From Candidatus Binatia bacterium (GTDB taxonomy: Bacteria > Desulfobacterota > Binatia > HRBIN30), in the NCBI GenBank assembly GCA_026415395.1, contig JAOAHD010000017.1, forward strand, positions 1 through 64,000: DNA of 64,000 nucleotides, read 5' to 3'. Below the pieces are notes generated by a model. It searched no databases. It had not been told where the DNA came from and was given only the letters and a program-made list of their open reading frames with translations. Every line of letters begins with the position of its first letter. Position 1 is the first letter of the stretch. Below are positions 1-64,000 of the stretch, one piece after another. Made by a program: the position numbers and the translations under genes.

Positions 1-42
1 GACGAAGTGCCTATCGAGGTGGAAAGTCCGGCAACTCCGTGA
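1..42 (+). CDS. C-terminal end of a gene cut by the window edge
   Basis: The first 13 codons are open in frame 1 and end at a TGA at 40-42. They encode an acidic, proline-containing tail (DEVPIEVESPATP). Nothing more can be said about the product because its body lies outside the window. A chance open stretch this short cannot be excluded, so this is only a plausible gene end. Confidence 0.3.
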   Translation, partial: DEVPIEVESPATP

Positions 43-561
43 CCGCGGCGAGTCCGCCGCCACGCCCCGACGGAATGTTGCTTCGAGACGCAACGCGTGT
101 GGAGTGCGGTGGCAGCGGCCACGGATGCTGCCGTGTTTGCAGAATGCCGCGGCGGCCGCTGGCACCGCTGTACTTGCCGGCGCGCGACGGGGCGCCCCGT
201 GGGGGGGAGAACCGGGGACTGCTCCCACGCAGCGCCGAATCGCGTAGGTGTTCCGTGCTTTGGTGCGGGTGAATTCTGTGGGTGTCCAGTATTTGGTCCG
301 GTATTTCGGGCCGTACTCCTGCTTGCGGCTCGCTCCTCGCTATTTCTCCTCGCCGCTCGCTGCTCGCGGCTGGCCCTTTTTTTGCCGCGCAGGGTGGTAT
401 TGCATCCCATTAGGGTTGTGGAGAGCGGCGCCATCCGGTACAGAAGGGCTTGTCTCGTCGTGGCCCTGTCGTAGGGGGTTGAGTTGAAGAGACGGGGCTG
501 CGCCCTGGCGCAAGCCGAATATGAGGTCCGCTGAAAGGACGTGGAAGGGAAAGGAACAAGC
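43..561. other. Intergenic region with repeat debris, no convincing gene
   Basis: Several frames are open here, but they encode arginine- and cysteine-rich low-complexity peptides typical of GC-rich non-coding DNA. The stretch holds a 14-base perfect palindrome at 187-200. It also holds a 15-base element at 280-294 that recurs near 16011, followed by pyrimidine-rich, CGCTCG-containing sequence resembling what follows the second copy. It looks like dispersed-repeat or decayed mobile-element material in front of the desaturase gene. Confidence 0.5.
280..294 (+). repeat. GGGTGTCCAGTATTT repeat, copy 1
   Basis: The 15-base string GGGTGTCCAGTATTT occurs here on the plus strand and again on the minus strand at 16011-16025. 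At both sites it is followed by pyrimidine-rich sequence containing a CGCCGCTCG block. It is probably the conserved edge of a dispersed repeat family. I cannot tell whether it is a transposon end. Confidence 0.45.
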
Positions 562-1506
562 GTGAGCGAATCAATGCGAGCAACAGAGGGAGTCATGCCA
601 AGAGGGAGCCAATCCACACAGCCGTGGTGGGCGATTGCGCTGTCGAGCCTGCCGTTCTTCGGTGTGCACGTGGCTTGCCTTGCCGTGTTTTGGGTGGGGT
701 GGTCGTGGGTGGCGCTCGCCGCATGCGCGCTCACCTACGCGGTGCGGGTGTTCGCCATTGGTGCTGCCTACCATCGGTATTTTTCCCACCGCTCGTTCAA
801 AACCAGCCGCCCCATGCAGTTCCTGTTTGCCTTGCTCGGCACCACCGCGGTACAAAAGGGACCACTCTGGTGGGCGGCCCTACACCGCCACCATCATCGC
901 TACGCGGACACGGAAGAGGACATCCATCCGCCCACGGTGAAAGGGTTTTGGTGGGCTCACGTCGGCTGGATTTTGTCGCCCCGCTACGAAGCCACGCGCT
1001 GGCAGGCCATTCGGGATTTTGCTCGGTACCCAGAGCTCCGCTGGCTCAATCGTTACCACTTAGTGCCACCCATCGTTTTGGCTGTGCTGCTTTTTCTCAC
1101 GGGGTGGGCCCTGCAACATTGGGCGCCGAGTTTGGGCACCTCGTGCTGGCAGCTCCTCGTGTGGGGCTTCTTCGTGAGCACGGTGCTGCTGTGGCATGTC
1201 ACCTTTTGTGTGAATTCCCTCGCGCACGTGTTCGGCTGGCGCCGGTTCGAAACGCGCGACACCAGCCGAAACAGCTTTTGGTTGGCGCTCGCCACGTTTG
1301 GCGAAGGCTGGCACAATAACCACCATCGCTTCCCGGGGTCGGAGCGGCAGGGCATTTTTTGGTGGGAGGTGGACTTTACTCACTACATCCTGAAGCTGAT
1401 GGAGCGAGTCGGGCTCGTATGGGATTTGCGCTCGCCACCCGCGTGGGTTTACGAGCGCCGCAGGGCGAGCTTCGAGTCGGCAGTGCAAGGCGCCGCAGCC
1501 GACTGA
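562..1506 (+). CDS. Acyl-CoA/fatty acid delta-9 desaturase
   Basis: This is a membrane di-iron desaturase that introduces a cis double bond into saturated acyl chains. The three histidine boxes of the family are visible: HRYFSH near residue 71, HRHHH near 108 and HNNHH near 249 within GEGWHNNHHRFP. Hydrophobic segments lie between them. The length (314 residues) fits bacterial stearoyl-CoA-desaturase-like enzymes. The GTG at 562 is chosen because AAGGAA lies just upstream; an in-frame GTG at 541 and an ATG at 574 are alternatives. The gene stands alone and converges with the metal transporter at 1528-2223. The family call is secure; the exact substrate is unknown. Confidence 0.9.
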   Translation: MSESMRATEGVMPRGSQSTQPWWAIALSSLPFFGVHVACLAVFWVGWSWVALAACALTYAVRVFAIGAAYHRYFSHRSFKTSRPMQFLFALLGTTAVQKGPLWWAALHRHHHRYADTEEDIHPPTVKGFWWAHVGWILSPRYEATRWQAIRDFARYPELRWLNRYHLVPPIVLAVLLFLTGWALQHWAPSLGTSCWQLLVWGFFVSTVLLWHVTFCVNSLAHVFGWRRFETRDTSRNSFWLALATFGEGWHNNHHRFPGSERQGIFWWEVDFTHYILKLMERVGLVWDLRSPPAWVYERRRASFESAVQGAAAD

Positions 1507-1527
1507 GCCGCGCCTAGCCTGTGCAGT

Positions 1528-2223
1528 CTACAGCAGCAGCTCGTAGCCTAACAGCAAGCCCACGAGCACACTGGCTACCGCAGCCAGTCCTCGCAGCCGC
1601 CGCTGCCACAAGGCAAAGCGATGCCGCTGCCAGCGCAGCGGCGCGGTGAGAAGGAGGCCGAATGTCGCCATCCCCGCCGTGGAGCCCGCCCCGAAGGCAG
1701 CCAAATAGCACCAAGCTGCCAGCGAGCTCGGCTGAGTGGCGAGGACAAGCAAAAATAGTCCGGCGCTGCCGGCGAAGCCATGGAGCAGGCCGAAGGCGAG
1801 CGCTCGCAAATCCGCCGCACCGTGGTGGCTGTGTTCCGCGGTTCCTCCCTCATCACGGTAGTGCACATGCGGGTGGGCATGCCAACGATCACCGTGCCGG
1901 TGCACGTGCAGGTGCACCGTGTGGCCGCGCCCGAGTGCATAAAGTGTCGTAGCGCCGAGCCCCACCAGCGCGGTTGCGACAGCGAGCTCCATCCACCAGG
2001 TGAGCCAAGGCGGAAATGTGATCCCGAGGGTAATCACGGCAACGCCTGCGATTGCCAGTGCGGCGGTGTGGCCCAAACCCCACCACGCACCAACGGAGGC
2101 GGCCCGCCACCCGGCGCCGCTTTCGCTAGCGATCGTCGCCACTGCGACCAAGTGATCGGCGTCCAGGGCGTGCTTCACACCTAAGAGCAAGCCGGCCAGG
2201 GCGACGCCGACGAGGGAGAGCAT
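1528..2223 (-). CDS. NicO/HupE-type nickel/cobalt transporter
   Basis: This is a 231-residue polytopic membrane protein with about six hydrophobic segments. The first carries HALDADH, the H-x4-D-H metal-selectivity signature of the NiCoT superfamily. A cytoplasmic loop near residues 100-135 is very histidine-rich (HLHVHRHGDRWHAHPHVH), as often seen in metal-binding loops of these carriers. A second signature-like segment, LLHGFAGSAG, follows. It probably imports or exports Ni2+ or Co2+, but direction and metal cannot be read from sequence. No urease, hydrogenase or cobalamin gene is adjacent. A strong hairpin at 2244-2273 separates it from the upstream thiolase gene. Confidence 0.8.
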   Translation of the reverse strand: MLSLVGVALAGLLLGVKHALDADHLVAVATIASESGAGWRAASVGAWWGLGHTAALAIAGVAVITLGITFPPWLTWWMELAVATALVGLGATTLYALGRGHTVHLHVHRHGDRWHAHPHVHYRDEGGTAEHSHHGAADLRALAFGLLHGFAGSAGLFLLVLATQPSSLAAWCYLAAFGAGSTAGMATFGLLLTAPLRWQRHRFALWQRRLRGLAAVASVLVGLLLGYELLL

Positions 2224-2243
2224 CGTTCACCGCTGAACTTGGG

Positions 2244-2273
2244 GGGCAGGGGCGCTCGTGGCGGCCCCTGCCC
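2244..2273 (-). terminator. Hairpin downstream of the thiolase gene
   Basis: A perfect 10-bp stem (GGGCAGGGGC with GCCCCTGCCC) encloses a 10-base loop immediately after the thiolase stop at 2282. There is no clear uridine run on the minus strand after it. It may therefore act as a weak terminator or as an mRNA 3' stabiliser. Confidence 0.4.
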
Positions 2274-2281
2274 TACTCGCT

Positions 2282-3469
2282 TCAGACGTTCGCTTCCAGC
2301 AACGCGGCGGCACCCATGCCACCACCGATGCACATCGTCACAACGCCCCAGCGCTGTTTGCGCCGTCGCAGCTCGAGCAAAATGTGGCCGGTGAGACGCG
2401 CACCCGTCATGCCGTACGGGTGACCGATGGAAATCGACCCACCATTCGGGTTGAGCTTCTCCGGGTCGATGCCGAGGCGGTCGCGGCAGTACACCACTTG
2501 CGAGGCGAAGGCCTCGTTGAGTTCGATGATGTCGATGTCGTCGAGTTTCTTGCCGTGGCGTTTGAGCAACTTCGGCACAGCAAACACCGGGCCGATCCCC
2601 ATCTCGTCCGGCTCGCACCCGGCAAACACGCAACCGCGGAAAAAGCCGAGCGGCTCGATGCCGAGTTGTTGCGCGCGTTCCGTGGACATGAGCACGACCA
2701 CCGCCGCACCGTCGGCAAACTGCGAGGCGTTGCCGGCGGTCACCGTGCCGCCCTCTTTGAATGCAGGCGGCAGTTTGGCGAGCGCCTCGAGGGTCGTGTC
2801 GGGGCGATTGCACTCGTCGCGATCGACGGTGACGGTTTTCATCGAGCGTTCGCCGGTGGCTTTGTCCACCACTTCCATTTGCACCGTCATCGGCACGATT
2901 TCATCCTTGAACTTTCCCGCCTTTTGTGCCGCGGCGGTGCGTTGTTGCGAGAGCAAGGCGTACTGGTCTTGCGCTTCGCGGCTAATTTTGTAGCGCTCGG
3001 CCACCACCTCGGCCGTAAGGCCCATGGGCATATAAATCTCGCGCTTGTGGTCGAGCAGCCACGGGTTGAACAGGTCCTTCTTGTTGAAGTCGTTTTGCAG
3101 CATGGTGATGGACTCGAGCCCGCCGGCTACCACAGCGTCCGCTCCTTCGAGTTGGATCATATGGGCGGCCACCATGACGGCGTTCAGGCCCGAGGAGCAA
3201 AAGCGGCTCACCGTGCCGCCAGGGATGTCGACCGGCAGTCCGGCCATGATGGCAACGTTGCGGCCGACGTTGAACCCTTGCGGGCCCTCGGGAAAGCCCG
3301 TGCCCATGATCACATCGTCAATCTCCCGCACGTCGAGCTGCGGGACTTTTTTCAGCGCTTCGCGCACGCAGTGCGCGGCCATGTCGTCCGGACGCGTCTT
3401 GTTGAACGACCCACGGAACGACTTTGCCAAGCCCGTGCGCGCCACGGCAACGATTGCGGCTTCTTTCAT
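2282..3469 (-). CDS. Acetyl-CoA acetyltransferase / 3-ketoacyl-CoA thiolase
   Basis: This is a thiolase of 395 residues, the usual family length. The nucleophilic cysteine sits at about residue 91 in RFCSSGLNAVM. The NEAFA motif, the GGSISIGHPYGMTGAR histidine motif near 355 and the second catalytic cysteine in MCIGGGMG near 384 are all present. It catalyses thiolytic cleavage of 3-ketoacyl-CoA or the reverse condensation of two acetyl-CoA. The ATG at 3469 is preceded by AAAGGAG at ideal spacing; longer open reading upstream is ignored. It is a single gene, divergent from the transglycosylase. No beta-oxidation partner genes are adjacent, so catabolic and biosynthetic roles cannot be separated. 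Confidence 0.9.
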   Translation of the reverse strand: MKEAAIVAVARTGLAKSFRGSFNKTRPDDMAAHCVREALKKVPQLDVREIDDVIMGTGFPEGPQGFNVGRNVAIMAGLPVDIPGGTVSRFCSSGLNAVMVAAHMIQLEGADAVVAGGLESITMLQNDFNKKDLFNPWLLDHKREIYMPMGLTAEVVAERYKISREAQDQYALLSQQRTAAAQKAGKFKDEIVPMTVQMEVVDKATGERSMKTVTVDRDECNRPDTTLEALAKLPPAFKEGGTVTAGNASQFADGAAVVVLMSTERAQQLGIEPLGFFRGCVFAGCEPDEMGIGPVFAVPKLLKRHGKKLDDIDIIELNEAFASQVVYCRDRLGIDPEKLNPNGGSISIGHPYGMTGARLTGHILLELRRRKQRWGVVTMCIGGGMGAAALLEANV

Positions 3470-3582
3470 GTCTCGCTCCTTTACCCTGGGAAAACTCCAG
3501 CCTACTTTCTCCACCCCCCTCATGGAATTCAAGCGCAGTCAGCGCTTCTGTTCCGGTTATGGGGGCGTTAGCCTTGGCCGGG

Positions 3583-5481
3583 ATGCGTTGGCATAGCTGG
3601 GTTCGAACCCTTAGTGCAACCGCGGCGTTGGCAGCAGTCGGCGTGTGGGCGCTCGCGGCGCCGGCGGCGGAAAAGACCATCCACGTGCCCGTGGAGCTTC
3701 CGCCGGCTCTGGTGCGCGAGGCGCTGATGGCGCAGTTGTTCACCACGGCCACCGGCAAAGCGGTGATTTGGGACGACGGCAGCGGTTGCCGCTTCCTCAA
3801 GCTACGCGAGCCGGTGGTCGATGTGCACGCGGCTCGGCTGCGCATACGCAGCCGAGCCGAGGCCCGCGTGGGAACCCCGATTGGCGAGCAATGCATTGCT
3901 CCGATCGACTGGGACGGAATCTTGGAAGTGCACGAGGAGCCGCTGCTCAGCGAAGATGGGCGGACAGTCACGTTTCGCGTCGTCGATTCGGCGCTGTTGG
4001 ATCCAAACGGTAAACAGCCGTTCTTCTCCAACCGCATTTGGGCGCTGGTGAAAGAGCGCGCTCACCCGCGCTTCGAAACTGTGGAGGTGCGGCTCGGACA
4101 AGCGGTCGATGAACTTCGAGAAGTCTTGCCGCTCTACCTTCCGCATCGAGAGCGCGAGGCCGTGGATCGCATGCTGGCTTCGCTTCGCTTCCAAGAGGTA
4201 AGCATCGCGGCCACAGGGTTGCGCGCGGTCTTGGCATTCAGCGTACCCTTGCTCGAGCAGCCCACCCCCGCACCCGAGCCAACGTTGACGCCGGAGGAAC
4301 TCGAGCGCTGGCAGCAGGCATTGGATCGCTGGGACGCCTTTCTCACGTACACCGTCAAGTTCGTTTGGGCCGACTCGTTGATTCGCGAGTTGCGCCAACC
4401 GTTGGCCGACGTGCTGTTGGAAGGCCGCTACGATTTGCTGGAGGCGCTTGCGCCCGGTGAGCCTGGAGCACCGGATCCTGTGCCTGGCCTCTTCGTACGC
4501 ACCTGGGAGCGCCTCGCTCCGGTGCTGCGCGAAATCGCCGTGCGGCAAAAGGGGCAAGAGGCCATACGGTACCTAAGCTTCATCAGCGCAGGGGATGCAC
4601 TGGTCGCGTTGCAGGAGGCAGGGCCGGGGATCGGTGTCGACTTAAGTGCAGATGGGCTGCGACGTCTCGCGCGCATTTTGGCACCCGCGGATGTGCGCGA
4701 TCCCTTACGGTTCGATACCGCGGTGGATCCCGAGCTGCGCACGCTGCTAGGGTTTGGTCCGCCCCTTCCGCCCCCGGATCTGAGTGGCATGCCGCCAAAC
4801 GAAGAGTCACGCTCGTGGTGGTGGCGCTGGCTTGCACCGCGCATCGCCTGGGCGAGCGAGCCGCCGGCGCGTGCGGCCTTGGAGCAGTGGCTGGCCACAC
4901 CGGATCGCCTCGGCGAGTACTTGCCGCGCGTGCATCGCGTGTTGCAACAAAGTACGGAAACGGCGCTGCAGGCGGGCAACCTAGCGGCGGAGTACCAGGG
5001 CGTGTTTCGCAGCATCGTGCTCGCCACCGCGTGGCAGGAAAGCTGTTGGCGGCAATTCGTGCAGCAAAAGGGGCAAATTACCTACATCCGTTCAGCGGTG
5101 GGCTCTTCTGGGCTCATGCAAGTCAATGAACGCGTGTGGCGCGGCGTGTACGACCTGCGCGGCATTCGCTGGGATATTGCCTATAACGCCCGTGCGGGCA
5201 CAGAGATTTCACTGCACTATTTGCAAGATTACGCCATCGCTCGCGGCGAGCATCGGCAACCAGGAGGAATGGATAACCTCGCCCGTGCTACCTACGCGGT
5301 GTACAACGGCGGTCCGGGTCATCTCGCCCGCTATCGCAACGACCGCACCAAGCCTGCCCTCAAGAAAATCGACACCTTGTTTTGGCAAAAGTACCAAGCT
5401 GTGCGCCGCGGCGAAACGTTGGTCGAGGTGGCGCGCTGCCTCGGGGGTGACGGAGCCGTCGGGTCCGTAGGATCACAGTGA
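3583..5481 (+). CDS. SLT-domain lytic murein transglycosylase
   Basis: This secreted 632-residue protein has an N-terminal signal-like segment (MRWHSWVRTLSATAALAA) and a long central region of unknown fold. Its C-terminal SLT (goose-lysozyme-like) domain lies at about residues 480-600. The catalytic glutamate is in WQESCWRQF, followed by SSGLMQVNERVW and NARAGTEISLHYL, the standard order of SLT motifs. It should cleave the MurNAc-GlcNAc bond with 1,6-anhydro product formation. The start is uncertain: ATG 3559 is also in frame. mltG begins 12 bases after its stop, so the two murein lytic enzymes are probably co-transcribed. The large unassigned N-terminal region is unusual. Confidence 0.8.
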   Translation: MRWHSWVRTLSATAALAAVGVWALAAPAAEKTIHVPVELPPALVREALMAQLFTTATGKAVIWDDGSGCRFLKLREPVVDVHAARLRIRSRAEARVGTPIGEQCIAPIDWDGILEVHEEPLLSEDGRTVTFRVVDSALLDPNGKQPFFSNRIWALVKERAHPRFETVEVRLGQAVDELREVLPLYLPHREREAVDRMLASLRFQEVSIAATGLRAVLAFSVPLLEQPTPAPEPTLTPEELERWQQALDRWDAFLTYTVKFVWADSLIRELRQPLADVLLEGRYDLLEALAPGEPGAPDPVPGLFVRTWERLAPVLREIAVRQKGQEAIRYLSFISAGDALVALQEAGPGIGVDLSADGLRRLARILAPADVRDPLRFDTAVDPELRTLLGFGPPLPPPDLSGMPPNEESRSWWWRWLAPRIAWASEPPARAALEQWLATPDRLGEYLPRVHRVLQQSTETALQAGNLAAEYQGVFRSIVLATAWQESCWRQFVQQKGQITYIRSAVGSSGLMQVNERVWRGVYDLRGIRWDIAYNARAGTEISLHYLQDYAIARGEHRQPGGMDNLARATYAVYNGGPGHLARYRNDRTKPALKKIDTLFWQKYQAVRRGETLVEVARCLGGDGAVGSVGSQ

Positions 5482-5493
5482 CGGAGTCGCGGA

Positions 5494-6513
5494 ATGCAAC
5501 GAAAAGCTCTGCGGCTGGCGGTGTTCAGTGTCTTCGCTGCGCTAGCGTCCGGCGGGTGGTCCTGGTGGGACATGCACCGCCAGCGCTCACTTCCACCCGA
5601 GGGCCTCTTTCTGCGGGTCGAACCAGGCGACACGCTCAGCGGTGTAGCCACTGAACTTGCTGAGGGCGGGTTTCTCGCGACTACTTGGAACCTGAAGCTA
5701 TGGGGCAAAGCGCTCGGGAGCGACCGCAGGTTGCGTCCTGGCGACTACCTGTTTCAGGCCCCGCTTTCGCCACGGCAACTGTTGGCGGAACTCGAAGCGG
5801 GTCGCCTCGGCCGCCACGAACTCTTGGTTCGCGAGGGCGACACGGTGGCCGAGGTTGCCGCACAATTCGCCGCCAGGGGCTTTGGCGGTGCGGACGTCCT
5901 GCGCTGCGCCCTGCAAAACGATGCGCTGCGCGCACGGGTCGGTAACCCGCCCACTGGCCTTGAGGGCTATCTCTTTCCCGACACCTATTACTTTGCCTGG
6001 AGCGATGAACCGGAGGTCATCGTCGCCGCCATGCTCGACCGTTTCCAGGAGCGTACCCGGGATTTGCATCCCGCCCGCCAGCGGCTGGGTTTGAGCGTGC
6101 ACGAAATGGTTACGCTCGCGTCGATCATCGAAAAGGAAACGGGCGTGGCCGACGAGCGCCCCTTGGTGTCCGCCGTGTTTCACAACCGGCTGCGTGCGGG
6201 AATGAAATTGCAGGCGGATCCCACGGCGATCTATGGACAAGAAAGGCAAGGGCCACCGGACCGTGCGGATCTCGAGGCCGAGCACGCCTACAACACCTAC
6301 CGGCACTTCGGACTCCCTCCCGGTCCGATTTGCAATCCGGGACGGGCCGCGCTGGAAGCAGCGGTGAACCCGGCACCAGTGGACTACCTCTACTTTGTCG
6401 CCCGAGGCGACGGCACGCACGCCTTTGCACGCTCCCTCGAGGAGCACAATCGCAACGTGGCACGCTGGCGGGGCAATAGCGCTGCCGCCCCACCATCACG
6501 GCCGCGCAGGTGA
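5494..6513 (+). CDS. mltG: Endolytic transglycosylase MltG
   Basis: This is a YceG/MltG-family inner-membrane lytic transglycosylase of 339 residues. It has one N-terminal membrane segment, a LysM-like region (LRVEPGDTLSGVATEL, near residues 40-55), and a catalytic domain. The domain contains EKETGVADERPLVSAVFHNR near residue 215, with the conserved catalytic Glu, then GMKLQADPTAIYG and NTYRHFGLPPGPICNPG. It trims nascent glycan strands. GGAG precedes the ATG. It follows the SLT-domain gene closely and ends 3 bases before the convergent last gene of the oxidase operon. The usual partner tmk/holB is absent. Confidence 0.93.
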   Translation: MQRKALRLAVFSVFAALASGGWSWWDMHRQRSLPPEGLFLRVEPGDTLSGVATELAEGGFLATTWNLKLWGKALGSDRRLRPGDYLFQAPLSPRQLLAELEAGRLGRHELLVREGDTVAEVAAQFAARGFGGADVLRCALQNDALRARVGNPPTGLEGYLFPDTYYFAWSDEPEVIVAAMLDRFQERTRDLHPARQRLGLSVHEMVTLASIIEKETGVADERPLVSAVFHNRLRAGMKLQADPTAIYGQERQGPPDRADLEAEHAYNTYRHFGLPPGPICNPGRAALEAAVNPAPVDYLYFVARGDGTHAFARSLEEHNRNVARWRGNSAAAPPSRPRR

Positions 6514-6516
6514 TTT

Positions 6517-6798
6517 CTAGGCTTCCAACGGCACGCGCTTTGGTGCTGCGTCTCCCACGTGGCCTGCTGGGGCAACGGCTCCGTGCTGGCACCGTGCCTC
6601 GATGCGAATCCACAGCAAGATGCCGGCAAAGAGCACAAACGGCAGCAGCGAAAGAAGCACGGCGGTGCCGAAGTAGGCCCACAGTTGCCGCTGCTCGGCG
6701 GCAAAACACACCGAGCATGCGCTGGCAGCCACCGGCACCGTCAACACCACAAGCGGCAGCCACACCGCTTGAAGCAACGTCTTCGCTCGTCCGGCCAT
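6517..6798 (-). CDS. Small membrane protein with CSVC motif, last gene of the oxidase operon
   Basis: This 93-residue protein has an N-terminal signal or anchor segment ending near VAASA, then CSVC, and a second hydrophobic helix (FGTAVLLSLLPFVLFAGILL). The tail is soluble and charged. The ATG has GAGGGTGAC just upstream and lies 12 bases after the stop of the second subunit III. The Cys-x2-Cys at the presumed periplasmic membrane face, together with its position in the cox operon, suggests a metal- or redox-related assembly role. That is inference; I do not recognise the family. Confidence 0.65.
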   Translation of the reverse strand: MAGRAKTLLQAVWLPLVVLTVPVAASACSVCFAAEQRQLWAYFGTAVLLSLLPFVLFAGILLWIRIEARCQHGAVAPAGHVGDAAPKRVPLEA

Positions 6799-6809
6799 GT
6801 CACCCTCGC

Positions 6810-7415
6810 TCACGAGAGGTACACGAGCACATATAATACCGGCCACACGCCGACAACAAAGTACCAGAAAAGCCGTACCGCACGGAACCCGTCGGCAGTC
6901 AGTCTTCCAGAATCGAGCTGCGACGATGCCCACACGAGCGCGACGATCGCTGCCAAGGCGTGAGCGGCGTGGGTGCCGACGATCAGGTAAAAGAACGAGC
7001 CGTAGGGCCCGGACCGCATGGTGAGCCCGTAGGCCAACAAGCGTGCCCATTCCATTCCCTGCACGCTCACGAACACAACACCCAAGGCTGCGGCCAGTAA
7101 GCTACGCCGCCGCACCGCGGCGAGCGCTGCACCCGAAGAGACTGCTCGGGCGGCGCTCCACAGCACCAAGCCGCTCGCCATCAAGACAATGGTATTCACC
7201 GCTGTAACTTCCACCGGCAAGCGCGGCTGTCCGGGTGGTGGCCACGATCCTAACCAGCGCGCCTTCACCACGAGGAAGGCGCTAATCAATCCGGCAAAAA
7301 ACATTACCTCGGTGGCAAGAAACAGAAGCATCCCCAAAACTGCGTTGGGAACGCCCAAGCTTCCCTTGCGGGTGGGAAGGGACCATGCCACCGTCGCCAC
7401 CGTGCCTCCGCACAC
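6810..7415 (-). CDS. Second cytochrome c oxidase subunit III-like protein
   Basis: This is a heme-copper oxidase subunit III family protein of 201 residues with five or so membrane helices. Family features are LGMLLFLATEVMFFAGLISA near residue 30, VQGMEWARLL near 115 and the histidine-containing VGTHAAHALAAIVAL near 145. It differs from the coxC product encoded just upstream, so the operon carries two subunit III-like proteins. The start is a GTG that directly abuts the TGA of the subunit IV gene (TGAGTG), which implies coupled translation. It could be the main subunit III of a split pair or an accessory assembly protein. Confidence 0.8.
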   Translation of the reverse strand: MCGGTVATVAWSLPTRKGSLGVPNAVLGMLLFLATEVMFFAGLISAFLVVKARWLGSWPPPGQPRLPVEVTAVNTIVLMASGLVLWSAARAVSSGAALAAVRRRSLLAAALGVVFVSVQGMEWARLLAYGLTMRSGPYGSFFYLIVGTHAAHALAAIVALVWASSQLDSGRLTADGFRAVRLFWYFVVGVWPVLYVLVYLS

Positions 7416-7757
7416 TCAGTGATGCGCAGCAGGCGGTGTTTGCGCTTGCCGCACATGCTGCCAGTTTTGCCCACCGCTCGCCAGCACGTCCGGTGCGACT
7501 CCGGCAAACAGCAAGCCCATGAACGCCAACATGGTCAAGAGCAGATACCAAATGTAGCGCCGCTCGATATTCAGATGCATGAAGTACGCCGCCACCATGG
7601 TCGCCTTTACCGCGGCGACGCCGAACGCCGTGAGAATGGTAAGCCACGGATGGCCAAGCAGTGGGCCCACCACGCTAATGGCGAACAGCACCAACAAGGC
7701 GATGTACACCTTCACGTAGTCCGGATGGCTGCCGTACTCTCGTGCCTGTGCGCCCAT
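7416..7757 (-). CDS. Cytochrome c oxidase subunit IV (prokaryotic COX4 family)
   Basis: This 113-residue protein has three hydrophobic helices. It includes TAFGVAAVKATMVAAYFMHL, the typical bacterial subunit IV segment in which a lysine and histidine sit inside the helices. It lies between coxC and the second subunit III in a contiguous operon. Bacterial subunit IV helps assemble or stabilise the CuB site of the oxidase. The ATG at 7757 lies 5 bases past the coxC stop. Confidence 0.85.
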   Translation of the reverse strand: MGAQAREYGSHPDYVKVYIALLVLFAISVVGPLLGHPWLTILTAFGVAAVKATMVAAYFMHLNIERRYIWYLLLTMLAFMGLLFAGVAPDVLASGGQNWQHVRQAQTPPAAHH

Positions 7758-7762
7758 GCGCT

Positions 7763-8353
7763 TCACCTCGCGATGTAAAACAACGGGAACAAGAAGATCC
7801 ATACGGCGTCGACAAAGTGCCAGTAAATGCCGATGAGTTCGACGCGGTGCAAATTCCTTCCGCGCGCGGCGTCGCGCGCCACCAGCCACAAGATCACCAT
7901 GCCGGCCAACACATGGAGTCCGTGCAGTCCCGTGGCGGTGTAATAAAAGGTCCAAAACAAATCGCGGTAAATCGTGAAGCCGTGGCGGATCTCCCCGCTC
8001 CACTCCAGCGCCTTCACGCCGAGAAACACCAGGCCTCCCAAGACCGTGAGTCGCAAGAAGCGAGCGGCTTTCTGCCCGTCACGATGTTCTGCCGCTTGGT
8101 GCCCCAAGACCGCAAACAAGCTCGAGGTGAGCAGAACAAACGTATTGAAACCACCCGCCCACACATTCGTGTGGCTCGCCTCATCGGCCCAATGCGGGTG
8201 GTGCAACCGGAACATGATGTAGCTTGCCAGCAGCCCGCCGAAGATGACGATCTCCGACGCCAGCACCCACCACAACGCCAAGCGGCCGGTGGGGATGCCG
8301 GTGGCGCTGCGGCGCGTTGCCAGCGGAATGGGAAATTCGCTTGCGTGACTCAC
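7763..8353 (-). CDS. coxC: Cytochrome c oxidase subunit III
   Basis: This 196-residue membrane protein has five helices. Subunit III hallmarks are WWVLASEIVIFGGLLASYIM, LKALEW-like (LGVKALEWSGEIRHG) and the histidine-rich YYTATGLHGLHVLAGMVIL followed by YWHFVDAVWIFLFPLFYI. The GTG start at 8353 has a perfect AAGGAG 6 bases upstream, which sets the start well inside the longer open frame. It follows coxA by 16 bases. It is the short form lacking the first two helices, common in SoxM/ctaE-like operons. Confidence 0.9.
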   Translation of the reverse strand: MSHASEFPIPLATRRSATGIPTGRLALWWVLASEIVIFGGLLASYIMFRLHHPHWADEASHTNVWAGGFNTFVLLTSSLFAVLGHQAAEHRDGQKAARFLRLTVLGGLVFLGVKALEWSGEIRHGFTIYRDLFWTFYYTATGLHGLHVLAGMVILWLVARDAARGRNLHRVELIGIYWHFVDAVWIFLFPLFYIAR

Positions 8354-8369
8354 CGTTCTCTCCTTTTCC

Positions 8370-10037
8370 TCACTGCGGCACGTGTTGCGGCCAGTAATCC
8401 AAGCTCCGGCCGGGAACGCTGTACTCGTAAGGGCCACGGTACACCGTGGGCATTTCCGCGAAGTTCCCGTGCGGCGGTGGCGAGGGAGCAGCCCACTCCA
8501 AGGTGTTGGCCTTCCACGGATTTTCCTCCGCCTTCTCCCCGGCAATGAGGCTGCGAACGAAGTTGTACAAGAAGACGAACTGGAAGAGCAGCATGGTAAC
8601 GAGGGCCACAGTGGCAATCACGCGCAGATTCTGCAGGCCAGGTGTGAACAACTGGGAGAAGTGCTCGTAGCTGTAAATGCGGCGATGCTCGCCAGCCGCG
8701 CCCAAGACGAAGAGGGGAACGAAGATGAAGTTAAACGGAATGATCGTCCCCCAAAAGTGAATTTTGCCCAAGGTTTCGTTCATGTGCCGGCCGAACATTT
8801 TCGGGAACCAATAGGTGATGGCGGCAAAGCCAGCGATCACGGCAATTGGGAAAAACGTGTAATGGAAGTGGGCGACGACGAAATAGGAGTCGTGCAAATA
8901 AATGTCGGTCGCGTTCGAGCCGAGAAAGATGCCGGTGACGCCGCCGATCAAAAACTCGGCAATGAACGCCAGAGCCCACAGCATCGGCGTGCGAAATTCG
9001 ATCGAGCCGCCGTACAGCGTGGCAATGAAGGCGAAGGTCATCTCCGCAATTGGAATCGAAATAATCAGCGTGGTGATCGTGAACAAATGCGCCATGCGCG
9101 GATCGATGCCTGCGACAAACTGATGGTGGGCCCACACGAAAAAGCTGATTACGCCGGTGGCAAACGAGGTGTACAGAATGGTTTTGTAGGCAAAGAGCTT
9201 TTTCCGGGAGAATACCGTGATCACCTCGGCCACGATTCCCAACGCCGGTAGCAAGACGACGTACACTTCCGGATGGCCGAAAAACCAGAACAAATGCTGC
9301 CACAAAATGGGGTCGCCCCCAGCCTTAGGGTCGTAAAAGTGGGTGCCGAGTAATTGATCGAACAAGAGCATGATCGCTCCGGCAACCAACGGACCCACCG
9401 ACGCCATGAACACGATGCTGGCAATGACCACCATCCACACGAAGATCGGGATTTGCATCGGGCCCATGCCGGGCGCGCGGGCATTCATCACGGTGGTGAT
9501 GAAATTAATCCCGCCGAGTAGAAAGGCGACGAACTCGAGAGCGACGGCGATCAGCCACAAGGGCGCCCCCCAAGCGGTGTGGTTGTAAAGTGCGTTGGCT
9601 GAGAGCGGCGGGTAGGCGGTCCACGCCCCACCAAAGCCACCGCCAGGAACGAAAAGCTGAACCAAGATCAGCACGGCGCTCAAGAAAAAGATCTGGTAGG
9701 AAAGCCGGTTCAAGCGGGGGAACACCATATCGTCGCAACCAATCATCAGCGGGATCAGGTAGTTCCCTAGGCCGGCAATCAAAATCGGCATGGCCACCCA
9801 AAAGATCATGATGGCACCGTGATTGGTGACCAAGGCGTTGTACTGCAGCGGCGTAACCACGCCGTACAAAGGCACATGTTCGCCGGGGAAGGCGAGCTGC
9901 ATCCGGAACACGTAGGCGAGGAAGGCGCCGACCAACCCCATGAACATGCCGGTAAACAGGTACTGAAGGCCGATCACCTTATGATCGGTGGAGAAAACGT
10001 AGCGACTCCAGAAACTTTGCGCGTGCCCCTCAGCCAT
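8370..10037 (-). CDS. coxA: Cytochrome c oxidase subunit I
   Basis: This is the catalytic heme-copper subunit, 555 residues with 12 predicted helices. The CuB/heme ligands are visible. WFFGHPEVYVVLLP has the His-Tyr pair and the proton-channel Glu typical of A1-type oxidases. HHQF supplies the two CuB histidines, and HDSYFVVAHFHY holds the heme ligands. It reduces O2 to water and pumps protons. ATG 10037 is chosen over an in-frame GTG three codons earlier because AGGAGG is spaced correctly. It overlaps no neighbour and sits between coxB and coxC in the operon. Confidence 0.96.
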   Translation of the reverse strand: MAEGHAQSFWSRYVFSTDHKVIGLQYLFTGMFMGLVGAFLAYVFRMQLAFPGEHVPLYGVVTPLQYNALVTNHGAIMIFWVAMPILIAGLGNYLIPLMIGCDDMVFPRLNRLSYQIFFLSAVLILVQLFVPGGGFGGAWTAYPPLSANALYNHTAWGAPLWLIAVALEFVAFLLGGINFITTVMNARAPGMGPMQIPIFVWMVVIASIVFMASVGPLVAGAIMLLFDQLLGTHFYDPKAGGDPILWQHLFWFFGHPEVYVVLLPALGIVAEVITVFSRKKLFAYKTILYTSFATGVISFFVWAHHQFVAGIDPRMAHLFTITTLIISIPIAEMTFAFIATLYGGSIEFRTPMLWALAFIAEFLIGGVTGIFLGSNATDIYLHDSYFVVAHFHYTFFPIAVIAGFAAITYWFPKMFGRHMNETLGKIHFWGTIIPFNFIFVPLFVLGAAGEHRRIYSYEHFSQLFTPGLQNLRVIATVALVTMLLFQFVFLYNFVRSLIAGEKAEENPWKANTLEWAAPSPPPHGNFAEMPTVYRGPYEYSVPGRSLDYWPQHVPQ

Positions 10038-10042
10038 GCACC

Positions 10043-10717
10043 TCACCCTCCTTGTGCGCTCGCCGACTCATACCAAGCAGCGTGTTCTTCGGGAGTTTCC
10101 ACGGTGAGCCGAGCGGGCATGAGGGCATGGCCGATGCCGCAAATCTCGGCACATTGGACGTCGTACGTCCCACGCCGCGTCGGGCGGAACCAGCCGGTCA
10201 CGATGCGGCCCGGAACCGCATCTTGCTTTAGACGGAATGCCGGCACGGAAAAGCTGTGCACAACATCGCGCGAGGTAAGTTCGAAGTGGTACGTGCGATC
10301 GAGCTGCACATGAAGATCGTTGACGGTGCGGACATCGTCCTCGGTGTCGAGTTTCCCGTCCGGACCCGGGTGCACGAACACCCACGCCCACTGCTGCGCG
10401 ATGATGCGCAGGCGCTCGTCGGCCGGCGGCAAGTCCTGTTTCACTGCCTTCCACGTGAGGATGGCGCCGGTAATCAACACGACGTCGCACACAATCACCA
10501 GCGCATGGGGGATACTGATCCAGCGCTTTTCTTCTTTGCGCTCACCGGTGATGTAGGCGGCAGCGACACCGGGTTTGCGGCGGAAGCGGAAAATGAACGT
10601 GAAGAATGCAACCTGGGCAACGACGAACCAAAAACCCACGGTGAGCAAGATCAAGGTAAACAACCAGTCGATGTCGCGGGCGCTCGTCGAAGCTTGCGGA
10701 ACTAGCCAGGAAATCAT
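10043..10717 (-). CDS. coxB: Cytochrome c oxidase subunit II
   Basis: This 224-residue protein has two N-terminal membrane helices and a periplasmic cupredoxin domain. The CuA site is complete: the first histidine in DVVHSFSVPAF near residue 158, and CAEICGIGHALM near 190 with both cysteines, the glutamate, His and Met. QQWAWVF is the aromatic electron-entry patch. There is no fused cytochrome c domain; the separate cytochrome c gene upstream in the operon may serve that role. A 34-residue peptide gene lies 18 bases upstream. Confidence 0.95.
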   Translation of the reverse strand: MISWLVPQASTSARDIDWLFTLILLTVGFWFVVAQVAFFTFIFRFRRKPGVAAAYITGERKEEKRWISIPHALVIVCDVVLITGAILTWKAVKQDLPPADERLRIIAQQWAWVFVHPGPDGKLDTEDDVRTVNDLHVQLDRTYHFELTSRDVVHSFSVPAFRLKQDAVPGRIVTGWFRPTRRGTYDVQCAEICGIGHALMPARLTVETPEEHAAWYESASAQGG

Positions 10718-10735
10718 CCGATCCCTCCCCTCAGT

Positions 10736-10840
10736 TCAGCGCACGAGCAGCCAAGCCGCGGCAGCGAACGCAACACAGCCGAGCAAGGTAGCGACAAACC
10801 ACTTCCACGCCACATCATCCCACGGCATCGGATCTGCCAT
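10736..10840 (-). CDS. 34-residue single-helix membrane peptide in the oxidase operon
   Basis: An ATG at 10840 with GAGGTGA at good spacing opens a 34-codon frame (MADPMPWDDVAWKWFVATLL then an alanine-rich helix end). The peptide has an acidic, tryptophan-rich head and one transmembrane helix ending in Leu-Val-Arg, so it should span the membrane once. It begins 9 bases after the cytochrome c stop and ends 18 bases before coxB, filling what would otherwise be a gap. Small single-helix subunits occur in several terminal oxidases, and this may be one. No family is recognised. Confidence 0.6.
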   Translation of the reverse strand: MADPMPWDDVAWKWFVATLLGCVAFAAAAWLLVR

Positions 10841-10848
10841 TGTTCACC

Positions 10849-11538
10849 TCACGGCTTGAGCGTTGAAATGTATGCGACCACGTCGGCAATCGCTTGATCG
10901 TCGGGCAACACGTTGACCATCGCGCGCATTTGCGCACCGGTAACGTCGCCTCCTGCGGTTCCCCGCTGTCCCGCGCGGAATTTCTTCAGTTGTTCGATCA
11001 AGTACCAGTCCGCTTGCCCTACCAAACGTGGTGCTTTGAGTGCTTCGTTGCCCTTGCCATCCACACCGTGACAAGCCACGCAGGTGGCGTAGAGGGTTTG
11101 GCCACGCGCCGCATCGCCAGAATTTTGCGTACGGGCGGCAGCCACGACCGGCAGGGATGCCACATAGGCAGCGACCGACTGGAGGTCGCCGTCGCGATAC
11201 ACGGCCTGAGCCATGGGGCGCATCTGCAAGCCGCTCGTGTCGTCAGGGTGGTAGCCGCGCTCACCGGCGAGAAACTTGCGGAGCTGGGCTGCTACATACC
11301 ACTCCGGCAAGCCAGCTAGTACCGGGGCCAAGCGCTTCCGATCACCCTGGCCACGATCCCCGTGGCAGCTCGAGCACAAAACAAACAACTCACGGCCGCG
11401 GCTCGGGTCGGCGGAAGCCACCGGCACGACCACCATCATGCCGGCGAGAACCGCGAACACGGTCGCGATCGAACTCAAGCCAAACCGCCGCCTCCGGCAG
11501 CGAGCCCATCGTGCCTGCTCAAGCCACACCTCAGCCAT
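10849..11538 (-). CDS. Di-heme cytochrome c (c4-like)
   Basis: This 229-residue protein has an N-terminal basic stretch and hydrophobic signal or anchor, then two class I cytochrome c domains with CSSCH near residue 58 and CVACH near 155. Methionine ligands are likely in LQMRPMA and AQMRAMV. It resembles cytochrome c4-type proteins and is the first gene of the oxidase operon, so it is a good candidate for the electron donor to the CuA subunit. The ATG at 11538 is preceded by AAGG; a longer open frame to 11598 has no better ribosome site. Confidence 0.85.
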   Translation of the reverse strand: MAEVWLEQARWARCRRRRFGLSSIATVFAVLAGMMVVVPVASADPSRGRELFVLCSSCHGDRGQGDRKRLAPVLAGLPEWYVAAQLRKFLAGERGYHPDDTSGLQMRPMAQAVYRDGDLQSVAAYVASLPVVAAARTQNSGDAARGQTLYATCVACHGVDGKGNEALKAPRLVGQADWYLIEQLKKFRAGQRGTAGGDVTGAQMRAMVNVLPDDQAIADVVAYISTLKP

Positions 11539-11747
11539 ACAACCTTGCGCCAAGCAACCCGCGTGCCCCCAAAGCCGCTCCAAGGCCTTCACCGTCAAGG
11601 CCGGGGAGCTTTTCTCACGGCTGGTGTTGGTGTTTCACGGCTTTCTTAGGGGTGCAAACCAGCTCTGGCTTTGCTCTCCGACAACCGGCATCGCCCGCGG
11701 GCAAGAGGGCGGCCGCCAATGGCAACGTTTGCGACGGAAGAAGTGGG

Positions 11748-12071
11748 TCAGATGCCGCCGATGTCGTCTGGGTCAATGACCCGCGCCTGCTCGGCACTAC
11801 TCACTTCACCCAAATGGGTGCGAATCAGTTGCAGCACGCTCGTGTAAACGTGCTCGCCGCTCTGGTCTCGCACGAGGAAGAACGGGGCGCGGTCCACCCC
11901 CAATTTTTCCGCCAACTGCATGCCGGGGCTTGTGGGCTCCCGCTCATCTGCCCACACGACTTCGTCGATCCGCGACCACAGGCCTTTTTTCTGGAGCATC
12001 TCGGTCACTTCTCGGCATTTGCGGCACTCGGAGCCATCGGCCAAGCGTTTTTTCACCATCGTGATGTGCAT
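11748..12071 (-). CDS. Thioredoxin-fold protein with CRKC motif
   Basis: This 107-residue protein has a Cys-x-x-Cys motif (ECRKC) near residues 15-19, followed by a helix and the cis-proline-like RAPFFLVRD near 63. This is the layout of a glutaredoxin/thioredoxin fold. It is soluble with no signal peptide. It may be a dithiol oxidoreductase or a metal-binding thioredoxin-like protein. It follows pepF on the same strand with a 56-base gap. The substrate is unknown. Confidence 0.6.
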   Translation of the reverse strand: MHITMVKKRLADGSECRKCREVTEMLQKKGLWSRIDEVVWADEREPTSPGMQLAEKLGVDRAPFFLVRDQSGEHVYTSVLQLIRTHLGEVSSAEQARVIDPDDIGGI

Positions 12072-12127
12072 GGCCCAAGCCTAGTCCGGGTGTGTTGCCA
12101 CAGCAATCGCCGCGGCTAGCCATGTCT

Positions 12128-13933
12128 TCACCGTTGGCTCGCCAGTTCTTCCGCCTCCGTCAGGAGCCGTTCGATTGGCAACATCCCCAGGCGCCAAAAA
12201 TTCGGGTCGCGAACATCGATCCCAAACGGGCGGAGCAATTCTTCCGGGCGCGCCGAGCCGCCAGCTTCGAGCAATGCCAGGTAGCGGGGAACGAACTCCG
12301 GTCCTTGTTGTGCGTAAAGCTCGAACAACGCAAGAACGAGCAACTCACCGAACGCGTATGCGTAACAGTAGAAGGGCGAATGAATGAAGTGGGGAATGTA
12401 CGACCACCACCAGCGGTAGGAATCGGTGAGTCGCACGGTGTCGCCGTAGAGCTTGGCATTTTCCTCCTGCCAGAGTTCTCCGATGGCGTCCGTGGCCAGC
12501 TCGCCACGGCGTCGGCGCGCTGCGTGTACCCGCTGTTCGAAGCGGGTCAGGACTACCTGGCGGAACACGGTGGCGATGGTGTCTTCGATTTTGTGACAAA
12601 GCAGACTAAGCCGTTCCGCAGGGTCGGTCAGCTTCGCGCGTAACGACTGGAACACGAGCATTTCGCCGAACACGCTGGCGGTTTCTGCCATGGTGAGCGG
12701 GGTATCCATCTGCAAGTAGCCTTGTTTGCGGGCGAGGTATTGGTGGACACCGTGTCCCAACTCGTGAGCTGTGGTCATGACATCGTGAAGCTGACCGGTG
12801 TAACTCAGCAGAATATACGGATGAGCACTGGGAACCGTGCTCGCGCTAAATGCGCCGCCGCGCTTCCCGTGCCGGGGTTCGGCGTCGATCCAGCTCCGCT
12901 CAAAAAACTGCTCGGCAATTTCCCGCATGCGCGGCGAAAACGCCCCATACGCCTCGAGAACGATCTCCCGGCACCTCGGCCAAGACACGCGAGGGAGGGT
13001 TGTGCCCACGGGGGCGTAGCGATCGAAATCGAAGAGTTCGTCCACCCCAAGAAGTTGCCGTTTAAGCCGGTAGTAACGTTGAGCGAGGGTGTAATGGGCC
13101 TCGCACGTGGCGAGTAAGGCTTCCACCGTGGAAGCGTCCACCTCGTTAGCCAAGTGGCGAGCCTCCATTGGGTCGCCGTAGTGGCGCAGGCGATCGTCGA
13201 TGCTGTGGTCTTGCACGAGGACGTTGTACACGAAGGTGAGGATTGCGTCGTTGGTTTTCAGTCCCTCGGTCAAAGCCTCGGCTCCAGCACGGCGCAAGTC
13301 GCGGTCCGGCTCGTGCAGCAGGGCAAGCACCTCGCTTTCGTTCAGTTCTCGCACGCTGCCATTGTGGCGCACGCGGAAGACCATGCGCGCGAGGAGTTCA
13401 TCGAACAACCGTGCAAATGCGCGCGCGCCGGTGTTCGCTTTTTCTTCCAGGATGCGCTCTTCCGGTTCGCTCAATACGTGAGGCCGATACTGGCGCAAGA
13501 CTTCGAGAAAGTGACGGTAGTGGCTCACGCTCGGATCGCTCAAGCGGGTTTGCACGGTATCGTCCGGCAACGCGAGCCACTCGAGCTCGAAGAACAGCAG
13601 TGTTTGCCGAACTGCGGAGGCTTGTTCTTGAGTGCGCGCCAGCAGGGCGCCGTGCTGGGGCACATCGACTTGCGCGGCGTGGAGCAAGTCGGCATACGAG
13701 CTCCAGCGCCCAACAAGTTCGAGGATTTCTTCCATATCGGCAAGCGCGCTCCGCAGCGACTCGCCCGCGAGCGCGGCGACGCGTCCGACATACCGATCCC
13801 GGAACCGTTGGGCCCGCTCGAGTGCCAAGGCAAGATCTTGTTCCAGTCGCGGATCGTCGGGGCCCGCATACAAATCACTCAAGTTCCAACGCACTCCCAC
13901 GGCCGCGCCGTTTGCTTCCGCTCGGTCCAGCAT
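12128..13933 (-). CDS. pepF: Oligoendopeptidase F (M3 metallopeptidase)
   Basis: This 601-residue cytoplasmic zinc peptidase of the M3/PepF family has the typical full length. The zinc motif HELGH lies near residue 388 in [14 protein letters not shown], and the third ligand glutamate follows in [12 protein letters not shown] about 28 residues later. The N-terminal half is helical and the C-terminus keeps the family's [19 protein letters not shown] segment. It degrades short peptides. The gene is divergent from cysC with a 150-base gap between them. Confidence 0.92.
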
Positions 13934-14084
13934 GACCGGTGCCGATATCGTGCCGATTGCCAGCGCACAAGCCGGTGGTTTGGAACAGGCTTATCGCGGA
14001 CTGCGCATTCGCCACCCTTGGTTTTCTCCAGCGAAAAGGCTAGCGGGACGGTCGATCAACGCCCAACCGTCGGGAGCTCGCGTC

Positions 14085-14702
14085 ATGGGGAATCTTAAAT
14101 CGAAGCACGTTGTCTGGCACGCGGGGATGGTCACCAAAGAAGACCGCGAGGCCATCGTCGGCCATAAAGCCTGCACCATTTGGCTGACCGGACTACCGGC
14201 ATCCGGAAAGTCGACCATCGCGGTGGCCCTGGAAAAGGCCCTTTGGGATCGCGGCGTCCATGCCTTCGTGCTCGACGGCGACAACATCCGCCACGGGTTA
14301 AATCGCGACCTCGGCTTTTCCCCGAAAGATCGCGAGGAAAATATCCGCCGCATTGGGGAGGTTGCCAAGCTGTTTACAACTGCCGGGGTGATCAACATTA
14401 CGGCGTTCATCTCCCCCTATCGCGCGGATCGTGACCGCGTGCGAGCACTGATGAAGCCGGGCGAGTTCATTGAAGTGTACGTGAGCTGCCCCGTGGAAGT
14501 TTGCGAGCAGCGCGACCCGAAAGGTCACTACAAAAAAGCCCGCGCGGGCGAGATCGCCGAGTTCACCGGCGTGTCCGCCCCATACGAACCCCCGCTCGCC
14601 CCGGAGCTGGTCTTGCACACCGACCGCCAGTCCGAGGAGGAGTGCGTAGCCACGCTGCTCCGTTACCTCGAAGACCACGGCTATATTCCCCGCGCTAGCT
14701 AG
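14085..14702 (+). CDS. cysC: Adenylylsulfate (APS) kinase
   Basis: This 205-residue kinase phosphorylates APS to PAPS. The P-loop GLPASGKST lies near residue 37. [17 protein letters not shown] (APS binding) follows, then [13 protein letters not shown] and [18 protein letters not shown] near 145. No sulfurylase or GTPase domain is fused. The ATG at 14085 has GGGAG upstream; the frame is open further upstream but only in pepF antisense. With cysH at 17014 it indicates assimilatory sulfate activation and reduction. The sulfurylase gene is not in this window. Confidence 0.95.
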
Positions 14703-14752
14703 GGGTGATCCGCAGTACTCCTCGCGATTGGCAGCGAGCGGCGAGTGGGCCC

Positions 14753-14778
14753 TAGGGGCGACGCATGCGTCGCCCCTA
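14753..14778. repeat. 26-base perfect palindromic repeat
   Basis: The sequence is its own reverse complement over 26 bases, with arms TAGGGGCGACGCA and TGCGTCGCCCCTA centred on GCATGC. A second, imperfect copy lies at 15104-15130. Palindromes of this GGGGCG-ACGCATGCGT type are dispersed in many GC-rich bacterial genomes. Confidence 0.7.
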
Positions 14779-14834
14779 CGCTGCCACACCGCAGCAGCGT
14801 GCCCGGTGAGCGGGGGCGCAACCTCACCCTGTTT

Positions 14835-14860
14835 CCCTCTCCCCCTCACGGGGGAGAGGG
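14835..14860 (+). terminator. G/C hairpin downstream of cysC
   Basis: CCCTCTCCCCC and GGGGGAGAGGG form an 11-bp stem around TCAC, followed by GGGTTTTGTT. It could terminate cysC transcription 130 bases after the stop. The same CTCCCCCTCACGGGGGAG style is also a common dispersed repeat, so function is uncertain. Confidence 0.4.
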
Positions 14861-15103
14861 GGGTTTTGTTAGCGACAGACATCGTCGCCAAACGGCACTC
14901 GCGCAGCGATGAGCAGACAACCGCGCCCCCGCAGGGGGAGGGGGTGCGAACTTAGCCGGGCGCGAGCAGCGACTGGCGAATGGTGCGTGGCACATTAGCG
15001 AATAGCGAATGAGGAATGGCGGACGACCAACGCGCGGATTCGGGATACTGTTGCCACCGGTGCCCCGCGCGTGGCCATCTTGGCACGCTGCACCAACGCC
15101 ATC

Positions 15104-15130
15104 GTAGGGGCGGCGCATGCGTCGCCCGTG
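15104..15130. repeat. Imperfect copy of the GGGGCG palindrome
   Basis: GTAGGGGCGGCGCATGCGTC followed by GCCCGTG repeats the 14753-14778 palindrome with one substitution in the left arm and an altered right end. The two copies lie about 350 bases apart. Confidence 0.6.
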
Positions 15131-15301
15131 GATTAAGGCGCTGGATAGCGCCCGCTCGTCTTCGAGAGCCCACCGGGTGCGGAGCCAGGTCCGACCAGGC
15201 CGCACCCGGTAAGCCCTGGTTGCTCGCCATCACGTTGGGGGGCCCGTGTGGCAAACAACCAACTTTGGATTTCCCCGTCGCTGCAAGCTGCCGGCGACTC
15301 T

Positions 15302-15535
15302 CTACGCCTGGCGCTCTACGCAGACCTCCTTGTGCATCACCGACATGAACTCTCGCATATGCTCCAACACGCGCGTGGGCCACTCGCCGCCCTCGATCAA
15401 GGTGGCTACCGCCATGAGCAGCGCCGAAGCCAACACTGGCTCGGTGCGCTCGTCCGCCAAGATGGCGGGAGGCAGGGTCGTCTGCACCTCGAGCTCGAAC
15501 AATCCATCACGGTCCGCCAATCGAAATCTCGCCAT
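15302..15535 (-). CDS. Small acidic protein of unknown function
   Basis: This 77-residue soluble protein starts MARFRLADRDGLFELEVQTT and ends with several methionines and VCVERQA. The ATG at 15535 is preceded by GGAGGGGATACG, a strong ribosome site, which supports real coding. Hydrophobic residues alternate in a strand-helix pattern and there is no signal peptide. It stands alone between two repeat-rich gaps. No family is recognised. Confidence 0.5.
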   Translation of the reverse strand: MARFRLADRDGLFELEVQTTLPPAILADERTEPVLASALLMAVATLIEGGEWPTRVLEHMREFMSVMHKEVCVERQA

Positions 15536-15923
15536 CGTATCCCCTCCGGCAGCCTGACGAGGACCAAGTTCCATGCCACAAGCGCAACACGTAAGCGCAT
15601 GTGGTGCGCTGCAGATGCCCGCTCGTCGCACGACTCAGAGTGGAAACGTCGCGAGACTCACCACGACAACGGTCGCGTTGCTACCGCGGTCTCGTGCGGC
15701 CCCCGGAGGCGCCGGTGACTAGCGAGCGCCGAGCCGTGAAAGGGCGTTAGGGGCGCTGGTCCATCGTGGTGGCGCCCTGTGTCCGTCAGGAACGGTAGCC
15801 CCCACGTCCCGCCGAGCTTTTACCCACAAGACGAGCGGCGCGTGGAGTGCGTGCGCAAACGCCGCAGGCAGTGTGTACCGATGGATGACGGAATGCCGGT
15901 GCGGCGTTTGCGCCGTTGTCCTA

Positions 15924-15947
15924 TTGCGCCGCCCTAGGGCGGCGCAA
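15924..15947. repeat. 24-base perfect palindrome
   Basis: The sequence TTGCGCCGCCCT followed by its exact reverse complement AGGGCGGCGCAA is self-complementary over 24 bases, centred on CCTAGG. It lies inside the repeat-rich gap upstream of ribE. Confidence 0.6.
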
Positions 15948-16010
15948 CCGGGGAGGCTGGGGGTGGCGAACGGGCACCGAGCGGCGAAGGAGAAGAGCGA
16001 ACCGCGAGCG

Positions 16011-16078
16011 AAATACTGGACACCCGTGCAATCAGCCCGTGTGTTAGGGGGGCCGTAATCGAACCACTGGACACTCAC
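16011..16078 (-). repeat. TGTCCAGT repeat pair (second location)
   Basis: On the minus strand GGGTGTCCAGTATTT (16011-16025) is identical to the element at 280-294. A diverged version, GTGAGTGTCCAGTGG (16064-16078), lies in the same orientation 38 bases away. The paired arrangement and the similar flank at the distant copy suggest the edge of a dispersed or mobile repeat. Confidence 0.45.
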
Positions 16079-16229
16079 ACAGTTAGCTCGTAGCTCCATC
16101 GGCGCCCCCGTCTCCCTCGCACCCCTACCGGGGCGCCGCCAGTGCGGCGCCAACACTTGAAGGAACTGCAGAGATCGAGTTCCCTACCCTTCAGCGAACT
16201 GATACGGCATGCGCCACGGAGGACAAGAG

Positions 16230-16820
16230 ATGTTTACCGGTATCATCGAGGAGGTCGGCGAAGTTCTAGAAAACACGGGGGGCAGGCTTCGCATCCGCGC
16301 CGAGCAGATTCTCAGCGACACCAAGCTGGGGGATTCCATTGCGGTCAATGGAGTAGACCTTACGGTGGCCGAATTGGAGCAAACGTGGTTCGCTGCCGAT
16401 GTTATGCCCGAGACCTTGCGCCGTTCCAACCTCGGCACGCTGCAGGAAGGAGACCCTGTGAACTTGGAGCGGTCGTTGCGCCCCACCGACCGCTTAAGTG
16501 GGCACATCGTCCGGGGCGTTGTCGAGGGTGTGGCAACCATCGATTCGTTCACGCCCGAGGGAGCAGCGGTGATTGCTCGTTTTCGAACCCCACCGGAGCT
16601 GCTGCGCTACATGGTGGTGAAAGGCCCGGTAGCGGTGGACGGGGCCAGCCTGACCATTATCGACAAAACGGCAGAGACGTTCGCCGTGTCACTCGTGCAA
16701 TACACCCAACAGCACACCAACTTGCTGCGCAAGCGCCCTGGGGACACGGTGAACATCGAAACCGACATTATCGCCCGCTACGTGGAAGCCTTGCTGGCAC
16801 CTACGCAGTCGGCCAAGTAG
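16230..16820 (+). CDS. ribE: Riboflavin synthase alpha subunit
   Basis: This 196-residue enzyme converts two 6,7-dimethyl-8-ribityllumazine into riboflavin plus a pyrimidinedione. It begins with the family's hallmark MFTGIIEEVGEV and has two lumazine-binding repeats. The first contains VNGVDLTV and the second VDGASLTIID near residue 140, with SGHIVRGVVEG between them. The ATG at 16230 has GGAGGACAAGAG upstream. In the first repeat the usual Cys of VNGVCLTV is Asp. No other rib genes are adjacent. Confidence 0.95.
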   Translation: MFTGIIEEVGEVLENTGGRLRIRAEQILSDTKLGDSIAVNGVDLTVAELEQTWFAADVMPETLRRSNLGTLQEGDPVNLERSLRPTDRLSGHIVRGVVEGVATIDSFTPEGAAVIARFRTPPELLRYMVVKGPVAVDGASLTIIDKTAETFAVSLVQYTQQHTNLLRKRPGDTVNIETDIIARYVEALLAPTQSAK

Positions 16821-17013
16821 CAGCCTTCTGAAAAGCCGGTGTACCCGCGCCTGGCTACGAGAACGTGGCTCGCCGCAACCGGCACGTCGGCACACGCCAG
16901 CAGCATGGCAAGCGCCCGAACTGTGAAGCGCCGGCTGCCTGCAGAATGCGCGCTGCGCCGCTTCACCTACTGGCGCAGCGCTCTTACCCGTGGATTCGGA
17001 GAAGGCGGTTCCG
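16821..17013. other. Convergent gap between ribE and cysH
   Basis: The 193 bases between the ribE and cysH stop codons contain no credible gene or clear terminator. Confidence 0.4.
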
Positions 17014-17742
17014 TTACCGCACGTTGCCGGCGTGCAACCCACACTCTTTTTGCGTCTCTTCTTCCCACCACCAGCGCCCGGCTCTTTCGTGTTCTCCTGG
17101 GTTCGTGGGTCGCGTACATGGCTCGCAGCCGATCGAAATGAAGCCCCGGTTGTGGAGCTCGTTATATGGAACTCGATGTTCGTTGATGTATGCCCACACT
17201 TGCTTCGAGGTCCAGTTCGCAAGAGGATTGAACTTCACCAACGGTCGCTCTGGCGACCCGAAGGTGGGATCCACCTGTACCACAGGAACATCCGCGCGGG
17301 TGCCCGGGCTTTGGTCGCGACGCTGGCCGGTGATCCAAGCTTGCAGTGGCTTCAAGGCGCGAACGAGGGGTTCCACTTTGCGGATCCCACAGCACTCCTT
17401 GTGCCCATCCTTATAAAACGAGAAGAGCCCTTTCTCGCGCACGAGCTTTTCCACCGCTTCGGGTTGGGGGAAGTACACCTCGATCGGAATTCCGTAGTGC
17501 TCGCGTACCTTTTCGAGAAAGCGATACGTTTCCGGGTGCAAGCGGCCAGTGTCCAGCGAGAACACTTTGAAGTTGCCACCAATTTTGCTCGCCATGTCCA
17601 CGAGGACGACATCCTCAGCACCGCTAAACGAAATCGCAATTGCACCGGGGTACTCTTGTAACGCAAGCTTCAAGATCTCCCGGGGATCCTTGTCTGCATA
17701 CTGCGCGGCTAACGCTGGAATCTTTTGAATATCGAGCGCCAT
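17014..17742 (-). CDS. cysH: Assimilatory APS/PAPS reductase with iron-sulfur cysteine motif
   Basis: This 242-residue reductase reduces activated sulfate to sulfite with thioredoxin. [13 protein letters not shown] is the PP-loop near residue 38 and [13 protein letters not shown] follows. The paired cysteines [11 protein letters not shown] (near 118) and GCEPC (near 203) are the four ligands that mark the [4Fe-4S] APS-type enzyme. ECGLH near the C-terminus carries the catalytic cysteine. The presence of cysC in the window means PAPS is also made. A structured leader lies at 17773-17815, and the SDR gene lies upstream on the same strand. Confidence 0.93.
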
Positions 17743-17772
17743 GAGGTGCCTCTCTCAAGGGACTCGCAAGCG

Positions 17773-17815
17773 GCATCGGGTGCACCGCTCGCGGTGCCGA
17801 CGGTGATACCGATGC
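17773..17815 (-). promoter_or_regulatory. Candidate structured RNA leader of cysH
   Basis: Read on the minus strand, an outer 7-bp stem (GCATCGG/CCGATGC) encloses an inner 6-bp stem (GCACCG/CGGTGC) capped by a CGAG tetraloop. The internal loop is asymmetric, with 11 bases on one side and 2 on the other. It sits about 30 bases before the cysH start. It could be a cis-regulatory element, or simply the SDR terminator without a uridine tract. It matches no riboswitch class I can name. Confidence 0.3.
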
Positions 17816-17892
17816 GCCTCCAGCCGTGCAAGGGCGCTGCGCGGATTCCCTGTTTGACCGGCGCTGGGAAACCGGAGGCCAGCGGAACGTTT

Positions 17893-18654
17893 TCAGTTGG
17901 CGCGGGAACGCAGGGTTAAATGGTGCACGCTGGCCGGATCGGGTTGCGCGAGTTGGAACACGATCGCCCGGGCGGCGTCGGATGCCTGCAACATTCCGCT
18001 GGAGCGCCGCAGCAGGCCGAGCCTCTCCCAAGTGGGAATCGCCTCTCGGGCCACGGTCGGATCGAAGCCAGATGCGAAGTCGGTTCCGCCGATATTGTGC
18101 ACTTCGATGGTCATGACGCGGATTCCTCGCTCGGCCACCTCGGCACGCAAGCCTTGGGACAGGCAATGGACGGCCGCCTTGGTAGCGGCGTAAACCGATA
18201 AGTATGGCCAGGCTTCGTAAGCGGCCGCCGAAGTTACATTCACAACGTCGCCGCGCCCTTTCGGTAGCATGTGGCGGAGCGCTGCGCGGCAGGCGAACAG
18301 GGTGCCCAAGATGTTCGTTTCCACCATCATGCGCCACTCCTCCGTGCGCCCCTCCGCGATGGAACGCACGGTTCCTACGCCGGCATTGTTGACCAAGATA
18401 TGCAGGTCGCCGAAGCGATCGACAGCGGTAGCAATCAGCCGCTCCACGGCGATCTCGTCGCGCAAATCCGTCTGGACCCACACGCCCTCACCGCCCTGCT
18501 CGCGGATGCGATCGCACACACGCTGCAGCCCCTCGACTCGGCGCGCCCCCACCACCACCTGCACTCCTTCCTGAGCCAGTGCCTCAGCAACCGCGGCTCC
18601 AATCCCGCTGGAAGCGCCGGTAACGACTGCCACGCGGCCCTGCAACAGAGACAT
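17893..18654 (-). CDS. SDR family NAD(P)-dependent oxidoreductase
   Basis: This 253-residue classical short-chain dehydrogenase has TGASSGIG near residue 12 (nucleotide binding), NNAGVG near 90 and the catalytic Ser in NVTSAAAYEAW. YAATK near 155 carries the catalytic Tyr and Lys. The C-terminus resembles the family of small acyl or sugar alcohol dehydrogenases, but the substrate cannot be assigned. ARR near residue 38 suggests NADP preference (inference). It is divergent from the OmpA-family gene and 150 bases upstream of cysH. Confidence 0.85.
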   Translation of the reverse strand: MSLLQGRVAVVTGASSGIGAAVAEALAQEGVQVVVGARRVEGLQRVCDRIREQGGEGVWVQTDLRDEIAVERLIATAVDRFGDLHILVNNAGVGTVRSIAEGRTEEWRMMVETNILGTLFACRAALRHMLPKGRGDVVNVTSAAAYEAWPYLSVYAATKAAVHCLSQGLRAEVAERGIRVMTIEVHNIGGTDFASGFDPTVAREAIPTWERLGLLRRSSGMLQASDAARAIVFQLAQPDPASVHHLTLRSRAN

Positions 18655-18749
18655 GGCGCTCCGTTATCCGGAATCGGGCGTTTTGGTCAAGCAACGAATC
18701 GCATCAACAAGCAATGGGCACGGGGCAGCGCCCGACGACCGAAAATCGC

Positions 18750-18779
18750 TTGACCTGTGCTGTGCCACCAGCTTACAAG
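18750..18779 (+). promoter_or_regulatory. Possible sigma-70 promoter of the OmpA-family gene
   Basis: TTGACC (18750-18755) and TACAAG (18774-18779) are spaced by 18 bases, about 105 bases before the lipoprotein start. The match is 5 of 6 at -35 and 4 of 6 at -10. Confidence 0.35.
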
Positions 18780-18883
18780 TTTGCCAATTTTGCTTCCGCC
18801 CTCGCCTCGTGGTACGGGCCGGGGAGAATGACACTGAGGGAGTCGGTTGCTCTTCTAGTGGAGCAGAGGAAGAAGGGAATAGG

Positions 18884-19756
18884 ATGAGATCGCGGGCATT
18901 GCTGACGGTTGTGTTGGTTGGTGCTGTTGTGTGGCAAGGCTGCGCAGCACAACGCACATTCAACAAGCCTTGGGGCAAGGGGACTTGGATCCCTGCAGCT
19001 CTGTGCGGCGTTGCGGGGGCGGGAGCGGGCGTAGGCATTCAAGAAGCACGGCGCGGCACGTCCACCGCCGTGGTGCGGGACGCCGAAGGGAATGTCGTCT
19101 CGTTCAAACGCGTAAAAGACGATGCTGACTATTGGAAAGGGGCGCTGATTGGTGCCGTGGTCGGAGCTGCCGTGTGTGGCTTGCTCGGGCATTACTTCCT
19201 AGACGAGGAAATCGTACCGCCACCTCCACCGCCACCGCCTCCCCCAACACCGTCACCAGAAGAGCTGCCCCCGCCTTGGGCCCGACGACTGGTGCTGCGC
19301 GGCGTGAACTTCGACTTCAACAAGAGCGATATCCGACCTGACTCGCGTCCGGTGTTGGACGAGGCCGCGGAAATCCTCCGAGCGAACCCTGAGGTGCGCA
19401 TCTCCATCGAAGGGCACACCGATGCGATCGGTACCGATGCATACAACGAGAAGCTTTCGGTGCGCCGGGCTGAGGCGGTGTTCCGATATCTCGTGAACCG
19501 CGGGGTTGCACCGGAACGCATGGAAGTGGTGGGCTACGGCGAGAGCCGGCCGGTTGCCGACAACAGCACTGAGGAAGGTCGGGCGCAAAACCGCCGGGTG
19601 GAGCTGCACATCATCAGCCCGGCGGCGCCGCCTGCAGAGCCGGCAGCAGAACCTCCGGCTGAGGTGCCAGCAACTGAAGGAGCGCCAGTGCCAAAGCCTA
19701 GCCCGACGCCTCCCGCCGAACCGCCTTCCGCTCCCGCCGAGCCGTCTAGCCCTTGA
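18884..19756 (+). CDS. OmpA-family peptidoglycan-binding lipoprotein
   Basis: This 290-residue exported protein has a signal ending in a lipobox-like WQGC (cysteine near 21). A glycine-rich segment with two hydrophobic stretches follows (ALCGVAGAGAGVGIQ and ALIGAVVGAAVCGLLGHYF). A proline linker (about ten Pro in a row) leads to a C-terminal OmpA domain containing VNFDFNKSDIRPDS and ISIEGHTDAIGTDAYNEKLS. The domain continues with RRAEAVFRYLV and NRRVEL. The Pro/Ala/Glu-rich tail is intrinsically disordered. It tethers the outer membrane to peptidoglycan. GAAGGG precedes the ATG. Its 3' end overlaps the convergent wecB by 11 bases. Confidence 0.88.
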   Translation: MRSRALLTVVLVGAVVWQGCAAQRTFNKPWGKGTWIPAALCGVAGAGAGVGIQEARRGTSTAVVRDAEGNVVSFKRVKDDADYWKGALIGAVVGAAVCGLLGHYFLDEEIVPPPPPPPPPPTPSPEELPPPWARRLVLRGVNFDFNKSDIRPDSRPVLDEAAEILRANPEVRISIEGHTDAIGTDAYNEKLSVRRAEAVFRYLVNRGVAPERMEVVGYGESRPVADNSTEEGRAQNRRVELHIISPAAPPAEPAAEPPAEVPATEGAPVPKPSPTPPAEPPSAPAEPSSP

Positions 19757-20918
19757 GCACGGGCGTAGGCACGCCGGACAAAATTTGCTCGATCAGGTGC
19801 GCAATCCGCGCTGCGGCATGGCCGTCGCCGTACGGGTTCCTGCGCGCCGTCATCGCTCCGTACGCAGCCGCGTCGTGAAGGAGATCCTGCACCGAAGCGA
19901 CGATTTGCTGGGGGTCGGTGCCAACTAGGCGAGCCACACCAGCTTCCACTCCCTCAGGTCGCTCGGTTTTCTCGCGCATGACCAACACCGGCTTCGGCAG
20001 CGACGGCGCCTCTTCTTGAATTCCGCCTGAGTCAGTGAGGATCACATCGGCCCGCCGCATTAAGGCGACAAACGGCACGTATTCGAGCGGCTCGAGCAGC
20101 ACGATTCGGGGATGGTTTCCGAGCCAGCGGAACACGGGTTCCCGCACGTGGGGGTTCAAATGCACGGGGTACACGACGACCACTTCAGGCTCGCGTTCCA
20201 CCAGCTCACGCAGCGCGCGGCAGATCCGTTCGAAACCTTCGCCAAAGCTTTCGCGCCGATGCCCCGTGACCAGAACGACCTTGGATCCAGTAAGGCGGTG
20301 GATGAGTTCTTCCGGTAGTCCGGCGGCGAGTTCACCCCGGTCCAACCGTCGGGCCACGCCCAGAAGCGCATCGACCCCCGTGTTACCGGTGACGAAGATC
20401 CGCTCTTCCTGCACGCCTTCCCGCAGTAAGTTGGCGCGCGCCCACGGCGTGGGAGCGAAATGCCAATCGGCCAAGGCAGTGGTGAGGCGCCGATTGATCT
20501 CTTCGGGGAACGGCCGGCGTTTGTCATAGGTGCGCAGTCCTGCCTCTACGTGAGCCACCGCTATCTGCGCGTAAAAGGCTGCGAGTGCTGCTGCAAAGGT
20601 CGTTGTGGTGTCTCCTTGCACCACGACCAGTTGCGGCCGTTCCGACTGCATCACCGGTTTTAAGGCCCGCGTGGCAGCAGCGGTGAGTTCGTACAAGTCT
20701 TGATCCGGTTTCATCAGGTCAAGGTCGATATCCGGGACGATGCGGAATACGGAGAGTACCTGATCCAACATCGTGCGATGCTGTGCGGTGACACACACGC
20801 GTAAGTCCACCCGCCCGCGCAGCGCCTCGATCACCGGAGCAAGCTTAATGGCTTCCGGCCGCGTACCAAAGACGAGCAAAACCTTGCCGCCTACACTCGG
20901 CAGGTTCGGCTTCGACAT
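19746..20918 (-). CDS. wecB: UDP-N-acetylglucosamine 2-epimerase (non-hydrolysing)
   Basis: This 390-residue enzyme interconverts UDP-GlcNAc and UDP-ManNAc for surface glycan synthesis. Recognisable segments are FGTRPEAIKLAPVI near residue 17, VQGDTTTTFAAALAAFY near 100, HVEAGLRTYD near 122, NTGVDALL, VTGHRRESFGEG near 220 and TDSGGIQEEAPSL near 295. The latter segments form the UDP-sugar site. Its ATG overlaps the TGA of the sulfatase-like gene (TGATG), so the two are translationally coupled. A second epimerase-linked gene such as wecC is not present here. Confidence 0.95.
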   Translation of the reverse strand: MSKPNLPSVGGKVLLVFGTRPEAIKLAPVIEALRGRVDLRVCVTAQHRTMLDQVLSVFRIVPDIDLDLMKPDQDLYELTAAATRALKPVMQSERPQLVVVQGDTTTTFAAALAAFYAQIAVAHVEAGLRTYDKRRPFPEEINRRLTTALADWHFAPTPWARANLLREGVQEERIFVTGNTGVDALLGVARRLDRGELAAGLPEELIHRLTGSKVVLVTGHRRESFGEGFERICRALRELVEREPEVVVVYPVHLNPHVREPVFRWLGNHPRIVLLEPLEYVPFVALMRRADVILTDSGGIQEEAPSLPKPVLVMREKTERPEGVEAGVARLVGTDPQQIVASVQDLLHDAAAYGAMTARRNPYGDGHAAARIAHLIEQILSGVPTPVLKG

Positions 20919-22357
20919 CAGGGTAACCTCTCGGACGGCACCGCGGGGAGCAGGCGGTTGAGTTCAGCACAAACCTTGGTCTCTTGGCTCGCAAGGTTGT
21001 TCCGTTCCATTGGGTCGCTGCGCAGATCGTAGAGCTCTTCCCGTTTCTTATCGTTCCGCCCGGTCGCGGGTGGAAACTCCGCAACCCGCGCAGCAAATGG
21101 TGCGAGGCTTTCTGTAACCAAGTACTTCCAACCTTGACGCCTCACACCGCGCATGCGCTCCATCCCTCCTGCCTCCTTTTCCTCCAGGTTTTCCCTCGCT
21201 CGAACTCCGGTTCCAGGAATGGCTCGCGGCGCATAATTCTCAAGCGGAATGGGCCGGTCAGCGTCTAGGCTTGCGGTCGGTGATTGGAGCAAGCGGGCAA
21301 ACCCACCCACGGGCCAAGCAACCTGCACTGGCAACTCCACCACTTCCGTTATCGTCGGTGCCAAGTCCAACAAGGACACTGGCGTGTCCACACGCCGCCT
21401 GCCGCGGGTGGGGAGCTGCTCTCGCGGGGGAACGACAACCAACGGCACGCGCACCGAGGACTCGTAAAGACTCGCGGCCACCCCGTGCTCTCCGTGTTCG
21501 AACAAGGCAAAACCCGCATCGCCGTACACAAATAGCCAAACGCGGCGGTCTAGGTCCAACTCCACCAAGCCCTCGACCAAGCGTTTCAGCTCTCGATCGA
21601 GTTGCCGCACGCGCTCCGCATACCGCTCGGGGGGGAGAACCACCTGCCCCTCCAAGGAGCCCAAGGGACTGGCGCCGAAGTAGTGAACCCAGAGGAAAAA
21701 GGGGCGTTGCCGATGCATTGCCAGGAAGGCCAAAGCGGAGTCCGTGGTTGTAGAATCTGGCTTTCGCGCGTTGGCCGTGAGTTTGGAAAGCCGTGAACTG
21801 AGGGCGAAGCTCCAATCGTGAAAGACCAGCGACGGGATCGGTAGCGGGTCCCGCGCGGAGTCCACGATGGGCTGGTAAAAGCGGTCGTCGAACTGCGAGA
21901 AGCCGCGGAAGCCGAACACCCGGTCGACCTCGTAACTTCCGGCAACGGCGCCCGTGTCGTAACCGCTGGTGGCAAACAGCTCGGCAAGTTGTGGCCGCGC
22001 AGACGCCAGGCGGTCCAGCGGCCCACGAACACCATGCTCCGCAGCCAGGCCACCAGTAAGCGCGGTCGCAGCCGCTGCGCGCGCGTACGGTGCGTTGCTG
22101 TAAGCTTGGGTGAAGCAAATCCCCACGTCGCACAGGTGCGCCAGCGTCGGAGCAACGGGACCGTCTCCGGCTACAGCCGCAGCCGGCGCCCATGGTTGCA
22201 GAACATCCGCACGAACCGCCCCCAAGGAGACCAGGACCACACTCGGTTTTTGCGCGGCTCGAGCCACGAGCCAGCCAGAGGCGGCGGCAACCGTCAGAAT
22301 GGCCCCAAGGCCGGCTGCACTCCACAACCCCCGCATGACAAACGCGCGGCTCGGCAC
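20918..22357 (-). CDS. Catalytically degenerate sulfatase-family membrane protein
   Basis: This 479-residue protein has the alkaline phosphatase/sulfatase fold signature order after one N-terminal membrane anchor, but its active site is erased. The metal Asp of LDxLRAD is Gly (SLGAVRAD). The nucleophile position in the APxTxPSxxSLLTG-type motif is Ala (NAPYARAAAATALTG). DPHAPY is replaced by FGASPLG, SDHGE by YGDAGF, and the HxGSLY histidine by Ala (EHGVAASLY). The C-terminal RRQGWKYLVTES and ELYDLRSDPMERNNL segments are kept. It cannot be a normal sulfatase and may be a binding or scaffold protein. A GTG start abuts the radical SAM gene's TGA; ATG 22336 is an alternative. Confidence 0.75.
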   Translation of the reverse strand: MPSRAFVMRGLWSAAGLGAILTVAAASGWLVARAAQKPSVVLVSLGAVRADVLQPWAPAAAVAGDGPVAPTLAHLCDVGICFTQAYSNAPYARAAAATALTGGLAAEHGVRGPLDRLASARPQLAELFATSGYDTGAVAGSYEVDRVFGFRGFSQFDDRFYQPIVDSARDPLPIPSLVFHDWSFALSSRLSKLTANARKPDSTTTDSALAFLAMHRQRPFFLWVHYFGASPLGSLEGQVVLPPERYAERVRQLDRELKRLVEGLVELDLDRRVWLFVYGDAGFALFEHGEHGVAASLYESSVRVPLVVVPPREQLPTRGRRRVDTPVSLLDLAPTITEVVELPVQVAWPVGGFARLLQSPTASLDADRPIPLENYAPRAIPGTGVRARENLEEKEAGGMERMRGVRRQGWKYLVTESLAPFAARVAEFPPATGRNDKKREELYDLRSDPMERNNLASQETKVCAELNRLLPAVPSERLP

Positions 22358-23374
22358 TCAGCCGTTTGCCACATTCGCCGTGGCTGCGGCAGCTTTTGCC
22401 GGGCCACTGCGCAGCGGGAGGCCGCGAAACAGGCGGACTTTATCGCAGTCGGAGCAAAAATGCTCTGCCGGCAAAGGGGAGTCTGGGCGTGTCCAGATGC
22501 GCCGCGCCGCGACGAACTTCTCGTTATTCCACATTTGGCGAAAGGCACCTGGGCGGTACGAGTCGAAGTCGTCTTTCTTGTGGAAACCGGAACAGCAGGA
22601 GGCAAACCCGCCATCCCAGTGGAAGACGGCTTTCTCCCACAGCCACACGCAGCGGTTCGGGCGAATGTCGAGGTAGTCAAAAGAGTATTTTCCCTTTGGT
22701 GCCCAGGCAGGGTCCTCGTAAAGGCCCCCGACGGCAGAGAAGTGGTCGACGCCGATTTCCCGAGCGAGGGCCCGCGCTTTCTCAATGTGGGGTTCGTTGT
22801 GGGCGAAGATCAGATACTGCCAGGTGATATATGGCTTCGAGCGTGCAGTTCGTTTTTTTGCCGCAATGAACTTTTTCACGTTAGTGATGGCCAGATCGAA
22901 CCGGCCACCGCGCCGATACACTTGGTAGCTCTCCTGATCTGCCCCATCGATGGAAGCCGTGAGATACGACAAGCCCGCATCGACGATCGCCTCTACCCGG
23001 CTGTTCTCCAAGGGGAAGCTCAAGTTACTCGAGATAATCGTGGGCACACCACGCTCCTCCGCGTAGGCAATCATCGCCGGCAGATCCTTCGCAAAAAACG
23101 GTTCTCCCCAGTTAAAGAGCTCTACCGAGTAGGCATAAGGGCCCAGCTCATCGATGATGTGCCGGAAGGTGTCGAAATCCATATACCCCCGCCCCCGGCC
23201 GCCCTGCTCACCGCGCCCAGTCGGGCAAAACGGGCAATGGAGGTTGCACTTGTTGGTAACGTCCACGCAAAGCAGGTACGGGTAGGACCACAAGCGCTCG
23301 CGCCCGAGCTTCATCTCTGCCTTGACGAGCAGAAAGTTCAAACGCTTGCGGATCCGACCCCAGAAGCGGCTCAT
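22358..23374 (-). CDS. Radical SAM protein with C-terminal cysteine-rich region
   Basis: This 338-residue radical SAM enzyme has its cluster motif CNLHCPFC near residue 42. ELFNWGEPFF (the GGE-like SAM motif) and SASIDG-like TASIDGADQESYQVYRRG near 155 follow. Its C-terminal segment has further cysteines in RCVWLWEKAVFHWDGGFASCC and HFCSDC, in the manner of SPASM domains that hold extra clusters. The target is unknown. It is immediately followed by the dead sulfatase homologue and wecB, so a role in surface glycan or its modifying protein is likely. SPASM enzymes include sulfatase maturases, but the neighbouring sulfatase lacks the residue they modify. Confidence 0.85.
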   Translation of the reverse strand: MSRFWGRIRKRLNFLLVKAEMKLGRERLWSYPYLLCVDVTNKCNLHCPFCPTGRGEQGGRGRGYMDFDTFRHIIDELGPYAYSVELFNWGEPFFAKDLPAMIAYAEERGVPTIISSNLSFPLENSRVEAIVDAGLSYLTASIDGADQESYQVYRRGGRFDLAITNVKKFIAAKKRTARSKPYITWQYLIFAHNEPHIEKARALAREIGVDHFSAVGGLYEDPAWAPKGKYSFDYLDIRPNRCVWLWEKAVFHWDGGFASCCSGFHKKDDFDSYRPGAFRQMWNNEKFVAARRIWTRPDSPLPAEHFCSDCDKVRLFRGLPLRSGPAKAAAATANVANG

Positions 23375-23474
23375 GGGGCCACCGTATCACACGCTGCAGC
23401 CGCTTGGAAATGCGCCTTGGGCCACCGCCATCGAGGCCGTGGCCCAAGGGCGATCTCCACGGGAGCGGTGCTCG

Positions 23475-23954
23475 TTACGCCTCGGAGGCGGTGGCCCGCA
23501 GCATCCACGCGCGCTTCTCGTGGCGCTCCATCAGGCCGGTCAGGAAGTCCGCAGTGCCGGCGTCCCCGTGCTGGTCTTGGGTAGTAGGAATGTCCTGCCG
23601 GAGCTGACGGATAATTGCCTCATGATCCTCGGCCAGTTGGCGCACCATGTCACGGGCGGGCGGAACCTTTCCCGGTTCCTCTCGCAACCGCGTGGCCTTG
23701 CGGAACTCCTCCAAGGTGCCGGGAGCCACTCCACCGAGGGCTCGGATCCGCTCAGCAACCTCGTCCACGATATCGTCCAGCTCTTCGTATTCCTCTTCGA
23801 AGAGTTTGTGCAGATCGTGAAACTGCGGGCCGACGACGTTCCAGTGGTAGTTGCGCGCCTTGGTGTACAACACAAACTCGTCGGCCAGAAGCGCAGACAA
23901 GATCTTGCACACCGCTTCCCGCTGGGCGTCGCTCAAGCCAATGTTCAACTTCAT
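23475..23954 (-). CDS. dps: Dps family DNA-binding ferritin-like protein
   Basis: This 159-residue four-helix protein oxidises and stores iron and protects DNA from peroxide. The inter-subunit ferroxidase ligands are visible in NYHWNVVGPQFHDLHKLFEEE near residues 38-57 and in ELDDIVDEVAERI. GGAGG precedes the ATG at 23954. It is divergent from oxyR across a 91-base intergenic region that contains the inverted repeat at 24025-24042, a classic OxyR-Dps arrangement. Confidence 0.93.
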   Translation of the reverse strand: MKLNIGLSDAQREAVCKILSALLADEFVLYTKARNYHWNVVGPQFHDLHKLFEEEYEELDDIVDEVAERIRALGGVAPGTLEEFRKATRLREEPGKVPPARDMVRQLAEDHEAIIRQLRQDIPTTQDQHGDAGTADFLTGLMERHEKRAWMLRATASEA

Positions 23955-24024
23955 AGTCTCACCCTCCTTTCGCTAGGTGGGCAATGTAAGCCGAACGATT
24001 GCGATGGCAATTGTTTTCTTTAGA

Positions 24025-24042
24025 TTTTGCCCATTGGCAAAA
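24025..24042 (+). promoter_or_regulatory. Inverted repeat in the dps-oxyR intergenic region, candidate OxyR site
   Basis: TTTTGCC and GGCAAAA form a perfect 7-bp inverted repeat around CATT. It ends 3 bases before the oxyR start codon and about 70 bases upstream of dps. LysR-type regulators bind such T-rich/A-rich dyads and repress their own genes. No second dyad of the E. coli OxyR type is clear. Confidence 0.35.
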
Positions 24043-24045
24043 ACT

Positions 24046-25017
24046 ATGGATTTGACCGCCGTCACCCTTACCGAACTCCGCTACCTTGTTGCCCTCGCCG
24101 ATACGGGCCACTTTGGGAGGGCGGCCGCGAAGTGCTTCGTCACGCAGCCCACGCTGAGCACGCAGCTCAAAAAGCTCGAGAACAATCTGGGCGTGCAACT
24201 GGTCGAGCGCGACCCGCGATGCGCCCGCCTTACGGCAGTGGGTCACCAGGTAGTGGCGCATGCTCGTGTGATTTTGGAGCACGTGCAGGCGATTGGCGAC
24301 GTTGCGCGTGGGCAGAGCGATCCCCTATCGGGGGAGTTTCACCTCGGGGTCATCCCCACACTCGGTCCGTACCTGCTCCCTCAGCTCTTAGGGCCGCTAC
24401 AAAAGAAACTCCCTCAGCTTCGCCTTGCAGTCGTCGAGCAACTCACCGCCGCGCTTGTCGACGAGTTGCTCGCCCACCGGCTCGATGCTGCACTGCTTGC
24501 CTTGCCGGTAGAGGAAGAAGGCTTGGAGGCGTTAGAACTGTTCGAGGAGCCGTTTTGGGTCCTGGCCCCCCGGCGGCACCCGCTGGCGCGGCGCAAAACG
24601 GTTTCTGAAGACGAGCTAGAACACCAACCAGTGTTGCTTTTGGCCGAGGGGCACTGCTTGCGAGAACAAACGCTGGCGGTGTGCGGAAAGAGCCAGCCAG
24701 AGGCGACCGCGGACTTCCGCGCCTCAAGCCTCGAGACTCTGCGCCATTTGGTCAGCGCTGGCTACGGGTGCACATTGATCCCGGAGCTTGCAGTTCCCCG
24801 GCTGCGGGATCCGGGCACCGTGGTACGGCCGCTCATTGGGGAGCATGCATTCCGGAGAATTGGCATCGTGTGGCGGCGGAGTTACCCGCGCGCAGAGGCC
24901 GTTGTGACGCTCGGTCACTTCATTCGCGAGCAAGCGCTGCGTGGGGGCATGGGTTCGATGCGGAGCAGCGCAGCCCCGCAGCCCGAGGCAGCACCCGCCG
25001 CCAAGCAAGCGCGTTAG
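24046..25017 (+). CDS. oxyR: Peroxide-sensing LysR-type regulator OxyR
   Basis: This 323-residue LysR regulator has an N-terminal winged helix (LRYLVALADTGHFGRAAAKC and TQPTLSTQLKKLE). The redox pair lies in EGHCLREQTLAVC near residues 205-214, matching the Cys199/Cys208 pair of E. coli OxyR in sequence and spacing. It senses H2O2 by disulfide formation and probably activates the divergent dps. The ATG at 24046 begins right after the inverted repeat and has no clear ribosome site, hinting at a leaderless or near-leaderless mRNA. The tail is Ala/Pro-rich. Confidence 0.93.
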   Translation: MDLTAVTLTELRYLVALADTGHFGRAAAKCFVTQPTLSTQLKKLENNLGVQLVERDPRCARLTAVGHQVVAHARVILEHVQAIGDVARGQSDPLSGEFHLGVIPTLGPYLLPQLLGPLQKKLPQLRLAVVEQLTAALVDELLAHRLDAALLALPVEEEGLEALELFEEPFWVLAPRRHPLARRKTVSEDELEHQPVLLLAEGHCLREQTLAVCGKSQPEATADFRASSLETLRHLVSAGYGCTLIPELAVPRLRDPGTVVRPLIGEHAFRRIGIVWRRSYPRAEAVVTLGHFIREQALRGGMGSMRSSAAPQPEAAPAAKQAR

Positions 25018-25871
25018 CCAGCGTGACCCAGGCCCGCGGGCAATCCTTGGCCCTTGCCGCTCCTAACGAGTTCGTCGTAGCGTGCGAGCACTCGAGCAAC
25101 GTACTCGAGAACCCTGCGCCCTTGCGCGTAGCCGGCGGGCAGCGTCCGGTAAAACGGTTCCTCTTCAAGCAAAGGCAACACCCGGGCGACGTGCCCTTGC
25201 CAACGGCGGGGGTCGAAGCCGAGCCGGCGAGCCAACTCTTGCGCGTCCCGCACATGGGCCGGACCCATGTTGTAGGCCGCTAGGACAAAGGGCAGCCGCT
25301 CGGCCGTTACGACGTCGGCAAACAATTCGTTGAGATGCACTAAGTAACGCACCCCTGTTCGGATGTTGCTTTCGGGGTCCGCAAATTCGGCTTCACCCAC
25401 CTGCGCTGCTGCTACCGGCCGCACTTGCATGAGCCCGACGGCTCCGCGCTCGCTTACAGCACCAGCGTCAAAACCAGATTCCTCTGCAATGATGGCGGCA
25501 ATGAGCTCCCAGTCCAGTCCGGCCGAGTGGGCATAGGAAACGATCCACTGGTCGTAGGGGGATAGTCCTGGATCGACCCACTGCTCCTGGTGCTGGCGCT
25601 GCTCACCGCGGAACGCGCTCGGGGGAAGCAGCGCAAGCTCGGCACCCTCAACCGCGATCTGCCAGCCGTCCAGACCGATGACCCAGCGCGGCGCAGCGCC
25701 CGCTGCCGACGGGCCCCCGCGACTGAGCTCCCGAGGCTGCCTAAAGTCGTCAGGAACAGGCGGATTTCGTGTGAGCAGCAACCGGGGCCATAGCACCCAA
25801 GCGAGCGCCCCGGCAGCCACGTTCCCCACGACAAATGGAAACCAAACGGAGCGGTAGTTCGACCACGGCAC
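25014..25871 (-). CDS. Membrane-anchored SLT lytic transglycosylase
   Basis: This 285-residue protein has an N-terminal membrane segment (FPFVVGNVAAGALAWVLW) and a C-terminal SLT domain. IIAEESGFDAGAVS near residue 128 holds the catalytic Glu; RGAVGLMQVRPVAA, DPESNIRTGVRYL and LAAYNMGPAHV follow. It is a short MltE/SLT-like murein lyase facing the periplasm. Its end overlaps the convergent oxyR stop by 4 bases. The start is a GTG without a strong ribosome site, so the N-terminus is tentative. Confidence 0.8.
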   Translation of the reverse strand: MPWSNYRSVWFPFVVGNVAAGALAWVLWPRLLLTRNPPVPDDFRQPRELSRGGPSAAGAAPRWVIGLDGWQIAVEGAELALLPPSAFRGEQRQHQEQWVDPGLSPYDQWIVSYAHSAGLDWELIAAIIAEESGFDAGAVSERGAVGLMQVRPVAAAQVGEAEFADPESNIRTGVRYLVHLNELFADVVTAERLPFVLAAYNMGPAHVRDAQELARRLGFDPRRWQGHVARVLPLLEEEPFYRTLPAGYAQGRRVLEYVARVLARYDELVRSGKGQGLPAGLGHAG

Positions 25872-25981
25872 GCCAGCAACATGGCGCGTTTTCTTGCAGC
25901 GGGCAAGGCCGAACGACGTGCGGCAGCACGAACGGCCCGTCCCGTAGTCAGGCGGCGCGGCCTACGCTATGCGGGGCCCTC

Positions 25982-27634
25982 GTGCAGACCTTTCCGGACT
26001 GGCATTGGGATATCCCCGAATATTTCAACATCGGTGTCGCGTGTACGGATGCTCATGCCGGGGGCCCGAGAGGCGACACTCCGGCAGTGATCGTCGATGA
26101 TGACCGCCGAGGCGTGCAGTGCCTCACCTTTGCGGAGCTGTCCGAGAGCACCAGCCGCATGGCGCAGTTGCTGCGCGAATTCGGGGTCCAGCGGGAAGAC
26201 CGCATTTTGATTCGCCTACCAAATTGCATCGAGTACGCGGTGGTGTTTTTGGGGGCACTCAAGCGTGGGGCGATCCCCGTCCCGAGCTCGATCCTCCTCA
26301 CCGAGGAAGAAATCCGTTTTCTCGCGCAGGACTCCGGCGCGGTCGGTGTGATTACCGATGTGGAATCCTGGCCTTTGCTCCGAGCACTCGCGTCCCATAG
26401 CCCCCACTTACGGTGGGCGCTGGTGGTCGGGGACCGCTTACCGGCACGGGAACTTGGCGGCCGGGCTGTCGAGCTCCTAGGGCCAGCACTTCGAGAGATC
26501 CAACGCTGGGAAGCTCCGGAGCGTACCCGCAGCGAGGACCCTGCTTACCTCGTATACACCTCGGGCACGACGGGCTATCCGAAAGGCGTCTTGCACGCGC
26601 ACCGGGTGCTCCTCGGGAAGCAGCCCTCCTCCGAGTACTGGTTCAACTTCTTGCCCGCCGGAGAACGAGTGCTGCACTCCGGAAAGTACAACTGGACCTA
26701 TGTCCTCGGCACCGGGATGATGGATCCGCTCTACCGCGGGCACACCACGATTGTACACGAGGGGAGCTCGGATGGGCCGGTTTGGCCTGCACTCATTGCC
26801 AAGCATCGTGCCACGACCTTCATCGGGGTGCCGACGCTCTACCGCCACATTCTCGAACGCACGTCGGCAACGGGGAAAGACGTTCCGAGCTTGCGCCACT
26901 GCATGTCGGCTGGGGAACAACTCTCCAGCGAGTTGTTGCGTCGTTGGGAAGAACGGTTCGGCATGCCGATTTACGAGGGTCTCGGCATGACGGAGTGTTC
27001 CTACTACATCTGTCAAACACCGAAGCGGCCGCTCCGCCCGGGGTCGGCGGGCTTTATCCAACCGGGCCACGAAATTCGTATTCTGGACCCTGACACCCTT
27101 CGAGAGTGCGATGTCGGCGAAGAAGGGATGCTGTGCATTCCTCGCTCGGATCCTGCACTGATGCTGCGCTACTGGAACCGGCCGGAAGAGATGAAGCAGT
27201 GCTTCCGGGGAGACTGGTTCCTCACCGGCGATTACGCCCGGAGAGATGCCGACGGATACATTTGGTTCCTCGGTCGGCGCGACGACCTGATCAAATCCTT
27301 TGGTTACCGGGTGTCGCCCTTCGAGGTCGACCGTGTGCTCAAGGAACACCCCGATGTGCTGGATGCTGCGACGACTGGAGAAGACGTGAGCAGCGATAAG
27401 CGCCTTGTGGTCTCGTACGTGATCTTGCGACCTGGGAGTCGGACCACCGCCCAAGACGTCTTGCGCTTCGCCCATCAACACCTCGCAGCTTACAAGGCAC
27501 CGAAGGTCGTCTACGTGGTGAGCGACTTCCCACGCACGCGCAATGGCAAGACCTTGCGCCGCGCGTTGCGTCCGGAAGCCGCGATTGCCCGCGCCAGCAC
27601 GCTCGAATCCGGCACAACATTGGCTGCGAACTAG
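25982..27634 (+). CDS. AMP-forming acyl-CoA ligase
   Basis: This is an adenylate-forming enzyme of about 550 residues. It activates a carboxylate as acyl-AMP and then forms acyl-CoA. Motifs are the P-loop-like YTSGTTGYPKGVLHAH near residue 190, YEGLGMTECS near 330 and LTGDYARRDADGYIWFLGR near 415. DDLIKSFGYRVSPFEVD and the catalytic lysine region FPRTRNGKTLRRALR near 520 follow. It resembles the acetyl/medium-chain/benzoate-CoA ligase branch; the acid is not predictable. A GTG at 25982 is proposed because the open frame further upstream reads as low-complexity. It is a single gene before the lipid module. Confidence 0.85.
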   Translation: MQTFPDWHWDIPEYFNIGVACTDAHAGGPRGDTPAVIVDDDRRGVQCLTFAELSESTSRMAQLLREFGVQREDRILIRLPNCIEYAVVFLGALKRGAIPVPSSILLTEEEIRFLAQDSGAVGVITDVESWPLLRALASHSPHLRWALVVGDRLPARELGGRAVELLGPALREIQRWEAPERTRSEDPAYLVYTSGTTGYPKGVLHAHRVLLGKQPSSEYWFNFLPAGERVLHSGKYNWTYVLGTGMMDPLYRGHTTIVHEGSSDGPVWPALIAKHRATTFIGVPTLYRHILERTSATGKDVPSLRHCMSAGEQLSSELLRRWEERFGMPIYEGLGMTECSYYICQTPKRPLRPGSAGFIQPGHEIRILDPDTLRECDVGEEGMLCIPRSDPALMLRYWNRPEEMKQCFRGDWFLTGDYARRDADGYIWFLGRRDDLIKSFGYRVSPFEVDRVLKEHPDVLDAATTGEDVSSDKRLVVSYVILRPGSRTTAQDVLRFAHQHLAAYKAPKVVYVVSDFPRTRNGKTLRRALRPEAAIARASTLESGTTLAAN

Positions 27635-27710
27635 TGCTCACCACGCAGTCAGGTCCTGGGCTCCCTGCGGGTCTGGACTCGCGCAGCAGATGTGTTGAGA
27701 TCATCAGTGC

Positions 27711-28526
27711 ATGGTCTTTGGGGATCATCCTCTCATTAGAGGCGCCGGTATTCTCCTAGGTGTCTTCTTCCTGCTATGGGTCGTGAGCCTCTGGCGGAAG
27801 AAGGCAAGCATTGTGGACGTCTTTTGGAGCCTGGGCTTCCTCATGCTTGCGCTGTTCTACTGGATGTCATCCGGCGGAGGACTCACTGCGAAGACTACAG
27901 CGGTGCTTACCGCCGTTAGCCTGTGGAGCGTGCGACTCGCCGCTTACCTCGCTTGGCGGAATTGGGGAAAGCCCGAAGACCACCGCTATGCGGCCATGCG
28001 GAAATTGTGGGGCGGACGCTTCTGGTGGGTGAGTTTGTTTACGGTGTTTCTCCTCCAAGCAACGCTGCTCTGGCTGATTGCGATGCCCTTGTACGCAGTG
28101 TTTTCGCGTGGCGAGCCTTCCTGGACGTGCCTCGACACGATTGCGGCACTTCTGTTCCTTGTGGGCCTTTCGTTCGAGACGGTCGCCGACTGGCAACTTG
28201 CACGATTCAAGTCTCAGCCTGAGAACGCTGGCAAAGTGTTGCGCAGTGGACTGTGGCGCTACTCCCGCCACCCGAACTATTTTGGCGAAGCACTTGTCTG
28301 GTGGAGCCTCTATCTTTTCGCATTCACAAGTGGAGCTTGGTGGAGCGTCTTCAGTCCCCTGCTCATGACCTACCTCTTGCTTCGCGTTTCGGGCGTTCCC
28401 CTCTTGGAATCGGCTCTGCGCCAGCGCAACCCGGAATACGAGGCTTACATCCGCACCACAAGCGCCTTCCTGCCATGGCCCCCTAAACAAGAACCCTCAG
28501 GCCCACTCCCCATTCACGACGCTTGA
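27711..28526 (+). CDS. DUF1295 / steroid 5-alpha-reductase-like membrane protein
   Basis: This 271-residue protein has six or seven hydrophobic helices. The conserved C-terminal signature of isoprenylcysteine methyltransferase/5-alpha-reductase-like proteins is FETVADWQLARFK near residue 160 and LRSGLWRYSRHPNYFGEALVWW near 190. The family reduces or methylates lipids, but the reaction of DUF1295 proteins is not settled. It converges with the Cfa-like methyltransferase, and together with the DUF2878-CHI fusion forms a recurring bacterial lipid module. Confidence 0.8.
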   Translation: MVFGDHPLIRGAGILLGVFFLLWVVSLWRKKASIVDVFWSLGFLMLALFYWMSSGGGLTAKTTAVLTAVSLWSVRLAAYLAWRNWGKPEDHRYAAMRKLWGGRFWWVSLFTVFLLQATLLWLIAMPLYAVFSRGEPSWTCLDTIAALLFLVGLSFETVADWQLARFKSQPENAGKVLRSGLWRYSRHPNYFGEALVWWSLYLFAFTSGAWWSVFSPLLMTYLLLRVSGVPLLESALRQRNPEYEAYIRTTSAFLPWPPKQEPSGPLPIHDA

Positions 28527-28527
28527 C

Positions 28528-29622
28528 TTAGGCGACGGCAGGCATCCTCCCCTGTACGGATGCTACGCCGATCGCCTGTCGGCGGTCGAACCGGTAGTGC
28601 GACACCCACCACTCCCTGCCCTGCCGAAAGCCAAACATTTCCTCACAGGCAAGGAAAAACAACCGCCAGCGATTGTACCAAAGTACGGCCGAATGAGCGC
28701 CATAGGTACGCGAGAAGATGCCGAGGATCTCCGCCCGACTTTGCTCCAGACGCTCCCGCCACGCTTCAGCCGTGCGCTGATAGTGCACGCCGCGCAATCG
28801 CCAGTGATCGGTTAAAACCAAGTCCCTTTGAAATCGCGGTAAAAGGTCATCGGATGGCATCGACCCGCCAGTGAAAAAATAGCGCCCCATCCAATTGGTG
28901 GCTCCGTCGGTACTGTAGGAATAGGCGTACTGTCGATGCACGAAGATGTGGACGAACAACTCCCCGTGCGGGCGCAGCCACTTCGCGATGCGCGCAAGGA
29001 TCCGCGGGTAATTCCGCAAGTGTTCGAACATCTCGATCGAAACCACCCGGTCGAAGGTGGTGTCCGGATCGAAGTCATTCACGTCGGCGGTGAGTGGGTG
29101 GACGTTTTTCAGCCCTCGCTCGCGCGCTCTCGCCTCGATGAAGGTTCGTTGCGCGGCTGAGTTCGACACAGCATGGAACACCGATTTTGGGTACCGCTCT
29201 GCCGCCCACAGCGTGAAGGAGCCCCAGCCACAGCCGAGATCCAGCACGCGCTGGCCGTCGCGAAGACCGGCTCGCTGCGCGGTCAGTTGCAGCATCGCCT
29301 CCTCGGCTTCCGCAAGCGAGCGAACGCCACGTGGCCAGTAACAGCAACTGTATTTCAGTCGCGGTCCAAGCACGTGCACAAAAAACTCCGGCGGCAGCTC
29401 GTAGTGCTGTTCGTTGGCCTTTTCGGGGCAAAGCGCGATCGGACTCGCTTGTAAGGCCCGAACGAATTCGTCGAACCCCGCGCGCGGATCATCATCGTCG
29501 CTGCTGGATTCCAGGCGAGCCTGCTCGCGCAGACGCTGCAACAGCATCAAGCGGATGCCTCGACGAACAACGGCATCAGGTAAATACCCGCGCTCTGCCA
29601 AGCGAACGAGAGTCGCAATCAT
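28528..29622 (-). CDS. cfa: Cyclopropane-fatty-acyl-phospholipid synthase family methyltransferase
   Basis: This 364-residue SAM-dependent enzyme adds a methylene (or methyl) group to unsaturated acyl chains. The SAM-binding LDLGCGWGSF lies near residue 128, with CYWPRG (CFA-specific) before it. MFEHLRNYPRIL, GRYFFTGGSMPSDDLL and the C-terminal RTYGAHSAVLWYNRWRLFFL follow. It lacks the long N-terminal domain of E. coli Cfa, like the CfaB/UfaA-type variants. The ATG at 29622 has AAGGAG at 9 bases; the open frame upstream is not coding. It is divergent from the DUF2878-CHI gene. Confidence 0.88.
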   Translation of the reverse strand: MIATLVRLAERGYLPDAVVRRGIRLMLLQRLREQARLESSSDDDDPRAGFDEFVRALQASPIALCPEKANEQHYELPPEFFVHVLGPRLKYSCCYWPRGVRSLAEAEEAMLQLTAQRAGLRDGQRVLDLGCGWGSFTLWAAERYPKSVFHAVSNSAAQRTFIEARARERGLKNVHPLTADVNDFDPDTTFDRVVSIEMFEHLRNYPRILARIAKWLRPHGELFVHIFVHRQYAYSYSTDGATNWMGRYFFTGGSMPSDDLLPRFQRDLVLTDHWRLRGVHYQRTAEAWRERLEQSRAEILGIFSRTYGAHSAVLWYNRWRLFFLACEEMFGFRQGREWWVSHYRFDRRQAIGVASVQGRMPAVA

Positions 29623-29776
29623 CACCAGGTCTCCTTCACCACCAGTTTGCCCGAAAAGGGGTTTGATCCAAGGGCCCCGGCTTACGAGAGGGACGTTCCG
29701 AACGTCCGGGACTTTTCTCGTTACCGAAGGATGGTACGGATATGCTTGTTGCACACTGCAGGATAGGAGTAGCCGC

Positions 29777-30868
29777 GTGGGTTGGCAGGTTCTCTGGAAC
29801 GGAATGTCGGCGTATGCAGTGTGGTGTCTGCTCGTGCTCGGCGCGGCCCGCGGATTCTCTCCGATCAGCAATGCGGTGGCGGTTCTACTCATCGCATCTC
29901 AAGTCCTGATTCACGCGAGCCGGCGGCACGAGCTCCGGCGAATCCTCATCCTCACCATCGTTGGGACTGCCATCGACTCGATGCTGATCCGCGCTGGAGT
30001 GTATACACCGGTTGGCTACAGTGGCATGCTTTGCCCGCTATGGATCAGCCTCTTGTGGGCCAACTTTGCCACCACCCTGAACAGCAGTTTGGGGTGGCTT
30101 CGAGGCCAGCCACTCTTCGCGGCCTCGCTTGGGGCAATCGCTGGACCAGCCAGCTACGCTGCTGCCGTTCGCCTCGGTGCGGCAGAGCTCCATACACCGC
30201 AAGCCTTCCATCTCTCAGTGCTAGCGAGCGTTTGGGCCTTACTCATGGCTGCAGTTTTCTCCCGCGGGCGGATGGCGTTCCGGCGGGCGGCAGCGCTCGT
30301 CGGGATTCTCAGCGTGTGCACACCGAGCTTCGCACGAGAGCGTACCGTCGGCGGGGTGGCGTTCCCTGAGGAGGTCACCGTGCACGGTGTTCGTCTCACG
30401 CTTCTCGGTGCCGGGGTGTTGCGCTACCGAGTGATCTTCAACGGCTATGCAGCGGCACTCTACGTGGCGCCCGGCGTCGCACCCGGAGAGGTTCTCGGCG
30501 ATGTACCCAAGCGCTTAGAGATTCACTACTTCTGGTCGATCCCCGCCGAATCCTTCGCCAAGGCAGCGGACGAATTTCTCCAGAAAAACCTCCCGGAAGA
30601 CCAACTAAAGGCAGTTCGCGGACGCGCGGACGAGTTGCACAAAGCATACGAGGCGGTGCGTCCGGGTGACCGTTATGCCCTCACCTACATTCCCGGAATC
30701 GGCACAGAGCTGACGCTCAACAACGTGCTCAAGGCACGGATTCCTGGCGCCGACTTCGCGTCCGCCTACTTTACCATATGGCTCGGAAACGACCCGATCA
30801 GCTTGGACTTAAGAAAAGCTCTGCTTGGGAACCCGCTTAGCGTGTCCTCGTCCTCGGGTAGCCGCTGA
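29777..30868 (+). CDS. Fusion of DUF2878 membrane protein and chalcone-isomerase-like domain
   Basis: This 363-residue protein has about five helices over residues 1-165, including DSMLIRAGVYTP and LCPLWISLLWANFATTLN (DUF2878). A sixth hydrophobic stretch reads like a former signal peptide (AALVGILSVCTPSFA). It runs into a chalcone-isomerase-like domain from about 185: VGGVAFPEEVTVHG, LRYRVIFNGYAAALYV and LEIHYFWSIPAESFAKAADE. In other bacteria I know these as two separate genes. The single frame is uninterrupted here. TAGGAG lies 7 bases before the GTG. The neighbours cfa and DUF1295 are the usual partners. Confidence 0.75.
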   Translation: MGWQVLWNGMSAYAVWCLLVLGAARGFSPISNAVAVLLIASQVLIHASRRHELRRILILTIVGTAIDSMLIRAGVYTPVGYSGMLCPLWISLLWANFATTLNSSLGWLRGQPLFAASLGAIAGPASYAAAVRLGAAELHTPQAFHLSVLASVWALLMAAVFSRGRMAFRRAAALVGILSVCTPSFARERTVGGVAFPEEVTVHGVRLTLLGAGVLRYRVIFNGYAAALYVAPGVAPGEVLGDVPKRLEIHYFWSIPAESFAKAADEFLQKNLPEDQLKAVRGRADELHKAYEAVRPGDRYALTYIPGIGTELTLNNVLKARIPGADFASAYFTIWLGNDPISLDLRKALLGNPLSVSSSSGSR

Positions 30869-30875
30869 GACTCGT

Positions 30876-32639
30876 TCACGCCCGAGCAACTGCAGGATTC
30901 TGCAGGCGCCGGATCAGCTTCTCGTTCTCCTCCCAGATTTCGCGAGGCAAGCGGTCCCCGAACTGCTTCAAAAATTCCGCCTGGGCACCGGCATTTTCCA
31001 ACCAGCCCAAGCGATCCACCGCGAGGAGGTTACGCAGTGTGTCGCGGCTGACATCTATGCCGTCTAGGTCGATATCTTTGACCCTCGGCACGTAACCAAT
31101 TGGGGTTTCTTGCGCGTCGACCTCGCCGTGCACTCGAGCAATGATCCACTGCAAGACCCGCAGGTTTTCCCCGAAACCGGGCCACAAGAAGTTGCCATGC
31201 TCGTCGCGGCGGAACCAATTGACCCGGAAAATCCGGGGTGGCTCCGCCATACGCTCTCCCATGCGCAGCCAATGCGCGAAGTAGTCGCCCATGTTGTCCC
31301 CGCAAAAGGGAAGCATGGCCATGGGATCCCGCCGCACCACACCGACGGCTCCACTCTGCGCGGCCGTTGTTTCCGACGACAAGACCGAACCCAGAAAAAC
31401 GCCATGCTGCCAATTGAACGCCTCGAACACGAGTGGAATTAACGACGCGCGCCGCCCTCCAAACAGAATTGCAGAAATCGGCACACCTTCGGGGGCCTCC
31501 CAATACGGCGACATCGAGGGACACTGCCGGGCCGGCGTGGTGAAACGAGAATTCGGGTGTGCTGCTTTGGTTTCACTCTGCGGCGTCCACGGCCGGCCTT
31601 GCCAATCTAAACACTCTGCCGGAGGGTTTTCTTCCAAGCCTTCCCAATACGGGGTGCCGTCCCGCCGAAGCGCAACGTTTGTGAAAATCGTGTTGCGCTG
31701 GATCGTCTTCATCACGTTTGGATTTGTTTTCCAATTCGTTCCCGGAGCCACCCCAAAGAAGCCTGCCTCAGGGTTGATGGCGCGGAGCTGGCGTTGTTCG
31801 TCGATGTGCATCCAGGCAATGTCCTCACCCACCGTCCACACCCGGTACCCTTTGTAACGGGGCGGTGGAACCAGCATCGCCAAATTGGTCTTGCCACACG
31901 CCGAGGGGAAGGCGCCAGTGAGGTACGTAATCCGGCCATTGGGTTCCTCGACTCCGACAATCAGCATATGCTCCGCCATCCAGCCCTCGAAGCGCGCCAT
32001 GTAACTGGCAATGCGCAGGGCGAAGCACTTCTTCCCCAAAAGTGCGTTCCCACCGTAGCCGGAACCGATGGACCAAATATCCCGCTCTTCCGGGAAGTGG
32101 AGGATAAAGCGGCGCTCGGGGTTCAGGTCGCCGAGCGAGTGCTGGCCTTTGACAAAGTCCTCCGACGACCCCAAGCGTTCGAGTGCCACCTTGCCCATGC
32201 GCGTCATGATTCGCATGCTCACGGCGACGTAAGGGCTGTCCGTCACCTCCACTCCAACCCGGGCGTAGGGCGACGTGGGTGGACCCATGAGGTAAGGCAA
32301 GACATACATCGTCCGTCCGCGCATCGAGCCCTTAAAGAGGGCACCGACTTTTTCCTTAGCTTCCTTCGGTGGCATCCAATTGTTGTTTGGGCCCGCATCT
32401 TCCCTCTTCTCCGTGCAGACGAACGTTAGGTGCTCTGTGCGGGCAACGTCGCTGGGATGGCTGCGGTGCAGGTAGCAACCGGGGTACAGTTGCTGATTGA
32501 GTTCGATGAGCGTGCCATCATCGAGCATTTCCCGAACGAGTCGTTCGTACTCCTCTTCCGAGCCGTCACACCAAACAATGTTCTTGGGCTGCGTTTGCGA
32601 CGCCACCCTCTCCACCCATTGTTCCAAAGGTGTTGCCAT
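30876..32639 (-). CDS. pckG: Phosphoenolpyruvate carboxykinase (GTP)
   Basis: This 587-residue enzyme converts oxaloacetate plus GTP to phosphoenolpyruvate, CO2 and GDP in gluconeogenesis. The kinase P-loop is FPSACGKTNLAML near residue 255, the hypervariable cysteine region typical of the GTP class. RRDPMAMLPFCGDNMGDYF and FRVNWFRRDEHGNFLWPGFGENLRVL follow. The ATG at 32639 has GGGAGG upstream; the frame is open earlier but non-coding. It lies at the end of a minus-strand group with the FAH-family and lyase genes, 25 bases before the FAH stop. Confidence 0.95.
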   Translation of the reverse strand: MATPLEQWVERVASQTQPKNIVWCDGSEEEYERLVREMLDDGTLIELNQQLYPGCYLHRSHPSDVARTEHLTFVCTEKREDAGPNNNWMPPKEAKEKVGALFKGSMRGRTMYVLPYLMGPPTSPYARVGVEVTDSPYVAVSMRIMTRMGKVALERLGSSEDFVKGQHSLGDLNPERRFILHFPEERDIWSIGSGYGGNALLGKKCFALRIASYMARFEGWMAEHMLIVGVEEPNGRITYLTGAFPSACGKTNLAMLVPPPRYKGYRVWTVGEDIAWMHIDEQRQLRAINPEAGFFGVAPGTNWKTNPNVMKTIQRNTIFTNVALRRDGTPYWEGLEENPPAECLDWQGRPWTPQSETKAAHPNSRFTTPARQCPSMSPYWEAPEGVPISAILFGGRRASLIPLVFEAFNWQHGVFLGSVLSSETTAAQSGAVGVVRRDPMAMLPFCGDNMGDYFAHWLRMGERMAEPPRIFRVNWFRRDEHGNFLWPGFGENLRVLQWIIARVHGEVDAQETPIGYVPRVKDIDLDGIDVSRDTLRNLLAVDRLGWLENAGAQAEFLKQFGDRLPREIWEENEKLIRRLQNPAVARA

Positions 32640-32664
32640 GAGCGCGATCTCCCTCCCTGACGTG

Positions 32665-33549
32665 CTATGTCCAATTAGCTGGCGCGCTACCTTCCTCTCC
32701 CGCTTCCAGCACACAAGGATTGACCAAATATCCGACTCCTTCCACCCAAGAGCGGATGACATCGCCAGCACGCAAGTAGCGGCGAGGTTTCCGTGTCGAC
32801 CCCACACCGGCTGGAGTGCCGGTAAAAATCAAGTCCCCGGGTTCGAGCGTGCAACGCCGGGAAAGAAACTCGACCAGCTCGGCCACCGGGAAAATCATTT
32901 CGCGCGTGCGGCTGTCTTGCATCATTTCGCCGTTCACCTCACAAGTCAGCCGCAAATCACTCGGATCAGAGAAGGACGCCAGCGGCACGACGGCTGGGCC
33001 GATCGGACCGAACGTGTCGTAAGATTTCCCCATAGAAAACTGCGGCGGATTCCCAGCAAATTGTGCCTTTCGATCCGAGATGTCCTGGCCCACTGTGTAG
33101 CCAGCGATGTGCGAGAACGCCTCGGAAGCCTTAATACCGCGTCCTCCCCGGCCAATGACGACAACTAGCTCTACTTCCCAGTCCACGTACTCCGAGGAGA
33201 GCTGTACGGCGTGGCGTGGACCAACCAGACAGTTGGGGAACTTTGTGAACACCAGGGGCACGTCGGGGATGGGCAGTCCAGCCTCAGCGGCATGGTCCCG
33301 GTAGTTCAGGCCGATTGCGAACACCTTCGATGGCCGCGGCACCGGCGGTCCAAGTTGCTCTTCGTGCAAAGGACCCTCCACGGCTCCCGCATTCAGCCCT
33401 GCGGCCCATTCGATCACTTCGGACCATCGGGCCAGAGCAGCCATTGGATCAGACGGAAAGCGTCCCTGCGAGCCACGCTCGAGGTCGACAAATCCATCCT
33501 CGAGCCACAAACAAGCGCGCCCCGCTCTGTTCACGAATCGAACCGTCAT
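32665..33549 (-). CDS. Fumarylacetoacetate hydrolase (FAH) family protein
   Basis: This 294-residue protein of the FAA_hydrolase fold acts on beta-diketo or 2-oxo-acid substrates. Family landmarks are [16 protein letters not shown] near residue 82 and [14 protein letters not shown]. The metal ligands lie in [12 protein letters not shown] near 125, with [18 protein letters not shown]-type and [13 protein letters not shown] following. [17 protein letters not shown] lies near 250. Its ATG overlaps the TGA of the HpcH/HpaI-family gene (ATGA), so the pair is co-translated. The substrate is unknown; hydratase and acylpyruvase activities are both possible. Confidence 0.85.
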
Positions 33550-34619
33550 GGCTCGTTCAACTCCTCTGGAGTAAAGCCATAGAGCGCGGCGAGTTCCGGG
33601 TCCTTCCGAGCGAGCATTTTGGCCAGGTTCACCATGACCCGGCATTGCTTCCACGTGGCGTCATCTTGCATCTTGCCATCGATCATTTGAACACCGCGTC
33701 CATCCGGCATCGCAGCCATCACCTTCCGCGCAAAGGCAACCTCCTCAGGGGGCGGGCTGAACACCTTTTTGGCAATCGCAATTTGGCTCGGGTGCAGCGA
33801 CCATGCTCCCACACAGCCGAGCAAGAAGGCAGCGCGAAATTGATCTTCGCAGCCGAGCGGGTCGGAGATATCGCCAAAGGGGCCGTAAAAGGGCAGCGCA
33901 CCAGTGGCCGTGCAAGCGTCCACCATGCGCGCAATCGAGTAGTGCCAAGGGTCCTGCTGAGCTACGGGACGGGGCGCTTCGGGATTTTTGGGATCGGGGT
34001 CTGCCCGCACGAGGTAAGCGGGATGACCGCCACCGACACGCGTGGTTTTCATGCGTCGCGAAGCAGCGAGATCGGCCGGACCAAAACTCACACCTTGCAT
34101 CCGCGGGCTAGCGGCGCAGATCTCTTCAACGTTGATCATGCCAAGCGACGTCTCCAGGATTGCGTGAATCAAAATGGGCCGCTGCAACTTTGCGCGCGCT
34201 TCAAGCTGAGCCAACAACCGGTCCACGTAATGAATGTCCCACGGGCCCTCCACTTTCGGTACCATGATCACTTCGATGCGGTCGCCAACTTCCGTGACGA
34301 TGCGGAAGACGTCGTCAAGGAACCAGGGACTCTCGAGGCTATTCACCCTGGTCCACAATGGCGTGTCCCCGAGGTCAACCTCGCGCGCAACGCGGATGAG
34401 CCCCTCACGCGCAGCCTCTTTTTTATCGATCGGGATCGCGTCTTCGAGGTTGCCGAGCAGAATATCGGTCTGCCGCGCAAGTTCTGGGAGCTTGGCCGCC
34501 ATTTTGGGGTTACTCGGGTCAAAGAAGTGAATGACCCGTGACGGTTTCACGGGCACCTCTTTGAGTGGCTCCGGGGCACCTATCGCTAAGGGTCGAAAAA
34601 ACTCCCGTGGATTCCTCAT
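33546..34619 (-). CDS. HpcH/HpaI aldolase/citrate lyase family protein (malyl-CoA-lyase-like)
   Basis: This 357-residue (beta/alpha)8 lyase has [16 protein letters not shown] near residue 57 (substrate or metal Asp), [11 protein letters not shown] with the catalytic Arg near 90, MVPKVEG near 118 and [10 protein letters not shown] with the metal Glu near 160. [14 protein letters not shown] and [17 protein letters not shown] lie further on. Length and motifs fit L-malyl-CoA/beta-methylmalyl-CoA lyase-like enzymes, which cleave or form 3-hydroxyacyl-CoA diacids from glyoxylate. A citryl-CoA-lyase-like role is possible. GGGAGG precedes the ATG. It is first in the pair with the FAH-family gene. 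Confidence 0.8.
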
Positions 34620-34772
34620 CGAGCCTCCCGTCGGTCGAGTGTTCTGGCGAAATTGGCTCCTGTTCTAGTCAGTTCTGCACACCCCGGGCAACCCGTGAAG
34701 TTTTCTTTGCCGATGCATTAGCCAGCTCCCTGCTGTAGCGAGAAGCACGGCGCCATAGTAGAAAGCGCCGCC

Positions 34773-35765
34773 ATGAACTTAGGAAACCTCGGCATCAGTT
34801 TGCCTGTTCCCCCTGACGTGCAGACCTGTGTGGCATGGGCAGAACGGGCGGAAGACTTGGGTTACGAAAGCGTGTGGATTGCCGACACCAACGGCCCTGA
34901 TCCCTTCGCGCTGGCAGCCGCCGTTTGCCAGGCCACCAAGCGGCTGCGGGTGGGGATTGCGGTCACGCCTGTGTACACGCGCACCCCTGGAGTCCTGGCC
35001 CAAGCGGCGGCAACCTTGAGTCAGCTCGCACCAGGGCGATTCATTCTCGGCGTCGGGTCGTCGAGCCACGCCATTGTCGAGCAGTGGCACGGGCTCAAGT
35101 TCGACAAGCCGGTTTCTCGCGTGCGGGAGACGGTTCAACTCGTGCGTGCGTTGTTGCAGGGTGAGAAAAGCGCATTCTCAGGGAAGACGGTGCAGAGCCA
35201 TGGGCTCCGGCTTTTTATGTCGCCAGCGTCTCCGGTGCCCATCTACATTGGCGCACTCCGCCCGCCGATGTTGGAGCTGGCAGGAGAAATCGCCGATGGA
35301 GTTGCGGTCAATTTGTTTCCCGTCGAGGCACTGCCACGGATGCTACAGCACGTGAAACTGGGCGCGGAGCGCGGCGGGCGTGATGCGGGGAGACTCGAGA
35401 TTGTTTGCCGTCATCAAGTAATGGTAACGAACGACAAGCAAGCAGCTCGCGAACTCTTTCGCAGCGCCCTGACTGGCTACTTTGCAACACCCGTCTACAA
35501 CCGCTTTGCCGCCTGGTACGGGTTCGAGGAAGAAGCGCGGCTGATTGCCGAGGGCTTCCGTAAGGGCGACCGCTCCCTGACCCGCCAGGGCATGAGCGAT
35601 CGTTTTGTGGACTCGTTGGCGATTTTCGGCACCATCGAGGAGTGTCGGCAGCGCATCGCCGAATACGTCGCTGCCGGGGTGAACACCACGGCAATCAGCG
35701 TCCTAAGTTTCGATCCAGAGGTCGTGCGCGCAACGCTCGAGGGCCTTGCCCCAGCGCGGGTCTGA
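34773..35765 (+). CDS. LLM-class flavin/F420-dependent oxidoreductase
   Basis: This 330-residue luciferase-like TIM-barrel enzyme has N-terminal GISLPVPPDVQTCVAWAERA and YESVWIADTNGPDPF (cofactor site). RLRVGIAVTPVYTRTPGVLAQ, RFILGVGSSSHAIVEQWHG and VPIYIGALRPPMLELAGEIADG complete the barrel motifs. The pattern fits F420-dependent members more than FMN luciferases, but the cofactor is inference. A small hairpin (CGGCGC at 34748-34753 with GCGCCG at 34765-34770) ends just before the ATG and could mask the ribosome site. It is divergent from the lyase pair. Confidence 0.85.
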   Translation: MNLGNLGISLPVPPDVQTCVAWAERAEDLGYESVWIADTNGPDPFALAAAVCQATKRLRVGIAVTPVYTRTPGVLAQAAATLSQLAPGRFILGVGSSSHAIVEQWHGLKFDKPVSRVRETVQLVRALLQGEKSAFSGKTVQSHGLRLFMSPASPVPIYIGALRPPMLELAGEIADGVAVNLFPVEALPRMLQHVKLGAERGGRDAGRLEIVCRHQVMVTNDKQAARELFRSALTGYFATPVYNRFAAWYGFEEEARLIAEGFRKGDRSLTRQGMSDRFVDSLAIFGTIEECRQRIAEYVAAGVNTTAISVLSFDPEVVRATLEGLAPARV

Positions 35766-35817
35766 GTCTGCCCCAAGGTTCTGTTGCGGGCCAGCCTCAA
35801 ACGTCGCGCCCCGCACG

Positions 35818-36912
35818 TCAGGAGTACACAATCACGCTCCGCGCAACTTCGCCTTGGTCGATCAAGCTCATTGCCAAGTTGATGTCGTCGAGCTTGAGCT
35901 GACGACTGACGAGTTCGTCGAGCTTGATTCGTTTCGCCATGTAAAGGTCGAGAATCCGTGGCATGTCGTACCGAAAGCGCGGCGAGCCATAGTACGAACC
36001 GATGACGCCTTTTTCCTCGAGCGGGAAGTTCATGGCCGGGAAGGTCACCTGCTGTCCCAAGGCAGGCACGCCGACAACGACCAGTTTGCCTCCACGCCGT
36101 ACGGCGGCAAATGCCTGTTGGATCAAATTCGGGTTACCAACGACTTCGAAGACAAAGTCAGCGCCCTTGCCTCCGGTAAGGGCGCGCACCTGATCCGTCC
36201 AGTCTCCCTGATTCGGGTTCACCGTATCTGTTGCCCCGAACTGCTTGGCGAGTTCCAGTTTTTTCTCCACGAGGTCGACGGCAATGATGCGCTCTGCCCC
36301 GCAAACCTGGGCACCTTGAATCACGTTGAGGCCGACGCCGCCGCACCCGACGACGGCCACGGTATCCCCGGGCTCGACCCGCGCGGTGTTCATTGCCGCT
36401 CCGACGCCGGTCATCACGCCACAGCCAACTAGGCAGGCGCTTGTTAAGGGCACATCCTTGCGGATGGGAATCACTGCTTGCTCCGGCACCACGGTGTATT
36501 CCGCAAACGAGCCGCACCAATGCCGCAGGGGCTGGCCATTGAGTTGGAAGCGGGTGGTTCCGTCGTACATGGCACCAGACATGGTTGCCATGGCGGCTTT
36601 CTCACACAAATGTGGCCGCCCGCGCCCGCAGTCGCGACAGTAACCGCAGGAGTAAAGCCAGGTGAGAACAACGTGGTCGCCTTTCTGCACCGACGTCACT
36701 CCCGGACCGACTTCCTCAACGACCCCCGCCCCTTCGTGGCCGATAATGATGGGTGGCATCATGGGAAGCAGCCCCCTTTGAATGCTCAAATCGCTGTGGC
36801 AAACGCCGCTGGCGACCACCCGCACCAAAACCTCTCCCTGGTGGGGCTGATCGAGTTGGACCTCTTGTACTCGGAACGGCTCATTCCACGCCTGCAGTAC
36901 TGCAGCTCTCAT
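35818..36912 (-). CDS. Zinc-dependent alcohol dehydrogenase (MDR, class III-like)
   Basis: This 364-residue medium-chain dehydrogenase has catalytic zinc ligands GVCHSDL near residue 38 and GHEGAGVV near 60, plus Cys174 in VGCGVMTG. The structural zinc cysteines are in SCGYCRDCGRGRPHLC. The Rossmann motif is VVGCGGVGLNVIQGA near 190, followed by AVDLVEKKLELAKQFGAT with the NAD-preferring Asp. AAGGAG lies 6 bases before the ATG. It may oxidise a primary alcohol or hydroxyacyl intermediate. Its end faces the LLM gene. Confidence 0.9.
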   Translation of the reverse strand: MRAAVLQAWNEPFRVQEVQLDQPHQGEVLVRVVASGVCHSDLSIQRGLLPMMPPIIIGHEGAGVVEEVGPGVTSVQKGDHVVLTWLYSCGYCRDCGRGRPHLCEKAAMATMSGAMYDGTTRFQLNGQPLRHWCGSFAEYTVVPEQAVIPIRKDVPLTSACLVGCGVMTGVGAAMNTARVEPGDTVAVVGCGGVGLNVIQGAQVCGAERIIAVDLVEKKLELAKQFGATDTVNPNQGDWTDQVRALTGGKGADFVFEVVGNPNLIQQAFAAVRRGGKLVVVGVPALGQQVTFPAMNFPLEEKGVIGSYYGSPRFRYDMPRILDLYMAKRIKLDELVSRQLKLDDINLAMSLIDQGEVARSVIVYS

Positions 36913-36981
36913 CTTGAACTCCTTCCACCGGCTGTCGAAGATGCACCGCTAGTACTGCACGACTTTCGTTAAGGCAACGGA

Positions 36982-37734
36982 ATGCAAAAAGAAGCTCGAA
37001 AACCGGTAGCGGTGATTACCGCCGGCGCGGAGCGGATCGGGCGTGCAATCGTACTCGGATTCGCACGCGGCGGTTATGACGTTGTGATTCACTACCGCAC
37101 GCCCCGCCCGGCGGTAGAGGCAACGGCCGCCTCTGCGCGCGCTGCGGGTGCTCAGGTGGAACTCTACCAGGCAGACCTCGCTACGGCGGCTGGTGCCGCA
37201 GGGCTCCTCGACAGAACCGTGTCGCGGTTCCACCGGGTGGACGCCCTCGTTGCCAACGCCGGAGCCTTCGAACGCACCCCGGTGGAGAGCCTCTCCAAAG
37301 AAGCCTGCGAGCGGATGTTGCGGGACAACTTGTTCGCGACCCTGTGGGTCGCAAAATTCTTTGGCGTGTGGATGCGGGAGCGCGGTGGCGGCAGCATCGT
37401 GGCCTTGGCAGACGTTGCCGCATTACGCCCGTGGCGGGCGTACTTGGCTTACAACGTGGCGAAGGCTGGAGTCGTCGCTCTCGTACGTACACTCGCTAAG
37501 GAGCTCGCGCCGCAAGTACGGGTGAACGGAATTGCTCCGGGGCCGATTTTGTTCCCTCCTGGCCTCAGTGCGGAGCAAGAACGGCGAGAGATCGAGCGCA
37601 CGCTTCTTAAACGCGCGGGAAGCCCGGATCACATTGCAGATGCCGCCCTCTTTCTTTGCCGCAACGACTATATCACCGGAGTGATCCTCCCCGTGGACGG
37701 TGGCCGTTTGTTAGGCAACGATGACGGGTATTGA
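36982..37734 (+). CDS. SDR resembling pteridine reductase/FolM
   Basis: This 250-residue SDR has the cofactor motif TAGAERIGRAI near residue 13, where Arg-Ile-Gly replaces Gly-Ile-Gly as in pteridine reductase 1 and FolM. ANAGAF near 88 is the NAG motif, YNVAKAG near 155 holds the catalytic Tyr and Lys, and the C-terminal VDGGRLLG is conserved. IHYRTPRPAVEAT near 35 fits NADPH binding. It may reduce dihydropterin or dihydrofolate. It overlaps trmB by 14 bases (its stop lies inside the trmB start region), so the pair is coupled. Confidence 0.82.
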   Translation: MQKEARKPVAVITAGAERIGRAIVLGFARGGYDVVIHYRTPRPAVEATAASARAAGAQVELYQADLATAAGAAGLLDRTVSRFHRVDALVANAGAFERTPVESLSKEACERMLRDNLFATLWVAKFFGVWMRERGGGSIVALADVAALRPWRAYLAYNVAKAGVVALVRTLAKELAPQVRVNGIAPGPILFPPGLSAEQERREIERTLLKRAGSPDHIADAALFLCRNDYITGVILPVDGGRLLGNDDGY

Positions 37735-38350
37735 ATTCTGGGAAGAAATTTTCGGCCGTCGGGCAGCGGTGGAAATCGAGATTGGTCCTGGGACGGGATC
37801 CTTTCTCTGCCACGTCGCGGAGCAGCATCCAGAGGTCAACTTTCTCGCCATCGAAAGTTCACGCAGCCGAGCGGAGAGGCTAACTCGCTTGCTGGAAGAG
37901 CGCGGCTTGCGGAATGCCCGTGTGGTTCATGCCGCCGCGCAGTGCGTGATCCAGCACTGCGTACCTCCTGGGAGTGTCCAGGCTTACCACATTTATTTTC
38001 CCGATCCGTGGTGGAAACGCCGGCACCACAAGCGGCGCTTGTTCACCCCGGACTTCGCTCGAGCGCTGGCTCGCAGTTTATCACCCGGGGGGCAGGTCTA
38101 CCTTGCGACCGACGTCCTTTTCGTCTGGACCTTGGCACGCAATTGCTTGGAGCAGCACGGCGGACTGGTCTTAACCTACCTCCGCCCGCCAGCCCGCCCG
38201 GTGCGTACGGCGTTCGAACAAAAGGGCCTGCGACGCGGCGCGCAGATTTGGGAGGGCGTTTTTGCACTTCTGCCGCAGTTGTCCGAGCAAGCCGCCACTA
38301 GCCAGGAGGTGGTTAGGATCGGGAATAGACCCAGCGAAAGTCATCCTTAA
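37721..38350 (+). CDS. trmB: tRNA (guanine-N7)-methyltransferase
   Basis: This 209-residue SAM enzyme methylates G46 of tRNA. EIEIGPGTGSFLCHVAEQ near residue 20 is the SAM site, followed by NFLAIESSRSRAERL. The catalytic signature YFPDPWWKRRHHKRRL lies near 90, followed by LFTPDFARAL and GGQVYLATDVLF. It overlaps the preceding pteridine-reductase-like gene by 14 bases and the convergent flippase gene by 38 bases at its 3' end. Confidence 0.93.
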   Translation: MTGIEFWEEIFGRRAAVEIEIGPGTGSFLCHVAEQHPEVNFLAIESSRSRAERLTRLLEERGLRNARVVHAAAQCVIQHCVPPGSVQAYHIYFPDPWWKRRHHKRRLFTPDFARALARSLSPGGQVYLATDVLFVWTLARNCLEQHGGLVLTYLRPPARPVRTAFEQKGLRRGAQIWEGVFALLPQLSEQAATSQEVVRIGNRPSESHP

Positions 38351-39719
38351 CGATTCCGCCGAGCCAAAAGAGCATAGCTCCATACAGGCCGAGCGAAGAC
38401 AGCGCGACGGCTGGGCCTCCCCAGCCGAGCAGGAACACACCGACGGCGCCCGCCAAAGCACCTGCCGCCACCGCGGGAGCACTCGAGCGCAGGCAGTCAA
38501 CGACGATATTGCGCGTAGCCGAGAACGCAAACCACAGGGCGAAACCCACTAGGCTGCTGATGAACGTTGCGGCTGCTGCGCCGACTCCTCCGTACGGCGG
38601 AATCCAGAGCAGGTTGAGAACAATATTGACCGCGACGGACACAGCACTCACCACCAACAACAACCGATACCAGCCGTGGATCAGAAACACGTTCACATAC
38701 ACGCTCCCAAGGAAGGCCAGGACCATGTTCCAACTCAGCAGCACGGCGGCTGGCCAAGCCGCCTCGTATGTTTCGCCAAAAATCAGCCGTAACGCCTCCG
38801 GCGCAATCAAGCTAATGGCCAGAGCCAAGGAGACCCCCGCCGCGGCGAGATAACGGAATCCAGTTAAATAACGGTGACGGAACACCCGTGGGTTCGAGCG
38901 GTGGCTTGCAGCCAGCAGCGGAAACAGCGAGAGCATCATGGCCTCCGAGAACATGCCAAGCGCTTCCGTCAGGCGGACAGCGGCCGCATATTCTCCGACG
39001 TCCTGGGCTCCGCGCAGGTGAAAAAGAAAGATTTGGTCGATGCGGAGCGCCGTCATGAACAGCAAGGCCAAGAGCCCGACCTGACTTGCTTCCCGCAAGA
39101 GGAGTCGCGCGTGCTCGACCACAAGTACCGGCGAGATGCGAACATACGAGCGGACTGCCAGGAGAAAGATCAGTGCAAACAGCAATGCGTTGGCGAGACC
39201 AACGATAAACACAGCAGTCACCGAGGGCTTCCAGCGCCAGCAGCAGAGGACCAGGATGAGAAAGCTCACGCTGCCGAGCACGCTGATGGCGTAGTAGGTC
39301 CGAACCTGGAGGCGACTCTGAAAGTAAGCGCGCGCTAACAAATCAAAGCCGAACGGCAACGCTGCTGCCGCGAGGCTGAGGCAGACAAATGTCGTGCGGT
39401 CCCAGCGGAAGGCCCACCCCAAAACGAACGAGACACTGGCGGCAACCAACCCGAGGCCAAGGCGCAGCCAAAGAGCTGTCCCCAGCAAGACAGGCGCGTC
39501 GTGCGGTCGTGCAGCAAGCTCTCGGGTGAGCACACGCTCCATGCCGAGGTCGGACAGAAATCCGAGAAAGAACATAACCGCGCCCACAAATGCGTAAATG
39601 CCAAACTGCTCCGCGCCCAGCATGCGCGCCAGAACGATCATCGTCGCCAAGTGCGCAATCTTCTGGAGCGTCATTCCGCTCAGGCCGCTGAAGGAGTTGC
39701 GCAAAAGTTGCCGGCTCAT
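38313..39719 (-). CDS. Oligosaccharide/polysaccharide flippase (Wzx-like)
   Basis: This MATE/MVF-superfamily membrane protein of 468 residues has about 12-14 helices. It begins with RNSFSGLSGMTLQKIAHL and LARMLGAEQFGIYAFVGAV, the usual N-terminal flippase pattern. The final helices end near GGIVKDDFRWVYSRS. It would flip a lipid-linked glycan across the inner membrane, matching the long glycosyltransferase operon that precedes it. The ATG at 39719 has GAGAG upstream, over a longer frame to 39764. Its 3' end overlaps trmB by 38 bases. Confidence 0.85.
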   Translation of the reverse strand: MSRQLLRNSFSGLSGMTLQKIAHLATMIVLARMLGAEQFGIYAFVGAVMFFLGFLSDLGMERVLTRELAARPHDAPVLLGTALWLRLGLGLVAASVSFVLGWAFRWDRTTFVCLSLAAAALPFGFDLLARAYFQSRLQVRTYYAISVLGSVSFLILVLCCWRWKPSVTAVFIVGLANALLFALIFLLAVRSYVRISPVLVVEHARLLLREASQVGLLALLFMTALRIDQIFLFHLRGAQDVGEYAAAVRLTEALGMFSEAMMLSLFPLLAASHRSNPRVFRHRYLTGFRYLAAAGVSLALAISLIAPEALRLIFGETYEAAWPAAVLLSWNMVLAFLGSVYVNVFLIHGWYRLLLVVSAVSVAVNIVLNLLWIPPYGGVGAAAATFISSLVGFALWFAFSATRNIVVDCLRSSAPAVAAGALAGAVGVFLLGWGGPAVALSSLGLYGAMLFWLGGIVKDDFRWVYSRS

Positions 39720-39826
39720 GTTCTTCTCTCGGTGCCCCGCATCCGTCTCGCGGCTTCTAACCACGAGACTCGCGGCACACGTGGCACACCCTCAGCAACC
39801 GATTGCAAGCCCGGGGCATCACCAGA

Positions 39827-40750
39827 TCACTGCAATCCCAGCTCCCGCAGCGGCAAGCGGCCGGTCAATCCGTCAACAAAGCCGCGAACGAGCCACAAAT
39901 AGGACTTGATCCGGTCGCCACGGAACAGTCCGGCCACCATCCACCAGCTCACGCCGAGAAAAAAGAGGGTCACGAACTTACACAACTGTGCTGGGCTCGC
40001 GTGCTTGCGCGCAAACAGAATGCTGTTGCGTCCGAGAAAATACAAAACGGGGAACGGGCGCGGGCGGTCCGGATGGGCGGCACCAAAGCCCCGGTGGTAA
40101 ATCACAGCCCGGCCGTTGTAGACGACCCGGAACCCCGCCTTTCGCGCGCGGGCGCACCAGTCGACGTCTTCATGATAGCCGAAGAAATTCTCGTCGAAGC
40201 CGCCAACGGCCTCGATGGCCTTCCGAGTCATCATCATCCCATTGCCGATGACCCAGTCTACGTCTTTCACCACGGAGAGCTCCGGGGCATCGGGCACCCG
40301 CGAGCCGACTAAGTGTACAAGATCTCGGTGGTAGCGAAGCTCCCCGTATGCTCCCCACACGAGGCGATGGTCTTCGAGCAAGATGTTCTTAGCGCCGACC
40401 ACGCCAATCCGCTCATCGCTCTTTGCCACCTCGACCAGCTCCGTAAGCAAGTCGGGGTGCAGTTCTGTATCATTGTTCAGCAAGAGCACGTAGTCAGCAC
40501 CTCGGTTCAAAGCGTCGGCGATCCCGCGATTATTGCCTCCGCAAAAGCCGAGGTTCTTCTCCATAACCAACACTCTTTGCGCCGGGAACCGTCGCTGGAT
40601 GGCTTCGACGCTGCCATCGATGGAAGCGTTGTCCACCACTGTGGCGCTCCAGTTGGGGTAGCGAATTCGCGGCAACGAGGAGAGGCAACGCAACACGTCC
40701 TCTTTGCCGTTCCAATTCAAAATGACCAGCGCAACGTGAGGGTCAGCCAT
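39827..40750 (-). CDS. GT2 family glycosyltransferase
   Basis: This 307-residue rhamnosyltransferase-like GT-A enzyme has ALVILNWNGKEDVLRCL near residue 6, VVDNASIDGSVEAIQ near 35 and NLGFCGGNNRG. The DxD-like LLLNNDTELHPD lies near 90 and FFGYHEDVDWCARARKAG near 200 (the acceptor and base region). The C-terminal basic and hydrophobic tail suggests membrane association. It overlaps the upstream glycosyltransferase by 8 bases. It transfers a sugar to a lipid-linked glycan; donor and linkage are unknown. Confidence 0.88.
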   Translation of the reverse strand: MADPHVALVILNWNGKEDVLRCLSSLPRIRYPNWSATVVDNASIDGSVEAIQRRFPAQRVLVMEKNLGFCGGNNRGIADALNRGADYVLLLNNDTELHPDLLTELVEVAKSDERIGVVGAKNILLEDHRLVWGAYGELRYHRDLVHLVGSRVPDAPELSVVKDVDWVIGNGMMMTRKAIEAVGGFDENFFGYHEDVDWCARARKAGFRVVYNGRAVIYHRGFGAAHPDRPRPFPVLYFLGRNSILFARKHASPAQLCKFVTLFFLGVSWWMVAGLFRGDRIKSYLWLVRGFVDGLTGRLPLRELGLQ

Positions 40751-41702
40751 GGTCCTTTGCCTCGGAGCCAACCGAGTGCCACGCGGCGCGGCTAGCCAAC
40801 CCGAGTTCCTCGACCGGAACGGATCGCTCCAGCAACCCATCCCACACGCCGCGCAGTCGCAGGCGGAAGCCAGCCAGCTCCTTACGCCGCCAACGCAGCG
40901 CCCCGTCCTTCATCAGGTTGACCACCAAGTGCACGGCGTATTTTGCTTGCAGGCTTCGACTTGCGTGTTTGCGCACGAACAAGATCGCGTTGCGAGCGGA
41001 GAGATAAGTAATTGGGCTTAGGTACCCGCCTCCGTCGGTCGACGCGTGCATTCGGTGCCGGACGACTGCCTGCGGTACGTAGGCTACGCGATACCCAGCC
41101 CGACGTGCGCGCACGCACCACTCCAAGTCCTCATGGTACGCGAAAAACCTGTCATCGAAGAGCCCCACCTGGCGCAGCACCTCGGCGCGGATCAACATTG
41201 CGCAGCCGCTCACGTAATCGACAACGGCGAACTCGTTAAATTTCGACACGTCTGGCTCCATCCAACCACGCTGCTGAACCAGTGGGCCATGATAAGTCAG
41301 CACGCCATAGGCGGTGTGGATCCGCGGTGGGGTCTCTTGAGTCAGCGTCTTCGCACCGACCGCCGCCAGTGTTTCGTCCATGGCCAACACCGTGGTGAGT
41401 TGGAGCAAGCAATCAGCTTCCACAACTGCGTCGTTGTTCACGAGGAACACACCATCGGCTCCCAACCGAAGTGCGTGCTCCATTCCGGCATTGGCCCCAG
41501 CCGCAAAACCCCGGTTTTCCGGCAAAAGTAGCCAATGCAGCTCACAGCCAACGTTTGCCAACGTTGGGCGAGGATCCTGGGTAGATCCGTTGTCCACGAT
41601 GACAATATCGTCCGGAACGCGCGTCCCGCGTTCGAGGCTTTCGACGCAGAGACGCGTGAGCGCTGCGTGGTTCCAGTTCACGATCACCGCGGCAACACGC
41701 AT
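40743..41702 (-). CDS. GT2 family glycosyltransferase
   Basis: This 319-residue GT2 enzyme is related to its two GT2 neighbours. VAAVIVNWNHAALTRLCVESL starts the protein, VDNGSTQDPRPTL and NRGFAAGANAGMEHAL follow, the DxD-like VNNDAVVEAD lies near residue 98 and FFAYHEDLEWCVRARRAG near 190. The ATG at 41702 is chosen over a TTG two codons earlier. It lies 9 bases after the methyltransferase stop. It is part of the same operon and of the same subfamily, suggesting duplication. Confidence 0.87.
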   Translation of the reverse strand: MRVAAVIVNWNHAALTRLCVESLERGTRVPDDIVIVDNGSTQDPRPTLANVGCELHWLLLPENRGFAAGANAGMEHALRLGADGVFLVNNDAVVEADCLLQLTTVLAMDETLAAVGAKTLTQETPPRIHTAYGVLTYHGPLVQQRGWMEPDVSKFNEFAVVDYVSGCAMLIRAEVLRQVGLFDDRFFAYHEDLEWCVRARRAGYRVAYVPQAVVRHRMHASTDGGGYLSPITYLSARNAILFVRKHASRSLQAKYAVHLVVNLMKDGALRWRRKELAGFRLRLRGVWDGLLERSVPVEELGLASRAAWHSVGSEAKDHG

Positions 41703-41711
41703 GCCCAAAAC

Positions 41712-42527
41712 CTAGTGTTGGGGCCGCCGGGCCACAGCCAAAACTCCTCCCGCCACCAACCAGGGCGAAAGCGCGAACGCGATGCGTTGCAATAACCGAC
41801 CACGCCGATTCAATTCCCACCGTTTGTGCCCAGGCTTCATGTCGAACATTCCAGCGCGGTACCCAAAGAAGGAAGACGAATCCACCCAAAGTCCTTTGCC
41901 GAGCGGCAAGTGGAAGTCGTCTGCATACAAGCCCTCGACGCGAAAACCGGCCTCCAACAAAAACTTGCGCAACTCGGCACCCGTGAAACGGTACTCAGCA
42001 AACTCCAGTTTGAGGCCACGGCGACGCTTCTGCCAGTCGCGCAAACGCCGCAAGTGATTAATCACGCAGCGCCGCCAGGGATTGTTGTACGGTACCGATA
42101 CCAAGGCCACTCCCCCTGGCTTGAGCACGCGATACAACTCGCGCAGCGCGGTAAGCGGGCCCGCCTCGTCGTGCTCGATCACCCCCAACGAAATGATGCC
42201 GCCAAGACTGCAATCCCGCAGCGGCAAATGCAGCGTGTCCGATGCAAACACCCACCCGCGGGCTCCGTTCTTCGCAGCAGCGGCCAGGGCGGGACGAGCG
42301 AGATCAGTACCAAGAACCTTAAAGCCCCGCTGCCGCAAATAAATCACCCAACGCGCCAAGCCACAGCCGGCATCCAGGATCCAACCATCGCGCGGCAACT
42401 CCCGCAAAAAGACCGGCAGGGTGGTTTCGAAATCGCAGAGCTCCACGTGATCGGCGACCGTATCGAAACTCCAAAAGATCTGGCTCGCCTCAATGCCCGT
42501 GTTGACGGTATAGTACTTGAAGCTCAC
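41712..42527 (-). CDS. Class I SAM-dependent methyltransferase
   Basis: This 271-residue enzyme has a SAM-binding LDAGCGLARWVIYLRQRGF near residue 52, VLGTDLARPAL, LHLPLRDCSLGGIISLGVIEH near 105 and LYRVLKPGGVALVSVPYNN. This is the SAM-methyltransferase_11/25 layout. It probably methylates a sugar or lipid carrier in the glycan pathway. The GTG start overlaps the stop of the upstream glycosyltransferase (GTGA). No Zn or radical motif is present. Confidence 0.85.
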   Translation of the reverse strand: MSFKYYTVNTGIEASQIFWSFDTVADHVELCDFETTLPVFLRELPRDGWILDAGCGLARWVIYLRQRGFKVLGTDLARPALAAAAKNGARGWVFASDTLHLPLRDCSLGGIISLGVIEHDEAGPLTALRELYRVLKPGGVALVSVPYNNPWRRCVINHLRRLRDWQKRRRGLKLEFAEYRFTGAELRKFLLEAGFRVEGLYADDFHLPLGKGLWVDSSSFFGYRAGMFDMKPGHKRWELNRRGRLLQRIAFALSPWLVAGGVLAVARRPQH

Positions 42528-43477
42528 GATTCGTCCCCCTCCTCCCTTAATCCCAGTTCCACAAAGGGGATTGGCCGATCACGCAACGCATCCAGCATGC
42601 CCCGCACCTTGAGGCGTACTCCCTCTTGTTCACCCGTCAGGGCGCGCCGCAAATACTGCAACGGAAGCGTGCCCAACTGAAAGCACGCAAATTTTGCGCG
42701 CTGAAAAACATTCCCGTGCTTTTGCACGAACAAGACCATGTTACGTCCTGCCAGGTATTGGCGAACGCTCACAAAGCGCCGACCGCCGGAGCTTCCATGC
42801 CCTTTGTGCAAAATTCGCCCCTGCGGGGCAAAGACAACCCGGTAGCCTTTGCGGCGCGCGGTTGTGCACCAATCCACGTCTTCGTGGTACGCAAAGTAGG
42901 CATCGTCGAACAAACCCACATCAAGAAGGGCTTCTCGGCGCAACAGCATGGCCGTGCCTGGAACCCAGTCGACGTCGCGCTCTTCCGTGAAGCGAAAGTC
43001 GTCCGGCCAATAATATCCGATGAGCCGTACAAGCCCTTGGCGGTATGTGACGTAACCATAGGCCACCCAAATCCGTGTAGGATCGTCCCACGCCAAAATC
43101 TTCACTCCAACTGCTGCGATCCGTGGATCCCTTTCCGCCGCACGCACCGCCCAGTGGAGAACGTCGGGTTCTACGACGGTGTCGTTATTCAAAACAAAAA
43201 CGTAGTCCGCCCCGGCATCCAGCGCGCAGCGAATGCCCGCGTTGTTTCCCCCCGTGTAGCCCAGGTTTCGTGCCAGGCGGATGCACTTCACGGCCGGAAA
43301 TTGCTCCCGGATTGCGCTCGTGGGATCCACACGCGATCCGTTATCAACGACGATGACCTCGAAGCTCGGGTAGTTGAGTCGTTGCAAGCTCTCCAAGCAC
43401 GCGATGGTGTTCTCGTAACCGTTCCAATTCAGTACGACGATGGCGACCTTCGGCGCCGAGCGATCCTGACTATCCAT
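42524..43477 (-). CDS. GT2 family glycosyltransferase
   Basis: This 317-residue GT2 enzyme is closely similar in layout to those at 39827 and 40743: VAIVVLNWNGYENTIACLESL, VVDNGSRVDP, NLGYTGGNNAGIRCAL, VLNNDTVVEPDVLHWAVR and YFAYHEDVDWCTTARRKGY. It lies between the methyltransferase (GTGA overlap) and the GT4 gene (8-base overlap). Repeated paralogues in one operon suggest stepwise addition of similar sugars such as rhamnose. Confidence 0.88.
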   Translation of the reverse strand: MDSQDRSAPKVAIVVLNWNGYENTIACLESLQRLNYPSFEVIVVDNGSRVDPTSAIREQFPAVKCIRLARNLGYTGGNNAGIRCALDAGADYVFVLNNDTVVEPDVLHWAVRAAERDPRIAAVGVKILAWDDPTRIWVAYGYVTYRQGLVRLIGYYWPDDFRFTEERDVDWVPGTAMLLRREALLDVGLFDDAYFAYHEDVDWCTTARRKGYRVVFAPQGRILHKGHGSSGGRRFVSVRQYLAGRNMVLFVQKHGNVFQRAKFACFQLGTLPLQYLRRALTGEQEGVRLKVRGMLDALRDRPIPFVELGLREEGDES

Positions 43478-44558
43478 GCAGCGCCTCGCGATACACGTTC
43501 AACGTCTGCTCTGCGGTGAGGGACCAAGAGAAGCGCCGCGCGCGCTCCAGGCCTCGCTGACGCAACTCGAGCCGCAGTTCCGGATCGCGACACAGCCGCG
43601 AGAGCGCGTCTACTAGGCTGGGCACGTCGAGCCGAGACAAATAAAACGCAGCCGTACCAAGAACCTCTGGAATCGACGTATGCTCTGGAGCCACTACGGG
43701 GCAGCCGCAAGCCATTGCTTCTAAGAACGACAAACCGAAGCCCTCGTACCCAGACGGGCTGCAAAATGCGAGCGCGTTTCGGTAGAGGGCCGCGAGGCTC
43801 TGGTCCTCCACCTCGCCAACATACATGAGCCCGTGCGGGGGGCGGGCGAGAAACCAGGGCGAGTAACCGGGGCGGCAGCGGCCCGCCAACACGAGATACA
43901 AGCCAGGAACCCCTAAGTGCTGGTAGGCTTGCACGAGCAGTTCCACGTTCTTCCGCGGTTGTAAGGTGCCGGCGTAAAGGATGTACGGCGGCTTCACACC
44001 GTGCCGTTGTAAGATCGCGGCATCGGCGGCGTGCGGTCCGGGCTCGAACACCTCCCGAGCAGCGAGCGGGACTATGGTTACTCTGTCCGAAGGAACGCCC
44101 AGGGTGGTACAAAGGTCATCTCGAGCATGCGCGCTGTCAGTAATAATGCGCCGGGCCATGCGAACCGAGAGCGGAACGAGCACCCGTTGGTGCACTCGCT
44201 GCAGCCACGCAAACGACTTCGGTTGGTGAAACACAGCCAAGTCGTGCACCGTGACCACCTTGGGCAGTCGTAAGTGCAGAGGCAAGGTTCCTTTCGTTCC
44301 GTGGTACAGGTCGATGCGCTTGCTTCGCAACGCCGCAGCAGCCCGCTCCTCCCAGAACCCTTGCTCCCAGGGGTGGCGGAGCGGAATTTCGATCACGTCC
44401 TTGATCGCGCCATTCGCACTTTGCAGTCCTGCGGCGCGGTCGCACACGATGGTAAGTTCATGCTCGCCAGGAGTTCGCGCCAAAGCGTGAATCAGCTCGC
44501 TTGCGTAGCGCGCCGGCCCACCTTGCACGCTTAAGATCGCTCCTATGGCAATACGCAT
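43470..44558 (-). CDS. GT4 family glycosyltransferase
   Basis: This 362-residue GT-B enzyme starts MRIAIGAILSVQGGPARYAS. The acceptor domain contains HGTKGTLPL and VVTVHDLAVFHQPKSF. The donor domain has LYAGTLQPRKNVELLVQAYQ near residue 200, FCSPSGYEGFGLSFLEAMACG near 275 with the EX7E pair, and PVVAPEHTSIPEVLGTAAFY. It uses a nucleotide sugar with retention of configuration. ATG 44558 overlaps the upstream gene by 16 bases; the frame is open for 110 more codons but without GT features. Confidence 0.88.
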   Translation of the reverse strand: MRIAIGAILSVQGGPARYASELIHALARTPGEHELTIVCDRAAGLQSANGAIKDVIEIPLRHPWEQGFWEERAAAALRSKRIDLYHGTKGTLPLHLRLPKVVTVHDLAVFHQPKSFAWLQRVHQRVLVPLSVRMARRIITDSAHARDDLCTTLGVPSDRVTIVPLAAREVFEPGPHAADAAILQRHGVKPPYILYAGTLQPRKNVELLVQAYQHLGVPGLYLVLAGRCRPGYSPWFLARPPHGLMYVGEVEDQSLAALYRNALAFCSPSGYEGFGLSFLEAMACGCPVVAPEHTSIPEVLGTAAFYLSRLDVPSLVDALSRLCRDPELRLELRQRGLERARRFSWSLTAEQTLNVYREALHG

Positions 44559-45484
44559 GGATGGCCATCCAAGGGTGGATTGTGCAGAGCTCCAGCTCGC
44601 CCGGCCACTCCGAGCCGGACTCCCCGCAGCATTGCAGCGACTACTCGCCACTGCCCGCGCGCGGCGTAGAGGATCGTGCTGCTCACAAGCAGACAGGATA
44701 CCAAGGGAATCGCGATGACCCATTGCCACCATGGCACATGAGCGCGCACCAGCAGGAGAAGGTTGCGCGACTTCAGTGCGGCGCTCGTCGGGGTCAGGCC
44801 CCGCCCAAAACCGCGCCAGCCCTCGTGCTCTACCTCCGCGCGCGGGACCACGGCGATCTGGTAGCCGTGCTGTCGCGCTCTTAAGCACAGGTCAACTTCT
44901 TCATAGTAGGCGAAGAGATCCTCGCGGAAACCGCCCAGGCGTTCCCAACAGCTAACCGCGAGCAGCAAGCAACAACCGACGACTCCTTCCACGAGCCGGT
45001 AAGGCTCGCGCGTCGCGCGATACCGAATGAGAGCACGCGGCAGCGCCAAGAGTGACGCTCTCACGCGCTCCCCGACAGAGAGTACGCGCCGCGAGCTGCG
45101 GTCGATCACGACCGGTCCGACGATTCCCACATTAGGAATTTCCTCGGCCACCTCCAACAGAGTGCGGCACGTGTTGGGTTTGAGGATGGTATCCTGGGTG
45201 AGCAACAGCACCCACCGACAGCCACGAGCAAGGGCCCGCTCAATCCCTTGATTCGCTGCGGCGGCAAAGCCGCGATTCGTTTCGTTCCACACAAACTCCA
45301 CCCTGGGATCTGACCCAGCGCAGGTCAGCAGCGCTTGTCGGTCTCCGGCGCCGGAATTGTTGTCGACAACGATGACGAAGGGGTCGACTTGCTCTTGTCG
45401 GAGCGCAGACTGGAGGCTCCCCGCGGCAATTGGCCCACCGTTCCAAGTCACCAAGCAAACGGCGATCGATTGCTTTGCGCTCAT
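44543..45484 (-). CDS. GT2 family glycosyltransferase
   Basis: This 313-residue GT2 enzyme has IAVCLVTWNGGPIAAGSLQSAL at its start, VVDNNSGAGDRQALL, NRGFAAAANQGIERAL and LLLTQDTILKP near residue 100. In the last motif TQD replaces the usual NND, an atypical donor-site motif. LFAYYEEVDLCLRARQHGYQ near 195 replaces YHEDVDW. A C-terminal membrane helix (WVIAIPLVSCLLVSSTILYA) follows. Its ATG overlaps the upstream GT4 stop (ATGA). Confidence 0.86.
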   Translation of the reverse strand: MSAKQSIAVCLVTWNGGPIAAGSLQSALRQEQVDPFVIVVDNNSGAGDRQALLTCAGSDPRVEFVWNETNRGFAAAANQGIERALARGCRWVLLLTQDTILKPNTCRTLLEVAEEIPNVGIVGPVVIDRSSRRVLSVGERVRASLLALPRALIRYRATREPYRLVEGVVGCCLLLAVSCWERLGGFREDLFAYYEEVDLCLRARQHGYQIAVVPRAEVEHEGWRGFGRGLTPTSAALKSRNLLLLVRAHVPWWQWVIAIPLVSCLLVSSTILYAARGQWRVVAAMLRGVRLGVAGRAGALHNPPLDGHPCVLP

Positions 45485-46632
45485 TCAAGAGAGGCAACAA
45501 ATGTCGAAGCGAAGCGCTCCGCTTGTTTTGGAGCGGCAAACTGCTCCTGCATCCAGCGTGCGGCATTGGTTGCTATGCCAGTGAGCTTCTCGCGGTCACG
45601 ACGAAGGTCTAGGAGAGCGTTTGCTAATGCCTCCGGGTTATCGGGCGGCACGAGTATGATTGTCTCGTTGTGTTCGAAGACTTCCCGTACGGCCGGTGTA
45701 TCCGCTGTCACTACCGTCCGGCCAACCGCGCTGCACTGATACACTTTGTTCGGAATCACCATCGCCGCCTTCTCGTTAGCGGCAAAAATTCCCAGACACA
45801 CGTCATGGTCCGCAATCAGCTTCGGTATCTGCGCGTAATCGATCCAACCTCTCCGGGTCACATTTCCTGAGGGCAGCTCGGCAAGCTGCCGGGCGACCTC
45901 CGCGTCCAACCAGCCGCGACCGCAAAATGTGAAGCGGATGCCTGTCTCCCGGGCTAACAACCTTGCCGCAGAAATCATCACGCCAACTCCGTGTAGCGGC
46001 AACAACGACCCGTAGAACAAGACCCGGAGGGTCGCGTCACTTTTCCGCGGCGGGCTGGGTCGAAAAGTTTCCGTATCATAACCGAGGTGGAACACTCGCA
46101 CTTTCTGATCGCTGACGCCAAAGGTGCGCCGGAGATAGTCGGAATGGGTGTGCGTGTCGATGATGACGCGATCGGCCAAGTTCAAGCTTCGGCGGTCGAG
46201 CCAGCCCGCCAGTCGTACCGCTGACGGTGAGCTCGCGGACAACCCCCGATCGAGAACGGTTTCCGATACGGTGACCAGCGGCGCAAACACGAGCTTACGC
46301 TGGCGAGTCTGCCTCAACAGCGAGGCCAACAAGACGTCGAGTTGGCCACGGAATCCCGCCACGAGAATCTCGGCCGGACACCGCGCGAGCTGCCCCCATA
46401 GGCGCGCGGCGCTGGCGACGTAGCGAGCGGCGAACCACAGTAGATGGCGCGGGCGGGTGAAAGCGGGCGAGGTGAGCGGCGACTCTAAAAACGGCTGGTG
46501 GCAGCGTACGATACGGAAACCAGCATCGACAGCCGCTTTTTCTAGAATCCGGCTGACGGTGTATGAAGAAGGGTAGGTTCCGTAGAAGCACAGATTCGGC
46601 TTCGTTGCCCGGCAAGAGCCACTCTGACTCAA
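45481..46632 (-). CDS. GT4 family glycosyltransferase with TTG start
   Basis: This GT-B enzyme of about 383 residues has LCFYGTYPSSYTVSRILEKA near the N-terminus, YDTETFRPSPPRKSD and VLFYGSLLPLHGVGVMI near residue 225. FCGRGWLDAEVARQL and GIFAANEKAAMVIPNKVYQCSA near 305 follow. The TTG at 46632 is the only start that overlaps the upstream stop (TTGA) and has a G-rich ribosome site in front. It transfers a sugar onto the lipid-linked glycan; donor unknown. Confidence 0.82.
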   Translation of the reverse strand: MSQSGSCRATKPNLCFYGTYPSSYTVSRILEKAAVDAGFRIVRCHQPFLESPLTSPAFTRPRHLLWFAARYVASAARLWGQLARCPAEILVAGFRGQLDVLLASLLRQTRQRKLVFAPLVTVSETVLDRGLSASSPSAVRLAGWLDRRSLNLADRVIIDTHTHSDYLRRTFGVSDQKVRVFHLGYDTETFRPSPPRKSDATLRVLFYGSLLPLHGVGVMISAARLLARETGIRFTFCGRGWLDAEVARQLAELPSGNVTRRGWIDYAQIPKLIADHDVCLGIFAANEKAAMVIPNKVYQCSAVGRTVVTADTPAVREVFEHNETIILVPPDNPEALANALLDLRRDREKLTGIATNAARWMQEQFAAPKQAERFASTFVASLE

Positions 46633-47645
46633 GTCCGCCCCCCTTGTCGGCGGGCCGTGTCCACATGGGGCAATCCGACCTTCTCGACAGGTGGCAACTG
46701 CTCGCGCAACTCTAGGCAACGCAAGCGGAACAACACGTCCTCGATGAGATTCCGATTTCCAGCGATTAAGTCTGCCACTAGGCCAATTAAAAGAGTCTGG
46801 AAGCCGATGATGATCAACAGTACCGTCAACAACAGGGACTGGATGTGGCCACCGCCCGAGCCGGTCCAGTAGAAGTACAAAAACCGGATCCCTGGGATCA
46901 TCCCAGCGAAGATGAGGAGCCCGCCCAGATACGCAAACACCTTCAACGGCTCGTAGAGCGCATAAATCCGCACAATTGTGGCCGCGGACCTCTTCACGTA
47001 CTGCCAGAGAGAGTTGAAGAGCTTGGATTCCCGTGTTGGGTAACTCCGCACCGGCACGTGTGTTACCGGCAGGCGTTTCTTCCCTGCCTGGATGATGGTT
47101 TCGATCGTGTACGTGAAGTCCGAGATCACATTGAGTCGGAGGGCAGCTTCCCGACTAAAGGCTCGGAACCCACTGGTTGTGTCAGGGATCGCGGTTCCTG
47201 AGAGGGTGCGCACCACCCAACTTCCGTACCGTTGCAAAAGTCGCTTGCTCCGCGAGAAGTGGCGCACCGACGCCGGGTCGCGATCACCAACTACCATGTC
47301 CGCTTGCCCTTCCAGAATCGGGCGAATCAGGGCAGGAATGTCAGCGCCGTCGTACTGGTGGTCGCCATCGGTGTTAACGATGATATCAGCCCCGAGGCGT
47401 AAACAGGCATCCAAGCCGGCGCGGAACGCACGTGCCAAGCCGCGGTTATTGGGGAAGCGCAAAATGTAGTCTGCACCCTCTTGACGGGCGACCTCTGCCG
47501 TGCGGTCGCGCGAGCCGTCGTCGATGACCAGAACTTCCACCTCGTCGACTCCGGGTATAGAACGGGGCAAGGAACGCAGTGTGGCGGCGAGGTGTTGTTC
47601 TTCGTCGAGGCAAGGAATCTGAATAATCAGCTTGCGCGGTTTCAT
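46629..47645 (-). CDS. DPM1/ArnC-like glycosyltransferase with membrane helices
   Basis: This 338-residue GT2 enzyme has IIQIPCLDEEQHLAATLRSL, VLVIDDGSRDRTAEVA near residue 40 and NTDGDHQYDGADIPALI near 95 (the DxD motif). VGDRDPASVRHFSRSKRLLQR follows. Two C-terminal helices (FAYLGGLLIFAGMIPGIRFL and LLLTVLLIIIGFQTLLIGLV) resemble polyprenyl-phosphate sugar transferases. It may load a sugar onto polyprenyl phosphate for the GT-C proteins nearby. It is the first gene of the ten-kilobase minus-strand glycan operon and lacks a clear Shine-Dalgarno. Confidence 0.88.
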   Translation of the reverse strand: MKPRKLIIQIPCLDEEQHLAATLRSLPRSIPGVDEVEVLVIDDGSRDRTAEVARQEGADYILRFPNNRGLARAFRAGLDACLRLGADIIVNTDGDHQYDGADIPALIRPILEGQADMVVGDRDPASVRHFSRSKRLLQRYGSWVVRTLSGTAIPDTTSGFRAFSREAALRLNVISDFTYTIETIIQAGKKRLPVTHVPVRSYPTRESKLFNSLWQYVKRSAATIVRIYALYEPLKVFAYLGGLLIFAGMIPGIRFLYFYWTGSGGGHIQSLLLTVLLIIIGFQTLLIGLVADLIAGNRNLIEDVLFRLRCLELREQLPPVEKVGLPHVDTARRQGGRT

Positions 47646-47724
47646 GGTGTCAGTTCAAACAAGTTGTCACTAGCCGCAACACGAGTCAAACCTTCCACCC
47701 CAAGATCGAAACGACTGTAGGCCC

Positions 47725-49740
47725 ATGTTGATCGAGAGCGTCCTAGCGGCGGTTCGCGCAGGCTTGTGGGGCGCCTTGTGTCTCTACATCCCAGGCCGCG
47801 CTTGGTCGGCCTGGCTCTACGGCCACGTTCCGCTTTCCCGCACTGCCGCGTCGCCACTGTTCTTCGAAGTCACCGCCAGTGTCGTAGCAACAACTTGGGT
47901 CGGCTTTTTCCTGCTTGAAGCTGGCGCCTGGTCTCCCATCACCCTCGCCACGACCCTCAGCATGCTCTCGGTGCTCGGCTTTTGGTTATCGCGAGGCCAC
48001 AGCCGCCCGCGGTATTGCCGCGAGGATGCGCAGCTGATCGGGCTTGCAGCAATCTTGTGTTGCTGGCTCTTTCCTCCATTAGAGGCTCGCTTTTCCGCCG
48101 GAGACGCCACAGGGTATATCGCGGCGGGAATCCACGCCGCACGCGCGGGCGGTTTCGCGTTCAGTGACCCAACGATCGGCTTGATCGATATCGATTTAAG
48201 GCGAGCTCTCTTTCCGAGCGTCGCCGCCGATCGCGGCTCCCCTCCTTATCTTCGTTTGGAGGGTGGCTACGTTTTGCGCTCGCTTGATGGCGATGCGCTG
48301 CTGCCTGCATTTCACCATGGCATCGTTCCTTGGGTGGCTCTTGCAGCTTCGGTGTTGGAGATGGACCAGGTCGAATGGATCTTCGTCGTTTTTGGCGTGC
48401 TTGCCTTTGCGGCGATTTTCGCCACCGCTCGCTCGCTCGGAGCACCGCCACTCCTCTCCCTAGGTGCCGCTGCGTTAGCAGCGACCCAACCAGCTTTGTT
48501 TTTTTATGCCCGCTTTCCCATGCCGGAAATGCCCGCTGCATTCTTTCTGTGGGCTGGGGTGGCGATGGCCGGGTACAGTGCTGCAAGCGGACGCCTCACG
48601 GCGCTTGCCAGCCTAACTCTGGGATGTGCCGCCCTGTTACGGTTGGAGAACGCCTTCTTGGTTATTGTGGCTCTCGCCTTTTGCGCCGCCTTCGTTCCGG
48701 GCGTCAGCAACAAGCGAGCCCTACTGCTGCCCGCGTTTCTACTCAGCATTCAGGCACTCCTGCACGCTTACCTCTGGAGAACCCATTACTGGGGTAACCT
48801 CCTCAACCTTCTCCGTACCCACCAAATTGCGATCGCGGGCATTTTGGCCGGATGCGTGGCCATGCTCTTGGCCGCGAGGCGCAGCGACCGCTGGCGCAAC
48901 ACTTCGATGCCGCTTTGCGAAGCTCGCACGGTTTTTGCCGGGCTGGTCGTCCTGGCGCTGGTGAGCACTGGCTTTTTGCAGGCCTGGGTGCGTCACGGCA
49001 CTGAGTGGGATTTGCTACGAGCCGCTTCTGGTGGCTTCCTGGCGCCGTTCGGCCTCTTCAGTTTACTGCTGGCGGCAGTGCGGGCTCCATTACGGGTGCC
49101 GCAGGTTTTATTCGTCATCCTCACCCTTGAAGCTGCGGTGATTTTTTTTCTCGCGCCGAACGCGACCCCAGTCAGCTTCTGGGTTGTACGGAGGGCGGTT
49201 CCGCTCCTGCTGCCTGGGCTTTGTCTCGCGCTAGTCGCCGCGGTCGTTTCCTGCACCTCCCGAATGCAACGCAGCCGCCAGTTGCTGCTCACAGGCGCGA
49301 TTATGGTGACCGCTCTATGGACGCAATACGGAGCGCTGAGTTTGTTGCTCAGGCAGCATTATTTCGCTGGCGGTCGCCTCCACTTTAAAATGTTGGAAGG
49401 GTCGCTGATGCCGCACTCCATCCTCATCATGAGTGGTAGGCTCGCACCATTGAGCTTTGCTCCTCTCCTTTGGGCCACAACGCAAAGCCCGGTTTACTAT
49501 GTCGGCAACCCGCAGAATTGGCTGTTTTCCGACCTCGTACGCACGCTTGCTGCGGCTGGAAGACCAATTTACCTCGTACAGCCGTCGCATCTGCCCGTCC
49601 ATTCACCATCTGGCAAAAGCGGGCACTGGCTGCCGCAGCTTCGCTATGCCTTTTCTACCACGAGCCCTTTCCACCAGGCTCGTCCGGAAGACGGAGCTTG
49701 GCAAGACGTCGATCTCAGCGTCTATCGTTGGTCCCCTTAA
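47725..49740 (+). CDS. Polytopic GT-C-like membrane protein
   Basis: This 671-residue protein has a dozen or so helices. A first periplasmic loop with ARFSAGDATGYIAAGIHAARAG near residue 115 resembles the acidic loop of GT39/ArnT-type transferases that use polyprenyl-phosphate sugars. FYARFPMPEMPAAFFLWAG lies near 260. No DxD cytoplasmic domain is present. It is likely a lipid-linked sugar transferase working outside the inner membrane; the family is an inference. It is divergent from the glycan operon by an 80-base gap. Confidence 0.65.
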   Translation: MLIESVLAAVRAGLWGALCLYIPGRAWSAWLYGHVPLSRTAASPLFFEVTASVVATTWVGFFLLEAGAWSPITLATTLSMLSVLGFWLSRGHSRPRYCREDAQLIGLAAILCCWLFPPLEARFSAGDATGYIAAGIHAARAGGFAFSDPTIGLIDIDLRRALFPSVAADRGSPPYLRLEGGYVLRSLDGDALLPAFHHGIVPWVALAASVLEMDQVEWIFVVFGVLAFAAIFATARSLGAPPLLSLGAAALAATQPALFFYARFPMPEMPAAFFLWAGVAMAGYSAASGRLTALASLTLGCAALLRLENAFLVIVALAFCAAFVPGVSNKRALLLPAFLLSIQALLHAYLWRTHYWGNLLNLLRTHQIAIAGILAGCVAMLLAARRSDRWRNTSMPLCEARTVFAGLVVLALVSTGFLQAWVRHGTEWDLLRAASGGFLAPFGLFSLLLAAVRAPLRVPQVLFVILTLEAAVIFFLAPNATPVSFWVVRRAVPLLLPGLCLALVAAVVSCTSRMQRSRQLLLTGAIMVTALWTQYGALSLLLRQHYFAGGRLHFKMLEGSLMPHSILIMSGRLAPLSFAPLLWATTQSPVYYVGNPQNWLFSDLVRTLAAAGRPIYLVQPSHLPVHSPSGKSGHWLPQLRYAFSTTSPFHQARPEDGAWQDVDLSVYRWSP

Positions 49741-49903
49741 AGGGGTCAAAATCCAGCCCCTAGTATCTTCGACCTTTCCGCTCTGGCCGGATGGAAACCG
49801 GTTCCATCCTGAGGGGCTAAGCAAGAATCCAAGAAAGAAAAAGGGCGCCCAGGTAAAACCTGGGCGCCCAAAAGTAGCGGCATCTTTTTTCGCGACCGCG
49901 GGT
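49741..49903. other. Convergent intergenic region with two hairpins
   Basis: GGATGGAA (49789-49796) and TTCCATCC (49802-49809) form an 8-bp stem-loop. It is flanked by AGCCCC and AGGGGCT, which can extend the structure. It is probably the 3' end of the GT-C-like gene on the plus strand. The terminator for the minus-strand operon follows at 49831-49869. Confidence 0.4.
49831..49869 (-). terminator. Intrinsic terminator of the tandem secreted-protein operon
   Basis: On the minus strand ACCTGGGCGCCC-like arms form a perfect 12-bp stem (GGGCGCCCAGGT/ACCTGGGCGCCC) with a 3-base loop. It is followed directly by TTTTTCTTTCTT. It begins 34 bases after the last paralogue's stop. This is a textbook rho-independent terminator. 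Confidence 0.85.
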
Positions 49904-50545
49904 CTAGTTTAGGATGCCCGGACGCGCGACAACGTTACCATCATCGCAGTTCACCACCTCGGCACTCAAGATTTCCACGTTTTGCCGGGCCAGACCAGGC
50001 GGCTGCGAATTTTGCGTCAAGCACTGATCAAGTAGAATCGTCCCCAAAACCACACCTCGTGGATTGGCAATAAAGCAGTTGCTGGGACCAATCGGGCAGT
50101 CCACAGTCGTATCCTGGAAAGTGACCAACTTATTGCTTCCCGACGGATTCTTCGTCGTTACTCCGGAGCGGGTGGTGCGCAACGTGAGGCGTACTTTCAC
50201 GCGTTGGCCGTTCTGCATGCCGAAGGCCAACAACTTCACTTTCCCCTGCCCGCCCGTTGCAGGGAAACGGCGCACATCAAGCCGACCAAACGTCATCGAT
50301 GCTCCAACCGGGTTCGTGCCGCCAGGCGGTGGCAGCGGATCGGAGTGAGTTGCAAAACATCCCGTGGCAGGCAGGTTCGAAGGAGACACTACTGTCAACC
50401 CGCTTGGCGTACACGAGTCAAACGCACGGGCAAGCCAGGTCGAGTAACGAATGGCCCTCGTCGGAAAACCGCTCACCTGCGCCGACACTGGCCCAGCCGT
50501 CGCCACCGTCACACCGATTAACGTCGTTAGCCAAAGCTTCTTCAT
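49904..50545 (-). CDS. Secreted protein of a tandem paralogous family, member 3
   Basis: This 213-residue protein has a signal peptide (MKKLWLTTLIGVTVATAGPV, cleavage near VSAQ). The mature part shares its block order with the two upstream neighbours: FDSCTPSGLTVVSP, GCFATHSD, VKVRLTLRTTRSGVTTKNPS, VTFQDTTVDCP, LDQCL and a terminal ARPGILN. Four cysteines are common to all three; this one has two additional ones (SNCF, NCDD). An Ala-to-Asn tail replaces VLR at the end. No domain is recognised. GAGGGAGGG precedes the ATG. A terminator lies 34 bases downstream. Confidence 0.7.
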   Translation of the reverse strand: MKKLWLTTLIGVTVATAGPVSAQVSGFPTRAIRYSTWLARAFDSCTPSGLTVVSPSNLPATGCFATHSDPLPPPGGTNPVGASMTFGRLDVRRFPATGGQGKVKLLAFGMQNGQRVKVRLTLRTTRSGVTTKNPSGSNKLVTFQDTTVDCPIGPSNCFIANPRGVVLGTILLDQCLTQNSQPPGLARQNVEILSAEVVNCDDGNVVARPGILN

Positions 50546-50583
50546 TGTTCCCTCCCTCTCGTTCTCGCTTTCACTTCGCCATG

Positions 50584-51249
50584 TTACCGCAGCACGCCTG
50601 CCCGAGCCAGTTCTTTGCCCGTGGCCACATTCACCAAACTCGCATCCAACACTTCAATGTTATTGGTACCCGTTCCTCCGCCCAGGTTCGAATTGGGCGC
50701 AAGGCAAGCGTTCAGGTCCGTCGCGCCAAGGATCGAGCCGTTCGGACGCACAACAAACGCATTCGGTGCGGGGGGGCAATCCACGGTGACGTCAGCAAAA
50801 GTGACCGTGGCACCCGACTTTGTCGGATTCTTCGTGCTCACCCCCTGCCGTGTAACCCGGAGATTGAGCCGCACCCTGACACTCTCACCAAAGGTGAGGC
50901 CCCGGGCATAAAGGCGAATTTTTCCGGACTTCGCCACCCGCAAGCGGGCAAAGTTATAGGGCAACACACTATCGGTCACCGAGTTTGCGGCTAAACAACC
51001 AGTATTCGGGACGTTTGTCGGTGAGACCACCGTGAGACCTGACGGCGTACACGCATCATATGCGCGCACCATCCAGGTGTCATAAGACGGAGCCTTTTTC
51101 GGATAACTTGGCAAGGTTTGCCCGAGGGCAGAAGAACTCAGCCCCGCGACGAAGCTCAACACAGCCAACGACACAAGCACTCGCATGCCGAACCTCGTTT
51201 CAACCGACCGGATCATCATTGCTGCCTCACGTGCCTTCGTCTGCCTCAT
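50584..51249 (-). CDS. Secreted protein of a tandem paralogous family, member 2
   Basis: This protein is up to 221 residues. A signal peptide near residues 22-44 (MRVLVSLAVLSFVAGLSSSA) suggests translation may begin at an internal ATG (51219, with GTGAGG in front) although ATG 51249 overlaps the previous stop (ATGA). Shared blocks are YDACTPSGLTVVSP, GCLAANSV, VRVRLNLRVTRQGVSTKNPT, VTFADVTVDCP, LNACLAPNSNL, NIEVLDASLVNV and the terminal ARAGVLR. Predominantly beta-strand-like alternation is visible. The four conserved cysteines could make two disulfides. Function unknown. Confidence 0.7.
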   Translation of the reverse strand: MRQTKAREAAMMIRSVETRFGMRVLVSLAVLSFVAGLSSSALGQTLPSYPKKAPSYDTWMVRAYDACTPSGLTVVSPTNVPNTGCLAANSVTDSVLPYNFARLRVAKSGKIRLYARGLTFGESVRVRLNLRVTRQGVSTKNPTKSGATVTFADVTVDCPPAPNAFVVRPNGSILGATDLNACLAPNSNLGGGTGTNNIEVLDASLVNVATGKELARAGVLR

Positions 51250-51845
51250 CGGAGCACCCCCGGTCGTGCGAAAACCTTGTTGCCGTTGTCCACGTTAACC
51301 AACGCAACCTCTTCAATCTCGATATTCCCCGTGGCCAAGCCAGGATAAGGAGCCAGACAATCCGCCAAATCAATCGAGGCGCCCAGCGCGCCAGTGGGGT
51401 AAACGATCACGAAACCAAACGGCGGAGGCCCACAGGTGACGACCTGGTCCGCAAAGGTTACGCGCGCGTTAGTCTTCGAGGGATTTTTTGTATTGACTCC
51501 GAGCTTTGTCACTCGCAGCGTCAACTGGACCTTGACGCGCCCGCCTGGAGTCATGCCCCGGCCGAAGACCTTAATTTTGCCGCTTCCCTTCAGAATCCGC
51601 ACCTTGCCAAAGTCCATCTTCATCTGGTCGTCGACAACCGAGGCCGTGGTTAGGCAACCCTGCGCAGGGAGACCAGGACTCACCACTGTGAGGCCACCAG
51701 GCGTGCAGGGGTCAAACGCACGGACCAACCAAGCTGAGAACGACCGAGCTACCAACGGGAACTGAGCTTGCGCCCAGGCACTCCCTCCGCCGAGCAACAA
51801 GCCCACAAAGGCTCCCGCTACGGCCATTCGCCAATGCACTTTCAT
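51246..51845 (-). CDS. Secreted protein of a tandem paralogous family, member 1
   Basis: This 199-residue protein has a signal peptide (VAGAFVGLLLGGGSAWAQA). The mature domain contains FSAWLVRAFDPCTPGGLTVV, GCLTTAS, VKVQLTLRVTKLGVNTKNPS, VTFADQVVTCG, LADCLAPYPGL, NIEIEEVALVNVDNG and the terminal ARPGVLR. GGAGGGAGCGC lies just before the ATG. It is the promoter-proximal gene of the three; its stop overlaps the start of the next (ATGA). The block order is the same throughout, so the trio arose by duplication. No known family is recognised. Confidence 0.7.
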   Translation of the reverse strand: MKVHWRMAVAGAFVGLLLGGGSAWAQAQFPLVARSFSAWLVRAFDPCTPGGLTVVSPGLPAQGCLTTASVVDDQMKMDFGKVRILKGSGKIKVFGRGMTPGGRVKVQLTLRVTKLGVNTKNPSKTNARVTFADQVVTCGPPPFGFVIVYPTGALGASIDLADCLAPYPGLATGNIEIEEVALVNVDNGNKVFARPGVLR

Positions 51846-51907
51846 GCGCTCCCTCCTGTTTAAGGTCCTCTCCCCGAAACGCTAGTTCAACAAGCTACTC
51901 GGGACGC

Positions 51908-51936
51908 ATACTCCAACAGTTGTTACGCTTTGTCAA
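51908..51936 (-). promoter_or_regulatory. Sigma-70-like promoter of the tandem secreted operon
   Basis: On the minus strand a perfect TTGACA (51931-51936) is separated by 17 bases from GAGTAT (51908-51913). It lies about 60 bases upstream of the first paralogue's ATG. The -35 is ideal and the -10 is weak. No other promoter candidate was noted in this short divergent gap. Confidence 0.5.
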
Positions 51937-52013
51937 GAGCAAACCTCTTCGGCACTCGAGGGCCAAAACGCCCAGGGTTGATCCGCCACAGTTCGCGGGG
52001 CAAAGAGCTCGCT

Positions 52014-53438
52014 GTGGAAGATCTCGCCCAACGACGGGCCAAAATATTCTCGGCCAGCAACGCGTATCTGCTGCCTACGTTTTTGCTTCTCCTGGCCTTT
52101 CTTTTCGGCTCTTACCTGCATGTTTCCGAGCCAACACAAAACGATTTCGAACGCCTGCGCGACGCCCGACTTTTGGTGTTCTTCTTCTTGTGCTTCCTGG
52201 GTTGGTGTTGCTGTTACGCCGCCTTGGCAGACGCAGCGTTCTTAAGGAGGCACCCCGCAGACTGGCGGGGTGCCCGTATGTACATCGGCCTAGCCGTGCT
52301 CGTGTTTCCTCTCCTCCTATCGTTCCCGGTAGGTTCGCGCGACGTGTTCGCCTACGCCTTCTACGGGAAAATGTGGGGACATTATGGGGTCGATCCATTC
52401 TTTCACGCGCCCACCGAGTTCCAGGAGGATGCGTGGTACCCCCTGCTACAGGCATGGTGGAAAGAGGGAGCCGCTGGGTACGGCCCTTTCTTTCTCCTTC
52501 AAACTCGCTTGGTGTACGCGTTGTGTGGGGACAACCTGATCGCGACGGTCGCCACGTACAAGCTGCTGAATCTCGCCCTTCTCTGCGCGGGTGTTGTCGG
52601 TTTGAGCGTCCTCACGCGGGACAACGTAGACCAACCTCGCTTCGGTCATGACGGGCTCGTCCTCTGGGCGTGGAGCCCGCTCATTTTGTTCGAAGGGATC
52701 GCGTCGGCCCACAACGACCTTACCGTGGCTGTGACCCTCGTCGCCGCGTTTCTGTTCTGGCTCAGGCGCAGGTGGTGGATCTCCGGCTGTCTTTGGGCGT
52801 TTACGTTTTGGTACAAGTGGTACACGGTGATCGTCCTTCCTGCCTTCCTCCTGTGGTCGCTCAAACGAGAGCCGGCATGGTCTCCCGCCTTCGTGGGCCT
52901 GCTTCGAGCAGTCGCAGGAGCTCTCTTGGTCACGACTTGCGCTCTCCTGCCGTTCGCTCAGAACGCAAGCACCATTCTTCTCAAACCGCTTGGGGTCAAA
53001 GTCGGGCAGGCTCTATTTCCCACCGAATTGCCCCCGACGTTGTGGCCGATCTTTTATCTGTACCTCGAAAGCGGGTGGTTTGACTTGCAGCGTGGTCGCG
53101 AGCTCTTTGAGATTACACGCTACAGCTTCGCGGCGTTCTGCTTTGCGTGGGTACTCCTGCGACGGTGGAACGACGCGTATGCGCCAAACCGGGCGGCTGA
53201 AGATTGCTTCTATCTGCTCCTAATTTTCAACGGCTTTATCACCACCGTTCTGTGGCCGTGGCACCTCATGGCGACGTGCACATTTGGTCTGTTGAGTGAA
53301 ACGGACGCGTCGCGGTGGATTGCCGTCGCTCTCATGATTGTGGGCATGCTCAGTTACTTTCTCACGTTCTCGATCGCCGCGCTTGCGGTTCTTCTGGCAA
53401 CGGCTGCGCTGGCATTTTTACGCCGAAGACGAACCTAA
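52014..53438 (+). CDS. GT87/MptB-like polytopic mannosyltransferase
   Basis: This membrane protein of about 474 residues has roughly 12 helices. The first extracytoplasmic loop, FPVGSRDVFAYAFYGKMWGH near residue 107, matches the catalytic-Asp loop of polyprenol-phosphomannose-dependent alpha-mannosyltransferases (MptB/GT87). GVDPFFHAP is conserved in that group. LILFEGIASAHNDL lies near 225. GTG 52014 is chosen because the frame upstream crosses the divergent promoter; the start is tentative. It probably transfers a lipid-linked sugar on the periplasmic face. It ends 49 bases before the convergent rnc. Confidence 0.7.
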   Translation: MEDLAQRRAKIFSASNAYLLPTFLLLLAFLFGSYLHVSEPTQNDFERLRDARLLVFFFLCFLGWCCCYAALADAAFLRRHPADWRGARMYIGLAVLVFPLLLSFPVGSRDVFAYAFYGKMWGHYGVDPFFHAPTEFQEDAWYPLLQAWWKEGAAGYGPFFLLQTRLVYALCGDNLIATVATYKLLNLALLCAGVVGLSVLTRDNVDQPRFGHDGLVLWAWSPLILFEGIASAHNDLTVAVTLVAAFLFWLRRRWWISGCLWAFTFWYKWYTVIVLPAFLLWSLKREPAWSPAFVGLLRAVAGALLVTTCALLPFAQNASTILLKPLGVKVGQALFPTELPPTLWPIFYLYLESGWFDLQRGRELFEITRYSFAAFCFAWVLLRRWNDAYAPNRAAEDCFYLLLIFNGFITTVLWPWHLMATCTFGLLSETDASRWIAVALMIVGMLSYFLTFSIAALAVLLATAALAFLRRRRT

Positions 53439-53487
53439 GGGGCCACAATCCCGTTTCAGCTCACATCGTTGGAGCCAGCGTTGAGTC

Positions 53488-54192
53488 CTATCTGCTTGGG
53501 TCATGCGGTTGAAGTTTTTGCAAAGCGTTCCGTGCCGCCTCTTGTTCCGCGGCCCGTTTGCTCTTGCCATGGCCCCAGCCATACACTTGCCCTTCGACCA
53601 GCACTTCAACCACGAACCAGCGTGCATGATCCGGCCCGCCTTGGGTCACAAGCTTGTAGCGAGGCACGTTGCGGTAACGCGCCTGACAGAGTTCTTGAAG
53701 GGCCGTTTTGGCATCGAACTCCATGCGCGAGGGCAGGTGAACGAGCTCGTTTTCGAAATGCCGGCCCACGCATGCGCGTGCTGCCTCACACCCGCCGTCA
53801 AGGTAAATGGCACCCAGAACCGCTTCGTAGGTCGCAGCCAAAATGCGCGCTTTTTCGCGGCCGCCGGAGCGCTCCTCCCCGACACCCAGCCGGAGCGAGC
53901 GATCCAGCCCGAGAGTGCGCGCTTTGCGCGCCAAGGTTTGCGTGTTTGCCAAGGCAGCCCGGTACTGAGAAAGTTGTCCCTCCGATGCATCCGGGTGATG
54001 CTTCAGCAAGAGTTCTCCAAGCATCAACCCGAGGACGGCGTCACCCAAAAACTCGAGCTGTTCCATCCGCCGGGGACCGGGTCCCGCCATGGTCGACGCA
54101 TGGGTGAGGGCTGCCTCCAAAAGGCTCTTATCGCGGAACTGGTAGGAGAGTTTCTCTTCGAGAGCGTTTAGACCAGACCTCACGGCAGGCAC
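53488..54192 (-). CDS. rnc: Ribonuclease III
   Basis: This 234-residue double-strand RNA endonuclease has the signature LEFLGDAVLGLMLGELLL near residue 45 and the second metal site in YEAVLGAIYLDGG near 120. A C-terminal double-stranded RNA-binding domain (TALQELCQARYRNVPRYKLV, then AWGHGKSKRAAEQEAARNAL-like) follows. It processes rRNA precursors and structured mRNAs. The start is GTG with a GA-rich ribosome site. It is last in the minus-strand run that begins with glmM, 18 bases after mtaB. Confidence 0.94.
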   Translation of the reverse strand: MPAVRSGLNALEEKLSYQFRDKSLLEAALTHASTMAGPGPRRMEQLEFLGDAVLGLMLGELLLKHHPDASEGQLSQYRAALANTQTLARKARTLGLDRSLRLGVGEERSGGREKARILAATYEAVLGAIYLDGGCEAARACVGRHFENELVHLPSRMEFDAKTALQELCQARYRNVPRYKLVTQGGPDHARWFVVEVLVEGQVYGWGHGKSKRAAEQEAARNALQKLQPHDPSR

Positions 54193-54210
54193 TCTCTCTC
54201 TCCCTCGGTA

Positions 54211-55533
54211 TCAATCACAACGGCCAATTAACTGGCCCTTTTCACAAGCCACGATCTCAACGTCCCGTTCGCTGTTGCCCGGAATGCGGGTCGGAACACG
54301 TACACGCTGATAATTTCGCGAGTACCCTTGCGACCACCCACCATCGCTTTCACGATCTTCGAATAACACCTTAAGCTTTTGTCCAATGAACATCCTTGCG
54401 AAGGCGGCGCGCTTCCGCTCGCCTTGCGCTCTGAGCTCACGAGCACGATGTAAGACAGTGGTACGCGGCACTTGTTCGGGCAATTTCGCGGCGGTCGTTC
54501 CTTGCCGCGGAGAATACGGGAACACATGCAAGTACGTGAGGGGTAGCGATTCAAAAAACGCACGGCCCTCCTCGAATTCCGCCTCTGTTTCTCCCGGAAA
54601 ACCAGCAATGACGTCCGTGCCAATCGCTGCATGGGGCAAACGGCTGCGAATCTCGGTCAAGCAAGCGCGCACCAACTCGGTGTCGTAGCGACGCCGCATA
54701 CGACGCAGCACAGAATCGACTCCCGCTTGGATCGGGACGTGCAAATGTGGGCAGAGCGCGGGTGCAGTCTCGAACAGATGCAGCAAGCGGGGCGTGATCT
54801 CCGGCGGATCGATCGAGCTGAGCCGCAACCGTGGAACCCGATCCCGTTCCAAGAGCATCTCCACGAGATCCGCTAACTCCAAGCGCGGTGACAGGTCATG
54901 TCCCCAACTACCAAGGTGAACACCTGTCAGGACAATCTCCCGCACCCCGATCGAGGCCAGCAAGTCGTATTGTTCCACGACCGCGCGAGGCGGAACGCTT
55001 CGGCTCGCGCCGCGGGCCATCGGCACGATGCAAAAAGAGCAAAACAGGTCGCAGCCCTCTTGCACCTTCAAGAAGGCTCGGGTCCGGCTACTGTCGGTAC
55101 CAACGCCGACGGTCCGCACTTTTCGCGTTTGACGTAGATCGCTCACCACAACGCGAGCTAGCGGCCTGTCGCCGCAAACGATCTCCACCAACTCAGCGAG
55201 TCGATTGAGCCCCACCACGACATCGACCTCTGGAATCGCCGCACGCTGCGGGGCCACCTGCGCAAAACACCCCGTCAACACTACCAAGGCTTGCGGATTC
55301 AAACGCCGCGCCCGGCGTGCTAGCCGCAGGCTCTCAGAGTCTGCTCGGTCGGTCACGGTGCAGGAGTTCACGATGTACACGTCCGCGAACCTGGGAAACT
55401 CCACGATCTCGCAACCACGACGGCGCAACGCCTGTGCGATGGCCACGGTATCGTACTGATTCACCTTACAACCCAAGGTGGTGATGGCCACTCTCCGCGG
55501 CTCCCGATCGGGCGCTTGGCTACAGTGCAGCAT
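54211..55533 (-). CDS. mtaB: tRNA t6A37 methylthiotransferase MtaB
   Basis: This 440-residue radical SAM methylthiotransferase converts t6A to ms2t6A at position 37. The N-terminal UPF0004 domain binds an auxiliary cluster with cysteines in TTLGCKVNQYD, IVNSCTV and LTGCFAQV. The radical SAM motif CDLFCSFCIVPMARG lies near residue 152 and a TRAM-like C-terminal region follows. The GCK-VNQYD form distinguishes MtaB from MiaB and RimO. ATG 55533 has GGGGGAGG upstream and overlaps mnmA by 14 bases. tsaE, which helps make t6A, is in the same gene run. Confidence 0.92.
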   Translation of the reverse strand: MLHCSQAPDREPRRVAITTLGCKVNQYDTVAIAQALRRRGCEIVEFPRFADVYIVNSCTVTDRADSESLRLARRARRLNPQALVVLTGCFAQVAPQRAAIPEVDVVVGLNRLAELVEIVCGDRPLARVVVSDLRQTRKVRTVGVGTDSSRTRAFLKVQEGCDLFCSFCIVPMARGASRSVPPRAVVEQYDLLASIGVREIVLTGVHLGSWGHDLSPRLELADLVEMLLERDRVPRLRLSSIDPPEITPRLLHLFETAPALCPHLHVPIQAGVDSVLRRMRRRYDTELVRACLTEIRSRLPHAAIGTDVIAGFPGETEAEFEEGRAFFESLPLTYLHVFPYSPRQGTTAAKLPEQVPRTTVLHRARELRAQGERKRAAFARMFIGQKLKVLFEDRESDGGWSQGYSRNYQRVRVPTRIPGNSERDVEIVACEKGQLIGRCD

Positions 55534-56587
55534 CAATCCAGCCTCCCCCGACGACCTGGTCCCCATCATAAAGCACTGCCGCTTGCCCGGGGGTCACTGC
55601 CTGAAGACCATTCGGCGCGGAAACGACGAAATGAGCCGATGACGTCTCTTCCACAACCACGGGCGCGTTCCGAAAACGAGAACGAATCTTTACGGTAAGC
55701 CGCTGGCCGGCCCGCGGGGGTTGCGGCACCAACCAGTTCACAGCCGTTGCCCGCAATCCCTTGGCCACGGTTGCTGAACGATTGCCGACTTGCACCAAAC
55801 CGCGGACAGGATCGAGACCCGTAACGTACAATGGCGCACCGTTGGAAACACCGAGGCCACGGCGCTGCCCGATTGTGAAGCGATGGATTCCCCGATGCCG
55901 ACCGAGCACCGTTCCGTTCTCATGCACGATGTCACCAGCGATTCCTCCGGTTCCAAGGTACGACTCTACGAAGGATGCGTAGTCTCGCCGGGGGACAAAG
56001 CACACCTCCTGGCTCTCCGGCTTCTCAGCCACCGGAAGCTGGAGACTTCGCGCGAGCGCACGCACTTCCTCTTTGTGCTTGTCGCCAACGGGAAACAGCA
56101 AGTACGGCAGGGTCTCGCGCTGAATTCCAAAAAGGAAGTACGATTGATCTTTCTCCACGCTGTGTGCGGCGTGGAGGCTGACCTCGCTAGAGTCTGGCGA
56201 GCGCACCAGGCGCGCGTAATGACCGGTAGCAACCAACTGCGCACCAAGACTGCGCGCTCTTTCCAACAACGCGTCGAACTTGACGAACTGATTGCATCGG
56301 GCACAGGGGTTTGGGGTGCGGCCACGGAGATATTCTTCCGCAAACGGGCGCACCACTTGCGACTCGAACAAGTCGGAAAAATCCATGACGTAAAACGGAA
56401 TGCTTAGACGAGCTGCAACGCGGCGGGCATCGAGGAAATCGTCCAGAGAGCAACAACCGCTGTCACTCGGTCCTTTCCACAGCCTCATGGCTACGCCGAC
56501 CACGTCGTATCCCGCACGCACCAGAAGCGCCGCTGCAACCGAGCTGTCGACGCCGCCGCTCATGGCGACCAACACGCGTTGCTTCAT
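55520..56587 (-). CDS. mnmA: tRNA-specific 2-thiouridylase MnmA
   Basis: This 355-residue enzyme thiolates U34 of tRNA-Lys, -Glu and -Gln. The PP-loop MSGGVDSSVAAALL lies near residue 9. NPCARCNQFVKFDALLERA near 95 and GHYARL hold the first active-site cysteine; SQEVCFVPRRDYASF near 195 holds the second. GKHRGI-like (GRHRGIHRFTIGQRRGLG) follows. Its ATG overlaps the cysteine desulfurase stop (ATGA), placing sulfur donor and acceptor together. Confidence 0.95.
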   Translation of the reverse strand: MKQRVLVAMSGGVDSSVAAALLVRAGYDVVGVAMRLWKGPSDSGCCSLDDFLDARRVAARLSIPFYVMDFSDLFESQVVRPFAEEYLRGRTPNPCARCNQFVKFDALLERARSLGAQLVATGHYARLVRSPDSSEVSLHAAHSVEKDQSYFLFGIQRETLPYLLFPVGDKHKEEVRALARSLQLPVAEKPESQEVCFVPRRDYASFVESYLGTGGIAGDIVHENGTVLGRHRGIHRFTIGQRRGLGVSNGAPLYVTGLDPVRGLVQVGNRSATVAKGLRATAVNWLVPQPPRAGQRLTVKIRSRFRNAPVVVEETSSAHFVVSAPNGLQAVTPGQAAVLYDGDQVVGGGWIDAAL

Positions 56588-57747
56588 CGCGTTCGGCCCC
56601 CCATCGCGTGCTCCAACGTTCCTTCACTTCCCCGAATACGCGCCACCTGCTCCGCTACGCTCGCGGCAACGAAATCGATCGCTGCCTCCGTGAGGTCCGG
56701 CCCAAGGCTGAAACGGATCGCCCCAGCAGCGAGCGGGTGCGGCACCCCGAGCGCTAGCAACACGTGAGAGGGTTCCGCCGCACCGGCTGCACACGCCGAT
56801 CCAGCAGAGACACAAATCCCCTCCAAGTCGAGTGCCGCCACGAGCGTGTCCGAGGTGACACCCTCGAACGTTACCATCAATGTGTTCGGCAAGCAGTGTG
56901 CGCCCACAGCCCCGTGCCGCTGCACACCGGGGATCGCCTGCAAGCAGTTCCAAAGACGGTCCCGCAAGCGTCCGGTTTTTTCCGCAAATGTCGCAACTTC
57001 TGCAACGGAAACCTCAAGGGCGGCAGCCAGTCCTACAATGCCAGCGACATTTTCCGTACCCGCCCGTAAACCGCGCTCTTGCCCCCCGCCGCGCAGCAAG
57101 GGTTGAACCCGAACCCCTCGCCGAACGACCAGCACCCCAGATCCCTTCGGCCCGCCAAACTTATGGCCTGACACCGAAACCAGATCTGCTGGCAACTCAC
57201 CGAGTGGGATTTTGCCCACGGTCTGTACAGCGTCGGTGTGCAACCACACTCTGTGCGCCCGGCAAATCGTATGAATCTCTTGCAGGGGCTGAATCGTGCC
57301 AATCTCGTTGTTCGCCCAGCCAATCGAGACCAGTCGGACCTCCGATGTCAGGGCTCGCTCTAGAAAGTTCAGATCCACAAGCCCGTCTGTGGAAAGCTTC
57401 AGCCAGCGCACTTCCCAGCCCTGGTCCACCAGCCACTCGAGGGGCCGAAGCACAGAAGAATGTTCAATGGGCGTGGAGAGAATCACTCCTGGCCTCTGAA
57501 CCCACGCAGTTCCCCACAGCGCAAGGTGATTTGCTTCAGTGCCACCACTGGTGAAGATGACTTCCGGCGGGGTTACGCCCAAAGTGGCGGCAACCGTTGC
57601 CCGCGCGTCCTCAATGGCTACCCTCGCCGCACTGCCCAGTGCATGAACGCTAGACGGGTTCCCGTACGCCTCGCGCAAGTACGGCCACATCGCCGATAAG
57701 GCTTCGCTACGCACCGGCGTCGTTGCATTGTAATCCAGGTAAATCAT
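56584..57747 (-). CDS. iscS: Cysteine desulfurase (NifS/IscS type)
   Basis: This 387-residue PLP enzyme releases sulfur from cysteine as an enzyme persulfide. MIYLDYNATTPVR begins the protein, GGTEANHLAL near residue 72 and SVSGHKFGGPKGSGVL near 198 hold the Schiff-base lysine. SAGSACAAGAAEPSHVLLAL near 322 contains the mobile-loop cysteine. Length and loop fit group I. It overlaps mnmA by 4 bases and very likely feeds it sulfur. No scaffold gene (iscU) is adjacent. ATG 57747 has AGGAG upstream. Confidence 0.93.
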   Translation of the reverse strand: MIYLDYNATTPVRSEALSAMWPYLREAYGNPSSVHALGSAARVAIEDARATVAATLGVTPPEVIFTSGGTEANHLALWGTAWVQRPGVILSTPIEHSSVLRPLEWLVDQGWEVRWLKLSTDGLVDLNFLERALTSEVRLVSIGWANNEIGTIQPLQEIHTICRAHRVWLHTDAVQTVGKIPLGELPADLVSVSGHKFGGPKGSGVLVVRRGVRVQPLLRGGGQERGLRAGTENVAGIVGLAAALEVSVAEVATFAEKTGRLRDRLWNCLQAIPGVQRHGAVGAHCLPNTLMVTFEGVTSDTLVAALDLEGICVSAGSACAAGAAEPSHVLLALGVPHPLAAGAIRFSLGPDLTEAAIDFVAASVAEQVARIRGSEGTLEHAMGGRTR

Positions 57748-57833
57748 CGTGCTCCTGCGGGGTCCCGCTAACAGCAATCTGAACAGTAGCAGTTCGAGCC
57801 CGCCCCTAGGGCGCAACGTGCGACGGCTGCTCC

Positions 57834-59462
57834 TTAAAGCGGCTCCGAGGTCGGAGCGGGAGGGCGAGAGCGCCTTTTTTGTTTGCGATCCTTGTACAGC
57901 TTGTAATCGATACTATCGACAAGCGCCTGCCAGCTAGCCTCGATGACATTGTGGGATACGCCGACCGTTCCCCACCGATCCTTGCCGTCGCCCGACTCAA
58001 TCAGCACACGCACTGTGGCTTTAGTCCCTTCGCCCCCGCCTAACACCCGGACCTTGTAGTCGAGGAGCTGGACCTCGTCGATCTGCGGGTAAAATTTCCG
58101 CAGAGCCTTGCGCAACGCGTTATCTAAGGCGTTTACCGGACCATTTCCTTGCGCCGCCGTGTGCTCCACCTCGCCGTCGGGCCCTTCGATCATGATCGTC
58201 GCTTCCGACAGGGGGGGCTCGTCTTCGGTGCGCTTTTCGTCGATGACGCGGAAACCAATCAGGCGAAAGTGGCGGGTGCGCCTACCGTTCAAGCCCTTTT
58301 GCAGCAACAGCTCGAATGACGCCTCTGCGCCTTCGAATTGGAAACCCCGGCTCTCCAACTCTTTGACTTCTTGCAGCACCCTGCGCACCGAGGGCTTCAC
58401 GGATTCGAGGTCGAGGCCAAACTCCTGCGCTTTATAAATAATATTACCCTTACCGGAGAGGTCGGACACCAAAACCCGCTGTCGGTTACCAACAAGTGCA
58501 GGGTCGATGTGCTCATAGGTCCGAGGGTTTTTTTGCACGGCGGCAACGTGTACCCCTCCTTTATGAGCAAACGCGCTCAGGCCCACGTAGGGCTGGCGCT
58601 TGTTCGGCTCAATATTCGCAAGTTCCCAGACAAAGTGGGATAGTTCGCGCAGTTGCCGAAGTTGAGCCGCCGTCACAACGCGGTAACCCATCTTCAACTG
58701 CAAGTTGGCAACGATGGAACAGAGATTGGCATTCCCGCAGCGTTCACCGATTCCGTTAATCGTACCTTGCACCTGCCGCACGCCGTGCTGCACGGCAATG
58801 AGGCTATTGGCCACGGCAAGCTCGGAGTCGTTGTGGCAGTGAATCCCCAGCGGGGTGGACACCGCGGCGCGAACGGCATCAACGCCGGCTGCGACTTCGT
58901 CTGGCATGCGTCCACCGTTCGTCTCGCAGAGGCAAATCCAATCCGCCCCGGCTTCAGCCGCCACGCGGCAGCACTCGAGGGCGAAGTCCGGGTTAGCCCG
59001 GAAGCCATCGAAAAAATGCTCGGCGTCGAAGATCACGGTGTCCACGTGGCGCTTCAAGTACGCAATGCTCTCGTAAATCAATTCGAGGTTTGCCTGGAGG
59101 GGAATGCGCAAGTCCTCGCGCACATGTAGGTCCCAGGTTTTTCCAAAGATGGTCACCACCGGAGTGTCAGCTAGGAGAAGTTTGCGAAAGATCGGATCCT
59201 GATGGGGCCGTAGCCCTGCGCGGCAAGTGGAGCCAAAGGCGGCAATCCGCGCCTGTTTCAGTCGGAGCTGCTTTGCCTGGCGGAAAAATGCTTCGTCTCG
59301 CGGGTTGGAGCCCGGCCATCCCCCTTCGATGTACTTAATCCCGAAGTCGTCTAGGCGCTCGGCAATGCGCAGCTTGTCCTCGACGGTAAACGAAATGTCC
59401 TCGGCCTGACAACCGTCGCGCAACGTCGTGTCGTAGAGTTCGACTGTGGGCGCCTCGGTCAT
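57834..59462 (-). CDS. cimA: (R)-citramalate synthase
   Basis: This 542-residue enzyme condenses pyruvate and acetyl-CoA to citramalate, the threonine-independent first step to isoleucine. [19 protein letters not shown] at the N-terminus and [18 protein letters not shown] near residue 43 are the CimA/DRE-TIM signatures. [16 protein letters not shown] near 200 holds the metal histidines. A C-terminal regulatory LeuA dimer domain ([21 protein letters not shown] near 485) is present. It overlaps lysC by 4 bases (ATGA). Its length is typical of the type related to LeuA2. Confidence 0.93.
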
Positions 59463-60694
59463 ACGCTGGACTCCTCGCGGAACCCTTGCTCCACCAAGGC
59501 TGCATGCAGCACCCGTACCGCAAGCTCGGTATATTTCGCGTCAATGACGATCGAGATCTTGATCTCCGAGGTCGAAATCATCTGGATGTTAATTCCCTCC
59601 TGGGCGAGCACCTCGAACATGCGCGCTGCTACACCAGCGTGGCTGCGCATCCCCAAGCCCACGACTGAAATTTTGGCGATGTTGGTGTCGGAGGTCACCC
59701 CGGCCGCGCCAATCCCTGCCGCCACTTGCCGCACAATGGCCAGTGCACGAGCGTGATCCGCACGCGGGACCGTAAAAGTCACGTCTGTGTAGCCATCTTC
59801 GCTCGCGTTCTGAATGATCATGTCCACGACAATGTGCTCCCGGGCGATCGGACCAAAGATGCGTGCCGCTAGGCCGGGACGGTCGGGCACTCGCTGAATC
59901 GTGATTTTCGCTTCGTTTTGATCTGCCGCCACACCAGAAACCAAAACGTCTTCCATGCTAGGCTCCTCCGCAACGACCCAGGTTCCGGGTTCGTTGTTAA
60001 AGCTCGATCGAACGCAAAGCGGCACGCCGTATCGTTTCGCGAACTCCACCGAGCGGATTTGTAAAACTTTCGCCCCCAAGCTCGCGAGTTCCAGCATTTC
60101 GTCGAACGAAATGCGCTCTAGTTTCCGAGCATTGGGGCAAATCCGCGGATCGGTTGTGTAGATCCCATCTACATCCGTGTAGATTTCGCACGCATCCGCT
60201 TTCACGGCAGCAGCAATGGCCACGGCACTCGTATCGCTGCCACCCCTGCCTAAAGTGGTCAAGTTACCAAGACGATCCACGCCTTGAAAACCGGCAACTA
60301 CGGCAACCTCGCCCGCGTTGACAATTTGCAGCAGTTTCGAGGCGTCGATCGATTTGATCCGGGCCTTCTGAAACACCCCATCGGTTTCCACTGGCACCTG
60401 GAAACCGAGCAGAGACCGCGCGGGAACACCCAGGTCCTGAAGCGCAATGGCGACCAAACCCACCGAAACTTGTTCCCCAGCGGCAGCGATGACATCGACC
60501 TCGCGCGGTACAGGTTGCGGTGACAGATCGTGAGCCAATTTAAGCAAGCGGTTCGTTTCGCCAGCCATGGCGGAGACGACAACAATGACTCGATTCCCTT
60601 CGCGCCACGTCCCAGCAACCCGCTCTGCAACAGCTCGAATGCGGGCCAAGTTTCCTACAGAGGTGCCGCCATATTTCTGAACAATCAACGCCAC
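59459..60694 (-). CDS. lysC: Aspartate kinase with two ACT domains
   Basis: This 411-residue kinase phosphorylates aspartate at the entry to lysine, threonine and methionine synthesis. [22 protein letters not shown] begins it, [36 protein letters not shown]-type sequence lies near residue 150, and two C-terminal ACT domains start near 270 and 345 (feedback sites). The form resembles the Corynebacterium/Thermus catalytic subunit with an internal beta start possible. It overlaps tsaE by 10 bases and cimA by 4. Confidence 0.94.
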
Positions 60695-61185
60695 GTTCCA
60701 CCCTGTTCCTGCAAAGACTCAATCCAACTTTGGTACCGGCGATCAAACGCAGTCAGCCTCGCATTGCGCTGAGTGCCGCTGAGGAACTCCAAGTCGATCC
60801 GTAGATGGCACGACTCGCCGGCAACCCGATCCCACCACTCCACCAAGGCGACGCCATCGCCGTAAAGGACTTCCCGCAACGCGAGAAGGTCCAAGACGCT
60901 CGCATCTAGTCGGTAAAAGTCAACGTGGTACACAGGGAGCCTTCCCCCCAAGTACTCGTTCACCAAGGTGAACGTCGGACTTCGGACACGCTCAGCGCCG
61001 CAGCCTACCCCATCTGCAACGCCGCGCACCAGCGTGGTCTTGCCAGCGCCCAAGTTCCCGCACAGTGCGATCCGATCGCCGGGACCAACAAACTGGCCGA
61101 GCGCCCAGCCCAAAGCGCGTGTGTCCCCTTCGTTCTCGAGGACGAATGTCACAACATTGGAAGTTTGGAAGCACTCAGCAGCCAT
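60685..61185 (-). CDS. tsaE: tRNA t6A biosynthesis ATPase TsaE
   Basis: This 166-residue P-loop ATPase is needed for t6A37 formation with TsaB and Tsa[22 protein letters not shown] near residue 42 is the Walker [13 protein letters not shown] near 75 the Ser/Thr region, and [10 protein letters not shown] near 112 the Walker-B-like segment. It starts at the ATG at 61185, 26 bases after the nnr stop. The t6A product is the substrate of MtaB encoded downstream. Confidence 0.93.
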
Positions 61186-61211
61186 TGCGAAGATGGTGAG
61201 TTACGTAGCGG

Positions 61212-62759
61212 TTACGACGTGTCACGCAATGCATGAAGCTGGCGGGGCACCTCGCGGGCCACTTCCGTGGCGACGTAGCCAGTCTCGCCATAGCTTTGCG
61301 CCAGGGAATCTGCAGCAGCACCATGGATGTACACGGCAACCAAGGCTGCATCCACGGCTCGCAGTCCTTGGGCCAAGAAGCCACCGAGCAAACCAGCTAA
61401 GACGTCGCCCATCCCCCCGGAAGCCATGCCGGGATTTCCAGTCGGATTGACCCAAACCGTGCCATTCTCTTCCGCAATCACCGTGCTCGCGCCCTTGAGC
61501 ACCAAAACGCAGCCATGCCGAACAGCAAACTCCCGTGCCAACAGCGGTCGATTCTGTTGCACTTCTGGGACCACAATGCCCGTAAGCCGGGCAAATTCTC
61601 CCGGGTGTGGTGTCAGCACTAAGTTGGTGCGCCGTGTGTGCCCTCGGGCCCACAACTCGGCAAGACAGGTGAGAGCATCCGCATCGCACACCGCGGGCAC
61701 GTCGGTCTTCTCCAAAATGAAGCTCACGAAGTTCCGACCGTCTTCCGAGACTCCCATCCCCGGCCCCAGGACCACTGCAGTCTTTCCTTCTAAGGCCTTC
61801 CGTAACGCGGTTTCATCAAACCGCAGTTGACCGCCCCGGTCCGGCAGCGGGAGGGTCATCATCTCGGGCAAATGGGAGGACAAAGTCAACTGCAGCGACG
61901 CCGGGCCTGCGAGCGTCACCAGCCCCGCGCCAGCCCGCAAGGCGCCTTCTGCCGCCATCTTTGCAGCGCCGGTGCGGCCAATAGCGCCGCCGACCACCAG
62001 TACGTGGCCGCAAGTTCCCTTGTGTGCTGTCGGCGGGCGATGGATGAGGCGACGGGCAACGTCAACCGCTTCAAGTTGCCAGTAACGAGGCTCCGCCCGT
62101 GTTACAGCTGCTTCGGGGATGCCAATATCGACGACTTCGAGTCGACCGACAAAAGCGCGGCCTGGGTAGACTACCAGACCAACTTTAGGCAGCCCGAATG
62201 TAGCGGTTACGTTTGCGCAGACCGCCCTGCCTAAGGGAATCCCCCTGTCTGAGTCTAAGCCAGAAGGTGTGTCGAGTGCGAGAATGGGCTTTCCGCTGCC
62301 ATTCAGCAAATCAATTGCCTCGGCCAACGCCCCCGACACCGGGGAGTTCAAACCCGTGCCAAGCAGCCCATCGAACACGGCCGTCGCATCGGACAGGAGA
62401 GCAGCAAGCTCTCGCGGATTGATATTGGGCACTACCGAGATTGCCGTGCCCACAAGTTCCCGATATGCACGCGCGGCATCGCCCTTGAGATCTCCTGGGT
62501 CCGCCAACAGCGCGACGGAAACCGAAATCCCCTGCTCGGCGAGCAGGCGGGCGCAAACCATGCCATCTCCTCCGTTGTTTCCCTTTCCCGCCACGATGAG
62601 AACCCGCTTCCGGCTTTCAGCGGGAAAGTGCCGGTGAAACACCTTGACTGCACCACGGGCCGCGCGCTCCATTAAGGCGAAACTCGGAACACCGAATTCC
62701 TCGATGGTCACGCGATCCAACATGCGCATCTGAGCCGCAGACACCAAACGGATCGCCAT
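61212..62759 (-). CDS. nnr: Bifunctional NAD(P)H-hydrate epimerase/dehydratase
   Basis: This 515-residue repair enzyme has two domains. The N-terminal epimerase (YjeF_N) contains AGKGNNGGDGMVCARLLAEQG near residue 55. The C-terminal dehydratase (YjeF_C, kinase-like) contains VVLGPGMG near 335 and GNPGMASGGMGDVLAGLLGG near 443, with the catalytic Asp. It restores hydrated NADH and NADPH. GAGGAAG precedes the ATG. It ends 26 bases before tsaE and starts inside the 3' neighbourhood of glmM. Confidence 0.94.
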   Translation of the reverse strand: MAIRLVSAAQMRMLDRVTIEEFGVPSFALMERAARGAVKVFHRHFPAESRKRVLIVAGKGNNGGDGMVCARLLAEQGISVSVALLADPGDLKGDAARAYRELVGTAISVVPNINPRELAALLSDATAVFDGLLGTGLNSPVSGALAEAIDLLNGSGKPILALDTPSGLDSDRGIPLGRAVCANVTATFGLPKVGLVVYPGRAFVGRLEVVDIGIPEAAVTRAEPRYWQLEAVDVARRLIHRPPTAHKGTCGHVLVVGGAIGRTGAAKMAAEGALRAGAGLVTLAGPASLQLTLSSHLPEMMTLPLPDRGGQLRFDETALRKALEGKTAVVLGPGMGVSEDGRNFVSFILEKTDVPAVCDADALTCLAELWARGHTRRTNLVLTPHPGEFARLTGIVVPEVQQNRPLLAREFAVRHGCVLVLKGASTVIAEENGTVWVNPTGNPGMASGGMGDVLAGLLGGFLAQGLRAVDAALVAVYIHGAAADSLAQSYGETGYVATEVAREVPRQLHALRDTS

Positions 62760-62776
62760 CGCTGCTTCCTCGCTGG

Positions 62777-64000
62777 TTACCGTGCCGACACCGCGCGTAC
62801 GGCCGCTGCAAGCTCCTCCGCCCAAGTTGCCAACAGCCCTACGTCCTCGCCTTCCACCAAAATCCGCACCACCGGCTCGGTGCCCGAGGCACGTACGAGA
62901 ACGCGTCCTTTTCCTTCGAGCGCCTCTCCGGCAGCCCGTGTAACCCGCTGCACGTGCTCGTCTGCAACCGCTGCACGTGGATTTTTAGCCTCAACGTTCG
63001 TTTGAATCTGAGGCAACAAGTCGAGGCCCGTGCGCAGTTCGCTCAAGCGCCGCTGGCGCAAGCTCGCGATCTGCAACACCGCTAGTGCCGTGAGTATCCC
63101 GTCGCCGGTCGTTGTGTGGTCGAGCCAAACGATGTGACCCGATGGTTCTCCTCCGAGTTGGCTTCCACTCTGCCGCATCAGCTCGACGACGTAGCGGTCG
63201 CCCACCGGTGCTCGCACAAGCTGGACGCCAAGGGTGCCCAGTGCCCTCTCCAAGCCGAAGTTCGACATCACCGTTCCCACCACGACAGCACGGCGAAGCT
63301 TCCCCGTTTCAGCCAAATGTCGGGCTAGGATCCAGAGTAAGCCATCACCATCCAGCACCGTACCGGTTTCATCGACAAGCACCAATCGGTCAGCATCTCC
63401 GTCAAACGCAGCACCCGCATCGGCGCCTTGTTCGACTACGGTGGCCTGCAAAGCCTTTGGGCACAACGCTCCGGAATTAAGGTTGATGTTGTAACCGTCG
63501 GGCGCCGCGGCAAGCGCCGTCACGCGTGCGCCCGCTTGTTCAAAAAGGGCTGGCGCCACCGGCACAGCTGCACCGTTGGCGCAATCGACTGCCAAACGTA
63601 ACCCGCCGAGGCTCTTCCGTCCGTGGAGCGACTCCAAAACGGAGTCGACGTACCAGTCAGCCGCATCCGTCACCGGGGTCGGCGTACCAACGCTACTTTC
63701 AGCCGCACCGATGCCTTCCGCCGGTACAGGTTGGTCGCCAGAGAACAGCGCGGCTTCGAACTCCTCTTCCTCCTGAGACGACCACTTGTAACCGTCGGAC
63801 CCGATCAGCTTCACACCATTGTCATGCCAAGGGTTGTGCGAGGCAGAGATCACGACGGAATCACAGGCGAACCGATGGCGGGCGAGCCTTGCTGCTGCCG
63901 GCGTGGGTAAGACACCAGCGAGCAACGGTTCGCCGCCTGCCGAGCACAGCCCCGCGACCAAAGCGGCCTCGATCATCGGGCCCGAAATTCGTGTGTCTCG
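62777..64000 (-). CDS. glmM: Phosphoglucosamine mutase, 5' end cut by window
   Basis: This enzyme converts glucosamine-6-phosphate to glucosamine-1-phosphate for UDP-GlcNAc synthesis. The first in-window residues are RDTRISGPMIEAAL, the normal N-terminal domain, so about 35-40 residues are missing past the window edge. The phosphoserine loop SASHNPWHDNG, the metal loop FDGDADRL near residue 195 of the fragment and GEPSGHIVW (sugar-binding) are present. The C-terminal RASGTEPVVRILVEG (phosphate binding) completes the motifs. It leads the minus-strand run and supplies precursor to wecB-type pathways. Confidence 0.95.
   Translation of the reverse strand, partial: RDTRISGPMIEAALVAGLCSAGGEPLLAGVLPTPAAARLARHRFACDSVVISASHNPWHDNGVKLIGSDGYKWSSQEEEEFEAALFSGDQPVPAEGIGAAESSVGTPTPVTDAADWYVDSVLESLHGRKSLGGLRLAVDCANGAAVPVAPALFEQAGARVTALAAAPDGYNINLNSGALCPKALQATVVEQGADAGAAFDGDADRLVLVDETGTVLDGDGLLWILARHLAETGKLRRAVVVGTVMSNFGLERALGTLGVQLVRAPVGDRYVVELMRQSGSQLGGEPSGHIVWLDHTTTGDGILTALAVLQIASLRQRRLSELRTGLDLLPQIQTNVEAKNPRAAVADEHVQRVTRAAGEALEGKGRVLVRASGTEPVVRILVEGEDVGLLATWAEELAAAVRAVSAR

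Follow-up and report, generated by a model that had tools for sequence, protein, structure and literature searches.

What might three adjacent genes for small exported proteins, none of them assignable to a named family, be doing beside a set of polysaccharide genes and a membrane glycosyltransferase of GT-C-like type (GTC hereafter) in a member of Candidatus Binatia? The window analysed here, i.e., the whole stretch of 64,000 nucleotides, carries these genes as an operon on its minus strand. An earlier note, made from the sequence alone, had described them as recently expanded, secreted and disulfide-bonded paralogues lying next to a surface-glycan locus, with a possible role at the surface or in the matrix. 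We examined this description and what the neighbourhood may mean for function.

Three paralogues in one operon

The genes and the signals around them are the following:

51908 to 51936, minus strand: promoter candidate, TTGACA and a weak GAGTAT with 17 nt spacing
51852 to 51857, minus strand: ribosome-binding site of gene 1, AGGAGG, kept in 3/3 genomes of the genus
51246 to 51845, minus strand: gene 1 (P0003, 199 aa), signal peptide at about residues 1-25 (by eye) and a predicted mature beta-sandwich protein
50584 to 51249, minus strand: gene 2 (P0002, 221 aa as listed), signal peptide, mature from about residue 44
51216, minus strand: alternative start of gene 2, at Met12
49904 to 50545, minus strand: gene 3 (P0001, 213 aa), signal peptide at about residues 1-22 and a predicted mature beta-sandwich protein
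49843 to 49869, minus strand: intrinsic terminator closing the operon, 12 pairs of which 10 are G-C, then a T run

The three open reading frames of 199, 221 and 213 aa are paralogues, as had been claimed, with pairwise identities of 43, 46 and 47% and BLASTP E values of 8e-45, 5e-51 and 5e-54, which is far beyond chance. Their alignment bears out the same order of sequence blocks in all three, except that gene 1 reads CTPGG where the earlier note gave CTPSG, and it confirms four common cysteines (47/64/138/163 in gene 1, 67/85/158/182 in gene 2 and 45/63/150/175 in gene 3), in addition to which gene 3 has two more. Genes 1 and 2 do overlap by ATGA, and the same overlap is found in the related loci L010 and L011; the start of gene 2 at Met12, behind GAGG, is as plausible as the listed one. 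The terminator is likewise present, and two related genomes have a hairpin at the same place with a different sequence, matching arms and a less clear T run (by eye). The promoter stands only in part: the TTGACA at 51931-51936 is real, but the -10 element GAGTAT is too poor and a consensus scan made no call. Two upstream blocks, GTTTG(C/T)TCTTGAC and TGGA(G/A)TA, are kept in 3/3 genomes of the genus.

The idea of a recent expansion, on the other hand, has to be given up. The operon occurs in 3/3 sampled genomes of the genus, and the triplication is older than the genus because mature orthologues are 88-90% identical between these genomes, as opposed to 46-51% for mature paralogues; the signal peptides are 27-49% identical between the same genomes. 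(No dN/dS values are quoted, dS being saturated or undefined in many comparisons.) Nor do we find the combination that had been proposed as an argument against an exported family, namely missing homologues elsewhere together with foreign codon usage: homologues exist in other genomes, and GC3 of the three genes (0.64-0.67) is that of the background (mean 0.668). In a weak test of codon bias towards ribosomal genes (reference PF03947; PF00177 had no match in the same genome), the three genes outscore 36, 49 and 49 of the 52 background ORFs.

A class-wide exported family with an invariant cysteine loop

The three proteins are members of an undescribed, class-wide exported family. In agreement with the earlier note, which recognised no family, the three paralogues match nothing above threshold in Pfam, NCBIfam, PHROGs or the PDB sequences, and a literature search gave no description of the family, although an unnamed family is hardly findable by words; in PMC8262859, "secreted", "glycosyl" and "S-layer" have 0 occurrences. 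The homologues that the note had suggested looking for in related genomes are found in 47 of the 145 sampled Candidatus Binatia genomes, at 119 places (a count that includes fragments and two genomes, G338 and G345, with weak, N-terminal-only matches), and the computed N-termini of family members resemble signal peptides. In a sample of the phylum (395 genomes), eight genomes match at E<=1e-4, all eight of the Binatia class. The single match outside the class, in G271, was rejected (E 4.3e-4, internal stop), none of the open frames at its locus, L007, being among the family matches.

The claim of shared cysteines holds insofar as the exported proteins are cysteine-bearing, but four proved too narrow a definition, as just two of them are invariant across the family. 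These two, invariant in 81/81 non-redundant sequences, close a loop of 11-26 residues, which in the window lies at:

51654 to 51707, minus strand: invariant Cys-Cys loop of gene 1 (Cys47-Cys64)
50995 to 51051, minus strand: invariant Cys-Cys loop of gene 2 (Cys67-Cys85)
50357 to 50413, minus strand: invariant Cys-Cys loop of gene 3 (Cys45-Cys63)

Compared with the sequence that follows it, the loop is richer in serine and threonine (29 vs 17%) and in asparagine (8 vs 4%). It is, however, neither specific to genomes with a GTC nor extreme, because the S/T fraction is 0.30 in 19 sequences from genomes without a GTC (seven of the nine such family-bearing genomes) vs 0.29 in the other 62, and because, of the windows of equal length that follow the loop, 17% (in the median protein) are equally or more S/T-rich.

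The beta-rich, exported character attributed to these proteins is supported by predicted signal peptides and by two structure models, each an eight-stranded beta-sandwich (pLDDT 70.2 and 64.7). The best superpositions of the models are on Cu,Zn-superoxide-dismutase (SOD) folds and moderate (VIA-align Z 7.8 with 95 residues superposed at 3.1 A, and Z 8.7 with 99 residues, also at 3.1 A). The rows listed in both comparisons, all 50, are filled by SOD-fold entries, as would be expected if the family consisted of divergent Cu,Zn SODs or CHRD proteins. Yet SOD chains abound among the listed Foldseek candidates, and the lack of other folds in these lists therefore proves little; the best Foldseek E values are 0.013 and 0.015, with none at or below 0.001, and the top five rows for the second model are not SOD. 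A viral fold library gave no match at E <= 0.001. Further, the metal-ligand histidines are absent, the best histidine column reaching 12% of 81 sequences and the mature window proteins having 0-1 histidine. Membership by sequence was rejected for both the Cu,Zn SOD enzymes and CHRD: neither PF00080 nor PF07452 gave a Pfam match in the 34 members scanned or in G000, and hhalign probabilities against the two were at most 4.1% (13/20 CHRD and 19/20 SOD loci, with at least 3 mutual matches each), those for CHRD being 0.3-2.0% in what is a weak test, its positive control (CHRD-SOD) scoring just 16%. That the family is a branch of either group thus has next to no chance of being right. The likeness lies in the modelled fold, with no sequence relation detected, and the invariant N-terminal Cys-Cys loop is a further difference.

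Linkage to a GT-C-like glycosyltransferase

Polysaccharide genes do adjoin the operon, as had been stated, and the neighbourhood includes:

47725 to 49740, plus strand: GTC, polytopic membrane protein of 671 aa and GT-C-like glycosyltransferase, convergent with the operon
46629 to 47645, minus strand: GT2 glycosyltransferase, hydrophobic segments at the C-terminus; similar to polyprenyl-phosphate-sugar synthases but scoring under their cut-offs
38313 to 46719, minus strand: polysaccharide genes (flippase-type Polysacc_synt, GT2 and GT4 glycosyltransferases, methyltransferase)

GT-C superfamily enzymes are recognised by 8-13 membrane helices, an acidic motif in an outer loop and a profile match. 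The GTC of the window has 10 hydropathy peaks by a crude count; D127 and Y131 are invariant in 8/8 and 30/30 members and E268 is kept in at least 90%. On its own, it has no significant Pfam or NCBIfam match. Among the 30 GTC proteins compared, one of them the window's, three Pfam and five NCBIfam families are matched at E<=0.05, including PMT_2 in 8/30 (best 3.4e-6) and a putative-glycosyltransferase family (LA3751-type) in 13/30 (best 5.1e-7), and no O-antigen-ligase (WaaL-type) model is among these matches. The best NCBIfam matches of the GT2, all below cut-off, are AglJ, PpgS and a dolichyl-phosphate hexose transferase. By single-linkage BLAST groups, the GT2 has a homologue in 22 of the 32 fetched neighbourhoods, and the GT4 and GT2 of the polysaccharide genes have homologues in 19/32 and 20/32.

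The glycan neighbourhood is not incidental, since in 10 taxonomic families it is one particular GT-C-like gene to which the exported family is linked. Specifically, a family gene lies no more than 3 kb away at 31 of 50 GTC places (from 29 genomes, 20 genera and 10 families), the median gap being 194 bp; one further place, the second fragment of a G299 gene, was left out of the 51. In 17 of these pairs the genes are convergent and in 14 co-directional with the family gene first, and adjacency therefore survived a change of gene order. Leaving out the seven genomes that seeded the GTC profile, pairing is found at 23/42 places vs 0.17 expected by chance, a rough expectation that assumes one mean genome size. 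The linkage is not universal: taxonomic family f101 is an exception, with 15/16 GTC places unpaired, and of the 119 family places, 79 have no GTC nearby. At the level of genomes, 9/47 family-bearing genomes have no GTC match and 6/44 GTC genomes no family match; a Fisher test of co-occurrence, weak in that it makes no phylogenetic correction, gives p 4.5e-20.

Distances between family proteins correlate with those between GTCs (Mantel r 0.69, 30 of 31 GTC loci), a relationship that species phylogeny also drives. A three-way comparison with GT2 covered 21 loci. Of two subsets, neither of which includes L136 and L233, the K-type one (15 loci) gives a partial r of 0.71 for family protein and GTC given GT2. 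In the R-type one (6 loci), by contrast, the correlation of the family protein is higher with GT2 (r 0.97) than with GTC (0.87), and the partial r is -0.5.

Could the adjacency be inherited synteny devoid of functional meaning? Six loci share a housekeeping block next to the pair (nifS, mnmA, rnc, and mtaB in 5/6) and so reflect long-lived synteny. However, the pair recurs in other contexts, in both relative orientations and at the excess over chance given above, which makes this explanation very improbable. The recurrent adjacency suggests instead a dedicated surface-sugar system that has these proteins as its partners or targets.

Acceptors, partners or neighbours of the transferase

Computation directly shows that the family exists, that two of its cysteines are invariant, that its N-termini look like signal peptides and that its genes are linked to a GT-C-like gene. 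From these we infer that the family proteins are acceptors, and the reading we put forward, with a probability of roughly 0.42, is a dedicated periplasmic glycosylation module in which they are the exported acceptors of the adjacent GT-C-like transferase. That is, the GT2 (46629-47645), judged by its family type, would load a sugar onto polyprenyl phosphate in the cytoplasm, the lipid-linked sugar would then reach the outer face, and the GT-C-like enzyme (47725-49740) would transfer the sugar in the periplasm. Its dedicated acceptors would be the exported proteins, with the S/T/N-rich loop between the two invariant cysteines as the most plausible site, and the outcome would be a periplasmic or surface protein that carries sugar. 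That one operon keeps three paralogues, each conserved separately, suggests three non-redundant acceptors or subunits. The fuller proposal of an undescribed Binatia glycosylation system, with a GT-C-like transferase, SOD-fold-like acceptors, the disulfide-closed S/T/N-rich loop as tag and several acceptors in some genomes (three in this genus), is tentative and rather doubtful as a whole. A surface or matrix role of the proteins, as originally suggested, is possible.

Alternatively, the proteins might stay unmodified and act as non-covalent periplasmic or surface partners that bind glycan or assist the GTC, positioning, binding or retaining the polysaccharide of the locus. The linkage to GTC fits this explanation equally well, and the mature window proteins are strongly basic (net charge +8, +9 and +8), as expected for binding of an acidic polymer; the SOD barrel without metal ligands also has a precedent in glycosaminoglycan binding by the chordin CHRD domains, according to the relevant part of PMC13382577. 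Charge is not a family trait, however, since the mean of +5.8 in 17 R-type (window-like) sequences contrasts with -0.6 in the 64 others, and no binding-site signature was identified; we consider such a role a serious contender that is nevertheless somewhat unlikely. It is also conceivable that GTC and GT2 decorate a surface polymer, with the exported proteins being independent envelope or matrix components that merely share an envelope locus. The passages of PMC5836110 considered here describe two-enzyme sets (CsbB/YfhO, GtlB) that are proposed to modify polymers; the GT2 is predicted to load the carrier lipid and the GT-C to work on the outside, and csbB lies in one operon with yfhO. Polysaccharide genes in the locus and the genomes that have one partner without the other are consistent with this, but the family gene stays beside GTC in two gene orders and 10 families, and for some pairs (e.g., L131, L149) the fetched stretch contains no GT2. 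The acceptors of those sets are teichoic acids, and the same passages mention no exported partner family. We regard decoration of a polymer as unlikely.

The linkage ties an unnamed family of a deep, largely uncultured class to one membrane transferase, so that genes listed as "hypothetical" become part of an enzyme-partner pair open to testing. If the proteins are acceptors, a compact domain bearing a disulfide-closed tag would be a new type of GT-C substrate, of use in glycoengineering. If they bind glycans instead, they would be another case of an SOD-like barrel reused for that purpose.

Among known systems, the genes of protein-specific O-OTases often lie close to those of their substrates, and the tag of PglS is apparently an S/T-rich stretch between two cysteines (Table 1 and accompanying parts of PMC12645811). 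The PglS-ComP, TfpO-pilin and TfpM-pilin pairs resemble the present one in having the transferase gene close to that of a secreted protein (here at 31 of 50 GTC places, but at 1/16 in f101). They differ in that their enzymes are WaaL-type and their substrates pilins or pilin-like, again as far as those parts of PMC12645811 go, whereas the present enzyme is GT-C-like (PMT_2) and its exported partner a modelled beta-sandwich without a Pfam pilin match. Bacterial PMTs (GT39) share with the proposed GTC model the GT-C fold and a lipid-linked donor, and PMT_2 is the commonest Pfam match of the GTC family, although these matches are weak and confined to the eight members noted above. PMTs act on many proteins, as opposed to the one gene family that is linked to GTC here.

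Three exported paralogues and the age of the triplication

The earlier note described three adjacent paralogues on the minus strand, and these are borne out as open reading frames (ORFs) whose proteins are 43-47% identical in pairwise comparison (BLASTP, E 5e-54 to 8e-45):

51246-51845, minus strand: gene 1, ORF of 199 amino acids
50584-51249, minus strand: gene 2, ORF of 221 amino acids
49904-50545, minus strand: gene 3, ORF of 213 amino acids

By eye, each protein begins with a hydrophobic stretch that runs up to a small-residue site followed by Gln, and none of the three has a lipobox, a combination that makes export by Sec, at least as far as the periplasm, likely. The start of gene 2 may be Met12 (51216) and not the ATG of the ATGA overlap; all three sampled genomes of the genus retain Met12, and the residues before it vary. 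No family copies beyond genes 1-3 were found in the genome holding the window (3.69 Mb, 25 contigs). Codon usage tends toward the ribosomal-gene pattern, with genes 2 and 3 each outscoring 49 of 52 background ORFs and gene 1, which is less ribosomal-like, outscoring 36. Ribosomal protein S7 (PF00177) had no match in this genome (95.8% complete) and was matched in 13 of 14 control genomes, probably reflecting an assembly gap.

All three genes are found in unchanged order in 3/3 sampled genus genomes. The nearest named records are a Candidatus Binatia MAG (locus L010) and Bacterium HR30 (locus L011), which appear to correspond to the sampled genomes G361 and G336. Mature orthologues share 88-90% identity between genus genomes (signal peptides, 27-49%), while the mature paralogues share 46-51%; therefore, the triplication predates the genus, with every copy maintained separately, and the recent expansion proposed earlier is not borne out. 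For the neighboring genes, identity in the same genomes is 69-71% (rnc), 73-74% (mtaB), 86-87% (the glycosyltransferase gene GT2) and 50-51% for two membrane glycosyltransferase-like genes, of which the one encoding 502 amino acids (51930-53438, plus strand, divergent to the operon) was compared with L010 only. This last gene is intact in L010 (50% identity) and represented in L011 (HRbin30) by broken fragments only (3181-4410). Upstream of the operon, three elements are kept amid intergenic DNA that otherwise aligns poorly: GTTTG(C/T)TCTTGAC, TGGA(G/A)TA and the ribosome-binding site. All three genomes also have a hairpin 3' of gene 3, its sequence changed and its arms still matching.

An uncatalogued family with two invariant cysteines

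Database searches supported the earlier view that the proteins are of an unrecognised family. The window proteins gave only two Pfam matches, both sub-threshold and both to gene 3, and none in NCBIfam or PHROGs; 34 relatives scanned against Pfam reached a best E of 0.018, and two profiles run against PDB sequences a best E of 0.74. By these sequence searches, the family is uncatalogued in all four resources. Homologues in related genomes, which the earlier note had proposed to look for, were found throughout the class: iterated search from the three proteins recovered relatives in 40 of 145 sampled class genomes, and a 46-sequence profile in 47 of 145 (119 places, with a maximum of 12 in any one genome), including two genomes with weak N-terminal matches only. 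In a phylum sample, 8/395 genomes matched at E<=1e-4, all in the same class; a lone weak match from outside the class, seen in an earlier sample, was judged unconvincing. Patterns from the three proteins, which constrain close relatives and say little about distant ones, found two genus members only among 84,980 species genomes. Genome G309, with 12 family places and no match to the GT-C-like transferase discussed below, also encodes two proteins with tandem family domains (L071, 1447-2562, and L140, 5638-6804, both minus strand).

We sorted the members into window-like (R-type), K-type and a third, cysteine-rich group. Profile comparison over 153-165 columns gave 98.2% for R-type vs. the third group, 99.7% for K-type vs. 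the third group and 95.2% for R-type vs. K-type (20 column-shuffled controls per pair, maximum 0.4%), and the sequences thus group as one family. Restricted to the part after the second cysteine, R-type vs. the other groups falls to 50-53% (E about 1e-4), so that much of the R-type signal is N-terminal. Of the four shared cysteines proposed earlier, two are invariant family-wide (81/81 non-redundant sequences) and presumably form a disulfide, whereas every other cysteine column reaches at most 41%. The invariant pair encloses a loop of 11-26 residues, richer than the sequence after it in S+T (29 vs. 17%) and N (8 vs. 4%).

The proposal of a beta-rich protein agrees with AlphaFold2 models of mature gene 1 (mean pLDDT 70.2, pTM 0.69) and gene 3 (64.7, 0.65) from a 9-sequence alignment, both predicted to be eight-stranded, with low confidence in the Cys-Cys loop region. 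Foldseek against the PDB returned nothing at E<=0.001 for either model. All 50 VIA-align rows listed were SOD-fold entries for both models, the best among those listed being 4bd4_C (Z 7.8, 3.1 Å, 95 residues; Z 8.7, 3.1 Å, 99 residues). Since such Z values can reflect a mere common arrangement and the Foldseek list for the second model is topped by proteins other than SOD, a SOD-like barrel is the best available fold and moderately supported. SOD metal-ligand histidines are absent from the family sequences. When profiles were compared with those of SOD and CHRD proteins from the class, probabilities did not exceed 4.1%, a weak test given that CHRD vs. SOD itself scores just 16%. CHRD proteins occur in 31/98 and Cu,Zn SODs in 44/98 class genomes, and neither in the three sampled genus genomes.

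Linkage to a GT-C-like transferase

In other genera, family genes adjoin relatives of the window's 671-amino-acid membrane protein (47725-49740, plus strand), hereafter the transferase. A profile from eight such proteins found relatives in 44/145 class genomes. At 31 of 50 places a family gene lies within 3 kb (within 400 bp at 26; median 194 bp), and these paired places span 29 genomes from 20 genera and 10 taxonomic families. The pairs are convergent, as in the window (17), or co-directional with the family gene upstream (14), and never otherwise. As adjacent loci had supplied the seeds of this profile, the count was repeated without the seven seed genomes: 23 of 42 places were paired vs. 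about 0.17 expected by chance. One further pair (G378), left out of the count, is likely split by a contig break: the transferase match stops 4 bp short of where one contig ends, and the family genes begin at the end of another. One taxonomic family (f101; e.g., G307, G314, G366) holds 15 of the 19 unpaired places, with 1 of its 16 places paired; the pair may be broken there, or a different transferase subgroup present. Family genes are carried by 8 of the 13 genomes concerned. Nine genomes have family genes without a transferase match and six the reverse, and 40/119 family places lie near a transferase; therefore, the family extends beyond the pair. At locus L232, three K-type genes lie in tandem (906-3419, minus strand) about 4 kb downstream of a transferase gene; a partial family gene flanks this transferase gene upstream as well, at the end of the contig.

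A functional linkage of the two is very probable. The protein family carries no name, its Cys-Cys loop is invariant, and its link to a GT-C-like enzyme spans 10 taxonomic families of a single class; as far as our searches of Pfam, NCBIfam, PHROGs and the literature reach, this is new. Pairwise distances of the proteins are also correlated (r 0.69, 30 loci), and at the 21 loci with all three genes r is 0.75 for family-transferase vs. 0.14 for family-GT2. The correlation is still 0.71 allowing for GT2 in the K-type subset (15 loci); in the R-type subset (6 loci), family-GT2 (0.97) exceeds family-transferase (0.87), with a partial value of -0.5. Shared species history accounts for part of these correlations.

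Possible acceptor or partner of the transferase

The window's own transferase has no significant match in Pfam or NCBIfam. Among 30 members at E<=0.05, PMT_2 was matched in 8 (best 3.4e-6) and an NCBIfam putative-glycosyltransferase family in 13 (best 5.1e-7); residues D127 and Y131 never vary, and an RF-MPE block containing E268 is kept among near relatives, features that would fit the GT-C superfamily. GT2 (46629-47645, minus strand) adjoins it, with polyprenyl-/dolichyl-phosphate sugar transferases as best NCBIfam matches, under cut-offs. GT2 homologues occur in 22, GT4 homologues in 19 and further GT2 homologues in 20 of 32 fetched neighborhoods, and the window's cluster also includes a flippase-type gene and a methyltransferase.

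In the most likely mechanism, GT2 would load a lipid carrier, the GT-C-like enzyme would use the loaded carrier outside, and the exported protein would be what the enzyme acts on or acts with. We tentatively favor the former, i.e., that the exported proteins are acceptors (probability roughly 0.4), because the family is linked to a single transferase, because its closed loop is rich in S, T and N, and because there is a precedent in protein-specific O-oligosaccharyltransferases, which are described as often encoded near their substrates; for PglS, the tag appears from the published table to lie between cysteines (PMC12645811). However, the loop S/T fraction is 0.30 in genomes without the transferase vs. 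0.29 in others, and enrichment of this degree is ordinary in a surface loop. A non-covalent partner of the transferase, for which we see a somewhat smaller chance, would suit the basic charge (+7 to +9) carried by the genus proteins and the basic charge of R-type relatives, and a SOD-like barrel serves glycan binding in chordin (PMC13382577). The family-transferase pair is like known dedicated transferase-substrate pairs in kind, although its parts are unrelated to theirs.
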